Origin: Bacteroidota bacterium
GTDB lineage: Bacteria > Bacteroidota > Bacteroidia > JAFLBG01
Direction of reading: 5' to 3'
NCBI GenBank assembly: GCA_017303975.1
Contig: JAFLBG010000028.1
Span: 1-46,563, forward strand
Length of the DNA: 46,563 nucleotides
Shown here: positions 1-46,563 of the stretch, one piece after another
Layout of the letters: each line of letters starts with the position of its first letter
Numbering within the stretch: the stretch's first letter is position 1
Made by a program: the position numbers and the translations under genes
The notes under the pieces: model-generated
What the model saw: the letters and a program-made list of their open reading frames with translations, nothing else
Told to the model about the DNA's origin: nothing
The model's database searches: none

Positions 1-513
1 GGTGGCACGCTCGAATTAATTCAGCTTTGGATAAATCTTCCCGCAAAGTATAAAATGACTCCCGCAAAATACCAAGATATAAAATCTGAAAATATGCCTT
101 ATGTGCAACAAACAGATGGAATTTCAATTAAACTGGTATCGGGAACCTATAAAGGTTTAACAGGTCCTGCAAAAACGTTTACACCCATTATTTCTATGAT
201 GGGACAAATAAATGCAGCCGAAAAAACAATGCTAGAATTACCGGAAAACTACTCTACCTTACTTTATGTTTTGGGAGGGGAAGTTACTATCAACTCAAAA
301 ACAGTTTCCTCTTTTAATCTTATTAATTTTGAAAAAGGGGGTAAAGAAATAACGATTGAAGCACTAAAAGACACATCTTTCTTGGTTTTGAGCGGAGAGC
401 CAATCAGCGAGCCAATGGTGCAACACGGACCGTTTGTAATGAATACCGCTCAAGAAATTAACGAAGCAATACAAGATTATCATTTAGGTAAAATGGGACA
501 TTTAGCCGATTAA
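1..513 (+). CDS. Pirin family protein, C-terminal part (5' end cut by window edge)
   Basis: The frame is open from base 1. The 18 codons before the first ATG (at 55) read GGTLELIQLWINLPAKYK, which resembles the pirin linker between the two cupin barrels, so ATG 55 is an internal methionine and the gene begins outside the window. The 170 visible residues cover the second (C-terminal) cupin: the MTPAKYQ segment, a strand pattern around GTYKGLTGPAKTF, and a loop LSGEPISEPMVQHGPFVMN typical of the end of pirins. The metal-binding cupin of pirins is the N-terminal one, which is not visible. Some bacterial pirins act as quercetinases; others are redox-responsive regulators. It is followed after only 4 bases by the next gene, so it probably heads or continues a three-gene operon with two other small oxidoreductase or isomerase-like proteins. 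The family call is secure, the function is not. Confidence 0.9.
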   Translation, partial: GGTLELIQLWINLPAKYKMTPAKYQDIKSENMPYVQQTDGISIKLVSGTYKGLTGPAKTFTPIISMMGQINAAEKTMLELPENYSTLLYVLGGEVTINSKTVSSFNLINFEKGGKEITIEALKDTSFLVLSGEPISEPMVQHGPFVMNTAQEINEAIQDYHLGKMGHLAD

Positions 514-517
514 TACT

Positions 518-820
518 ATGAACAAAAATAATTTTATGGTAGAAATAATTCTACCCAGCATACTAGACGAAAAATTTGCAAACTTAATTCCAAGCCAAAG
601 AGCTTTGGTAAATAATTTATTTGAAAATGGAACTTTACTTTCCTACTCTGTAAGTTCCGACAGAAGCAAGCTCTGGACTATCGTGGCAGCAAAAACAGAA
701 AAAGAAGTAATGGATATATTGAGCGAATTTCCAATTATGCCTTATGTAAAAGTTGAAATACAACCTCTACTTTTTCACAATACAGTTGCCATTAACGAAC
801 CCTTCTTTTCACTTAATTAA
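518..820 (+). CDS. Muconolactone delta-isomerase-like domain protein
   Basis: A 100-aa soluble protein with the ferredoxin-like fold pattern of the muconolactone isomerase (MIase) family. It has an N-terminal strand MVEIILPSIL, a helix starting near residue 18 with ANLIPSQRALVNNLFENGTL, a central strand KLWTIVAAKTEKEVMDIL, and the family-like ending FPIMPYVKVEIQPL. Its length matches the roughly 90-100 aa family. True MIases work in catechol degradation, but no other aromatic-degradation gene is visible here, so that reaction should not be assumed; many Bacteroidota carry such small domains with unknown substrates. It starts 4 bases after the pirin stop and ends 7 bases before the FMN reductase, so the three genes are probably co-transcribed. 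Confidence 0.65.
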   Translation: MNKNNFMVEIILPSILDEKFANLIPSQRALVNNLFENGTLLSYSVSSDRSKLWTIVAAKTEKEVMDILSEFPIMPYVKVEIQPLLFHNTVAINEPFFSLN

Positions 821-827
821 CTAGAAA

Positions 828-1376
828 ATGAACATTACTATAATTTCAGGAAGCCCACGTACAGAAAGCAAAACAGCTCGCATTGCGCAACTTTTAACCA
901 CCGAACTAAGGAAGAAAAGCAGTACTATTGCTGTAACAGACATCTATCTGCATAAGGCTAATCTGCCGCATATCCAGTCTGTATGGCAAGATAAAAAAGA
1001 CGCTCCACTTGAATTTCAAAATATTTTTGAAACAATGGAAAAAAGCGATGCTTTTATTTTTGTGTCCCCGGAATACAACGGAGGCTTCTCCCCTGCCCTA
1101 AAAAACTTTGTTGACCATTTTCCGAAAAATAGTTATTACAGAAAACCTATGGCAATAGCTGTTGGGTCTCCTGGAGCTTTTGGAGGTATGAGAGCTGCTA
1201 TGCACCTGCAACAATATGTGGCAGCGCTATTCGGAATACTTTTACCTCAAATGCTTATTATACCACAATTGGATAAAAAAATAACAGAAACCGGAACTAC
1301 AGAAGATGCAGCAACGATAGCAAGTGTAGGTAAGTGTATTGATGAATATTTATGGCTTGTAACTAAATTACGCTAG
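828..1376 (+). CDS. NADPH-dependent FMN reductase (flavodoxin-like fold)
   Basis: A 182-aa protein of the NADPH-dependent FMN/azo reductase family. The first strand and phosphate loop read ITIISGSPRTESKTARIA (residues 3-20), the usual SGSPR flavin-phosphate loop. The second signature SPEYNGGFSPALKNFVD (near residues 84-100) matches the PEYNxxxPxxLKNxxD motif that holds the isoalloxazine ring. A GSPGAFGGMRA segment follows. These enzymes use NADPH to reduce FMN or quinones in the cytosol as dimers or tetramers. The gene begins 7 bases after the MIase-like gene and closes the pirin cluster; pirin and quinone/FMN reductases often occur together, which hints at handling of phenolics or quinones, though that is inference. 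Confidence 0.9.
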   Translation: MNITIISGSPRTESKTARIAQLLTTELRKKSSTIAVTDIYLHKANLPHIQSVWQDKKDAPLEFQNIFETMEKSDAFIFVSPEYNGGFSPALKNFVDHFPKNSYYRKPMAIAVGSPGAFGGMRAAMHLQQYVAALFGILLPQMLIIPQLDKKITETGTTEDAATIASVGKCIDEYLWLVTKLR

Positions 1377-1386
1377 ATCCTACTTT

Positions 1387-1416
1387 TTGTCAAACTAGTT
1401 ATATTATTTATCTTTC
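1387..1416 (+). promoter_or_regulatory. Putative Bacteroidota-type promoter for galE
   Basis: A TTG (1387-1389) is separated by 19 bases from TATCTTTC (1409-1416), which matches the Bacteroidota -7 consensus TAnnTTTG except for the last base. The predicted start of transcription is about 20 bases before the galE ATG at 1441. This is based on pattern only. Confidence 0.4.
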
Positions 1417-1440
1417 GGGAGTTTAGATGCGTTAGAGGTA

Positions 1441-2490
1441 ATGAATAATTCAAAACAAGCCATACTTATTACAGGAGGAGCCGGTTATATTGGTTCTCAT
1501 ACCATAACCGAACTGTTGGAGACAACAAACTATGAAGTTATATCTGTAGATAATTTTTCAAATTCATCCCCATCAGTTTACGATAGAATTAATAAGATTA
1601 CTGGCAAAAATATTATATCATACACTGTTGATATAAATAATATTCAAGATTTAGAACAGGTTTTTTCTGCGCATAAAAACATTGTTGGAATTATCCATTT
1701 TGCAGCTTACAAAGCGGTTCACGAATCGGTAGAAGACCCCATTCGATACTACAGAAACAACCTTGTTTCGCTTATAAACATTCTTGACTGCTCTAAAAGA
1801 TTTGGGGTTAAAAACATCATATTTTCATCCTCTTGTACTGTTTACGGAAATATTAAAACATTGCCGGTAACAGAAAACACTGAAGTAAATGCAGCAGAAT
1901 CGCCTTATGGGGCAACAAAAATAATGGGAGAGGAAATTCTGCGTGATTTTATTAAATCAAGTGCTTCGCATAAAGGAATCTCACTCCGATACTTCAATCC
2001 TGTTGGAGCACACAAATCCGGTCTTATTGGAGAAGACCCAAGAAATAAACCCAACAACTTGGTGCCAATTATTACACAGTTTGTATCGGGATTACTGCCC
2101 GACATGTTTGTTTATGGCAACGATTACCCAACTAAAGACGGAACGTGCATAAGAGATTACATACATGTTTCCGATATTGCAACAGCACACATTAAAGCAC
2201 TTAATTTTTTACTGCAAAAAGAATCTGCTATTTACGAAGTATTCAATTTAGGCAGTGGCACAGGGTGTTCCGTAATGGAAGTAATACAATCTTTTGAAAA
2301 AGTATCGAATACAAAAGTAAATTATAAAATTGGTGCCAGACGAAATGGAGATGTAGTAGCTATTTATTCTAACTCGTCAAAAGCACAGTCAATACTAGGC
2401 TGGAAAGCCGAATACAATCTAGACGACATGATGTTATCTGCTTGGAAATGGCAACAAAATAACAACAAAGAAAAAAAGGTAATTTCCTAA
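1441..2490 (+). CDS. galE: UDP-glucose 4-epimerase
   Basis: A 349-aa extended short-chain dehydrogenase/reductase, the expected size for GalE. The NAD-binding loop GGAGYIG is at residues 12-18. The substrate-side motif SSSCTVYG is at 129-136, and the catalytic YxxxK reads Y156-GAT-K160. The C-terminal half has the GalE-type RDYIHVSD segment and an asparagine-rich sugar-binding loop (RYFNPVGAH). The enzyme interconverts UDP-glucose and UDP-galactose, and often the N-acetyl forms, in the cytosol to supply surface glycans. The start is fixed by a preceding gap and a putative promoter. Downstream is an unrelated secreted protein, so it looks monocistronic. The exact substrate (Glc versus GlcNAc) cannot be decided by eye. 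Confidence 0.95.
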   Translation: MNNSKQAILITGGAGYIGSHTITELLETTNYEVISVDNFSNSSPSVYDRINKITGKNIISYTVDINNIQDLEQVFSAHKNIVGIIHFAAYKAVHESVEDPIRYYRNNLVSLINILDCSKRFGVKNIIFSSSCTVYGNIKTLPVTENTEVNAAESPYGATKIMGEEILRDFIKSSASHKGISLRYFNPVGAHKSGLIGEDPRNKPNNLVPIITQFVSGLLPDMFVYGNDYPTKDGTCIRDYIHVSDIATAHIKALNFLLQKESAIYEVFNLGSGTGCSVMEVIQSFEKVSNTKVNYKIGARRNGDVVAIYSNSSKAQSILGWKAEYNLDDMMLSAWKWQQNNNKEKKVIS

Positions 2491-2610
2491 TTGCTACCTG
2501 CTCCATTTATTCCAACAAATGCAACTTAATTTACTTTTCAACCATCTTATATTTGATTGTTTTTAAAATTATACATATATTGAACGTGTAACGTATAACC
2601 ACATACTACT

Positions 2611-4311
2611 ATGAAAATTTTTTACAAAGTTTTTTCACTATCTACACTTTTAATCTTTTTAGGAATTAGCTCATTTGCACAACAAAATGTTGGTATAAAT
2701 ACGGCTATCCCTAATTCAAATGCAGTATTGGATATTGTTTCTCCTAGCAACAATACAGGAGTTTTAGTGCCGCGCTTAACAGCAGCACAAAGAATTGCAA
2801 TAACCGGCTTAGGAAATGCAGAAAATGGGCTTTTAGTGTATGATACCGATTCAAGTTGTTTTTTCTACTGGAATAACCCGCTCTCAGCATGGAGAAGTCT
2901 TTGTGGAGGCACTAGCATTTCAACAGGTACCGTAATTGGTGGCGGAGGGAATGCGTGTTCTGTTCAATCTGTTAGTTTAACAGTAGGTTCTGCTGGTAAC
3001 ACTTCCGGATTAGTAAGAATTGTAGATAGCTGTGGTAACATAAAGTCCAGTCCTAATGCGGCATGGATAACAACAGGAAATTTCAACACATCTCCGGGCA
3101 CTAATTATATTGGAACAAACGATGCACAAGATTTTATATTTAAAACCGGTGGCTCTACTGCATTTAACGAACGTTTGCGTATGACGTCTGCAGGAAGACT
3201 TGTAGCTAACAATACAACAGCTGCATCAACTGATGTATTTTCATCTTATGGAACTGGTGCAGCAGGTGCTATAAACTCTCTTGGTACAAGAGCTGTTGCC
3301 GGTTATATTACAGGAACAGGAACAGGTATTTATGGTGAAGGCCTAGGTGCAGCATATGGGGTACATGGTAAAACTACTACAGGACGTGGTGTTTATGGTG
3401 AGGCTTCGAGCAATGGATATGGAGTTGTTGGCGAAAATGCGACAGGGACAGGCATTGGAGTTTGGGCAAAAAATGGAAATTTCTCAGGCACAGCATTGCA
3501 AGCAGAAAACACCTTGGGAGGATATGCAGGTTACTTTTCAAGTACAGGAGGTATTGCAGGAAATGACAAACCTTCTGTATGGATACAATCAAACAACGTT
3601 GTAAATACTATGACACTGCGTGTTGATAACGGAACAGCTACAAATACTGGTACAGGTATTGCAGGTGTTGGTAGCGGTGTTAATACGGCATACCACGCAG
3701 GCGCAAGTACTGGTGTTTCTGGTACAGGTAAAACATTTGGAGTATTTGGGATGACATACAATGGGAGCTCAGGCGGAACAACTGCCGGTGGCTTGTTTAT
3801 TGATAGCATGAGCTTAGCACTTGATTTTTATGCAATGACAGCGGCCTATACAGCCAATACAAACTATAAAATAATTGGTACCGGAGCAGTTTCTACTATT
3901 GTAAACGATGTACAAAACAAACCTGTAGTTCTCTATGCACCAGAAGCACCAGAGGCTTTATTTGAAGATTACGGAAGCGGACAATTGGTAAATGGAAGTA
4001 CTTATATTTCTATCGATCCCACTTTTGCTAAAAATGTTGCAGTAAACGAAAAACATCCATTGCGTGTTCTTGTACAACTAGAAGATGACTGCAACGGTGT
4101 GTATGTTACAGAAAAAACAGAGAAAGGATTTTTGGTAAAGGAATTGGCTAATGGAAAATCCAATGCTAAGTTTACCTACCACATTATTGCGAACCGTGCT
4201 GATGAATATAAAAACGGTGAGTTAGTTTCTAAATACCAAGACCTAAGATTTACACCATTTGACATTAAATCAATAAGAAGATCCGGAGTAGCACAACCAA
4301 GTAATAAATAA
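2611..4311 (+). CDS. Secreted tail-fibre-like repeat protein
   Basis: A 566-aa protein with a signal peptide (hydrophobic residues 7-20, cleavage near SSFAQ/QNVG). Residues 25-100 form the module common in Bacteroidota secreted proteins that resemble phage tail fibres: NVGINTAIPNSNAVLDI, then GVLVPRLTAAQRIAI, then GLLVYDTDSSCFFYWN. The middle (about 225-400) is a low-complexity glycine-rich series of short beta units of the form GxGVxGE (for example GIYGEGLG, GVHGKT, GVYGEAS, GVVGENA), probably a beta-helix or fibrous shaft. Residues 430-566 form a different, globular tail ending in QPSNK, which lacks a recognisable T9SS sorting domain. A surface or fibre role is inferred. There are no phage genes nearby, so it is not prophage. 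A strong terminator follows at 4322. Confidence 0.8.
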   Translation: MKIFYKVFSLSTLLIFLGISSFAQQNVGINTAIPNSNAVLDIVSPSNNTGVLVPRLTAAQRIAITGLGNAENGLLVYDTDSSCFFYWNNPLSAWRSLCGGTSISTGTVIGGGGNACSVQSVSLTVGSAGNTSGLVRIVDSCGNIKSSPNAAWITTGNFNTSPGTNYIGTNDAQDFIFKTGGSTAFNERLRMTSAGRLVANNTTAASTDVFSSYGTGAAGAINSLGTRAVAGYITGTGTGIYGEGLGAAYGVHGKTTTGRGVYGEASSNGYGVVGENATGTGIGVWAKNGNFSGTALQAENTLGGYAGYFSSTGGIAGNDKPSVWIQSNNVVNTMTLRVDNGTATNTGTGIAGVGSGVNTAYHAGASTGVSGTGKTFGVFGMTYNGSSGGTTAGGLFIDSMSLALDFYAMTAAYTANTNYKIIGTGAVSTIVNDVQNKPVVLYAPEAPEALFEDYGSGQLVNGSTYISIDPTFAKNVAVNEKHPLRVLVQLEDDCNGVYVTEKTEKGFLVKELANGKSNAKFTYHIIANRADEYKNGELVSKYQDLRFTPFDIKSIRRSGVAQPSNK

Positions 4312-4321
4312 GATACATCTT

Positions 4322-4370
4322 AAGTTCATAAAAAAAGCTACCTCAAAAAGGTAGCTTTTTTTATGAACTT
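4322..4370. terminator. Strong, symmetric intrinsic terminator
   Basis: A perfect 21-bp inverted repeat (4322-4342 and 4350-4370) around a 7-base loop. The core GCTACC/GGTAGC is flanked by seven A on the left and seven T on the right, so it can stop transcription from either strand. It isolates the fibre-like gene from ahcY. Confidence 0.9.
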
Positions 4371-4419
4371 AATTTTACACCAACTGTTTTGTAGATAATT
4401 AGCGCGCTTGCAAAAAGAG

Positions 4420-4450
4420 TTGACTTATAGCAAAGAATAGCGTAAATTTG
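4420..4450 (+). promoter_or_regulatory. Bacteroidota-type promoter of ahcY
   Basis: TTG at 4420-4422, 20 bases of spacing, then TAAATTTG at 4443-4450, an exact match to TAnnTTTG. The ATG follows at 4486. This is the best promoter match I see in the window. Confidence 0.65.
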
Positions 4451-4485
4451 CAGCAATTATTGAAAAACAACTAATTAAAAATAAC

Positions 4486-5832
4486 ATGACAACAGCAACA
4501 ATGGAAAAAACAAAAGCAACTAAAGAAGCTCCTGCTTATGTAAAATTTAAGGTTAAAGATATTTCTTTAGCTGAGTGGGGAAGAAAAGAAATAAAATTAG
4601 CAGAAGCTGAAATGCCTGGATTAATGGCATTAAGAGCTGAATATGGCAAACAAAAACCATTGAAAAATGCGCGTGTTGCAGGTTGCTTACACATGACTAT
4701 TCAAACTGCTGTTTTGATTGAAACATTGGTTGAATTAGGAGCTGAAGTTACTTGGTCATCTTGCAATATATTCTCTACACAAGATCATGCTGCTGCTGCT
4801 ATTGCTGCTGCTGGTATTTCTGTATATGCTTGGAAAGGTATGAATAATGAGGAGTTTGATTGGTGTATAGAACAAACACTGTTCTTTGGAGAAGATCGTA
4901 AGCCATTAAATATGATTTTGGATGATGGTGGAGATTTAACAAATATGGTGTTAGACAAATACCCTGAACTAGTTAAAGGAATTAAAGGATTGTCAGAGGA
5001 AACAACAACAGGTGTTCACCGTTTATACGAAAGAATGGCTAAAGGAACCCTTCCAATCCCAGCTATTAACATTAACGATTCAGTAACTAAATCTAAATTT
5101 GATAACAAATACGGATGCCGTGAGTCATTAGTAGATGCAATCAGAAGAGCTACCGATTTAATGTTGGCTGGTAAAGTAGCTGTTGTTGCAGGATTTGGTG
5201 ATGTAGGAAAAGGTTCAGCAGAATCTTTAAAAGATTCAAAAGTGCGTGTAATTGTAACTGAAATTGACCCAATTTGTGCTTTACAAGCTGCAATGGAAGG
5301 TTATGAAGTTAAAAAAATGGATACTGCTATTAAGGAGGCGGATATAGTTGTAACAACTACAGGTAACATGAGTATTGTTACAGATCGTCATTTTAAAGCC
5401 ATGAAACACAATACAATTGTATGTAACATTGGACACTTTGATACAGAAATTGATATGGCATGGTTAAACAAAAACTATGGTCACACAAAGGATACCATCA
5501 AGCCTCAAGTTGATAAATACACTATTGACGGAAAAGACATTATTGTTTTAGCTGAAGGACGCTTAGTAAACTTAGGTTGTGCTATGGGACATCCATCATT
5601 TGTAATGTCTAACTCGTTTACTAACCAAGTGTTAGCACAGTTAGAATTATGGATGAATACCGATAAATACGAAAATAAAGTTTATGTTTTACCTAAACAT
5701 TTGGATGAGAAAGTAGCTCGCTTGCACCTTGCTAAAATTGGTGTTGAAATCGATACTTTATCAGATGAACAAGCGGCTTATATTGGCGTAGATAAACAAG
5801 GTCCATTTAAACCTGAATATTACAGATATTAA
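4486..5832 (+). CDS. ahcY: S-adenosyl-L-homocysteine hydrolase
   Basis: A 448-aa NAD-dependent enzyme that splits S-adenosylhomocysteine into adenosine and homocysteine, keeping the methyl cycle running. The Rossmann loop GFGDVGKGS is at residues 236-244. The segments [36 protein letters not shown] and [18 protein letters not shown] are diagnostic, and the C-terminus PFKPEYYRY is the near-invariant end that reaches into the neighbouring subunit of the tetramer. Length is normal. A second in-frame ATG lies at 4501, and either could be the true start because the first residues are not conserved. The gene is single, framed by a promoter at 4420 and a terminator at 5863. Confidence 0.98.
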
Positions 5833-5862
5833 TCGTAACTTGGGGATATAAATATAACCATG

Positions 5863-5892
5863 AAAGGCTGCCTTAATAGGGCAGCCTTTTTT
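5863..5892 (+). terminator. Intrinsic terminator after ahcY
   Basis: A 10-bp stem AAAGGCTGCC (5863-5872) pairs with GGCAGCCTTT (5880-5889) around a 7-base loop and runs into a T tract. It lies 30 bases after the ahcY stop. Confidence 0.85.
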
Positions 5893-5906
5893 ATAAAACA
5901 TAAATT

Positions 5907-6755
5907 ATGCCTATTCGTATAATTCTTTCTAGCTTATTTTTTGCTTTAGCAACTGGTTTATTCGCACAATCAAACCTTTCATGGGAGAGTGCTTTGAAAA
6001 ATAAAAAAGCATCGCTTAACGTCTATTACTACGAAAATAATTATCCGTTTACATATAAAGAAAAAGGAAATGTTATAGTAAAAGGAATTGAAGCTGATAT
6101 CTTAAACGAGTTTGTGGGTTGGGCAAAGAAGAAAGGCGTTGTAATTACATTAAATTACATTGCAAGTGCAGAATTTAATAAATCATACGAATTGCTAACC
6201 AAGGGAACACCTAATAGTATTGGGCTATCCAGCTTAACAATTACAGAAGACAGAAAAAAAGAAATACAATTTTGCCCACCTTACTTAAAAAACAAAACAG
6301 TTCTTATAAGCTCCGGAAGAATCCCTACCCTATCTAAAATTCAAGACATTTCCTTACACTTTGATACATTAACTGCTATTACTGAAAAAGGCTCTACACA
6401 CGAAAAATATCTACTCGATTTAAAAAGCAGCTATTTCCCCAAAATGAGAATTGAGTTCGGGGAAGAAAACCCTACCGTAAAAATAAACCAAAATGCTAAA
6501 TACTTTGGTTATGTTGATATGATTCAGTTTTGGAGTTTTTTAAAGAAGAACAATTCTTCCTACATCAAAATGCATCGTGTTGCAACAATCGACAACGAAC
6601 GATTTGCTTTTGGATTACCTTTAAATAGCGATTGGCAAGCTGCTTTCAATGAATTCTTCGAATCTGGATTCGGATTTATATCTACAAAAAAATACCGTTC
6701 TATTTTAGAAACTCATTTAAGCAGCGAAGTAATTGAATCCGTGGAGTTGGATTAA
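5907..6755 (+). CDS. Periplasmic substrate-binding-like protein (SBP family 3)
   Basis: A 282-aa protein with a signal peptide (IILSSLFFALATGLFAQ, cleaved near residue 21). The mature part follows the two-lobed pattern of amino-acid-type solute-binding proteins: NVYYYENNYPFTYKEKG near the start, GIEADILNEFVGWAKKKG (the GfdxDl-like segment), then SLTITEDRKKEIQFCPPYL, equivalent to the usual TxTxeRxkxvdFs. A second lobe contains GYVDMIQFW and FAFGLPLNSDWQAAFNEF. No ABC-transporter permease or ATPase is nearby, so it may be a stand-alone receptor or have diverged from transport. The ligand cannot be predicted. It starts 15 bases after the ahcY terminator, and I see no clear promoter for it. Confidence 0.75.
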   Translation: MPIRIILSSLFFALATGLFAQSNLSWESALKNKKASLNVYYYENNYPFTYKEKGNVIVKGIEADILNEFVGWAKKKGVVITLNYIASAEFNKSYELLTKGTPNSIGLSSLTITEDRKKEIQFCPPYLKNKTVLISSGRIPTLSKIQDISLHFDTLTAITEKGSTHEKYLLDLKSSYFPKMRIEFGEENPTVKINQNAKYFGYVDMIQFWSFLKKNNSSYIKMHRVATIDNERFAFGLPLNSDWQAAFNEFFESGFGFISTKKYRSILETHLSSEVIESVELD

Positions 6756-6806
6756 ATTCATTCTAAACACTAAGGAACAAATATTTTTTTGCAATATGTA
6801 TCACAA

Positions 6807-7286
6807 CTACAGATGATGGTATTTTTCATTCTTCAATATCGTCATAGCTCTATAAATTTGCTCTACAAGCAACAATCGGATCATTTGATGCGTAAATGTA
6901 AGTTTGGATAATGAAATTTTTTGCGGATATTTTTTATATACATCTTCAGAAAAGCCATATCCACCGCCCACTACAAAGACAAGTTTATCGTATGATTGCG
7001 AGAAAATTTTATTCATGTATTTAGAAAAATCAACCGAACTGTATTCCTTGCCTTGCTCATCCAACAATACAACAAACGCTCTATCCATTTTACTTAAAGC
7101 CTTTATCAACTCTTCGCCTTCTTTCATTTTAATTTCAGCAGGTTTATAGGTATAAATAGATTTAGGTGGTAATACGATAAACTCTTCCACCTTCATATAG
7201 TTGGAAAGTCTATCAAAATATTTTTTGCAACCTTCTTTGATGTATTCTTCATCAGTTTTACCTACAAAAACTAAAACAATGCGCAT
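6807..7286 (-). CDS. rlmH: 23S rRNA (pseudouridine1915-N3)-methyltransferase RlmH
   Basis: A 159-aa SPOUT methyltransferase that methylates pseudouridine 1915 in helix 69 of 23S rRNA using S-adenosylmethionine. The knotted cofactor site reads FVVGGGYGF (residues 104-112). It is followed by the conserved LSKLTFTHQMIRLLLVEQIY (128-147) and the C-terminal KNEKYHH, which is the family signature ending. The size matches E. coli RlmH (155 aa). It is divergent from the DUF4783/nadC operon. A putative -7 box lies at 7305-7312. Confidence 0.97.
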   Translation of the reverse strand: MRIVLVFVGKTDEEYIKEGCKKYFDRLSNYMKVEEFIVLPPKSIYTYKPAEIKMKEGEELIKALSKMDRAFVVLLDEQGKEYSSVDFSKYMNKIFSQSYDKLVFVVGGGYGFSEDVYKKYPQKISLSKLTFTHQMIRLLLVEQIYRAMTILKNEKYHHL

Positions 7287-7304
7287 ATTTTTGTTAATTT
7301 AGAG

Positions 7305-7312
7305 CAAAACTA
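7305..7312 (-). promoter_or_regulatory. Putative -7 box for rlmH
   Basis: On the minus strand the bases read TAGTTTTG, matching TAnnTTTG, about 19 bases before the rlmH ATG. No convincing -33 TTG at the right distance is visible. Confidence 0.35.
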
Positions 7313-7350
7313 CACAGATTGGCTCAATAATTGTAGTAGATAACAACATT

Positions 7351-7731
7351 ATGCTTATACAATTTTTATTACTGTTTATAAATCTACATGTTGGGTTTGC
7401 AGGCGATATTGCCGATCAATTAAGTAAAAATTTTGCCGAAGGCAACAGTAGAGCCATTTCCCAGTCGTTTGCAGAGAATGTGGAACTTACCATCGTATCA
7501 TTAGAGGATGTGTATAGTAAAAATCAAGCGGAAATTTTACTAAAAGATTTTTTCACGAAAAACCCTGTACAGTCTTTTAACATTACTCACAAAAGCATTC
7601 CGAAAAACAATAACTATTTTTTGGTTGGTAATCTGTTGGCAGGGAAAGAGAAATACAAAGTTTACATTTTACTAAAACAAGCTACAGATAAAACTACTAT
7701 TCAACAGCTTCGAATTGAACTCGACAAATAA
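7351..7731 (+). CDS. DUF4783 exported protein
   Basis: A 126-aa protein with a short signal peptide (LIQFLLLFINLHVGFAG). The mature part resembles a NTF2/lumazine-binding-like fold: a helix with DQLSKNFAEGNSRAISQSF, a strand NVELTIVSLEDVYSKNQAEILLKDFFTKNP, and paired strands ending in TIQQLRIELDK. This matches the uncharacterised DUF4783 family, which in Bacteroidota sits next to nadC and rlmH. Its role is unknown. It is 24 bases upstream of nadC and is probably co-transcribed with it and the YihY/BrkB gene. Confidence 0.8.
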   Translation: MLIQFLLLFINLHVGFAGDIADQLSKNFAEGNSRAISQSFAENVELTIVSLEDVYSKNQAEILLKDFFTKNPVQSFNITHKSIPKNNNYFLVGNLLAGKEKYKVYILLKQATDKTTIQQLRIELDK

Positions 7732-7755
7732 ATTGTGCATTAAGCAAATTACTAC

Positions 7756-8631
7756 ATGAAACTGCCAAATTATATTACCCCCAAAGCACTAAACAGCTTT
7801 ATTGTATCTTCTTTACTAGAAGATATAGGAGATGGCGACCACACCTCGCTTGCATGCATTCCGAAAACGCTTACCAAAACAGCCAAATTACTTGTTAAAG
7901 AAAACGGAGTTATTGCAGGTGTTGAATTAGCCAAGCTAATTTTTAAAATAGTAGATAAAAACCTTACCTATTCTATTTTAAAAAATGACGGAAGTACAGT
8001 AAAAAAAGGAGATGTTGTTCTTACCGTAAATGGTTCTGCACAATCTATTTTAAAAGCGGAACGTTTGGTTTTAAATTGCATGCAGCGCATGAGCGGCATT
8101 GCAACTACCACTGCTACACTAACGGCTTTTTGCAAAAAAAACAACGTAAAATTACTAGATACAAGAAAAACCACCCCCGGCTTTAGAATGATGGAAAAAT
8201 GGGCGGTTGCAATTGGTGGTGGCGTAAACCATCGATTTGGATTATTTGATATGATTTTAATTAAAGACAATCACATTGATTATTGCGGAAGTATAACAAA
8301 AGCCATTAAATCAAGTGTAGATTATCTTAAAAAGAAAAATAAAAAAATAAAAATTGAAGTTGAAGTTCGGAGCTTAAACGATGTTCAAGAAGTTTTAAGT
8401 TGTGGTTATAAAGTAGATAGAATTTTACTTGACAATTTTTCTCCGAAAGAAATTACTCAAGCTGTAAAGCTTATCAATAAGCGTATTCCGACTGAAGCCT
8501 CCGGAAATATCAATGCAAAAAACCTAGCAAGCTACGCAAAAACAGGAGTCAACTACATTTCAATGGGTGCATTAACGCACAGTATAAAAAGCTTAGATTT
8601 AAGTCTAAAAGCAACTGCAAATGCCAAGTAA
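7756..8631 (+). CDS. nadC: Nicotinate-nucleotide pyrophosphorylase (quinolinate phosphoribosyltransferase)
   Basis: A 291-aa cytosolic enzyme that joins quinolinate to PRPP, releasing CO2 and giving nicotinate mononucleotide in de novo NAD synthesis. It has EDIGDGDHTS (residues 22-31), the helix RLVLNCMQRMSGIAT (103-117), the PRPP/quinolinate loop DTRKTTPGFR (135-144), and LIKDNHI, followed by a C-terminal barrel with EVEVRSL and LLDNFSP. These are the standard QPRTase signatures. Its last 11 bases overlap the start of the next gene, so translation is probably coupled. nadA and nadB are not in the window. Confidence 0.97.
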   Translation: MKLPNYITPKALNSFIVSSLLEDIGDGDHTSLACIPKTLTKTAKLLVKENGVIAGVELAKLIFKIVDKNLTYSILKNDGSTVKKGDVVLTVNGSAQSILKAERLVLNCMQRMSGIATTTATLTAFCKKNNVKLLDTRKTTPGFRMMEKWAVAIGGGVNHRFGLFDMILIKDNHIDYCGSITKAIKSSVDYLKKKNKKIKIEVEVRSLNDVQEVLSCGYKVDRILLDNFSPKEITQAVKLINKRIPTEASGNINAKNLASYAKTGVNYISMGALTHSIKSLDLSLKATANAK

Positions 8632-9547
8632 ATTTGCACAAAAAATACTCGACCTACCACCTATTGCAAAACTTACACGCATTGCCAAACGCATTGTGTT
8701 ACCTGGATTTGAAGGAATTGCGCTTTATGAGGTGCTTGTATTTTTTTTGAGAGGAGTGAGTAAAGGCGCTGTAAATATGAGAGCGTCTTCGGTGGCGTTT
8801 TCTTTTTTTCTGGCCATATTCCCATCTATAATTTTTTTATTTACACTTATACCCTACATTCCAATAGATAATTTCCAGAACGAACTGTTTGATGTAATTA
8901 AAAGTGTAATGCCGAAAGCTGCATTTGAAGCAACGGAGAGCACACTGGAAGATATTATTAAACGCCAAAATAGCGGTTTGCTTTCGTTTGGATTTATAAC
9001 CGCATTGTACTTTGCTACCAATGGATTTGTAGCTGTAATTAACGCATTCAACCAAACATACCACAGCGTAGAAACTCGTAAGCCATTTATGACAAGGCTT
9101 GTATCAATTGCATTAGTGTTGATTCAAACTACACTGCTTATAACAGCCATTGCAATTATTATTTTCTCCGAAATATTATTGAATAAAATATCGCTACTAA
9201 GCAACTTCGAATCTTACCTAATTTTAATTGGAAGGGCAATTACTGTTTTTGCATTATTCTTTTGCACACTTTCTTTTATATACTACTTAGCACCTTCGAG
9301 CAAAGCTAGATGGCGCTTTATAAGTGCAGGCTCTACATTTGCTGCTATCCTAACAGTCATTACCTGCTGGGGCTTTGCATTTTATATTAATAATTTTGGA
9401 CAATACAATAAATTGTACGGATCTATCGGTACACTGATTGTCATTCTTCTTTGGATTTATTTCAATTCGTATATTTTACTATTAGGCTTCGAACTCAACG
9501 CCAGTATTGACATGGCAAAGAAAAAAGGAGAAAAAGCAATTATCTAA
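8621..9547 (+). CDS. YihY/virulence factor BrkB family membrane protein
   Basis: A 308-aa inner-membrane protein with about six hydrophobic helices (centred near residues 60, 120, 165, 200, 235 and 265). The YihY/BrkB features are visible: GAVNMRASSVAFSFFLAIFP in the first helix region, SFGFITALYFATNGFVAVINAFNQTYH, and GSIGTLIVILLWIYFNSYILLLGFELNA near the end. The family was once annotated as RNase BN, which is wrong; the real function is unknown, possibly transport. It begins inside the last 11 bases of nadC, pairing it with the NAD synthesis gene. Confidence 0.92.
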   Translation: MPSKFAQKILDLPPIAKLTRIAKRIVLPGFEGIALYEVLVFFLRGVSKGAVNMRASSVAFSFFLAIFPSIIFLFTLIPYIPIDNFQNELFDVIKSVMPKAAFEATESTLEDIIKRQNSGLLSFGFITALYFATNGFVAVINAFNQTYHSVETRKPFMTRLVSIALVLIQTTLLITAIAIIIFSEILLNKISLLSNFESYLILIGRAITVFALFFCTLSFIYYLAPSSKARWRFISAGSTFAAILTVITCWGFAFYINNFGQYNKLYGSIGTLIVILLWIYFNSYILLLGFELNASIDMAKKKGEKAII

Positions 9548-9647
9548 AAAAGGAAGATAGGTTAATTTAGCATTCTTCTCCTCCACTTTTGCAAAACAGT
9601 AAAGTATTCTTTTTATCTTACTAGTACTATAAAACAGCTATTATCAA

Positions 9648-12600
9648 ATGAAGAAAAATTTATTGTTTGTTGCAATTTTGCTTATTAGCAATTTACTATT
9701 CTCTCAATCTATATTTCCCGAAAACACATATCGCACAGAACAAAATCAATACTACTGGAAAAATAGAAAACCGCATTCCGATTACTGGCAGCAAGATGTA
9801 CATTATAAAATAAATGCTGCACTAGATGAAAAAACTTCAATAATTAGTGCCAACGAAGAACTTACTTACTGGAATAACTCTCCCGATACAATTCGTTTTG
9901 TATATTTTCATTTGTATCAAAATGCTTTTCAGCCTGGCTCTTACACAGACGACTTACACAAGAAAAATAAATTCCCAATAAAATATGGCCCTTACGAAAA
10001 ACAAGGCTTAGGAACAGTTATCGAAAAAATTACAATAAACGGACAACAACCAAAAACAGAACTAGATAATACTATTTTAAAAGTTTTTTTAACAGAGGCT
10101 TTAGCCCCCAATTCCTCTATAGCTTTCTCAATCGAATTTAAAACTTACTTTGATGATAAAGGAAACATTCGAAGACGCATGAAAAGCTTCAACTCCTATG
10201 GAAATAAACATTTTGATGGAGTACACTGGTATCCGCGCATTGCAGTGTACGATCAAAAAAAAGGTTGGGATACCGACCAACATTTAACTAGAGAGTTTTA
10301 TGGAGATTTTGGAACATTTGATGTTTCGCTTACGCTACCATCTCATTACATTACAGAAGCAACAGGCATTTTGCTAAACGAAAAAGAAGTTTTGCCAGAT
10401 ACGCTTCGTCAAAAATTAGATTTAAAAAACTTTACCAACAAACCATTATACACATCACCATCTACCATAATTCCCGCTGATGGAAAAACTAAAACATGGC
10501 ATTACCATGCAGATAATGTACACGACTTTGCATTTACTACCGACCCAACCTATCGCATTGGAGAAGAAGTTTGGAATGGGATACGATGTATAGCAGTAGT
10601 ACAAGAATCGCATGCAGCTCGTTGGCAAAATGCAGCAAGTTATACTGCCAAAGTAATTGAAATAAACTCTACCGATTTTGGAATGTACGCCTATCCAAAA
10701 ATGGTGGTAGCCGATGCCCGAGATGGCATGGAGTATCCCATGTTGACACTAGATAATGGACTTGACCCTGATTACAGAGATTTACTGGCACACGAAATAA
10801 GTCATAATTGGTTTTTTGGAATGGTGGGTAGTAATGAAACCTACCGTGCTGCAATGGACGAAGGCTTTACACAATTTTTAACGGCATGGACCTACATAAA
10901 AATTGATGGGAAAGAACGTATCCGAAATAAATCGAAATCAAATTATGTAGAAAAATATATACACCCGGATTATATCATGAATAGTGAAGTTTACAACAAC
11001 TATATTATTGCCGCTGCTAATGGGGATGAAAGTGTACTAAACACCCACTCTGATGGATTTAACAGCGCACTGCGCCACGGAGGCGGCTACGGACAAGTAT
11101 ATATGAAAACAGCAACCATGTTGTATAATTTGCAATACGTACTGGGCGATGACCTTTTTTTAAAAGCGATGCAACACTATTTCAATCAATGGAAAATGTG
11201 CCATCCGTATATGGAAGATTTTAGAAGCTCCGTAATTAATTACACCAAAGTAGATTTAAATTGGTTTTTCGACCAATGGCTGGAAACCTCTAAAACTATT
11301 GACTATTCCATTAAACGAGTAAAGAAAATAAAAAACACAAACAATTATGCTATTACCTTTAAACGCATTGGAAGAATGCAAATGCCATTGGATTTTAGGG
11401 TAATTGGAAAAGATTCATCCGTAAAAGACTATTACATTCCCAATACCTGGTTTGAAAAAAAAACAACCGCAACTACCCTACCACGTTGGATTGGTTGGGA
11501 TAAGCTCAAATCAACATACACAGCTACCATTACTGCTCCCGACAAAATTAAAAATGTAATTATCGACCCAAGCAACCGATTAGCGGATGTAAATATGCTC
11601 AACAATCGTTGCAAACTACCCATCAGTTACGAGCTTGATGCAAAAGTAAATACTGAATCGAACTGGCAGAAGTACGAAATATATGCCAGGCCGGATGTGT
11701 GGTACAATGGCTACGATGGAATAAAAACAGGTGTTCATGTAAACGGCTCGCACATGAAAACACGACATGTATTTAATGCAAACATTTGGCTTAATACGGG
11801 CTTAGCACAAAATTTTCTTGACACAGCTGCATTTATTAATAAATATGATGATATAGGTTTTACATTTAACTACAATACCTCTACCGATAAGTTTTTAAAA
11901 CATTCAAGAATTTATGCAGATGTTAAAATTGTAGATGGCTTGAATAGTTACGCACTCCAGTTTAATAAAGCTAGTGAGAATAAAAAAAACATCCTGTTCA
12001 TCATTGCAAAATCGATGTACAGAAACTCTATACACGATTTAAACTACCTGTTGTTGCCGCGAGAATGGCAATTGAACAAATTAAATAATACACTTGCGCT
12101 TGGAAACATACACAAATACAATTACAAAAACGGAATTGGAGAAATAGTGCTAATGCTTAAGACCTCTGCTTTTACTAATGACTACAGCTATTCTCACGCA
12201 TCGCTAGAATCGGTAAACAAAAACGATTGGGGAAAACTTAATTTCAATTCTCGCTTTTTTGTACTTGCCGGATGGGGCACTAGTTGGGCAAACGAATCGT
12301 TTCTATATGCTTCCGGGGCAAATCCCGAACAATTAATGGAAAATAAATATACGCGAGCAATGGGTGCGTTCGACCCAAAAATGGCAGCATATGGAGCATC
12401 TACCAATAATTTTCATGCAGGTGGCGGTTTAAACTTACGAGGATTTTCAGGATACCTGTTACCGGAGGTTGCTTCGGATGGATTTGTTTACTTGGCCTAC
12501 AAAGGCACAAATGGAGCAGCTGTAAATATAGAATTAGAATTTCAAGAATTATTCAAACCCAAGCGACCTATTTTTAAAAACACATTTAAATTAGAAACCT

Positions 12601-12842
12601 ACTTATTTGCCGATGCAGGTTTTATAAATTACAACTACAACAGCAAAAACCTTTACATTGGAAACATAAGAGCCGATGCCGGTATTGGAGCGGCTTTCAC
12701 CATACAACGTTGGGGTGTATTACAAAACATAAAACCACTTACCATTCGTGCGGACTTCCCCTTATTTTTAAATAGCATTCCTGCTGTCGAAAACGAATAT
12801 TTTGATTTCCGTTGGATTGTAGGCATAAACAGAGCATTCTAA
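9648..12842 (+). CDS. M1 family metallopeptidase with C-terminal Omp85-like outer-membrane barrel
   Basis: A 1064-aa protein. A signal peptide (residues 3-19, ISNLLFSQ) is followed by a gluzincin aminopeptidase module to about residue 650. It contains the exopeptidase-type GMEY (360-363, replacing the classic GAMEN), the zinc site HEISH (His382, Glu383, His386) and the third ligand Glu405 in DEGFTQF. All catalytic residues are present. Residues of about 660-1064 alternate like beta-strands. They include LRGF (930-933) inside a glycine-rich stretch, the hallmark of the Omp85/surface-antigen barrel loop, and end with FDFRWIVGINRAF, a terminal phenylalanine as in outer-membrane barrels. I infer a peptidase tethered to the outer membrane, facing the periplasm if the topology is Omp85-like. 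The gene stands alone between nadC's operon and a Nudix gene. The M1 call is firm, the barrel call is moderate. Confidence 0.9.
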   Translation: MKKNLLFVAILLISNLLFSQSIFPENTYRTEQNQYYWKNRKPHSDYWQQDVHYKINAALDEKTSIISANEELTYWNNSPDTIRFVYFHLYQNAFQPGSYTDDLHKKNKFPIKYGPYEKQGLGTVIEKITINGQQPKTELDNTILKVFLTEALAPNSSIAFSIEFKTYFDDKGNIRRRMKSFNSYGNKHFDGVHWYPRIAVYDQKKGWDTDQHLTREFYGDFGTFDVSLTLPSHYITEATGILLNEKEVLPDTLRQKLDLKNFTNKPLYTSPSTIIPADGKTKTWHYHADNVHDFAFTTDPTYRIGEEVWNGIRCIAVVQESHAARWQNAASYTAKVIEINSTDFGMYAYPKMVVADARDGMEYPMLTLDNGLDPDYRDLLAHEISHNWFFGMVGSNETYRAAMDEGFTQFLTAWTYIKIDGKERIRNKSKSNYVEKYIHPDYIMNSEVYNNYIIAAANGDESVLNTHSDGFNSALRHGGGYGQVYMKTATMLYNLQYVLGDDLFLKAMQHYFNQWKMCHPYMEDFRSSVINYTKVDLNWFFDQWLETSKTIDYSIKRVKKIKNTNNYAITFKRIGRMQMPLDFRVIGKDSSVKDYYIPNTWFEKKTTATTLPRWIGWDKLKSTYTATITAPDKIKNVIIDPSNRLADVNMLNNRCKLPISYELDAKVNTESNWQKYEIYARPDVWYNGYDGIKTGVHVNGSHMKTRHVFNANIWLNTGLAQNFLDTAAFINKYDDIGFTFNYNTSTDKFLKHSRIYADVKIVDGLNSYALQFNKASENKKNILFIIAKSMYRNSIHDLNYLLLPREWQLNKLNNTLALGNIHKYNYKNGIGEIVLMLKTSAFTNDYSYSHASLESVNKNDWGKLNFNSRFFVLAGWGTSWANESFLYASGANPEQLMENKYTRAMGAFDPKMAAYGASTNNFHAGGGLNLRGFSGYLLPEVASDGFVYLAYKGTNGAAVNIELEFQELFKPKRPIFKNTFKLETYLFADAGFINYNYNSKNLYIGNIRADAGIGAAFTIQRWGVLQNIKPLTIRADFPLFLNSIPAVENEYFDFRWIVGINRAF

Positions 12843-12932
12843 AATAAAAACCAACATGTTATCAAGTAACACAAAGAGCAATAAAAAAACTGGTGGTTTA
12901 CACTTGGAAATTAAAAATTAAAAAACATTCAA

Positions 12933-13496
12933 GTGAAAAATAAAAAAGAAGAAAACCCTTGGAAAACCCTAAAAAGCGAATTAGTATACGAATCGCCCTG
13001 GATAGGAATAACCAAGCACGATGTACTTAATCCTGCAGGCAATCCCGGAATTTATTCGGTTGTCCACTTTAAAAATCTTGCCATCGGAATTATTCCGCTG
13101 GACAACGAATACAATACCTGGATTGTTGGTCAATACAGGTACCCCATAAATAAATATTCGTGGGAAATACCCGAAGGTGGTGGAAAACTTGACTCCCCGC
13201 CTATTGAATCTGCAAAGCGAGAATTGCTGGAAGAAACAGGTATTGTAGCCAATAAGTGGACAAAAATTCAAGAAATGCATCTGAGTAATTCTGCTACAGA
13301 CGAGTTTTGTATTTTATTTCTTGCACAAGATTTATCCTTCGAAAGCCCACAACCGGAGGAAACTGAAGTTTTGGAAATAAAAAAACTACCATTTGAAGAA
13401 TTGTATCAACTTGTATTAAATGGCACTGTTACTGACAGTTTAACGGTAACAGCTGTACTAAAAATTAAACTTTTACTTGTAGAAGGAAAAATCTAG
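12933..13496 (+). CDS. Nudix hydrolase, ADP-ribose pyrophosphatase-like
   Basis: A 187-aa protein starting with GTG at 12933, chosen because no upstream in-frame start exists before the conserved fold begins. The Nudix helix has the key AKRELLEETGI, supplying the catalytic REXXEE core. The first glutamate of the textbook motif (G-x5-E-x7-REUXEEXGU) is a serine, and the spacing keeps the ADPRase-like EIPEGGG lead. The strand WIVGQYRYPINKYSWEIPEGG is typical of ADP-sugar hydrolases such as NudF. The likely role is hydrolysis of ADP-ribose or a nucleotide sugar in the cytosol. It ends convergently with the ThiE/TenI-like gene, the two stop codons sharing CTAG at 13493-13496. Confidence 0.88.
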   Translation: MKNKKEENPWKTLKSELVYESPWIGITKHDVLNPAGNPGIYSVVHFKNLAIGIIPLDNEYNTWIVGQYRYPINKYSWEIPEGGGKLDSPPIESAKRELLEETGIVANKWTKIQEMHLSNSATDEFCILFLAQDLSFESPQPEETEVLEIKKLPFEELYQLVLNGTVTDSLTVTAVLKIKLLLVEGKI

Positions 13497-14092
13497 TGAA
13501 TAGTGTCTGCTATTTTTTTTAATTCAATAAATGATTTAACAGGATTACTGCTATTCCATATCGCCCCTAAAACGGCTGCTCCAATAAAGTTAATGCCCTG
13601 CAATTTTTCAATTGTATTGGTATCTATCCCTCCGAGAGCAATTAGTTGTTTAGATGTTTTTCCCAATGATTTTTTTATTTCCTCAACAGAAAAACGCGGT
13701 AAATAATTATCCTTGGTTATACTTTTAAAAACCGGACTAAAAAAATAATAATCAAACCCGTGCACATCCTCAATTTCAGCTAGTGTGTGTAATGAAGTAG
13801 AAATGGAAATGTTTCCTTTAGCAAATAAATTGGCGCTATTCAAATTAGCTCTATCCTTCTCGGTATAATGAATACCTCCTAAACCAAACTCATTAGCCAA
13901 ATGGTGATGTGAATGGATTGAAATTCTAGAATAAAAATCCGAGTCAATCGCACTCACTAGTATTTTTAAATCATCTTCGCTTGCAAGCGGTTTCCTAATA
14001 TGTAGCTTTTCAAGACCATTTCTAAATAATTCATTCACAACCTCACTTTCCCTAATTTGCTGATGCTCAGAAGTTACTAAAAAAAGTTGCAT
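13493..14092 (-). CDS. Thiamine phosphate synthase family protein (ThiE/TenI-like)
   Basis: A 199-aa TIM-barrel protein. The first strand QLFLVTSEH and the KLHIRKP strand (around residues 31-37) correspond to the substrate-facing strands of ThiE/TenI. HSHHHLANEFGLGGIHYTEKDR matches the loop where ThiE normally has NDR...GVHLGQ. STSLHTLAEIE matches the SxH..eE motif, and IALGGID is the phosphate-binding turn. The canonical PTxTK loop of ThiE appears as FKSITKDNY, and the usual metal-binding DD is not obvious. It therefore could be a TenI-type thiazole tautomerase or a divergent ThiE. No other thiamine gene is in the window, so pathway membership is inferred from family alone. Confidence 0.8.
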   Translation of the reverse strand: MQLFLVTSEHQQIRESEVVNELFRNGLEKLHIRKPLASEDDLKILVSAIDSDFYSRISIHSHHHLANEFGLGGIHYTEKDRANLNSANLFAKGNISISTSLHTLAEIEDVHGFDYYFFSPVFKSITKDNYLPRFSVEEIKKSLGKTSKQLIALGGIDTNTIEKLQGINFIGAAVLGAIWNSSNPVKSFIELKKIADTIH

Positions 14093-14193
14093 GAATTGTA
14101 AATTAAGTAGTTGATAAAAGTAGTAGTTAAAGTTGAAAAAATATTTCCCAAACGCCTAAAAATTTGGTATATTAAGACTTCTAAATTTTTACT

Positions 14194-15351
14194 GTGAAGA
14201 GAAAAAATTACATTCTATTAGTTATAACCTCCTTTTTATCATTTGTACTTGTATCTCAACCCAAAGTTAATTGCGATGGGGATACCGTAAATTATGTCTC
14301 TTTGGGCACTTCCGAATATGGCATTGGTTTTGGCAATCCGTCCAATTACAATGGATTAAGGGTTACCGGAATCGATAAAAATTGCAATACCAATGGTATG
14401 GCAATGAATCTATTTACCGAAACCACTACTCGCAAAACCAATGGTATAGATATCGGACTCTCACAATTTGCCGAAAACGTAAACGGTTTCTCGTTTGGAC
14501 TTTTAAGTAACTCCGTAAGCAATCGTTTACAAGGTGTTAGTATTGGCTTATTTTTGAGCGAAGTTTATAGACTCTATGGCGTTGGATTTACACTTGGCTT
14601 TCAGGAATCAGACAAAATACATGGCGTAAGTCTCTCGGGTGCAAGCACTGTTACCTTTGAAGGGAAAGGAGTATTAATAAGCGCATTTAGAGTAGTTGCG
14701 GATAGTTTTATTCACGGAATCGCACTAGCACCTGCTTATACCAAAACATCACAAAATATAGGATTGCAATTATCTGCTATAAACATTAGCGGGGAAACAA
14801 GAGGTGCTCAAGTTGGATTAATTAACAAGACAGAATACTTAAGCGGAGTTCAATTTGGATTAATAAACATTGTAAAAGAACGCAAACATTTTAGATACAT
14901 GCCATTTGTAAATTTTGGCGGTAAAAAAAGACCCAAAGAAATGAATAAATCTATAACAGTAGATATGGCTTCTAGAGCAGATTGCGGCTCCGGGTTTATA
15001 GATTTTAATGCAACTACAACGCGTGTAAATGAAAAGGGAGAGGCTATATCGCTCTCTACAGAACTGATAGACACCCTGACAATAGTGATAGACCATGATA
15101 TAAACTACAAAGATTTTGAAATATATGTTGGCAATCAATTAGTAGATTTTACCACCTCAAGCCGCTCCACAATGACAGGAAAATTGGCACAACTAAAAAA
15201 ACCTGAGTATGCCTCTGTAAGAATAAAATCTAAAAAAACAAACAGATGCCTTACCACCACATGGAAACCAAACTACAACACGCTTCGAATTCTTACCGAT
15301 GACGACCCAACTAATTATTTGCAATTAAACTATAGTAATACAAATTATTAA
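14194..15351 (+). CDS. Secreted LA_2272-type surface repeat protein
   Basis: A 385-aa protein with a GTG start at 14194, supported by the signal peptide that follows at once (KNYILLVITSFLSFVLVSQ). Residues of about 35-240 are a string of short beta repeats of the type GxxxGLxxxxxxxxxGVxxG (for example GLQLSAINISGETRGAQVGL and SGVQFGLINIV), matching the LA_2272 surface-repeat pattern known from Leptospira and Bacteroidota. Residues 250-385 are a second region with no recognised fold, containing ITVDMASRADCGSG and ending in NYSNTNY. There is no T9SS sorting domain. The gene ends 10 bases before the next start, so the two secreted proteins likely share a transcript. Function unknown; surface location inferred. 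Confidence 0.75.
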   Translation: MKRKNYILLVITSFLSFVLVSQPKVNCDGDTVNYVSLGTSEYGIGFGNPSNYNGLRVTGIDKNCNTNGMAMNLFTETTTRKTNGIDIGLSQFAENVNGFSFGLLSNSVSNRLQGVSIGLFLSEVYRLYGVGFTLGFQESDKIHGVSLSGASTVTFEGKGVLISAFRVVADSFIHGIALAPAYTKTSQNIGLQLSAINISGETRGAQVGLINKTEYLSGVQFGLINIVKERKHFRYMPFVNFGGKKRPKEMNKSITVDMASRADCGSGFIDFNATTTRVNEKGEAISLSTELIDTLTIVIDHDINYKDFEIYVGNQLVDFTTSSRSTMTGKLAQLKKPEYASVRIKSKKTNRCLTTTWKPNYNTLRILTDDDPTNYLQLNYSNTNY

Positions 15352-15361
15352 AACAGAAAAA

Positions 15362-17191
15362 ATGAAACATATATTTACGTCTATCTACATACTTTTTATT
15401 ACTACCCTTTTTGCTCAAGCACCTCAACTAGAAGGAACCTACCTACCTGTAAGAGGTACAGCAATTAAGCAGGTGTACAAAATTTGGCCTATGACAATGG
15501 CTGAGCCTGCAACTGGAGCGAATCAAACTTGGAATTATTCAGGTGTTTTTACACCAACAACTAGCACGTATCTATTGGAAACATTCGACACCAATGATGT
15601 GCGCTGCAAACCCTATTCAAAATATTTTCCAACAGCAACACACGTGTCTTTCTTAGGCGCACCATTTAAAGATGCCGATTCTAGTTTTTTCTTCTTTAGA
15701 ATTGATACATCTGGAGTTTGGGGAGTTGGGTCTTTCAATATTCAAGCAAGTGTAGACACGTTTGCAATTGCTACCGACCCGGAATTTATGACTCCTGCTA
15801 ATTTTACCTATTTAAGTACAGCTCGTGATACGCTTAAGGCTTATTCTCCAATTTCAAATACCATTACCATGGTTCCAACCCACGTACATGGAGAGAAAAC
15901 AAAAATAAAAGTTGATACCGCCATTGGTTACGGAACACTAACAACACCTGTTGGCACATTTAATGATGTACTTTTAATAAAAGAATGGAACTTTAATTAT
16001 GACAGCATTTTCCTTGATCAAACGAAATCATTACTTGTTTATAGTCAGCTAGACACATTTATCCGTTATTATTATTTAAGAAATAATACGTTTGGTTCAA
16101 ATGTATTACTACTTCAGCATTTTGCGGTTATCAATAAAAATAAATATCCCTCCTTCTCTTGGTACACACTACCTGTTGACAATGGCTACATTAAAGGAAC
16201 CGTGCTAGACAGCAACAATACTGCAATTACAAATAGTATGTGCCCTACTTGTGAAGTTTATTTATACCGCGAACATTCTAATTTTTCTAAAGATGATATA
16301 TTAGCCAGAACAACATTAGATGCTAACGGAAACTACCAGTTCGACTCTATCCCGTATGGCGAGTACCGTATTTCTTTTAGACCAGATAATAGCGTGAGTC
16401 CATATTACAATGCGCTTACCACCTACTATGGCGACTCTACTGATTGGACAAAAGTTACTCCCATTAATACCCTTATAAACAAAAGCGACACTACACTTAC
16501 AAAACCAATTGTATTGCAATACCACAATGGGAATGACTCTACTCAACTATTAAGAGGCCAATTAAACATAAATTTAGGCGTATCTAAAAATGGGCCCTCT
16601 GTTGGAGATGCGCCATATTTATTAAGTGGTACGGTACCTGGTGTTGACATCATTATAAAAAAATGCCCATGTGGTGGTTCTGGGGCCATTGGAAAACCTT
16701 CCAACGAAGTCAGAACAGATGCAAATGGTATGTTTCAATTTAACAAATTAGATACCGGCACGTATGAATTGTTTATAGATATTCCAGGTTTACCGATGGC
16801 CTCTACCTATCCACTAACAATTAACGCTTCAAGTACATCCATCACTAATCTTGATTTTACCATTGGTAGAGACTCTATACATGCCAACAATATTCTTGGA
16901 CTTACTGTTAAAACCTATTCACAAAATAGCTTTGCGGTAAATGCATATCCAAATCCTATTTCAAACGAACTAAATTTAAGTTATTTGTTAAATGACAACG
17001 AATTAGTTTCTATTCAATTGGTAGATATGCTTGGTCGTCCGGTAACTATTGTAAACAAACAATACCAAACCAAAGGTTTACAGGAACTATCTATTGATGT
17101 AAGTTCTTACCAACTTAACGCAGGATTGTATTTTGTAAAAATTACTACTTCTAAAAATCAGGTTACATTACCAATTTCTAAATTAAATTAA
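15362..17191 (+). CDS. T9SS-exported protein with two carboxypeptidase-regulatory/SdrD-B-like domains
   Basis: A 609-aa protein. The signal peptide covers residues 1-19 (ILFITTLFAQ). Residues 20-265 are an uncharacterised beta-rich region. Residues of about 273-372 form a Cna-B/SdrD-B-like beta sandwich (YIKGTVLDSNNTAIT, then DANGNYQFDSIPYGEYRISF), and about 420-503 hold a second such domain (GVDIIIKKCPCGGSG, then DANGMFQFNKLDTGTYELF). Residues 523-609 are a type A T9SS sorting domain with AYPNPISNELNLSY, VQLVDMLGRPV-like IQLVDMLGRPV, and GLYFVKITT. The protein should cross the outer membrane through the type IX system and be anchored or released. The Cys pairs in the second domain (TCEVYLY, CPCGG) could be structural. 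No enzyme motif is visible. Confidence 0.88.
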   Translation: MKHIFTSIYILFITTLFAQAPQLEGTYLPVRGTAIKQVYKIWPMTMAEPATGANQTWNYSGVFTPTTSTYLLETFDTNDVRCKPYSKYFPTATHVSFLGAPFKDADSSFFFFRIDTSGVWGVGSFNIQASVDTFAIATDPEFMTPANFTYLSTARDTLKAYSPISNTITMVPTHVHGEKTKIKVDTAIGYGTLTTPVGTFNDVLLIKEWNFNYDSIFLDQTKSLLVYSQLDTFIRYYYLRNNTFGSNVLLLQHFAVINKNKYPSFSWYTLPVDNGYIKGTVLDSNNTAITNSMCPTCEVYLYREHSNFSKDDILARTTLDANGNYQFDSIPYGEYRISFRPDNSVSPYYNALTTYYGDSTDWTKVTPINTLINKSDTTLTKPIVLQYHNGNDSTQLLRGQLNINLGVSKNGPSVGDAPYLLSGTVPGVDIIIKKCPCGGSGAIGKPSNEVRTDANGMFQFNKLDTGTYELFIDIPGLPMASTYPLTINASSTSITNLDFTIGRDSIHANNILGLTVKTYSQNSFAVNAYPNPISNELNLSYLLNDNELVSIQLVDMLGRPVTIVNKQYQTKGLQELSIDVSSYQLNAGLYFVKITTSKNQVTLPISKLN

Positions 17192-17220
17192 CACTATTTA
17201 AAAAACACTTGCAGTAGTAT

Positions 17221-17247
17221 GTCTTTCCATCGAAAGAGGGAATCTGC
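17221..17247 (+). repeat. REP-like hairpin copy A (degenerate)
   Basis: TTCC (17225-17228) can pair with GGAA (17239-17242) around ATCGAAAGAG. The sequence CGAAAGAGGGAAT (17231-17243) is shared exactly with copy B, 278 bases away. Confidence 0.55.
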
Positions 17248-17270
17248 TTATTTAGCAACTAACAAGCTTA

Positions 17271-17291
17271 GATACCCGCTTTCAAGGGTAT
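17271..17291 (-). repeat. REP-like hairpin copy C (inverted)
   Basis: A perfect 6-bp stem ATACCC (17272-17277) and GGGTAT (17286-17291) encloses GCTTTCAA. The CTTTC core is the reverse complement of the GAAAG core in copies A and B, so this copy lies in the opposite orientation. Confidence 0.55.
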
Positions 17292-17498
17292 TATAAAATC
17301 TAGTTTCAACCCTAAATAGGCAATTGGAAAATACAACTACCTAAAACTAAATATTAGTAAGGCTTTTAGTGTTTTGAATAAGTAATGAAACCTTTGTTAT
17401 ACTAAGTGGGGTCACTCGTACTAAGACAGATAGTGCGCTTTTTTCAAAAGCTTCTACTGTCAAATTACGGGTTAAAATCAATAGAAAATTACCTTCTT

Positions 17499-17525
17499 GT
17501 CATACCCTCGAAAGAGGGAATAGAC
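17499..17525 (+). repeat. REP-like hairpin copy B
   Basis: The stem CCCTC (17505-17509) pairs with GAGGG (17514-17518) around a GAAA tetraloop, preceded by GTCATA and followed by AATAGAC. It resembles the widespread bacterial intergenic pattern GTCATTCCCGCGAAAGCGGGAATC. Confidence 0.6.
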
Positions 17526-17573
17526 TTCCGTCATAATTCAATACAACATTTTTTAATCAACTTATAAGGTATT

Positions 17574-17641
17574 GGTCACACTGAGCATGTCGAAGTGTGC
17601 GGGTAAGCTTTCCCAAATCCTTCAACAGGCTCAGGATGACA
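17574..17641. repeat. Inverted pair of CTTCGACAGGCTCAG-type elements
   Basis: CTGAGCATGTCGAAG (17581-17595) and CTTCAACAGGCTCAG (17620-17634) are reverse complements at 13 of 15 positions, 24 bases apart. The first also has its own outer stem CACACT/AGTGTG (17577-17582, 17594-17599), and the second is flanked by ATCCT/AGGAT. The motif matches a repeat I recall from intergenic regions of many bacteria, including Bacteroidota. Confidence 0.7.
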
Positions 17642-17785
17642 GCGCTAAAGTTCAATATTTTAAATACTTTCAGCGCTTTATTCATCTTAAATTATGAAAG
17701 AGATCTAATCTCCACTTTGATTAAAGAGTTCGTATTACTAGAATATGTGAGCAGAGTTTTTTAATTTAGTGTTCAAATAAAACCG

Positions 17786-20700
17786 GTGAAACATCTTCTG
17801 AGATTATACGTACTTATTACCATTCAATTCGTTATTAGCTTAGCTTGTTTCTCTCAAACTTTTAATTTCAGAAACTACAATGTAGAAAGTGGATTGTCCA
17901 ACGACCAAATATTGTGTTTTTTCCAAGACAAAGATGGTGTAGTTTGGATGGGGACCAATGGAGGCGGGATAAACAAATTTGATGGCAAATCGTTCGAGCA
18001 CCTTACTACCAAAGACAGCTTGGCAGACAATGTGGTATATAGTATTACCGGGGATAAACAGGGTACTATTTACGTAGGTACCAACAACGGAATGTCTGTA
18101 ATAAAAAATCGAAAAATAACCAATTACCGCGAACGCAAACAAGACGAAAATTTTGGACTTTCGCATTACAGGGTGTATAAAGTATTTATCGACTCCAATA
18201 ACAAAATATGGATAGGTACCGGCAGGGGAATAAATCAATTGGAGGGAACAAAAATTACCACAAAAACCTTGCACAAGGAATTGGACAAAAGCTTTGTATT
18301 TGATATCATGCAAGATAGCAACAAGGCTATTTGGTTTAGCACACTGGGGGCTGGAGCATTTAAGTATGACGGCAGTGAATTAAAACAATATACGGTTGAT
18401 AATGGACTGGACGAAAATTTCATTTTCAATGTATTCGACTATTCAAAACAAGAAAAATGGATATCCACCTCCACCAGTTTGTACGTATTAAAAAATGAAA
18501 AGCTAGAAAAACATCCAATTTCTAAACAATACTTCCAAGAAGGTAATTATCTATATGGTTGTTGGAGAGATGGATTTAATTCCATTTGGATTGGAACAAA
18601 CGAAGGTGTATATCATTTAGAAAATGACTCGTTAGATTTAATACTAAAAAAGGAAAATGGATTAGTAAATAAGGATATTTGGAAAATATTTATAGATAAT
18701 GAGCAAAACATTTGGCTAGGATCAAAGGCTGAAAAAGAATCGGGCCTATCGGTTTTAAACAACCTTTCTTTTTCAAAAAAAACTATTGTTACTGATTCCA
18801 TAGGAAAATCGATAAACGATTTGCTGCTCGATAGAAATGGGAATTTATGGTTGGCTACTTCCAAGCATCTACTTAGAATTGCACCTAATAACAATACAAA
18901 AGTATTTAAAGGAGGTAACGAGAATGGATTGACGCACGAAAAAATTAGATGCTTATACGAAGACAATGAAAAAATATATATCGGAACAGAAAATGGAATT
19001 TCTATTTTACTTAACAACAAGTGGCATATCATTACACCTAAAAATACAGAAGAAAAAGAATACAGAATAAATGATATAATAAGCTTCAATGGGGAAATAC
19101 TAGTTGCAACCAACAAAGGAATTTGGAGAATTGAGGGTAAAACGATGTTGGAGTACCATCCTTCACATTTTTCTCATCTAGTTGTCAATAAATTATTCAC
19201 GAATGAAGATAAAACATTGTGGATTGGAAGTGAAACAGGCATTTTAAACATCTCAAAAAATATTGTACGAAGTTTTTCCATTAGCGATGGTATTTCGAAT
19301 AGAAAAATCTATGATATAGCAGAAGAAAACGGCTTTGTCTGGGCATTATCAGAGGATGGCATATATAAATATGCAAATAGTACTGGACGATTTATGTACC
19401 AAAAAATCAAAGACGACATCAAAGAGTCAACATCTATAAGTTTTGGCATTGAAAAGGTAATTCTTATCGGTACTGAAAGTGGCCTATATAAATATAAACT
19501 CATCGATAACAAACTTGTTCTAATAAAAAAATACGACCAAGCTAATGGCTTTACAAATACAGCTGTAAGCCATAGAGCACAAAAATGGTACAACAATAAA
19601 CTATACATAGGAACCGAAGATGGTTTATTCATATACAATCCGAGATACGACAGAGAAAACAAATTAGCACCACAAACACGAATAAAAGAAATTCGATTGT
19701 ACGCGCAACCTACCAATTGGAAAGAGTATGCCGACTCCATAGGCACAGATGGACTTCCGTACAATTTAATTCTTACCTCCGGACAAAATTATTTATCCTT
19801 TAGCTATGTTGGTGTAAGCCATACATTACCTACAAAAGTTAAATACAAGTATACTTTAAAAGGCCATGATAAGGATTGGCATTCTACAACAGAAACAACA
19901 GTTCTATTTTCCAATCTAAATCCTGGAGATTACGAATTTTTGGTATTGGCAGAAAATGGAGATGGTGTTTGGAACAAAGAGCCTGTTTCGTTCAAATTTA
20001 CGATAAATCCTCCACTACACCTTTCTAATTTAGCCTACACGATATATCTATTAGTAGCTATAGGCTTTATTTATGCGTTCTTGCGCATCGTGCGTTCAAA
20101 CGGAAAAATAAAAGAACAAAACAGCACCATTGAAAAAAACAATGCACAGCTCGCCTTTGCATTTAAAGAAATTGAGCAAACTAATAAAAACATTACAGAT
20201 AGTATTTTATACGCCAAACGAATTCAAGATGCAATTCTACCACGCAAGAAAAAAATATACAATGTATTACCACAGTCGTTTGTTTTTTACAAACCCAAAG
20301 ACATTGTGAGCGGTGATTTTTATTGGCTTCACGAACAAGGAGACCATTTGCTCATAGCAGCCGTAGATTGCACTGGACACGGTGTTCCGGGTGCGTTTGT
20401 AAGTATTGTAGGAAACGATGGCTTATTGCGTGCTGTAAATGAATTTGGCTTAACCGTACCCGGGAAAATAATGGACAAACTAAATAGTTTAGTAGAAGAA
20501 ACGCTTAGGCATGATGACACCACGTTTGTAAGAGATGGTATGGATATGGCTTTGTGTGCAATTAATTTCAAAAACAAAACCGTAAGCTATTCCGGAGCAC
20601 AAAACCCATTGTATATTATCAGAAAAAAAGAATACGGAACACCTTTACCCGAAGCAAAAGCATTAATAAGCACAGAGACACATCAGCTATTTGAGCTTAA

Positions 20701-20992
20701 AGCAGATAAGCAGCCTATTGGTTTTTTTGAAGGAAGAAAAAATTTTACCACGCATACCATATCTGCCATGCCGGACGATACATTCTATATTTTCTCTGAC
20801 GGCTATGCCGACCAATTTGGCGGACCGAAAGGGAAAAAATTTATGTACAAAAAATTTAAAGAACTATTACTAAACATTCAAAACTTAACTATTATCGAAC
20901 AAAGACAAGTATTAGAAAGCTCCTTCGATGCTTGGCGGGGTAATTTAGAACAGGTAGATGATGTATGTGTAATTGGATTTAAAATTGGTTAA
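17786..20992 (+). CDS. Sensor protein: two-component-type propeller, Y_Y_Y domain, membrane helix, SpoIIE phosphatase
   Basis: A 1068-aa one-component sensor. The start is GTG at 17786; an in-frame stop lies 24 bases upstream, and a signal peptide follows directly (LYVLITIQFVISLACFSQ). Residues of about 25-640 are propeller repeats of the Reg_prop type (VWMGTNGGGINKF, IWIGTGRGINQLEG, IWIGTNEGVYHLEN, LWIGSETGILNIS). About 680-745 is a Y_Y_Y domain (KYTLKGHDKDW, LNPGDYEFLV). One membrane helix lies near 748-770 and a coiled coil near 775-810. A PP2C-like SpoIIE domain follows to the end, with KPKDIVSGDFYW, DCTGHGVPGAFVS, SGAQNPLY and FSDGYADQFGG. It probably senses a periplasmic ligand, perhaps a glycan, and dephosphorylates a serine-phosphorylated target such as an anti-anti-sigma factor. 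No such partner is encoded nearby. Confidence 0.93.
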   Translation: MKHLLRLYVLITIQFVISLACFSQTFNFRNYNVESGLSNDQILCFFQDKDGVVWMGTNGGGINKFDGKSFEHLTTKDSLADNVVYSITGDKQGTIYVGTNNGMSVIKNRKITNYRERKQDENFGLSHYRVYKVFIDSNNKIWIGTGRGINQLEGTKITTKTLHKELDKSFVFDIMQDSNKAIWFSTLGAGAFKYDGSELKQYTVDNGLDENFIFNVFDYSKQEKWISTSTSLYVLKNEKLEKHPISKQYFQEGNYLYGCWRDGFNSIWIGTNEGVYHLENDSLDLILKKENGLVNKDIWKIFIDNEQNIWLGSKAEKESGLSVLNNLSFSKKTIVTDSIGKSINDLLLDRNGNLWLATSKHLLRIAPNNNTKVFKGGNENGLTHEKIRCLYEDNEKIYIGTENGISILLNNKWHIITPKNTEEKEYRINDIISFNGEILVATNKGIWRIEGKTMLEYHPSHFSHLVVNKLFTNEDKTLWIGSETGILNISKNIVRSFSISDGISNRKIYDIAEENGFVWALSEDGIYKYANSTGRFMYQKIKDDIKESTSISFGIEKVILIGTESGLYKYKLIDNKLVLIKKYDQANGFTNTAVSHRAQKWYNNKLYIGTEDGLFIYNPRYDRENKLAPQTRIKEIRLYAQPTNWKEYADSIGTDGLPYNLILTSGQNYLSFSYVGVSHTLPTKVKYKYTLKGHDKDWHSTTETTVLFSNLNPGDYEFLVLAENGDGVWNKEPVSFKFTINPPLHLSNLAYTIYLLVAIGFIYAFLRIVRSNGKIKEQNSTIEKNNAQLAFAFKEIEQTNKNITDSILYAKRIQDAILPRKKKIYNVLPQSFVFYKPKDIVSGDFYWLHEQGDHLLIAAVDCTGHGVPGAFVSIVGNDGLLRAVNEFGLTVPGKIMDKLNSLVEETLRHDDTTFVRDGMDMALCAINFKNKTVSYSGAQNPLYIIRKKEYGTPLPEAKALISTETHQLFELKADKQPIGFFEGRKNFTTHTISAMPDDTFYIFSDGYADQFGGPKGKKFMYKKFKELLLNIQNLTIIEQRQVLESSFDAWRGNLEQVDDVCVIGFKIG

Positions 20993-21004
20993 TCTTATTT
21001 AAAC

Positions 21005-21045
21005 ACAAAACCCTTCCACGGTTTTAAGCGTTGGAAGGGTTTTGT
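21005..21045. terminator. Bidirectional terminator between convergent genes
   Basis: A stem of ACAAAACCCTTCCACG (21005-21020) with CGTTGGAAGGGTTTTGT (21029-21045), one bulged base, and an 8-base loop. A and T tracts on both sides let it serve the sensor gene on the plus strand and the sugar dehydrogenase on the minus strand. Confidence 0.85.
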
Positions 21046-21064
21046 AAATAACCTCTAGAAAAAT

Positions 21065-22351
21065 TTACAAACTCCAATAAGTCAATCCTTTTATTTTACC
21101 TCTTAAAATTCCTTTAACATCAACCAATACTCCTCCTTTCCCTAAAATAGATTTAAAGTATTTTTCGTCCAGCTTTAAATATTCATTATGGTTTACCGCT
21201 AAAATAACTCCATCATACCCTTTACCCATTTTATTTAAACCAAAACCATACTCATGTTTTAACTCATCAGAATCAGCATGCGGGTCAACCACATCAACCT
21301 TTACACTGTATGATTTTAATTCTTTAATAATGTCCGCTACTTTCGAGTTTCTAATGTCGCTAACATTCTCTTTAAATGTAGCACCCATTACCAACACTTT
21401 TGATTTTGAAATATTTTTTCCTGCTGCAATAATCTTCTTTACTAAATTTTTTGCCACATATCCCCCCATTGAATCGTTTACGTAACGACCGGAATTTATA
21501 ATACGTGCATGATAACCCAAAGCTTCTGCTTTGTAGGTTAAATAATAGGGATCAACACCAATACAATGCCCCCCAACTAAGCCCGGGAAAAATTTAAGGA
21601 AATTCCATTTTGTTCCCGCAGCTTCCAACACATCAAATGTATTAATACCAATTCGGCTAAAAATAATAGACAACTCATTCATCAATGCAATATTCACATC
21701 ACGTTGTGTGTTTTCTATAATCTTAGCAGCCTCAGCAACTTTTATACTTGATGCACGATGTGTGCCAGGCTCTACAATAATCTCATACGTTTTTGCTATT
21801 ACATCCAAACTCTCAGCATCACATCCCGAAACAACTTTTAAAATTTTAGTAATGGTATGTTCCTTATCGCCCGGATTTATTCGCTCTGGAGAATACCCTA
21901 CTTTAAAATCTTTTTTAAATTTTAATCCCGATTCTTTTTCTAATACTGGAATACAATCTTCTTCTGTACAACCCGGATAAACAGTTGATTCGTACACCAC
22001 ATAATCTCCTTTTTTTAAGGCTTTACCAACACTAGTACTTGCTCCTACCAATGGTTTTAAATCAGGTAAGTTATGTTCGTCAATTGGAGTTGGAACTGCC
22101 ACAATAAAAAAGCGAGCCTTTCTTAATACATCAATCGAAGTTGTAAATGTAATATCACAACCCTCAAAATCTTTTTTACTAAGCTCGTTACTTGGATCTA
22201 TGCCTTTTTTCATCATATCAACACGTTTTTGGTTGATATCGAATCCTATTACTTTTACTTTTTTTGCAAAAGCCAACGCAATTGGCAACCCTACATAACC
22301 TAACCCAATAACAGCAATTGGAGCTTTTTTATTTAAAATTTCTTGATACAT
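21065..22351 (-). CDS. tviB: UDP-N-acetylhexosamine 6-dehydrogenase (TviB/WbpO-type nucleotide sugar dehydrogenase)
   Basis: A 428-aa cytosolic enzyme that oxidises the C6 hydroxyl of a UDP-hexosamine twice, using NAD, to give a UDP-uronic acid for surface polysaccharide. The N-terminal Rossmann loop is IGLGYVGLP (residues 15-23). VAVPTPID, VYESTVYPGCTEEDC, GYSPERINPGDKEH and EAAKIIENTQRDVNIALMNE are hallmarks of the UDP-GlcNAc/GalNAc branch. The catalytic cysteine lies in LVGGHCIGVDPYYLT, and the C-terminal domain has GATFKENVSDIRNSKV. Upstream on the same strand is a WbpB-like dehydrogenase, which would fit a UDP-2,3-diamino- or UDP-HexNAcA pathway. A -7 box at 22399 suggests it also has its own promoter. 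The exact sugar (Glc versus Gal series) is uncertain. Confidence 0.92.
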   Translation of the reverse strand: MYQEILNKKAPIAVIGLGYVGLPIALAFAKKVKVIGFDINQKRVDMMKKGIDPSNELSKKDFEGCDITFTTSIDVLRKARFFIVAVPTPIDEHNLPDLKPLVGASTSVGKALKKGDYVVYESTVYPGCTEEDCIPVLEKESGLKFKKDFKVGYSPERINPGDKEHTITKILKVVSGCDAESLDVIAKTYEIIVEPGTHRASSIKVAEAAKIIENTQRDVNIALMNELSIIFSRIGINTFDVLEAAGTKWNFLKFFPGLVGGHCIGVDPYYLTYKAEALGYHARIINSGRYVNDSMGGYVAKNLVKKIIAAGKNISKSKVLVMGATFKENVSDIRNSKVADIIKELKSYSVKVDVVDPHADSDELKHEYGFGLNKMGKGYDGVILAVNHNEYLKLDEKYFKSILGKGGVLVDVKGILRGKIKGLTYWSL

Positions 22352-22398
22352 GTTTTGATGTTTTTTATTCTATTCTTGGATTTTTATTTAAAGCGGCA

Positions 22399-22406
22399 CA
22401 AATATA
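22399..22406 (-). promoter_or_regulatory. Putative -7 box for the nucleotide sugar dehydrogenase
   Basis: The minus strand reads TATATTTG, an exact TAnnTTTG match, 47 bases before the ATG and just after the stop of the upstream gene. No clear -33 TTG is seen. Confidence 0.4.
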
Positions 22407-22410
22407 AAAA

Positions 22411-23439
22411 TTATGATTTACGATTGGGGCTTCTTAGCGCATAAATACGTTCAATTATATCAACAACTTTCAGTCCTTCTAAAGCATTCGTAGTAATGGT
22501 TGTTCTGCCTTTTAAGGTATCAACCACATTTTCTACAATATAATGGTGGTTATTAGCAGATCCTTTATATGCTCCATAATCATTTGCAGGATTTGTTGGA
22601 GCTAATTCAGGCATTGTATAATTTTTTATATGACAATATTCTACTTTATCCATATACTGTCCACCCACTTTCACGCTACCGTTGCTACCAACAATAGTCA
22701 AACTACTTTCTAAATTGGTGTCCCAAACAGCTGTAGAGTAATTAATACAGCCCATTCCGCCATTTATAAATTTGAAATTTACAAAGCCGGAATCTTCAAA
22801 CTCTGTAAGTGTTTGGTGGTTAAAATCATTAAACTTTGCTTGAATCTCAGTTATATCTCCAAATAGCCAATACAAAATATCAATAAAATGAGAAAACTGA
22901 GTAAATAAAGTTCCTCCATCCAATGTTTGCAAGCCTTTCCAGCCTCCTTTTTTGTAATAACGATCGTCACGATTCCAATAGCAATTTAACTGAACCATAT
23001 ACACATCGCCAATAGCTTTGCTCTCCACTACCTCTTTAAGCCAAGCAGATGGAGGAGAATACCTGTTTTGCATTACACAGAAAACCTGCTTGTGCATTTG
23101 CAATGATTTATATATAACAGCTTCACAATCTGATTTTGAGAGTGCCATTGGTTTCTCGCAAACAACATGTTTTCCTGCCTCTAGTGCTTTAAGTGCATGC
23201 TGCGCATGTAACCCATTTGGACTACAAATATTTACAACTTCTACCTCCGGATGGTTATGCAACATTTCATCTACAGAAGTATAATACTTCTCTGTTAGAT
23301 TCGTTAATCCAAGCTGTTCCTTCGGTAAAACATCACAAACAGCCACCAACTCTGTGTTTGGATTTCGTCTTACCATTTCGGCATGTCTTTTCCCGATATG
23401 TCCTTGTCCAATAATTGAAAATTTAATTTTAGTACTCAT
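22411..23439 (-). CDS. Gfo/Idh/MocA oxidoreductase, WbpB-like (UDP-N-acetylglucosaminuronate 3-dehydrogenase family)
   Basis: From the start I favour (ATG 23437-23439) the protein is 342 aa and opens MSTKIKFSIIGQGHIGKRHAE, with the NAD loop GQGHIG close to the N-terminus as in the family. A longer frame reaches 23541, but a -7 box at 23468-23475 would place the transcript start inside it. CEKPMA holds the family lysine, and the second domain has NCYWNRDDRYYKKGGW, GGTLFTQFSHFIDILYWLFG and the ending TTNALEGLKVVDIIERIY, which strongly resemble WbpB. WbpB oxidises position 3 of UDP-GlcNAcA as the first step to amino-sugar uronates in O-antigen. The aminotransferase and acetyltransferase partners are not in the window. 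Confidence 0.85.
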   Translation of the reverse strand: MSTKIKFSIIGQGHIGKRHAEMVRRNPNTELVAVCDVLPKEQLGLTNLTEKYYTSVDEMLHNHPEVEVVNICSPNGLHAQHALKALEAGKHVVCEKPMALSKSDCEAVIYKSLQMHKQVFCVMQNRYSPPSAWLKEVVESKAIGDVYMVQLNCYWNRDDRYYKKGGWKGLQTLDGGTLFTQFSHFIDILYWLFGDITEIQAKFNDFNHQTLTEFEDSGFVNFKFINGGMGCINYSTAVWDTNLESSLTIVGSNGSVKVGGQYMDKVEYCHIKNYTMPELAPTNPANDYGAYKGSANNHHYIVENVVDTLKGRTTITTNALEGLKVVDIIERIYALRSPNRKS

Positions 23440-23467
23440 CGTGTTTGTATTAACCATTTTAGACATG

Positions 23468-23475
23468 CAAATGTA
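23468..23475 (-). promoter_or_regulatory. -7 box for the WbpB-like gene (decides its start)
   Basis: The minus strand reads TACATTTG, an exact TAnnTTTG match. Transcription would begin near 23462, inside the longest open frame, so translation should start at 23439 (or 23457). Confidence 0.5.
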
Positions 23476-23519
23476 TAATTTATGATGTATAAATCTAAAA
23501 TATATTAGGTATAATATAG

Positions 23520-23527
23520 TACCTTTG
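23520..23527 (+). promoter_or_regulatory. -7 box for mgtE
   Basis: TACCTTTG is an exact TAnnTTTG match, 29 bases before the mgtE ATG. It forms a divergent promoter pair with the box at 23468 on the other strand. No clear -33 TTG. Confidence 0.5.
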
Positions 23528-23556
23528 CATTTGTACCCCAACTAAGGTATATTTCA

Positions 23557-24951
23557 ATGCAATTCGAATTATCTACAGAGTATTTAGAAAAGCTAAAGGA
23601 GGCCATCCATGCCAACGATATTGCATTTGTCGAAAGTCAAATAAAGGTACTTCATCCTGCAGATATTGCTGAAGTTTTTAATGAACTATCAATCGATGAA
23701 GCTAAATTTTTATACAAACACCTAGAAGAGGAAGAAGCCGGGAAAGTTCTTATTGAAATGGATGAAGATGTTCGGGAGAAATTTCTTGCCGAACTTACCT
23801 CTAAAGAGATTGCAGAACAATTTCTCGACAACATGTCATCGGACGATGCTGCCGATGTTATTGGAGAATTGCCGGATGCAAAGCAAGACGAGGTTCTCGC
23901 TCTCATGGAAGATGCAGAGCAAGCCAGCGATATTGTAGATTTATTAAACTACGATGAAAATACTGCCGGAGGCTTAATGGCCACGGAGCTTATTCGTGTA
24001 AATGTCAATAAAAACATATTGGAGTGCGTACGCGAAATAAGAAAACAAGCAGATGGTATTGAAAACATGTATGCTGTTTATGTGGTAGATGATGAAGATA
24101 AATTGTTAGGATTATTATCCTTAAAAAAACTATTAATTACACCGCTTCGAACCAAAGTAAAAGACATTTTAAATCCTGAAATAATTTCGGTAAAAACCAA
24201 TACCGATGCAGAGGAAGCAGCCAAAATAATGGAGAAATACAACCTGGTTGTATTACCCGTTGTAGATGGGCTAGGAAGATTGGTGGGACGAATTACAATT
24301 GACGATGTTGTAGATATTATTCGCGAAGAAGAAACAGAAGATGTGCAGAAAATGGCTGGTATGGAAGCATTGGATGAGCCATACAATAGCATTTCTGTTT
24401 GGGGTATGTTAAAAAAACGCGGAGGCTGGTTGGTAATTCTTTTTCTCGGAGAAAGCTTAACAGCGACAGCCATGAGCTTTTTTGAAGACGCGATAGCAAA
24501 AGTTGTTGTACTTGCTCTATTTGTACCTCTTATTATTTCAAGCGGAGGAAATACAGGATCTCAAGCCTCTACACTAGTTATAAGGGCACTTGCACTAGGT
24601 CAGGTTTCCATTAGAGATTGGTGGACAATTATTAGAAAAGAATTAAAAGTAGGTGCATTACTAGGAATAAGCTTAGGATTAATAGGCTTTTTAAGAGTAG
24701 CCGTATGGAGTGCATTCGTAGATGATTTTGGTCCGCATTGGATGTATATTGGATTAACCGTAGGTATTTCGTTGGTAGGTGTTGTGTTATGGGGAAATAT
24801 TGTTGGTTCTGTTTTTCCATTGTTATTAAAACGAATGGGATTAGATCCCGCTGTTTCGTCTGCACCTTTTGTAGCAACACTTGTTGACATTACCGGACTA
24901 ATTATATATTTCTCCGTTGCATCTTCTATATTAGCTGGCACATTATTATAA
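23557..24951 (+). CDS. mgtE: Magnesium transporter MgtE
   Basis: A 464-aa inner-membrane Mg2+ channel. Residues of about 10-130 are the acidic superhelical MgtE N domain (HPADIAEVFNEL, DDAADVIGELPD). Residues of about 135-260 are two CBS domains (ENTAGGLMATELIRV, YVVDDEDKLLGLLSLKKLL, LPVVDGLGRLVGRITIDDVVDII), which sense cytosolic Mg2+. Residues 290-464 are five membrane helices with the pore signature SGGNTGSQASTLVIRALALG and the end segment DPAVSSAPFVATLVDITGLIIYF. Length and domain order are normal. It is divergent from the WbpB-like gene and separated by 7 bases from the dehydrogenase that follows. Confidence 0.97.
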   Translation: MQFELSTEYLEKLKEAIHANDIAFVESQIKVLHPADIAEVFNELSIDEAKFLYKHLEEEEAGKVLIEMDEDVREKFLAELTSKEIAEQFLDNMSSDDAADVIGELPDAKQDEVLALMEDAEQASDIVDLLNYDENTAGGLMATELIRVNVNKNILECVREIRKQADGIENMYAVYVVDDEDKLLGLLSLKKLLITPLRTKVKDILNPEIISVKTNTDAEEAAKIMEKYNLVVLPVVDGLGRLVGRITIDDVVDIIREEETEDVQKMAGMEALDEPYNSISVWGMLKKRGGWLVILFLGESLTATAMSFFEDAIAKVVVLALFVPLIISSGGNTGSQASTLVIRALALGQVSIRDWWTIIRKELKVGALLGISLGLIGFLRVAVWSAFVDDFGPHWMYIGLTVGISLVGVVLWGNIVGSVFPLLLKRMGLDPAVSSAPFVATLVDITGLIIYFSVASSILAGTLL

Positions 24952-24958
24952 ATTAAAA

Positions 24959-25891
24959 ATGAAAATTTTATTTATTGACAGCACGGATAATTTACTTGTA
25001 CAACTTCTATCTGAGCAAGGCCATACACTCGAGCATGACTACGTATCCACAAAAAAAGAAATAGAACAAAAACTCCATTTGTTTGATGGCATTGTAATTC
25101 GCAGTCGTTTTAAAATTGACAAGCAGATTATTGATAGTGCTACGAATTTAAAATTTATAGCACGTGTAGGCTCCGGCATGGAAAACATTGATGTTGCTTA
25201 TGCAGAAGAGAAAAACATAAAATGTTTGCACGCCCCCGAAGGAAACTGCGATGCAGTAGCTGAGCACGCTATTGGAATGCTATTGTGTCTCTTCAACAAT
25301 TTAATTGCGGCCAATAACGAATCAAAACAAGGTATTTGGAAGCGCGAAGAAAATAGAGGATTAGAAATTGGAGGAAAAACAATTGGATTAATTGGTTATG
25401 GGAATGTTGGAAAAGCAATAGCAAAAAAACTAAGTGGCTTTGATGTGAGAATCATGGTGTACGACAAATACCTAAAAAATTTTAGTACTGAATTTGTTAC
25501 AGAAAGTAACATGCAAGAACTTTATAAAGAATGTGATATTGTATCGTTACATATTCCACTTAGCCAAGAAACGCAATATCTAGCGAACGATTCATTTTTT
25601 AAGGCATTTACTAAAAACATCTATTTTATTAATACCTCCCGCGGAAAGATAGTAAACACAGCTGATTTAGTACATAATTTAAAGTCAGGAAAAATTAAAG
25701 GTGCTTGTTTGGATGTACTAGAATATGAAACATCGTCCTTTGAACAAGTTGAATTAACTGACCTACCCTCTCCTTTTCAATATTTAATGAAATCGTACAA
25801 TGTGGTCATGAGCCCACATATTGCAGGATGGACACACGAAAGCAACACAAAGATGTCAAAAATTTTGGCAGAGAAAATTTCGAAAATCTAA
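24959..25891 (+). CDS. D-isomer-specific 2-hydroxyacid dehydrogenase (phosphoglycerate dehydrogenase-like)
   Basis: A 310-aa NAD-dependent dehydrogenase. The cofactor loop GYGNVG is at residues 146-151, inside GGKTIGLIGYGNVGKAIA. The catalytic triad is visible: Arg in INTSRGKIVN, Glu in LDVLEYE, and His in MSPHIAGWT. RVGSGMENID in the N-terminal domain also fits the family. The short form without an ACT domain resembles SerA-type phosphoglycerate dehydrogenases, but glyoxylate/hydroxypyruvate or lactate substrates cannot be excluded. It starts 7 bases after mgtE, likely as the second gene of that transcript. Its stop overlaps the stop of the convergent 66-aa gene by three bases. Confidence 0.9.
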   Translation: MKILFIDSTDNLLVQLLSEQGHTLEHDYVSTKKEIEQKLHLFDGIVIRSRFKIDKQIIDSATNLKFIARVGSGMENIDVAYAEEKNIKCLHAPEGNCDAVAEHAIGMLLCLFNNLIAANNESKQGIWKREENRGLEIGGKTIGLIGYGNVGKAIAKKLSGFDVRIMVYDKYLKNFSTEFVTESNMQELYKECDIVSLHIPLSQETQYLANDSFFKAFTKNIYFINTSRGKIVNTADLVHNLKSGKIKGACLDVLEYETSSFEQVELTDLPSPFQYLMKSYNVVMSPHIAGWTHESNTKMSKILAEKISKI

Positions 25892-26088
25892 ATTTGTTTT
25901 TCTTTTTTTTGTGAATAAGCAAAGTACAGCGTTCCCAAAACAGCTAAAATGTATAGGTGGTCGCTCAGCGGAACAGCACATGGTGGCGTTGGACAAGGCG
26001 GTGGTGGTGGTGGTCCTTGTGCGAACAAAGAACTACTTGCTACAACAAACAAAGACAATACCGTTATTTTAAATTTATCGAATATCAT
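25888..26088 (-). CDS. Small exported proline-rich protein with one C-terminal membrane helix
   Basis: A 66-aa protein. Residues 1-23 are a signal peptide (ITVLSLFVVASSSLFAQ), followed by a short proline/cysteine stretch GPPPPPPCPTPPC, then AVPLSDHLYILAVLGTLYFAY, a hydrophobic helix, and a basic end SQKKEKQI. The layout (signal, Pro-rich linker, P-x-S/D, helix, lysines) recalls the small sorting-tag-like proteins found beside surface protein genes in Bacteroidota, although I know of no assigned function. Its ATG lies inside the last codons of the 2254-aa gene (14-base overlap), which strongly suggests coupled translation. The overlap, the signal peptide and the helix argue that it is real despite its size. 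Confidence 0.7.
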   Translation of the reverse strand: MIFDKFKITVLSLFVVASSSLFAQGPPPPPPCPTPPCAVPLSDHLYILAVLGTLYFAYSQKKEKQI

Positions 26089-29000
26089 ATAGCATTATTT
26101 TTTTGTGTATAGTATTTTCCGATGTTTCTATTTGAATAATATAAACCCCATCATCTAATCCACTTACCCTTAGCTGTGCGTTTTTCAACGGCTTTAGGTA
26201 GTTAATCATTTTTACCTCTTGACCTAATTCATTTATCAACCTAATCCTTGTTACAATTTCATCTGTTGTTTCTACCATCAAAGTATTTGAAGCATTCACG
26301 TATATTTTAAATTCGGCCTCATCAATTAATTTTAAAGAGGTATTACTTAAATTAAAAACAACAACAGTTGCACTGGCTGTATCTGCGCATCCATAGGTGT
26401 TTTGAGCAATCATATCTAAAATAAAGGTCCCTGCTGTAGAATAAGAATAAACAGGAAGGCTATCTAAGCTAACATTTCCATCGCCAAAACTCCATGAATA
26501 AGTAGAGGCATTTAACGATGTATTTGCAATATGCAATTGAGCTTGTCCGTTTTGCAAATAAAGAGTATCATTTTGCAACTGAAAATTTGCACGTACCATA
26601 TTTGTGTCTGCATCAATTTTATAGGTTGCTGTATCTACGCACCCTGCAGCATCCGTAATCCAAACAGAGTAATTTCCACTAGACAAATTATTTATTTTAT
26701 TAGTTGTTTCTTGATTACTCCACAAATAGGTGTAAGGCGAAGTTCCGCCCACAACACTAAGTTCTATCTTACCATTGGAAACCCCGGCACAAGAGGCATT
26801 TACCAACATGGCAGATTTTGACAAAAGTGTAGGAGCTGTTATTTGCGTAGAATCTATAAAACTTCCGCATACACTATCTGTATTTTGAGTATAAATAAAA
26901 TAAGTACCCGCATACAAACCGCTAGCTGTATCTGCTGCAGTAAAATTTGAGTTAGCATACACAATATTGTTCGCACTATCTTTTATAGTAACATTCCAAC
27001 TACCAGAGTATTGTGGCAGAAGAGCTATTGCTCCATTTGCTGAATTCGAGCAAGAAAGATTCGTAGTTTCCTGTCTTGCAGGCGGAGGTAAGAAATGAAT
27101 TAAAAATCTTTTTACCGGATTGGGGGTTGTTGACAATGAAAAACTATATGTAGAATCCTGTACTAAATTCTTACGTACACCAGTAACTAAATCTTCTAGC
27201 ATAACGCATGTATTGTCGTCCGGAAGATTAAGCGCTTTTCTTTTCAAGGTATAAATTCCATTTACGCCTGCTTTTACATACATAGCTATGGTTCTTTGCT
27301 TTGTAGAATCAGAAAATGTATTTATGCAGGTTTGAACAAGATCTGCTGTTTCTGAGCTTAGATAAGGCGTTGTGGGATTTCCACTTGCTATTTTTAGTGC
27401 ATCAAACAAACTATCGTTATTATCGGTTGCTCCTTGCTTAAAGCGAATGAGCGTTTCGTCATAGTAGGAATTTTGATTGTTTGTCAATTTGAATTGAAGC
27501 ACATACGGGATTACAGTATTTTGCTTCCAAAACTGTGTAGCCGGATTGCTACCGGTTTTCACGCTTTCCGTCATGCTCAATACAGGACTTGCACCTGAAG
27601 TTTTCACCATAAATGCTTGGCTTGACGGAATAATATTTGTAGCCCCATTTACGCCCGGTCCTCCAACAGGATATGTTGCGTAATTTTGAGATGCATCGTT
27701 CCAGTAATATACAGTGTTACCTTGTATATTAGTTCTTGTCCATCCACTTCCAGCATCCCAATCTATCGCACTTGGATATGGATTACTTACTAAATTCCAT
27801 CCATCATCCGCATGGCTACTCGAGTTATATGTTACAGGAAGACTAATATTTCCTTTATTTGGAGTACCAGTCAAATCAAGAGTTACAGGAATATTGGTAG
27901 AATAAAAATAAACCGCATACCCTTTACCTACTACCATGGCATCTGTAACATTGCTAGGAATAGTCCATCCATTTGCAAAAGCGCCTGCAACCGACTCACT
28001 GTAAGAATAAACATTGCACCAATAAGAAGGCTGCGTTGTACCGGGAAATCCATCCATTCGCAATTCCGGAGTTAAGCCTCCAAGTGTTGCATTACTAATT
28101 GCAGAACCTACATATCTATATCCTTGTGCACCTGACACGTATCGTTGCATGGTAATATTTCCAGAAAAATTAGCAGGAGTACCAAGGGTTCCAATTGATG
28201 CCGTTCTGCTGGAGGAAGACAATAATGTAAATTGATTATTGGTGTTAAATGTTCCGGTACCGGACAGTGTAAACACATTAAGTAATCGTTGCGCTGTAGA
28301 TAAACTTACCGCTGCCCCGGAAGAAACTGTCATATTATAAAAATCTGCAGTAGCACTTCCTGAAATTGTTTGAGCACTACTTCCATTAAAAACAACGGTA
28401 CTTGTACCTGATGTAAATGTTCCTGAGTTAGACCAGTTACCAGCAAGGTTAATAGTATTAGAGCCTGCGGAAAGCGTGCTATTAGAGTTAATTGTTAAAT
28501 CTGTATTTACTGTAATATTGCTGCCTAATGTCTTTGTTCCTGCTCCACTAAAAGTAATATTATTAAACGTCTCTCCTCCTGTTTTAGTAATACTTTGAGA
28601 AAGTGTTCCTGTAAAAACAACCGTTCCAAATCGAGGTGTAAACGCACCACTATTGTCCCAGTTTCCTGCAACATTCAAAGCATAATTAGAAGAGCTTACA
28701 TCTAAGGTTCCACTAGTAATGGCAAGACTACCATTTAACGTGGCAGTTCCACCTAGTGTTTTTACAGCAGCCCCTGAAACGCCTAAATGATGGTAAGTTA
28801 TGCCCCTGATAGTTTGTGCGGAAGATGCTGTATAATTTACTGTATTGCCCGATGCAGATGCATCAATGCCTGTAAGCGTAAAGCTTGTTGCGCCAATATT
28901 TAAAACCGAATTTGTACTGTTAGTTAAAGTGCTCGAACCAGCTAAAGTTCCAGTAACACTAAGAGTCCCAGTGTTGGTCGCAGTTGCGTTTACAGTTAGT

Positions 29001-32000
29001 TTTGCTAATGATCCATTTCCACTGATTGTTTGCCCTGCAGTTGTTTGTAGTAAAATGCCAACTGACGAACTTGAGAGTGTGGAGTTGAGTGTTAAGCCAC
29101 CTGTACTTGTAAGAACACCTGCAACAGAACCAATGATATTTCCAGTTGAACTTATTACAATTCCTCCTGTACCCACATTGGTTGTATTTGGTGCAGTCCA
29201 ATTTGCAATTCCATTAATGGTTAATTTTGTACAAGCACCAGGATTAGCGTTCATCGTTACGGTATGAGTTGCAGCAATCTCTACGTAATCTCCAGCAACA
29301 GGCGCTACACCACCAACCCAAGTTCCACCAGCAGTCCAGTTACCTGATGTGGTACTCACAATCGTAGCACGCACAACCACAGGTAATGTAACTATTTCAT
29401 TTGCGCCACACAATCTAGTAACGTTAACGCTTACGCTGGCTGTAGGAGTTGCGGTTCCCCAATTAACGGTAATAGCATTGGAAGTTCCTCCGCTTGCTTG
29501 TGTCCCACCTGTTATTGTCCAATTGTATGTATAACCCGGAACATTAGTAACCGAATAAGATACGCCAGATTGTAAACTTGCTACAGAAGCCAATCCGGTA
29601 ATAGTAGATGTTGGAATTGGATTTATATTTACAGTAGAAGTAACTGCTGTGTTATTATCTCCACAATCGTTTTGCTCTACCACTTGCACGTATCCTATCA
29701 TTCCAGTTCCACCCCAATTAACGGTTATAGAATTAGTAGTGCCACCACTTGCTTGTGTACCACCGGTAATCGACCATGTATAAATATTCCCTGGAGTATT
29801 TGTAACGGAATAAGCTACTCCTAATGTACTTGTACACACTGATGTTAAGCCTGTAATAGAGGAAACATTAAATGCAGAACAAGCAGCACTACCCAGAGCA
29901 AATTGAGCCGAGAGTCCACTAAGTGCGCTTCGCTTAGCTATTGGGCTAGTTGCCGCTACATGCGTCCCGTTCATAGACCACGGATTTCCAGAAGTCGTTC
30001 TATATAAAATTCGAGTGGATGGTTTAATGGTATAACTTGTAAATCCTGTACCGGTAAGCTCTAAGGCATAATTTGTACTTGCTAATCCATCTGCTGCCGT
30101 TAAATCCCAGTATCCTTCTGTAAATTGATTTGCGATACTAAAACCTCCATCTGAAATTGGTAAGCCACTTGCACCTGGATTTGTAGAAACAAACTCAGTG
30201 GTAAGAGAACCATTTGTTAAATTTGTAAAAGTAAGTTGTGCTTTTCGATTGTATGATGCTGTTCCAACAGGAAATACAATAGCTACACCGGTTGCGTTTA
30301 TCCAGCGTTTAAACTTTCCTACAATGGTTCCTGCGGTATAATTAAATGTACCCACAGAAGCCGTACTAGTTCCAACTGTTAGCGTATTCGACCCACAAGA
30401 AACAATTCCGGCTGTTTGCGTAAGAATATTTGTTACACCAACATTATTATTTAGCACTAAACTACCTGCCGATTTATTTAATGTAAGATTATAAAACGTT
30501 TCCCCACCTGATTTTGTAAGATTCTGTGTGCCTGTACCATTGAATGTGACTGTACCAGTGCCTGGGGTAAAAGTGCCACTATTAGACCAATGCCTGCCAA
30601 GTGTGAATGCAAAATTATTTGCATTAAAAGCTCCGGAGCTAATTGTAAAATCATTAAAAACCGTTAATGCAGAAGCTAGTTGTGCTGTTGCATTTGAACT
30701 ATTCACAACTAAATTAGCTAATGAAACGGCCGAATTTATTTGAATTGTTTGTGATACGGGAGTTGACGCATTGCCAATTTGAAGTGTACCATCTGTAACA
30801 TTTAGTATTCCGTCAGAAGCTAAAAACCCTAAATTTGTTGCACCGGATTGCTGAATAACAATAGTTCCTCCCGACATAGTAAATATAGAACCAACTACAT
30901 CCATCTGAAATGGCGCAAGTGCAGCCGTTGTCGAACCTATTGTTGGCACAGTAAGAGTACCTCCGGACATTAGAAAGGTGGTAATAGTAACATTGTTAAC
31001 CCTATCTAATCGACCTGCAATATTCAATGCACCTCCTGTTATCTCTAGGGACCCTCCATAGGAAGTAATGTTTTCATTTATTGCATCACCCACGTTAACA
31101 GTGCCGGAACTTACTTTTATTCCTCCATAAAGAGATATTGTACCTAAACAATTTACAGTTGCAGTAGAACTATTAATCCAAAAACCTCCCGTTGTAGGCA
31201 CGGCAGCAGCTCCAGAAAAAGGCGTTACCGTTAATGAACTAACAGTAGATAATTTAAATGTGCCATTTGTTATCGTAAGAAAATTTGAGGCCGCGGAAAA
31301 ATTAGTACTTGTAATATCTAAAATATTATTGGCAGAAGTTCCCATATTCGTTGTGATACGGTTGAAGTTACTTGTTCCTCCACTACCACTGATACTCTGA
31401 CTTCCATTTTTACTGAAAGTAATATTTGCCAAACTGTTTCCATCGGTAGCCATATTTACAGTACCACTATTTACAATATCCCCAGATAAATTTATTACAT
31501 GAGTTGTGTTAGAAGCTGTATTCACATCAAAAGTTGCACCAGAGCTTACTGTTATATCACCTGTAACCGTAATAGTTCGTATTGTGGTATTATTTCCAAT
31601 TCTCAAAACTCCACTAGTACCTTGACCAACAGTAAGATTAAAACACGAGGCATTTGAATTTATAGTTACCGTATGCCCATCAGCAATTGTAACATTATCA
31701 ACAGAAGTAGGTACTGTACCTGAACTCCAAGTAGCTCCTGAATTCCAGTTTCCGGATACAGTAGAGGTAATAGTACCTGCATTAAGTGTTGCTTGATTGC
31801 CTGATAATTCGGCACTAACAGCACCTTCTGTTACTGCATATACTTTCCAATAGTAAGTGGTGCTTGGCAACAATCCTGTTTGAGCAGATGTTGTGGCATT
31901 GGCTGCGGTTCGAGTAATATATGTATATGTAACATCGTCCTCTGAACGGTAAATAGCATAGCCAACTTCATTGGTAGCCCAATTAGTCCAATTTAAAGTC

Positions 32001-32839
32001 ATTCCTGCATTTGTAACTCCGGTGAATGTAAGTGAACCAGACGGAGCTGCGGGTGTAGAAGGAGTAAAAGTAAGTTTAGAGTCTGAAGCAGGAATGGTTG
32101 CAAGCGTATGTGTTTCACCGTTATTAAAGGTAGCGGTATTGGCCGTTTGTTGCGCATTTAGCTGAGCCAACGTGGCAGTACCACTTACTGTGGCTGCATT
32201 TATACCACAACTATATGACCATCCTGCAGTACCCGGAGTCATCGTTCCATATACAAATTCAATTACACCTGATGTTTCGTATAACTTTACCTGAAAATTA
32301 AGATCGGGTGTTGTATTGCCATATACTGCCATATTAATCCACTCTACCGTTAAAACTCTATTAGGGGTAGAACCGCTTACTTCATATTTTATACTACTAC
32401 CTAACGGATCGCCACCACCTTGTGTGGTCATATCATCATACATGGGTGCAAGTGCCAACAGTGTACCTCCAGAACCGGGGGTAGTACCCGCACCTGAAAA
32501 TTGTGTATTATCATATCCATAGGCACCGGTTGTAGGACCACCATCTGCTGTTGATGAAGAAAAATCTATGTAGCCATTTGTAGATACATTAAACTGAGTA
32601 TATCTAGTCCCGTTATACCAAAAATCAAAGCCAATATTTGTCAGGTTACTTCTATTATCATCTTGACTAAAACCACCAACATATCGCCAACTACTTACCG
32701 GGGTACCAGTTGAGGCAATAGAGGTATAACTTATTCCTGTACTTCTAGTTACGGTATATGTTGCAAGGCTTTGAGTGTAACCAGATATAGAGATTACAGA
32801 AAAAAGTACGACTACTATTTTATAAATAACCTTTGTCAT
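26075..32839 (-). CDS. Giant T9SS-exported surface protein (2254 aa) with FN3, PKD-like, SprB-like and PKD domains
   Basis: A signal peptide (residues 1-22) is followed by a beta domain to about 255 (DFWYNGTRYTQFNVSTNGYIDF), resembling a nidogen- or lectin-like head. One fibronectin type III domain lies at about 262-347. Then comes a long Ser/Thr/Gly/Asn-rich beta-helix-like body with modules opening GNWNSGATW...GTVPTSVDNVTI (357) and GNWTAGGTW (1160). Two PKD-like domains lie near 992-1050 and 1077-1134 (YTWSITGGTQASGGT, YNWTITGGTQASGGT). From about residue 1495 the protein is paralogous to its upstream neighbour. The end holds a SprB-like repeat (CAGVSNGKIELSVVGGTSPYTY), a PKD domain near 2100-2157 (YSWSFGDGN), and a T9SS sorting domain (2170-2254) with a weak YPNP segment. 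It is an adhesin- or gliding-type surface protein by inference. It starts 5 bases after the previous gene. Confidence 0.88.
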   Translation of the reverse strand: MTKVIYKIVVVLFSVISISGYTQSLATYTVTRSTGISYTSIASTGTPVSSWRYVGGFSQDDNRSNLTNIGFDFWYNGTRYTQFNVSTNGYIDFSSSTADGGPTTGAYGYDNTQFSGAGTTPGSGGTLLALAPMYDDMTTQGGGDPLGSSIKYEVSGSTPNRVLTVEWINMAVYGNTTPDLNFQVKLYETSGVIEFVYGTMTPGTAGWSYSCGINAATVSGTATLAQLNAQQTANTATFNNGETHTLATIPASDSKLTFTPSTPAAPSGSLTFTGVTNAGMTLNWTNWATNEVGYAIYRSEDDVTYTYITRTAANATTSAQTGLLPSTTYYWKVYAVTEGAVSAELSGNQATLNAGTITSTVSGNWNSGATWSSGTVPTSVDNVTIADGHTVTINSNASCFNLTVGQGTSGVLRIGNNTTIRTITVTGDITVSSGATFDVNTASNTTHVINLSGDIVNSGTVNMATDGNSLANITFSKNGSQSISGSGGTSNFNRITTNMGTSANNILDITSTNFSAASNFLTITNGTFKLSTVSSLTVTPFSGAAAVPTTGGFWINSSTATVNCLGTISLYGGIKVSSGTVNVGDAINENITSYGGSLEITGGALNIAGRLDRVNNVTITTFLMSGGTLTVPTIGSTTAALAPFQMDVVGSIFTMSGGTIVIQQSGATNLGFLASDGILNVTDGTLQIGNASTPVSQTIQINSAVSLANLVVNSSNATAQLASALTVFNDFTISSGAFNANNFAFTLGRHWSNSGTFTPGTGTVTFNGTGTQNLTKSGGETFYNLTLNKSAGSLVLNNNVGVTNILTQTAGIVSCGSNTLTVGTSTASVGTFNYTAGTIVGKFKRWINATGVAIVFPVGTASYNRKAQLTFTNLTNGSLTTEFVSTNPGASGLPISDGGFSIANQFTEGYWDLTAADGLASTNYALELTGTGFTSYTIKPSTRILYRTTSGNPWSMNGTHVAATSPIAKRSALSGLSAQFALGSAACSAFNVSSITGLTSVCTSTLGVAYSVTNTPGNIYTWSITGGTQASGGTTNSITVNWGGTGMIGYVQVVEQNDCGDNNTAVTSTVNINPIPTSTITGLASVASLQSGVSYSVTNVPGYTYNWTITGGTQASGGTSNAITVNWGTATPTASVSVNVTRLCGANEIVTLPVVVRATIVSTTSGNWTAGGTWVGGVAPVAGDYVEIAATHTVTMNANPGACTKLTINGIANWTAPNTTNVGTGGIVISSTGNIIGSVAGVLTSTGGLTLNSTLSSSSVGILLQTTAGQTISGNGSLAKLTVNATATNTGTLSVTGTLAGSSTLTNSTNSVLNIGATSFTLTGIDASASGNTVNYTASSAQTIRGITYHHLGVSGAAVKTLGGTATLNGSLAITSGTLDVSSSNYALNVAGNWDNSGAFTPRFGTVVFTGTLSQSITKTGGETFNNITFSGAGTKTLGSNITVNTDLTINSNSTLSAGSNTINLAGNWSNSGTFTSGTSTVVFNGSSAQTISGSATADFYNMTVSSGAAVSLSTAQRLLNVFTLSGTGTFNTNNQFTLLSSSSRTASIGTLGTPANFSGNITMQRYVSGAQGYRYVGSAISNATLGGLTPELRMDGFPGTTQPSYWCNVYSYSESVAGAFANGWTIPSNVTDAMVVGKGYAVYFYSTNIPVTLDLTGTPNKGNISLPVTYNSSSHADDGWNLVSNPYPSAIDWDAGSGWTRTNIQGNTVYYWNDASQNYATYPVGGPGVNGATNIIPSSQAFMVKTSGASPVLSMTESVKTGSNPATQFWKQNTVIPYVLQFKLTNNQNSYYDETLIRFKQGATDNNDSLFDALKIASGNPTTPYLSSETADLVQTCINTFSDSTKQRTIAMYVKAGVNGIYTLKRKALNLPDDNTCVMLEDLVTGVRKNLVQDSTYSFSLSTTPNPVKRFLIHFLPPPARQETTNLSCSNSANGAIALLPQYSGSWNVTIKDSANNIVYANSNFTAADTASGLYAGTYFIYTQNTDSVCGSFIDSTQITAPTLLSKSAMLVNASCAGVSNGKIELSVVGGTSPYTYLWSNQETTNKINNLSSGNYSVWITDAAGCVDTATYKIDADTNMVRANFQLQNDTLYLQNGQAQLHIANTSLNASTYSWSFGDGNVSLDSLPVYSYSTAGTFILDMIAQNTYGCADTASATVVVFNLSNTSLKLIDEAEFKIYVNASNTLMVETTDEIVTRIRLINELGQEVKMINYLKPLKNAQLRVSGLDDGVYIIQIETSENTIHKKIMLYDIR
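26078..28395 (-). repeat. Paralogous C-terminal block, copy 1
   Basis: About 760 codons that match 32848-35180 in the neighbouring gene, from TADFYNMTV to the end. Identity looks highest in the middle, where long runs such as SNPYPSAIDWDAGSGW are the same in both, and falls toward both ends. Confidence 0.9.
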
Positions 32840-32844
32840 TTTAC

Positions 32845-35800
32845 CTATTCAATATATGTTTTTTTTGTAAATATTCTATTAGGTGTTTCTATTACCACCA
32901 TATAAAACCCTGTTGGAACGCGTGGAATATTGTACATGTACTCTCCTGATGTTTCTTTCGCAAATTCTTTTTCTATTACTTTTTGTCCAAGTAAATTTGT
33001 CAATTTAAAAGTACCACCATTTGCAAAAAGATTGCTAACATCAAAAAGAACAATTGATGAGTTGGTGGCACTAATTCTTAACTCATCTAGTGTATGGGCT
33101 GCATCTGTCTGCAAAATTTGTTGATTTAGTATTGTAATGATTTTTTCCAATGTGTCAGGACAACCACTATTGTCATAGGCTACGAGCCTTATGACATAAT
33201 TCCCTTGCTGATTATAAATGTGCAAAGGAATTGAATCTGTAGATTGAAATCCATCTCCAAAATCCCACATATAGTTTGAAGCATTTGCTGAATTATTAGT
33301 CAACTGCAGGTTAGCTTGCCCATTAACAAGTACTAATGTATCTTGCAATAAACTAAAATTTGCAAGAGTTAGGGTAGTATCTGCATTAATATAATAATTG
33401 AAGGTATCACGGCACATGTTGCTGTCAAAAACAATAACACTATAATTGCCTGCACTCAAATAGCTGATAGTACTTGTTGTTTCTTGATTGCTCCAAACAT
33501 AGGAATAGGGTATTGTTCCACCACCAACTGTTATAGAAACTGCACCGTTAGCTATTTCTGTGCACGATGCCTTTGTAAGTGTTTCTGAAACCTCCAGAGG
33601 CAACGCATCTACAAGTAATACGGTATCAATGCTCGCACCACAAACACTATTTGAATTGACAGAACTGATATAGTAACTGCCGGACGACAAATTCTTAATG
33701 GTATCGAGAGGCTGAGAGATTGAATTGTTTTGATAAACTATAGCATTTGTAGAGTCTCGGAGAGTTGTATTCCAAATACCTTGTTGCGAGGACGAAACAA
33801 CAATTGCCCCATTTGATTGGCCAAAACAAAGAGGTGCTATTGTAGCGTATGTTACCGGAGGCGGAATAATATGCAACATAAATCTTTTTACTGCGCTTAC
33901 AGAAGTATTTAATGAAAACATGTAAACACTATCATTATTCAAATTAATTTTTGAGCCTAGAATAAGGTCTTCTAGCACTACACAGTTTTTATTATCAGGT
34001 AAATTCATCAGCGTTTTTCTTAGTGTGTACGTTCCATTAACGCCCGCCTTTACATATATAGGAATTGAAAAGTATTGCAACGAGTCTGAATAGGTGTTAA
34101 TACAAACCTGCACAGAATCGTCTGTCTCTGTACTTAAATAAGGAGTGCTAGGATTGCCGCTTGCTATTTTTAAAGCATCAAACAAGCTATCGTTATTATC
34201 AGTAGCTCCTTGTTTAAAACGAATCAATGTTTCATCAAAATAATTATTCTGATTATTGGTTAATTTCAACTGAATTGCAAATGGCTGATTCATGTTTTGT
34301 TTCCAAAACTGGGTAGAAGGATTTGTATTTGTTTTAACACTCTCTGTCATATCCAAAACAGGGCTTGCAGCTGAAGCCTTTACCATAAATCCTTGTCCAG
34401 AGGGAATAACATTAGAACCTCCATTTATTCCTGGACCACCTAACGGATACGTTGCATAATTCTGTGCAGCATCATTCCAATAATAAATTGTGTTGCCTTG
34501 AATATTTGTTCTTGTCCATCCACTGCCGGCATCCCAATCAATAGCGCTAGGATATGGATTACTAACTAAGTTCCATCCATCGTCTGCGTGAGGAGTTGAA
34601 TTGTATGTTACAGGCAAACTAATTGGGCCTTTGTTCGGAGTACCTGTTAAATCTAGCGTTACAGGTATATTCGTAGAGTAAAAGTAAATTGCGTATCCTT
34701 TGCCAGGTATCATGGCATCGCTTATATCACTAGGAATAGTCCATCCATTTGAAAAACTACCTGATGCCGCTTCGTTATATGTATACACATTGCACCACCA
34801 TCCGGGAGCTGTTGCACCAGGAAATCCATCCATTCGTATTTCAGGTGTTAAGCCGGCCAGAGTGGCATTGCTTATAGGAGCTGAAACATATCTGTATCCT
34901 TGTGCTCCTGATACATAACGCTGCATCGTTATATCCCCGGAAAAATTAGCTGGTGTTCCCAAAGCAGCAATACCGGCTGTTCTGGAAGCACTTGAAAGCA
35001 ATGTTAAAAAATTATTTGTCGTAAATAGTCCGGTTCCACTCAAGGTAAGTTCGTTTACTAATCGCTGTGCGCTAGACAGACTAACACTTGCGCCATTAGC
35101 AACAGTTATATTATAAAAATCTGTTTGTGTTCCACTGATTGCTTGCGCTACACTTCCATTAAAATTTAAGGTGGATGAATTTGTTGTAGCATCAATAGTT
35201 GCGCTACCTGCCACTGAAAAATTGCCTGCAATGTTTGTTGTTCCTGTTAACAGTGTTTTTACACCGGCATTAGAAACCGACAAATTGTGGTAACTTATTT
35301 GTGCGATACTTTGAGCTCCACTTCCGTTGTAAACAATAGATGTTGAATTTGCAGTAGCATTAGCTGCGGCAGTACCGGTAACTGTGAACGTGCTAGCTAT
35401 ATTAGTGGTTCCGGCTGCAATTGTCTTAGTTCCTGCATTCGAAAAAATTAAATCATTATAAGAAGTATTCCTTACTATTTGCGCGCCACTACCATTATAA
35501 TCAAATGTGCCTGTGCCACAAGTAAATGTACCTGTTTGTGTGTTGTTTCCGCCTAAATTAATTCTGCCTGTACTTGTTGATAATCTTCCTGCACCACTTA
35601 GTGTTCCGGTTACACTAAGAGTATTGGTAGTAATACCAAATGTGGTATTAGTTGCTCCTAATACCAAATTACCTAAAACAGAAGTAAGAGTTCCTGTAGG
35701 AGCTTTAGTTACCGTAGAAGTGCCACCGCTTACTGTCAGGTTTCCATAATTGGGAGTAGATGATATTGACTGCGAAGCTGTATTAGATTGATATGTAACT

Positions 35801-37683
35801 GTACTGGTTGCATTCAAACTAATATTAGCAGTTGTAAAATTGGTTGGAAAACTAACTGCAGTTGCAGATGCTGTTGTTCCTAGAGTAAGTATAGTACTCG
35901 CAGCCATTGACATTATACCCGTTGCATTACCCGTTATTTGAAACGTACTACTACCAAGTGTTCCTCCAGAAATGGTTAAGTTCCCATTTACAGCTGTAGC
36001 AGCACCAATTGTAGAGGTGCCGGCATTGCTAATAATTAAATGATGATAGGTTGTACCTCGTACCGTTTGTGTTCCGCTACTCGTATATTCAAACGTTCCT
36101 GTACCGCAAGTAAAAGTACCCGTTTGGGTATTATTCCCTCCCAAATTAATTCTTCCGGTAGTTGTTGATAATCTACCAGCCCCACTTAGTGTACCTGTTA
36201 TACTAAGTGTATTTGTACCAACAGCAAAAGTAGTATTAGCAGTACCCAATACCAAATTTCTTGTCACGGTGGTTAAGGCTCCACTAGGAGATTTACTTAT
36301 AACGGTTACTCCACCACTAACCGTTAAGTTTCCATAGGTAGGAGTAGATGAAATAACTTGTGCAGCAGTATTTGCTTGATAGGTAACAGTACTGGTACTA
36401 CTTAAACTGATATTTGCTGTAGTAAAATTAGTTGGAAAACTAACCGCAGTTGCCGAAGCCGTTGTGCCCAAAGTAAGAGCGGTACTAGCTGCCATAGACA
36501 TTATTCCAGTTGCGTTGCCTGTTATTTGAAACGTACTGCTGGCAAGTGTTCCTCCGGAAATAGTTAAATTGCCATTGACAATCGTTGCGGCTCCAATGGT
36601 AGAGGTACCCGAATTACTTATAATTAAATTATGATATGTTGTACCTCTTACCGTTTGATTGCCTGCCCTATTGTAATTAACAGTTCCTGTACCGCAAGTA
36701 AATGTGCCAGTATGTGTATTGTTATTTCCAATATTCAATTGCCCTGTTGTAAAAGACAACCCACCTGCTCCACTTAGTCTTCCTGTTACACTAAGCGTAT
36801 TTGTTGCTACTGCAAATGTTGTATTGGCTGTCCCCAAGCTTAAATTACCTAGAACGGTTGTTGTTGTGCCTGTTGGCGATTTACTAATAACAGAAGCACC
36901 TCCGCTTACAATTAAATTTCCATAACTAATTGTTGATAGTATAGCTTGTGTTGCCGTATTGGCCTGATAAGTAACAGTACTGGTAGCACTTAATGAAATA
37001 TTGCCAACAGCAAAATTAGTTGGGAATGGCACATTCGTTGCAGAAGCCGTTGAGCCCAATCTTAATGTAGTACCCGCAGCCAAGGATAATAAGCCTGTGG
37101 CATTACCAATAAGCAGAAACGCATTTGTTTGCAAAATGCCAGTTGTAAGTGTAAGATTATTATTGATTGTAGTATTTACACCGAGACTAACGCTTCTAGA
37201 TGTTGAATTAATTATAAGATTGTAATATGCGGCAATTGCAGAAGGAAGAGTTGTGTTTGCAGCTGTGTTGTTCCAATGAATCGTACCAGTACCCGGAGTA
37301 AATGTTTGATTGGTTGTGGTCCAAGAAGTTCTAATTTGTAAAGTTCCTCCATTTGTCATGTTAATGGAACTACCAGCTGTAGAAGATGAAACAGCAGTAA
37401 CATTTAAAGTATTTGTTCCTGCTGCAGGCCAAACTAAAGAGCCTACGCCACCAAACCCAACATTAAGTGTTCCGTACGCTAAATTTGCTGCTCCTGCATC
37501 AAGAGTACACGTACCAACAATTCTAATGTTGTCAGCCGCAATCGGCAATGTAGTTAAATCCCATTTGCTGGGGTCGCTAAAATTTCCAGGACCGGTAAAT
37601 GTTTTATTGGCAGAATACCCCACCCCTCCACTCAAGAGGCAGAGAATAAAGATAAGACAGCCGATAAAATATTTTTTGCTCAT
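32845..37683 (-). CDS. Giant T9SS-exported surface protein (1612 aa) with in-frame 196-aa tandem repeats
   Basis: Residues 1-25 form a signal peptide (GCLIFILCLLSGGVGYSA). Residues of about 26-170 open with TGPGNFSDPSKWDL, a module like those in the 2254-aa neighbour. Residues of about 172-750 hold near-identical tandem repeats of 196 aa (588 bp), each with VTYQANTA, YGNLTVSGG, TGTFTCGTGT and FQITGNATGIMSMAAST. From about 852 to the end it shares the C-terminal block with the 2254-aa protein: MQRYVSGAQGYRYV, SNPYPSAIDWDAG, a SprB-like repeat (GGTIPYSYVWSNQETT, near 1365-1430), a PKD domain (YMWDFGDGFQ, near 1458-1518), and a T9SS sorting domain (1532-1612, FKLTNLLGQKV, TGFYMVVIET). The beta-rich, Thr/Ser/Asn-rich composition fits a long extracellular fibre. 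It lies 33 bases after the tyrosine kinase gene. Confidence 0.88.
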   Translation of the reverse strand: MSKKYFIGCLIFILCLLSGGVGYSANKTFTGPGNFSDPSKWDLTTLPIAADNIRIVGTCTLDAGAANLAYGTLNVGFGGVGSLVWPAAGTNTLNVTAVSSSTAGSSINMTNGGTLQIRTSWTTTNQTFTPGTGTIHWNNTAANTTLPSAIAAYYNLIINSTSRSVSLGVNTTINNNLTLTTGILQTNAFLLIGNATGLLSLAAGTTLRLGSTASATNVPFPTNFAVGNISLSATSTVTYQANTATQAILSTISYGNLIVSGGASVISKSPTGTTTTVLGNLSLGTANTTFAVATNTLSVTGRLSGAGGLSFTTGQLNIGNNNTHTGTFTCGTGTVNYNRAGNQTVRGTTYHNLIISNSGTSTIGAATIVNGNLTISGGTLASSTFQITGNATGIMSMAASTALTLGTTASATAVSFPTNFTTANISLSSTSTVTYQANTAAQVISSTPTYGNLTVSGGVTVISKSPSGALTTVTRNLVLGTANTTFAVGTNTLSITGTLSGAGRLSTTTGRINLGGNNTQTGTFTCGTGTFEYTSSGTQTVRGTTYHHLIISNAGTSTIGAATAVNGNLTISGGTLGSSTFQITGNATGIMSMAASTILTLGTTASATAVSFPTNFTTANISLNATSTVTYQSNTASQSISSTPNYGNLTVSGGTSTVTKAPTGTLTSVLGNLVLGATNTTFGITTNTLSVTGTLSGAGRLSTSTGRINLGGNNTQTGTFTCGTGTFDYNGSGAQIVRNTSYNDLIFSNAGTKTIAAGTTNIASTFTVTGTAAANATANSTSIVYNGSGAQSIAQISYHNLSVSNAGVKTLLTGTTNIAGNFSVAGSATIDATTNSSTLNFNGSVAQAISGTQTDFYNITVANGASVSLSSAQRLVNELTLSGTGLFTTNNFLTLLSSASRTAGIAALGTPANFSGDITMQRYVSGAQGYRYVSAPISNATLAGLTPEIRMDGFPGATAPGWWCNVYTYNEAASGSFSNGWTIPSDISDAMIPGKGYAIYFYSTNIPVTLDLTGTPNKGPISLPVTYNSTPHADDGWNLVSNPYPSAIDWDAGSGWTRTNIQGNTIYYWNDAAQNYATYPLGGPGINGGSNVIPSGQGFMVKASAASPVLDMTESVKTNTNPSTQFWKQNMNQPFAIQLKLTNNQNNYFDETLIRFKQGATDNNDSLFDALKIASGNPSTPYLSTETDDSVQVCINTYSDSLQYFSIPIYVKAGVNGTYTLRKTLMNLPDNKNCVVLEDLILGSKINLNNDSVYMFSLNTSVSAVKRFMLHIIPPPVTYATIAPLCFGQSNGAIVVSSSQQGIWNTTLRDSTNAIVYQNNSISQPLDTIKNLSSGSYYISSVNSNSVCGASIDTVLLVDALPLEVSETLTKASCTEIANGAVSITVGGGTIPYSYVWSNQETTSTISYLSAGNYSVIVFDSNMCRDTFNYYINADTTLTLANFSLLQDTLVLVNGQANLQLTNNSANASNYMWDFGDGFQSTDSIPLHIYNQQGNYVIRLVAYDNSGCPDTLEKIITILNQQILQTDAAHTLDELRISATNSSIVLFDVSNLFANGGTFKLTNLLGQKVIEKEFAKETSGEYMYNIPRVPTGFYMVVIETPNRIFTKKTYIE
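32848..35180 (-). repeat. Paralogous C-terminal block, copy 2
   Basis: The partner of 26078-28395. The DNA itself is still similar in the core; for example the regions 34500-34600 and 27715-27815 differ only at scattered, mostly third-position bases. Confidence 0.9.
35430..37170 (-). repeat. 588-bp in-frame tandem repeat, about three copies
   Basis: Landmarks recur at an exact 588-base spacing: AAACGTACT at 35941 and 36529 with a diverged form (AAACGCATT) at 37117; TACCGTTTG at 36061 and 36649 with a diverged form at 35473; GTAACAGTACTGGT at 36383 and 36971 with a variant at 35795. Each unit encodes 196 residues, so the frame is kept. Confidence 0.92.
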
Positions 37684-37716
37684 TTCTCACAAATCAAAAT
37701 ATAGAATTAATATGCA

Positions 37717-40026
37717 CTACGAAGCGTATGCGTATTTGTAATTTTTGTAATACTTAGAATAATATTGTGTCTTCTTAACATTGGTTTTATTGAGAAGTAA
37801 ATAAATATTAAACTTATTTTCCTCTACAATTAGGTTTGCTTGCTTTATTGCCTCTTTATTAGAAACCACAGAGCTAAGTACAAAAACATTAATATCAGAA
37901 TGTTTCATTACAGATAACACCTCCGAAATTAGCCCGATAGGAGCGGTATCTAAAATTACATAATCGTAATTTTTTCTTGCGTACTCAATAATTTTTTCTG
38001 TTCTATCGCCAATCAAAAGTTCTGAGGCATTCTTAATTGGGGTAGTATTTAGCAACATATCAAATTTTCTATCGCCCTTAAGTATTGCCTTTGAAATATC
38101 AACATAATCATTGTAAACATTGGCAACTCCCTTCTCAATAGGAGTAGTAATAGAAAGCGATTTTACAATACTCGGATTGAACAAATCTAAATCTATCAAT
38201 AAAACTTTCTTGTTGCTTTTAGAAATAACCTCCGCTAAATTAATTGCAGAGAATGTTTTCCCCTCTCCAATCATGTGAGAGGTAACTAAAATTACTTTTG
38301 CCTTTTTCTTCGCTGGCATAAACTCTAACGATGTTCTAATGGAGCGTAAAAAGACCGAGGCAATTGGATTCTCCTCTGCATTAACAATGGTAGTAATTTT
38401 GTTTTTATCATATTTAATCATCGGAATTTCCCCTAAAATAGGAAGTTCTGTCTTTTCCTTTAATTCATCTATTGTTTTAATACCGGAAGTAAACAACATT
38501 TTCAAATAAACAAACAGCAAACTAATTCCCAACGCAACAAGAGCAAACTTGTAAATAATAGACCATCTTGAAGGTCCAGAAGATTCAACAATATGAGCTG
38601 ATTCAAACAACTTATACTCCGGAGCCATAGCTGCTTGAGAAACCAGTAATGTATTTTTTTTGTTTAGCAAATCCATATACATATTCTCGTTCATCTTCAT
38701 TTGTCGCTCCAAATCCATAATACGCAACTGCGTGCTTGTATATTTTTTTTCCAAAGGAGTTATTTCTGCAATTTGGTTTTCAACAAAAGCAATCTTTGCA
38801 TCGGTAGCAACCTTACTATCCTTTATGTATTTCAACAAATCACTTTTTCTATCTTCGTATCCTTTGTCAATGTGCGATATATTCTTGCTTTTATCAGTTA
38901 CATCAAATAAATAATCGCGTTTGTCTTTTTGCAGTTTTTGTAATTCTGCAAAAGCGTTTGCCAAAAATGCATCTTGTTGTTCATTAAAATAAGGAGGAGG
39001 CACAGTAACATCGGCCGATGATTTTAATGTCAAATAATTTTCAATTTCATTCAAGCCTAATCTTTTTTGTTGAAGGCGACTTTTTTCCAGTGTCAAACTA
39101 GTATAAACCGAAATATATTTTTGATCTTCAATAGATTCACTTATAACTAAATTACCTTGATTGTACTTGCGCAAACTATCTGCAATCTGCTGCAACGTAA
39201 TATCTGTACTCACCAAAAGTTTATCTATACCATAAACCATTTTGGTATTTCTTTCCAACTGCGTTTTAATGGTATTATTCAAATAATTTTTGGTAAGTGT
39301 ATCCAAAAACGAAACAGCCCTATTCGAAAGAAAATCGTTGTAAAACACCTGTAAAACACCTAAATCTTTGGTGAGGTTCGATTTTAAAGCACTTTGGTAT
39401 CTAGAAACTAATGTGTTTTTATTATGAAGTTTTACAATATACTTCTCCCCTTTTTTTAATAACGACTCTTTCCCTTTTGTTTTGTTGATATAAAGCTTAA
39501 AATCATTGGTAGAAAGTAAACTATCAAAAACACCCGCAGCTTCAATTTTGTTGGACGTACCTTGATATGATATAGAATATGAATTAGAATCTAAAATAGA
39601 TAATGCTATAGGCGTTTCATAAAACGATTCGGATACAACACCGGTAGTTACTTTAAAAGGTGAATTATTAAATACTTCTTCTGATGTATTGTCTTTTAAG
39701 GTAAAATAAGAAACATCTAAGTTTAAACTATTGATGGTTTTTATAATTAAATCGGGAGAATTAATCCCTGTCATTTCCTCAGAATAATCAGCATATTCTT
39801 TTTTGTTCTCAGGGTTGTATTTTAATGATATTTGAGCAAGGGCAGTGTAGCCTTTAAAAACAAATTTCTCGAAATAATAATAACCTACACCGGCACCAAG
39901 AATCACAAATACAATTGGCACATACCAATACTCTCTAACAATAGATAGAAGTTTGCCTAAATCCTTTGAGCTTATTATCCCATCCGAATTATGCACCCGA
40001 GACCCGTTATTTTTTTTAGACACCAT
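37717..40026 (-). CDS. Polysaccharide-type tyrosine autokinase (Wzc/BY-kinase with Wzz domain)
   Basis: A 769-aa inner-membrane protein. The first helix (about 34-51, YVPIVFVILGAGVGYYYF) is followed by a Wzz-type chain-length domain with a long periplasmic coiled-coil region (about 230-470) and a second helix (about 485-507). The cytosolic BY-kinase carries Walker A SHMIGEGKT (about 583-591), Walker A' VLLIDLDLFNPSI (about 608-620) and Walker B YVILDTAP (near 685). The C-terminus is a tyrosine cluster with seven Tyr in the last 15 residues (QYYSKYYKNYKYAYAS), the expected autophosphorylation tail. Such kinases control capsule or exopolysaccharide polymerisation and export. Here the genes that follow on the same strand are not glycosyltransferases or Wza but two giant T9SS surface proteins. 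It looks like the first gene of that operon. Confidence 0.93.
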   Translation of the reverse strand: MVSKKNNGSRVHNSDGIISSKDLGKLLSIVREYWYVPIVFVILGAGVGYYYFEKFVFKGYTALAQISLKYNPENKKEYADYSEEMTGINSPDLIIKTINSLNLDVSYFTLKDNTSEEVFNNSPFKVTTGVVSESFYETPIALSILDSNSYSISYQGTSNKIEAAGVFDSLLSTNDFKLYINKTKGKESLLKKGEKYIVKLHNKNTLVSRYQSALKSNLTKDLGVLQVFYNDFLSNRAVSFLDTLTKNYLNNTIKTQLERNTKMVYGIDKLLVSTDITLQQIADSLRKYNQGNLVISESIEDQKYISVYTSLTLEKSRLQQKRLGLNEIENYLTLKSSADVTVPPPYFNEQQDAFLANAFAELQKLQKDKRDYLFDVTDKSKNISHIDKGYEDRKSDLLKYIKDSKVATDAKIAFVENQIAEITPLEKKYTSTQLRIMDLERQMKMNENMYMDLLNKKNTLLVSQAAMAPEYKLFESAHIVESSGPSRWSIIYKFALVALGISLLFVYLKMLFTSGIKTIDELKEKTELPILGEIPMIKYDKNKITTIVNAEENPIASVFLRSIRTSLEFMPAKKKAKVILVTSHMIGEGKTFSAINLAEVISKSNKKVLLIDLDLFNPSIVKSLSITTPIEKGVANVYNDYVDISKAILKGDRKFDMLLNTTPIKNASELLIGDRTEKIIEYARKNYDYVILDTAPIGLISEVLSVMKHSDINVFVLSSVVSNKEAIKQANLIVEENKFNIYLLLNKTNVKKTQYYSKYYKNYKYAYAS

Positions 40027-40331
40027 TAATTTTTTTCACGTAACCTTTTCAATATAAGTATTTTTGGTACTAGTTATACGTGTTTATTCTTAAAAAAAGT
40101 TACAAAATAACCCATAATTAGATTAACAACACCTCATAACCGATAAAAGTTCATTAAAAACCGACAAGATAAGGTAATTAAATTAAACAACTAACAATCA
40201 ATTAGTTAACACCAAAGAATGATTATAAATAGTAAAATGAACAAATAATCTTTAGTTCAAAATTTTTTTTGAATAATAAATTTTTAATTTTACGTAGTTC
40301 AAGAACAAACATCTATAACTGAATTATTTAT
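40027..40331. other. 305-bp divergent intergenic region
   Basis: A very AT-rich spacer between the tyrosine kinase operon (minus) and the cytochrome oxidase genes (plus), so it must hold both promoters. For the plus strand a TTTG (40268-40271) lies 19 bases before TACGTAGT (40291-40298), a weak match to the Bacteroidota pattern. I see no clear TAnnTTTG on the minus strand, no gene and no hairpin of note. Confidence 0.6.
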
Positions 40332-41057
40332 ATGTCATCACATTCATCTACAGTTAGCCCAAAAGAAGCTTGGGGAGGCGCACAATCGCCATTTGGAGTA
40401 AGTTACGGAAAAATGTTTATGTGGTTTTTCCTTGTTTCCGATGCGTTAACATTCGGAGGACTTTTATGTGCGTATGGTTTTATGCGCCACAAATATCCCG
40501 ATATTTGGCCTAATCCGGGCGATGTATTTCACCACTTTCCGTTCCTTGAAGGAGTTCATTTGCCTTTAGCTTATGTTGGTTTAATGACATTTATACTTAT
40601 CATGAGTTCTGTAACTATGGTATTAGCAGTAGAAGCGGGTCATAGAAACGATAAAAAAGCTGTTACCAAATGGATGTTCCTAACTATTATTGGAGGTTTG
40701 ATGTTTGTTGGCTCTCAAGCTTGGGAGTGGTATAATTTTATTGTAGGAACAGAGCATGGTGCTGTTAGAAATATTCTAGTAGATGGGGTTTGGAAAGATG
40801 TTGTTGTACATGGTGCTAACCTTACTTACAATGAGTATGGTCTTCCTGTATTTGGCGACTTCTTTTTCTTTATTACCGGATTCCACGGATTTCACGTATT
40901 CAGTGGTGTTGTAATAAATTTTATAATTTTTCTAAACGTTATTAACGGCACTTACGAGCGCAGAGGCCATTACGAAATGGTAGAAAAAGTTGGTTTGTAT
41001 TGGCACTTTGTCGATTTAGTATGGGTGTTTGTATTTACATTCTTTTATTTATTGTAA
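40332..41057 (+). CDS. ctaE: Cytochrome c oxidase subunit III (haem-copper oxidase)
   Basis: A 241-aa membrane protein of the oxidase subunit III family with five hydrophobic helices: MWFFLVSDALTFGGLLCAYG (about 31-50), the LAYVGLMTFILIMSSVTMVL helix, MFLTIIGGLMFVGSQAWEWY, FFFFITGFHGFHVFSGVVIN, and a last helix in VGLYWHFVDLVWVFVFTFFYLL. The HGFHV and YWHFVDLVW motifs are the strongest evidence. It is an accessory subunit of a proton-pumping oxidase in the inner membrane. Subunits I and II are not nearby, and only one subunit III gene is present, although many Bacteroidota encode two in a row. It is 50 bases upstream of the subunit IV gene. Confidence 0.94.
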   Translation: MSSHSSTVSPKEAWGGAQSPFGVSYGKMFMWFFLVSDALTFGGLLCAYGFMRHKYPDIWPNPGDVFHHFPFLEGVHLPLAYVGLMTFILIMSSVTMVLAVEAGHRNDKKAVTKWMFLTIIGGLMFVGSQAWEWYNFIVGTEHGAVRNILVDGVWKDVVVHGANLTYNEYGLPVFGDFFFFITGFHGFHVFSGVVINFIIFLNVINGTYERRGHYEMVEKVGLYWHFVDLVWVFVFTFFYLL

Positions 41058-41107
41058 TCCCTTTTAGAATTTAGAGTTTATAATTTATCATTTAATACTA
41101 AAATTAT

Positions 41108-41611
41108 ATGTCGGAATTTCACGATGATTATCCAAATTATGAAGCAATGGCTCACCACAGCGAGGAAGAGGGAGCCGTAAAACGTAAAAAATTATGGAAA
41201 GTATTTTGGATTATGCTTGGCATTACAATCATAGAACTTATTATTGGTTTTATGGCAAAAGACTGGCATCTATTGGATGACAGAAATAAATCTACACTGC
41301 TATTAAAAGTATTGTTTATAGGCTTTACAATAGCAAAAGCCGCATATATTGTTCTGTCATTTATGCACTTAGGCGATGAGCGAAAAGTGTTTAAATACAC
41401 TATTTTAGCACCATACTGCCTTTTTATAACCTATCTAATTTGGATAGTTACAACAGAAGGTACATACTCCAGTTCAACAGAACGCAAATCAGCTATGGAT
41501 CAAAATGTGATTGATCAGCAAGAAATGTTGCTGAAGGGTGGTCATGGCGAAGAACACGGAGCCACAGAGAAACATACTGACGAAAAAGAAAAAAGTCACG
41601 AAGGACATTAA
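41108..41611 (+). CDS. Cytochrome c oxidase subunit IV family protein with His-rich tail
   Basis: A 167-aa membrane protein with three helices: VFWIMLGITIIELIIGFMA (about 33-51), LLKVLFIGFTIAKAAYIVLSF and YTILAPYCLFITYLIWIVTT. The KAAYIVLSFMHLGDE segment is typical of bacterial oxidase subunit IV (CtaF/CyoD-like). The N-terminus is acidic with HH, and the last 25 residues (GGHGEEHGATEKH, then EKSHEGH) are rich in His and Glu, which could bind metal. Family members stabilise the oxidase. A strong terminator follows at once, so transcription may largely end here. Confidence 0.85.
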   Translation: MSEFHDDYPNYEAMAHHSEEEGAVKRKKLWKVFWIMLGITIIELIIGFMAKDWHLLDDRNKSTLLLKVLFIGFTIAKAAYIVLSFMHLGDERKVFKYTILAPYCLFITYLIWIVTTEGTYSSSTERKSAMDQNVIDQQEMLLKGGHGEEHGATEKHTDEKEKSHEGH

Positions 41612-41652
41612 TCATAAAAAAACCACGCCAACAGCGTGGTTTTTTTATGATT
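41610..41652. terminator. Strong terminator between oxidase subunits and SCO-like gene
   Basis: A perfect 19-bp inverted repeat (41610-41628 and 41634-41652) around a 5-base loop. The core CCACGC/GCGTGG is flanked by seven A and seven T. It would limit read-through into the SCO-like and DUF420 genes, and its right arm contains an ATG (41647) that should not be taken as a start codon. Confidence 0.88.
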
Positions 41653-41691
41653 GCTAAACATTTTTACTTATCTGTTGTTACGGTTATCTAT

Positions 41692-42375
41692 ATGTCTAAA
41701 TACAAAAAAGTATTTTTATTATTTTTCATACTACTTTTCCCTTCGGTGTTTTATATTATTTTATCTACCGGGAAACACCATTTTATTTATTTGAATTACT
41801 TAGGTCCAAAAACTGCTATTTCAAAAAAGGATACCGCATTCTTTAAAATACCCTTTCAACCGCTTACGAATCATAAAAATGTTTCGCTCGATTCTAGTTA
41901 TCTAGGCATGTATATAAAAGTTGTAAATGCCTTTGATAGTCAAAACAAAGTGGCATATGCCCCTACCATGGCTCAGTTTGTGCGATTACAAGAAAAACTA
42001 AAAGATTATCAATTAGTAAAATTAATTTCTATTTCTGCGCAAACGACCAACAATTCTATTGATGAACTAAATGCATATGCAGATGAAGTACATTGTAATT
42101 ATACAAATGTAAAATGGCATATAACAAAATTTACAACGCCAGATTTTGCAACTACATTTTTTACCGAATTACAAAAAGCAATTGCTATAGATACACAACC
42201 AATAGCGCTAGAAAAGGCTGTTTATTTGATTGATAAGGAATCGCACATTCGAGGAGTGTATGACGGAAGTGTTTTAAAAGAAATAAATAGATTGGTGGAC
42301 GATATTAAAATTTTGTTGGCAGAATATTCGATTCTAGAAAAGAAAAAAGAAAAAAGAAAAAACAATGAACGATAA
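41692..42375 (+). CDS. SCO1/SenC-like protein lacking the copper-binding cysteines
   Basis: A 227-aa protein from ATG 41692; an in-frame ATG at 41647 lies in the terminator arm and would spoil the N-terminal anchor, so the later start is preferred. A membrane anchor (VFLLFFILLFPSVFYIIL, about 7-24) precedes a thioredoxin-like domain with recognisable SCO blocks: PTMAQFVRLQEKL (91-103), VKLISISAQ, AYADEV, VKWHIT, and VYLIDKESHIRGVYDGS (177-193). The CxxxC expected just before Pro91 is absent (the region reads NKVAYAP), and the later copper His is not where expected. The only Cys is residue 135. Copper delivery by the usual mechanism therefore looks impossible; a structural or redox-independent assembly role is possible. 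It overlaps the DUF420 gene by 11 bases. Confidence 0.75.
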   Translation: MSKYKKVFLLFFILLFPSVFYIILSTGKHHFIYLNYLGPKTAISKKDTAFFKIPFQPLTNHKNVSLDSSYLGMYIKVVNAFDSQNKVAYAPTMAQFVRLQEKLKDYQLVKLISISAQTTNNSIDELNAYADEVHCNYTNVKWHITKFTTPDFATTFFTELQKAIAIDTQPIALEKAVYLIDKESHIRGVYDGSVLKEINRLVDDIKILLAEYSILEKKKEKRKNNER

Positions 42376-42889
42376 AAAAGCTCTTCGTTTAATTTATATA
42401 GTTTCTGTTGCTGTATTTGCATTGGTAGTTATACTATTTAATATGCCCAAAGCTGAAGCAATGCCTGAATTTGTAAAGATTCTACCAATGCTAAACGCCT
42501 TTATTAATGGCACATGCGCTATTTTACTACTTACGTCATTGTATTTTATAAAAAAGAAAAATATAGAAATGCACAAGCGGCTAAATATTGCCACCTTTAT
42601 TTTATCTACGCTTTTTTTATTGTCGTATGTAACATTTCATGCCTTTGGAGTAGAAACAAAATTCCCGACAGATAATCCACTTCGGCCTGTGTATTTATTT
42701 ATTTTACTTACACATATTTTATTAGCCGCAATTGTACTACCCTTAGTATTAATTTCGTTTTACAGAGGCTTAAAAGGCGATGTAGTAGCACATCGAAAAA
42801 TTGTGCGGTTTAGCTTTCCAATATGGCTGTATGTAACAGTTACCGGGGTAATTGTGTATATAATGATATCGCCCTATTACCAGTTCTAG
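42365..42889 (+). CDS. DUF420 membrane protein (cytochrome oxidase assembly)
   Basis: A 174-aa integral membrane protein with five hydrophobic helices: LIYIVSVAVFALVVILFN, LNAFINGTCAILLLTSLYFI, ATFILSTLFLLSYVTFHAFG, YLFILLTHILLAAIVLPLVLI and WLYVTVTGVIVYIMI. MHKRLNIATF, LLTHILLA and HRKIVRFSFPIWLYV are DUF420 features with the conserved histidines. The family includes CtaM of Gram-positive bacteria, needed for oxidase maturation, and often sits at the end of oxidase clusters in Bacteroidota. It begins within the SCO-like gene, so the two are probably coupled in translation. Confidence 0.88.
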   Translation: MNDKKALRLIYIVSVAVFALVVILFNMPKAEAMPEFVKILPMLNAFINGTCAILLLTSLYFIKKKNIEMHKRLNIATFILSTLFLLSYVTFHAFGVETKFPTDNPLRPVYLFILLTHILLAAIVLPLVLISFYRGLKGDVVAHRKIVRFSFPIWLYVTVTGVIVYIMISPYYQF

Positions 42890-42961
42890 TAATTCGGCAA
42901 CAGGTTAAATCCTTGCGGCTTAGTACAAAAGCACCTGCCAATAAAATAAATTGTGTGAAAG

Positions 42962-43336
42962 TTATTCTGAACTACTATTTTCTTGATTTGTTTCGTTTAA
43001 CGAATGCTCAGTGGTAGTTTCAGAAATAAAGTTGGCTTGTGGCTTACATTCAGGAATTAGTTCATTAATATGAACACCATCTAAAAGCACATCGCACATC
43101 AACTCTTTCTTTTTCGAAAAAGAAAATGGAGGTTTTAGTTCAACCGTTTTATATTGAAGTAGATTAGCCAATTTTTCTTTTACTAAATTGTATTCTGCTC
43201 TATTGGCGTGCTTGTCGGGTACATTAAAATTATTGATTACCACAGAGCTACCGCCCGCTCTCAATTTCCAAATTCTCCATTCCGGAGATACATTAAACGA
43301 ATTTGCAGATACTATTTGACTAACCTTAAATGCCAT
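42962..43336 (-). CDS. Hypothetical protein, possible staphylococcal-nuclease-like fold
   Basis: A 124-aa soluble protein with no signal peptide. The order of strands suggests a nuclease-like OB fold: FKVSQIVSANSFNVSP, then GGSSVVINNFNVPD, a helix YNLVKEKLANLLQYKTVEL, and DVLLDGVHINELIPECKP, which resembles the AxxxLxxLLxGKxVxL...VxLDGxxVN pattern of SNase homologues. The SNase catalytic Arg/Glu residues are not evident. The Ser/Asn/Glu-rich tail (NETNQENSSSE) looks disordered. It is the last gene of a minus-strand group, 59 bases after the acetyltransferase. I would not assign a reaction. Confidence 0.5.
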   Translation of the reverse strand: MAFKVSQIVSANSFNVSPEWRIWKLRAGGSSVVINNFNVPDKHANRAEYNLVKEKLANLLQYKTVELKPPFSFSKKKELMCDVLLDGVHINELIPECKPQANFISETTTEHSLNETNQENSSSE

Positions 43337-43395
43337 AAAATTGAAATATAGTGTTTAATGAATATACTAAATTTTAAGAAAAAAACATACTATTT

Positions 43396-43953
43396 TTAGT
43401 GAGATATGAATTGATTGTTCTTCTTCACCCAATCGCGTTTGGTTAGTTTATACCAATTATGGAGCGAATTATCATACATAAATGTTCCGGAAAGATGAAA
43501 ACCCACTTTACTTAATATCCTATTTGATGCATTATTCTCTTGATGCGCTATTGCATACAAGTCGCTTAGGTTGAGGTTTTCGAACCCATAATTCAATGAA
43601 GCAATTGCGCTCTCTGTAGCAAAACCTTTAGCCCAATACTTTTTAATTAATCTGTATCCCAAATCATAATAGTTTATGTGATTATTTGTTGCTTCTCTTA
43701 CATATTTCAATCCTGCCCAGCCAATAAAACTATTTGAACATTTTTCAACAACCGCCCAGCGTCCAATTCCATTGTCAATGTACTGCTGTCTTACCAACTG
43801 TATCACCTCCTTTACTTGAGAAATACTAGTTACCGGTTTATTGCCTAAATACTTATGCACATCTGGATCGGAGTCAAGCTCAAAAAATCCATCTGCATCC
43901 GATGGCAATATCTCTCTTAATATTAATCTATCCGTTTCTACAAAAATTTTCAT
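43396..43953 (-). CDS. GNAT family N-acetyltransferase (RimJ/RimL-like)
   Basis: A 185-aa cytosolic acetyltransferase. It opens ETDRLILREILPSDADGFF, the RimJ/RimL start; GRWAVVEKCSNSFIGWAGL is the core beta pair. YDLGYRLIKKYWAKGFATESA is the acetyl-CoA-binding stretch (Q/RxxGxG/A, here WAKGFA), and QENNASNRILSKVGFHLSGTF is the closing motif. It transfers an acetyl group from acetyl-CoA to an amine; the acceptor could be a ribosomal protein N-terminus or a small molecule. It lies 4 bases after the lipoprotein gene, in the same direction. Confidence 0.9.
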   Translation of the reverse strand: MKIFVETDRLILREILPSDADGFFELDSDPDVHKYLGNKPVTSISQVKEVIQLVRQQYIDNGIGRWAVVEKCSNSFIGWAGLKYVREATNNHINYYDLGYRLIKKYWAKGFATESAIASLNYGFENLNLSDLYAIAHQENNASNRILSKVGFHLSGTFMYDNSLHNWYKLTKRDWVKKNNQFISH

Positions 43954-43957
43954 TGTA

Positions 43958-45115
43958 TTAATTTAAAAATTTTCGATTCTTCATCAATTCCTGAATCAAT
44001 CCATTGGGCTTAATCATATTTTGAAAATCTTCGTATGGAATATGTATTTGGGGTGTTCCTAAAATGTAAGAGCCTATTTCATCGGGGTAATATGTAAATA
44101 AAAGTCCGGTATTTGTTATTGCAAAGTCACTTCTTAGTTTAAACTTTCCATTCGGAAAACTCCATTCTTCATATCCATTTTCTTCTCCAAATTTTTTCTC
44201 CGCAAGTTTGTTAAATTGAATCATATATTTTTTTTGTATCAAGTCATCAAGCGTTAGTTGCTTTCCAGTTTTTATGTCGAAGTTGCAATAGAATCCATTA
44301 CTACTTGGATGCGCTGCATCTAACATAAATAGTGATTGTTGAACTTTAACACATAAAATATCGCTTTCATTGGTCACTAAAGAGCAACCAATGTAAAGTT
44401 GATATGCAGCATCTTCCTGCTTAATAGAATCTACAGCGTTCATTAATTCATCAATTGCATTACACTTGTCTCTACTATTGCTAAAAGCACATACCATTGA
44501 TGTAATTACCTTATTCATATTTTGGGTTGCCTCCTGTGTAGAAGCTGCTACTTTAATGAAATCAAGGTCTATTCTAGAGCAAATGGAATCGCTCGCATTA
44601 GAATTGCCGGAAGACTCCATTTTATCCCTAACCCTACAATTCGTGCGATGCAATTCTTCAAATGAAACAGCAATTACATTATCTGTTTTTTCCGACATAC
44701 TAAACTTCAACGTATCTCTTGTACTAGCATCAGTCCAAATTCCGGAAATGGATGTCTCATTACTAAAAGAGCCCGAAAAATTTATTTCTTTATGATAAAT
44801 TGCAAATAAATCAAATGTTCCATCCGAGCCAACACGTCCATATAAAATGCTATTCTCTCCTATTCTACTATCAAAATACGTAACAGTTAAAACAGTATCT
44901 TTTTTTGTTAAATCAACCAGAACGGTATCACTTCCAATTACCCCTTCAAACTTTTTATAAAAAGATATAGGAAGATGAATTTTGGCATTGGGTTGTTGAG
45001 AGAGATTAGCAGAATCTAATACTATGACATCTTTGTCGCTTAAGGGAGTATTTTGATTCGTACAACCCATTAACACACATGCGCAAATCAACACGATGAA
45101 AATAGTACGTATCAT
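43958..45115 (-). CDS. Lipoprotein with C-terminal DUF3298 (RsiV-like) domain
   Basis: A 385-aa protein. The signal peptide ends in a lipobox LMGC (Cys18), so it should be lipid-anchored. Residues of about 40-160 form a beta domain (KFEGVIGSDTVLVDL, GRVGSDGTFDLFA, SGIWTDA) followed by a Cys-containing helical middle. The C-terminal part has YCNFDIKTGKQLTLDDLI, FAITNTGLLFTYYPDEIGSYILG and IHIPYEDFQNMI, matching DUF3298, a domain found in RsiV and in peptidoglycan- or lysozyme-related lipoproteins. A role in envelope stress or binding is possible but unproven. It ends 4 bases before the acetyltransferase start. Confidence 0.82.
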   Translation of the reverse strand: MIRTIFIVLICACVLMGCTNQNTPLSDKDVIVLDSANLSQQPNAKIHLPISFYKKFEGVIGSDTVLVDLTKKDTVLTVTYFDSRIGENSILYGRVGSDGTFDLFAIYHKEINFSGSFSNETSISGIWTDASTRDTLKFSMSEKTDNVIAVSFEELHRTNCRVRDKMESSGNSNASDSICSRIDLDFIKVAASTQEATQNMNKVITSMVCAFSNSRDKCNAIDELMNAVDSIKQEDAAYQLYIGCSLVTNESDILCVKVQQSLFMLDAAHPSSNGFYCNFDIKTGKQLTLDDLIQKKYMIQFNKLAEKKFGEENGYEEWSFPNGKFKLRSDFAITNTGLLFTYYPDEIGSYILGTPQIHIPYEDFQNMIKPNGLIQELMKNRKFLN

Positions 45116-45130
45116 AAATTATTGCTTAGG

Positions 45131-45568
45131 CTAAATTTGCCCCTTATAATTCGAGTCAAAATCTACCATCCATTCAATTCCATATTTATCTCTAAACATT
45201 CCAAAATATGAACCCCAGGGGCTATCAGAAATAGGCATCTCAATTTGTCCGCCTACCGAAAGTCCATTGAATAATTTGTCGGCCTCTTCTTTACTTTCTG
45301 CACTAATTACAATTTTGCTTCTATTTTCATTTTCGTTTGTTCGTCCCAATATTTCAGGTACATCATTAGCCATTAAAATACTTTTGCCAATTGGTAAGGC
45401 AATGTGCATTATTTTATTTGCTTCGTGCTCAGCTACCGGGAATTCATCACTTGCTAAATCTTTGAATCGCATGAATTTTGTAAACTCTCCGCCAAATACT
45501 GATTTGTAAAAGTTGAATGCTTCTTCTGCATTTCCGTTGAAGTTAATGTGAGGATTGATACTTGCCAT
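45131..45568 (-). CDS. VOC superfamily protein, PhnB-like
   Basis: A 145-aa protein of the PhnB / 3-demethylubiquinone-type branch of the vicinal-oxygen-chelate superfamily. It starts SINPHINFNGNAEEAFNFYKSVFGGE, has HIALPIGKSILMANDVPE in the middle, and ends SPWGSYFGMFRDKYGIEWMVDF. These are the standard segments, with the typical length of 135-150 aa. Members are often annotated as glyoxalase or bleomycin-resistance-like, but most have no known substrate. It lies 15 bases upstream of the DUF3298 lipoprotein and is likely the first gene of that transcript. Confidence 0.92.
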   Translation of the reverse strand: MASINPHINFNGNAEEAFNFYKSVFGGEFTKFMRFKDLASDEFPVAEHEANKIMHIALPIGKSILMANDVPEILGRTNENENRSKIVISAESKEEADKLFNGLSVGGQIEMPISDSPWGSYFGMFRDKYGIEWMVDFDSNYKGQI

Positions 45569-45890
45569 TTTATTATTTATTAGTTTTTAAAATTCATAAT
45601 TTCTTTTCAGCTTTTAAAGATAATGATTATCGCTATAACTGCTCTGAACTTTGCTAGATTGGCAATTCTCTACACTAAACTTCAATACTAAGTACTGAAA
45701 TTTAAATTTAGCAAAAACAGTCATACAAAGAACTTAACTACCAATTTTGCAAAACACTTTTAGCGGATGCCCTTCTCTCTAAGGACAACGAAGATTTGTG
45801 TCCGTGATTTTTGTTTTATTGATGGGAAGAAAAAGCTGAAGCTTTATTTAGGTTGGAGAAAAGCACACTCTTTTGCATGTCTTGGTATGT

Positions 45891-45925
45891 GCGTTGGCTA
45901 GTGCGGTTTGTAAATGTGTGTGCTT
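45891..45925 (+). repeat. GCGTTGGC repeat, copy 1
   Basis: Opens GCGTTGGCTAGTGCGGTTTG and continues AAATGTGTGTGC. It aligns with 46190-46223 at roughly three quarters of positions by eye. Confidence 0.55.
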
Positions 45926-46149
45926 TTGTGTGTTGGCTTTATAGTCTAAACAACATTGCTAAAATAAGTCTGCTTTCCGATTTTACTAAATCTGGTCGCC
46001 AGTTCGGATCTAGTGCAGCAGTTGAGTAACCTGTCTGCGAAGTAAACCATTGTCAGTATTTATTTTTTGTGTCATTGTCGTGTCGGCTGTATGTTGCGTT
46101 TTTTATTTTATTTGAAGCGTTGGAAATATTTTAATAACAATTTTGTACT

Positions 46150-46223
46150 GCGTTGGCTTTGCAAGCTCTTTGACAAAGCTTTGGTTGTAGCGTTGGCTTA
46201 TGCGGCTTTGGCAATGTGCTTGC
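46150..46223 (+). repeat. GCGTTGGC repeats, copies 2 and 3
   Basis: Two adjacent units. The first, 46150-46189, opens GCGTTGGCTTTGC and contains a small CTTT-GAC-AAAG hairpin. The second, 46190-46223, opens GCGTTGGCTTATGCGGC and ends AATGTGCTTGC. Confidence 0.55.
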
Positions 46224-46237
46224 AAATTGGGTAGCAA

Positions 46238-46563
46238 TTAATAGTTTAATGTCAGTCCAACTCCAAAGCCCATATCACTATCGTAGTGCGTTCTAATTCC
46301 CATATTTTTATTTAGAATGTAGCGTAAATCAACCATGAATTCTTTGTCTGTATTAACCATAAATCCGGCTCTAATTCTTTTTGAAATCGGTATATCTTCT
46401 CGCATTAAAGAAAGTCGAACTATTCCATCGTGATATACTTCTGCCTGAAAATTCACCAACATTGGAAGCGTGTACATAAACCCTAAACTTACAGCAGTTC
46501 TGTTGTCTTTTTTATTTACTTGTCCGAATAAATTTTCTTCTTGTTCATCAATTCCCATTTTTC
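46238..46563 (-). CDS. Outer-membrane beta-barrel protein, C-terminal fragment (5' end beyond window)
   Basis: The minus-strand frame is open to the window edge, so the ATG at 46558 may be internal. The visible 107 residues alternate like membrane beta-strands: TAVSLGFMYTLPML, NFQAEVYHDGIVRLSLMRED, RIRAGFMVNTDKEFMVDLRYIL, GIRTHYDSDMGFGVGLTLNY. They end in an aromatic residue, as in outer-membrane barrels. The NTDKEFMVDLRYI and HYDSDMGFGVGLT segments recall the barrel at the end of Bacteroidota multicopper-oxidase-linked or copper-resistance proteins, but with only this fragment the family is uncertain. Confidence 0.6.
   Translation of the reverse strand, partial: KMGIDEQEENLFGQVNKKDNRTAVSLGFMYTLPMLVNFQAEVYHDGIVRLSLMREDIPISKRIRAGFMVNTDKEFMVDLRYILNKNMGIRTHYDSDMGFGVGLTLNY

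Follow-up and report, generated by a model that had tools for sequence, protein, structure and literature searches.

Gene organization of the predicted operon

The window, namely the whole stretch of DNA analyzed here (46,563 nucleotides), corresponds to contig C28 of the G000 assembly (3.4 Mb, 70 contigs, 99.8% complete). The four minus-strand open reading frames (ORFs) described in the sequence-only reading were recovered with the same spacing of 33 bp, 5 bp, and then a 14-bp overlap. The features are as follows.

37717..40026, minus strand: Wzc-type BY-kinase, 769 aa (ORF list, domain and profile matches, kinase tree)
32845..37683, minus strand: T9SS type A giant, 1612 aa (TAIL at about residues 832-1380, PKD domain, sorting domain 1549-1608)
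33544..35193, minus strand: TAIL region of the 1612-aa giant, related to the C-terminal region of RemA/RemZ
26075..32839, minus strand: T9SS type A giant, 2254 aa (fn3, G8, and PKD domains, TAIL, sorting domain 2179-2249)
26771..28420, minus strand: TAIL region of the 2254-aa giant, 72% identical to that of the neighbouring 1612-aa giant
25888..26088, minus strand: 66-aa peptide precursor (signal peptide, QGPPPPPPCPTPPC segment, AVPLSDH, one TM helix, KKEK tail)

A scan for Bacteroidota-type promoters upstream of the kinase gene gave no exact match.

The kinase and its paralogues

The assignment of the first product as a BY-kinase of the Wzc type was upheld by a partial match to the NCBIfam Wzc model, which at 153.7 bits lay below the equivalog cut-off, and by a structure comparison in which the nearest solved structures were Wzc proteins. 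The protein consists of a weak Wzz-like periplasmic region, GNVR, an AAA_31 kinase domain, and a C-terminal tyrosine cluster YYSKYYKNYKYAYAS, in this order, with Wzz and GNVR scores below the Pfam cut-offs. The combination characteristic of BY-kinases, that is, a Wzz/GNVR periplasmic part, Walker A (GEGKT), Walker B (ILDTAP), and the tyrosine cluster, was retained. In contrast, the Walker A' motif read DLDLFNP instead of the expected D[LMF][HR]K/RP, and its first part (DLDLF) did not fit the pattern DxD[LMF][HR]; the basic residue, H or R in 45/45 other kinases compared, was absent from this kinase only. Owing to the loss of the basic pair, the activity of the enzyme may be altered. A weak match to TIGR03018 was also observed.

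G000 encodes three related kinases, located in the window (C28), on C54, and on C20. The window kinase was 32% identical to the C54 paralogue, which is linked to the exosortase XrtX, and 24% identical to that on C20, which adjoins a Wza-type exporter in the ordinary arrangement. In the kinase tree, the window kinase formed one clade (support 100) with those of two other genomes, G005 and G088, and this clade was nested on a long branch inside the XrtX-linked kinases (branch support 96-100 SH-aLRT), outside the group to which the Wza-linked C20 kinase belongs.

The giant proteins and the TAIL region

The earlier assignment of both giants as predicted T9SS cargo was supported: they scored 30.4 and 25.1 bits on the type A sorting model TIGR04183 (cut-off 23), each carries a signal peptide as judged by eye, and the T9SS translocon protein SprA is encoded in G000 (2668.6 bits). 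The giants have a common region, which we named TAIL. In G000, TAIL regions occurred only in three giants, all adjoining the C28 or C54 kinase, and two of these belong to the window operon. A TAIL profile matched RemA and RemZ of F. johnsoniae with E values of ~3e-24, indicating a homologous C-terminal region. RemA is a gliding adhesin of F. johnsoniae and RemZ is its homologue, the structure of which is reported to be well resolved in the sorting domain only (PMC10994853).

The window giants thus resemble these adhesins in having the homologous TAIL before the sorting domain and, as in RemZ, a type A tail, whereas the N-terminal parts differ and no lectin domain was found by Pfam in either window giant. 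An AlphaFold model of TAIL was confident and mostly beta (pLDDT 84.7), and a fold search with it against the PDB gave no reliable match. The predicted N-terminal fold of the 1612-aa giant (pLDDT 51.7 from only four sequences) was too poor for use. No tandem repeats were found at the DNA level in the giants.

A recurring XrtX module in the class

A recurring gene set was identified across the class, comprising the Wzc-type BY-kinase subfamily, a T9SS giant with the RemA-like C-terminal region, a PID-CTERM peptide, XrtX, an XrtX-associated protein, and often a Wzm/Wzt polysaccharide exporter. XrtX was present in 194/395 class genomes and in 0/14 controls. In 20 XrtX-centred loci chosen regardless of the kinase (stretches of 20 kb or less), the peptide was encoded in 18, the kinase in 15, and a TAIL giant in 12. 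Viewed from the kinase, XrtX was found in the same stretch in 16 of the 24 genomes with a kinase match at E <= 1e-105. Furthermore, a gene for a Wzm-type ABC-2 exporter adjoined the kinase in 18/34 XrtX-adjacent kinase loci, usually with Wzt following it. The kinase/giant pairing recurred over many families. Together with the kinship of the giants' conserved region to RemA/RemZ, this recurrence lent support to the sequence-only reading of a surface-fibre module with a tyrosine kinase.

The single XrtX of G000 lies on C54, where a canonical locus was found: the kinase gene is divergent from that of an adjacent 1333-aa giant, a relative of the window giants, and behind the giant follow a PID-CTERM peptide, XrtX, and a 162-aa protein that matched the XrtX-associated protein model below its curated cut-off. 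The C54 exosortase scored 176.5 on XrtX (cut-off 170) and 85.7 on XrtF (cut-off 90).

Compared with the XrtX/PID-CTERM set (NF046080, NF046081, NF046082), the window locus has the same BY-kinase subfamily, TAIL T9SS giants, and a homologous Pro/Cys peptide precursor with a C-terminal TM helix, but it contains neither XrtX (NF046081), nor the associated protein, nor the Wzm/Wzt exporter, the last being frequent rather than universal in the module. It also differs in having two giants instead of one, in the co-directionality of all genes, and in its peptide tail, which is degenerate (PLSDH versus PIDGG) and falls below the family cut-off.

It is well supported that the genes of the operon form a diverged, paralogous satellite (a second copy) of the XrtX surface module. 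At the level of sequence, this status was demonstrated by the fact that all four products have homologues among the module members, by the position of the kinase in the tree, and by the location of XrtX elsewhere in the genome, with no XrtX or exporter at the operon.

The 66-aa peptide precursor

Canonical PID-CTERM precursors (~70 aa) consist of a signal peptide, ~15-25 residues such as QPPPPGGPPCWPPPC, [IV]P[IV]DGG, a TM helix, and a basic tail. A PID profile built from eight canonical small proteins, excluding that of the window, detected the window 66-aa protein with an E value of 2.9e-8 and its G005 homologue, which is 40% identical to it, with 5.7e-10; over nearly ten thousand ORFs, the matches were confined to proteins at these loci. 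The match covered the signal peptide, the Pro/Cys segment, and the TM helix, placing the protein in a broad PID-CTERM-like family. An equal score was reached in 1/2000 segment-preserving shuffles and 0/2000 full shuffles. Exactly two PID-type peptides were found in G000, on C54 and in the window. The sequence-only reading had overlooked both this kinship and the canonical locus elsewhere in the genome.

Both cysteines are kept in the window peptide (CPTPPC), and PLSDH replaces PIDGG. On the NCBIfam PID_CTERM model (NF046080, cut-off 26 bits), the window protein gave no match at E values up to 0.1, and the G005 homologue reached 12.4 bits, likewise below the cut-off. With a tail-only profile, the G005 homologue was found at 3e-6 and the window protein was not detected. 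Since the window protein was below the PID_CTERM cut-off and was missed by the tail-only profile, it may not be processed by XrtX. Homology was thus supported, whereas a working sorting signal was not; the protein is accordingly best described as a diverged, degenerate relative of the PID-CTERM peptides. Exosortases are thought to cut at a motif such as PID. If XrtX does so, processing would yield a very small, Pro-rich mature peptide that contains two cysteines.

Satellite loci in other genomes

Kinases of the window clade (43% identity) occurred in only two other genomes, G005 and G088, both MAGs of one other family. The known satellite loci thus number three, and each comes from a MAG or draft genome. 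In G005, the genes are ordered as kinase, small protein, and 2238-aa giant, and G088 has the same order split over two contigs, versus kinase-giant-giant-small in the window. Conservation of the four-gene order in relatives, on which the sequence-only reading had staked its proposal, therefore held for gene content and failed for order: a fixed order was ruled out by the kinase-small-giant arrangement, and a search for the window's own order found only its own genome. A scan of genome contigs returned one real relative, the G088-type contig JAEUTS010000088.1, and two further matches that were remote kinases.

The 2254-aa giant has full-length orthologues in G005 and in G088, the latter with 62.6% identity over 2246 columns, which is higher than the identity of the kinases. 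The 1612-aa giant is an additional copy with no counterpart at the G005/G088 satellite loci, and the pair of giants has expanded in the window lineage. The small proteins of G005 and G088 share the variant features of the window peptide (CPxPPC without W, DH for GG) and keep P[VI]DD. A canonical PID-CTERM peptide and locus were found elsewhere in both genomes. XrtX was located elsewhere in G005, was not found in a search of G088 (85% complete), and was absent from the vicinity of all three satellite loci.

These loci bear on whether the satellite operates with XrtX at all. The small protein might remain uncleaved and assist the kinase or adhesin export as a partner in the inner membrane, the operon being a self-contained kinase-adhesin unit. 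The absence of XrtX near the three loci, the degenerate window tail (PLSDH, no GG) that scores below the PID_CTERM cut-off, and the long branch of the satellite kinases are all consistent with such independence. Nevertheless, the window peptide still has its Cys-Pro segment and, ahead of the TM helix, the P-hydrophobic motif, the G005/G088 homologues keep P[VI]DD and that of G005 was detected by the tail-only model, and XrtX is encoded elsewhere in G000 and G005; we consider independence from XrtX unlikely, though by no means far-fetched.

The satellite might also be a decaying duplicate, that is, a module copy gradually losing its function after the loss of XrtX and the exporter. The missing parts, the deviant Walker A', the long kinase branch, and an in-frame stop in the G005 kinase would fit such decay. 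However, none of the four window frames is interrupted, the 2254-aa giant and its G088 orthologue from another family share 62% identity along their full length, and the window lineage has gained a giant rather than lost one. We consider decay very improbable.

Neighbouring glycan genes and comparison with capsule systems

The sequence-only reading had also noted the absence of polysaccharide polymerases and exporters. This was correct insofar as no polymerase, Wza, or exporter is encoded in the window and neither Wza, Wzy, nor glycosyltransferases adjoin the kinase, but did not extend to nucleotide-sugar genes, of which three were identified.

22411..23541, minus strand: WlbA/WbpB-type Gfo/Idh/MocA dehydrogenase, with a possible, unproven link to the T9SS linking sugar
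21065..22351, minus strand: UDP-GlcNAc 6-dehydrogenase, TviB/WbpA type (profile/domain matches)
1441-2490: GalE

The two dehydrogenase genes lie 2-5 kb downstream of the operon on the same strand, separated from it by two opposite-strand genes. We take the PDB entries 3q2i and 3q2k, labelled dehydrogenase and oxidoreductase, to be WlbA enzymes. The sugar anchoring T9SS cargo in P. gingivalis is a product of the Wbp pathway (PMC7468200). By analogy, a tie of the window dehydrogenases to the T9SS linking sugar is suggestive only.

The domain order of the kinase is shared with Wza-Wzc capsule export systems and P. gingivalis Ptk1 (PMC4082711), although Wza, Wzy, and Wzb are missing from the window locus. 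The kinase could accordingly serve as Wzc for a capsule or exopolysaccharide whose genes lie at a distant locus, with the giants adjacent by chance or through co-expression only, and the adjacency of related kinases to Wzm/Wzt exporters and glycan genes, as well as the nearby nucleotide-sugar genes, would agree with this. Against it, the pairing with TAIL giants is found repeatedly, in many families as well as within the satellite clade, and the genome already has a Wza-linked kinase on C20. In addition, chance adjacency is very unlikely by a rough estimate from random placement of kinases and giants (p < 1e-14 for the observed counts, with a background of a few copies per 3.4 Mb as a rough assumption). 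We regard the distant-capsule explanation as improbable; its form with wholly unrelated neighbours was rejected because the kinase/giant pairing recurs.

PEP-CTERM/EpsH (XrtA) systems of Proteobacteria are comparable in placing an exosortase target beside polysaccharide genes and in having their own tyrosine autokinase family (TIGR03018), whereas the window contains no PEP-CTERM protein or XrtA, and PEP-CTERM targets are larger and have no T9SS partner. XrtF of Flavobacterium johnsoniae, needed for surface colonization and biofilm and with unknown substrates (PMC10936215), is likewise a Bacteroidota exosortase but constitutes a family separate from XrtX.

Proposed role of the satellite operon

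On balance, the operon is probably an accessory adhesin/glycan satellite that works in trans alongside the genome's XrtX, its T9SS, and its polysaccharide export, a reading that we hold with reasonable, not high, confidence. The giants would cross the outer membrane via the T9SS and be fixed by their type A tails as adhesins, the kinase would sense or set either the length of surface-glycan chains or their export, and the small precursor would be inserted in the inner membrane. XrtX acting in trans might then trim the precursor to a Pro/Cys peptide of ~15-20 residues joined to glycan or lipid; our confidence in this step is lower than in the overall mechanism. The satellite would thereby add adhesins with their own regulator and peptide to a shared export and sorting machinery.

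We tentatively extend this reading to a broader proposal, which is possible but rather doubtful at present: exosortase, T9SS, and a tyrosine-kinase-controlled polysaccharide exporter might build one composite Bacteroidota surface structure, in which XrtX would free a Pro-rich two-cysteine peptide (canonically QPPPP..PPCWPPPC) and attach it to glycan, with RemA-like adhesins displayed along with it, and the window would hold a second, specialized adhesin-peptide-kinase set using the same machinery in trans. The four genes themselves hint at a connection between two protein-sorting systems that are generally investigated separately.

The earlier claim of an undescribed system stands in part. The components are already catalogued piecewise, since NCBIfam names the XrtX, PID-CTERM peptides, and Wzm/Wzt exporter that the kinase subfamily adjoins, and it is their combination and the XrtX-less variant that appear undescribed in the literature searched: among open-access full texts, no paper used the term PID-CTERM, and those on exosortase X, or on exosortase together with T9SS and tyrosine kinase, did not describe the gene set.

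The module bears on what Bacteroidota exosortases act on and what they are for. Its neighbourhood names candidate partners, among them a very small peptide as substrate, an adhesin exported by the T9SS, a BY-kinase, and an ABC exporter of polysaccharide, and makes the exosortase-T9SS link testable. The satellite copy, in turn, offers a setting in which to see if kinase, adhesins, and peptide can function with no exosortase at the same locus.

Kinases and peptides at the compared loci

At L063, L066-L075, L099-L113 and L146-L165, loci of the compared genomes, the related Wzc-type BY-kinases carried long (YG)n tails, and the canonical PID-CTERM precursors shared a CWPPPC segment; the mature peptide from these precursors was predicted to comprise only about 15-25 residues. 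Genome G027 encodes, at a second place (L185:9828-10016), a short protein of the PID type that has no Cys segment and contains the stretch MPPSSTPIDGG. ABC-dependent (Wzm/Wzt) exporters adjoined the BY-kinases at L066, L067, L071, L072, L102, L104, L154 and L159, and no Wza was detected at these loci. For BY-kinases, a Wzm/Wzt exporter partner without Wza is an unusual pairing. At the satellite locus of genome G005, the counterpart of the window operon, the gliding-motility gene gldG was adjacent (L065:14886-16601).

Other features of the window

17786-20992, 1068-aa protein in which a SpoIIE-type phosphatase is joined to a two-component-regulator propeller and a Y_Y_Y domain
21065-23541, pair of dehydrogenases, WbpA/TviB-type and WlbA/WbpB-type
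25888-25891, 4-bp overlap where the small peptide gene and a D-2-hydroxyacid dehydrogenase gene converge end to end

The dehydrogenase pair may take part in making a 2,3-diamino uronic acid. The overlapping gene ends leave no space for an intervening terminator.
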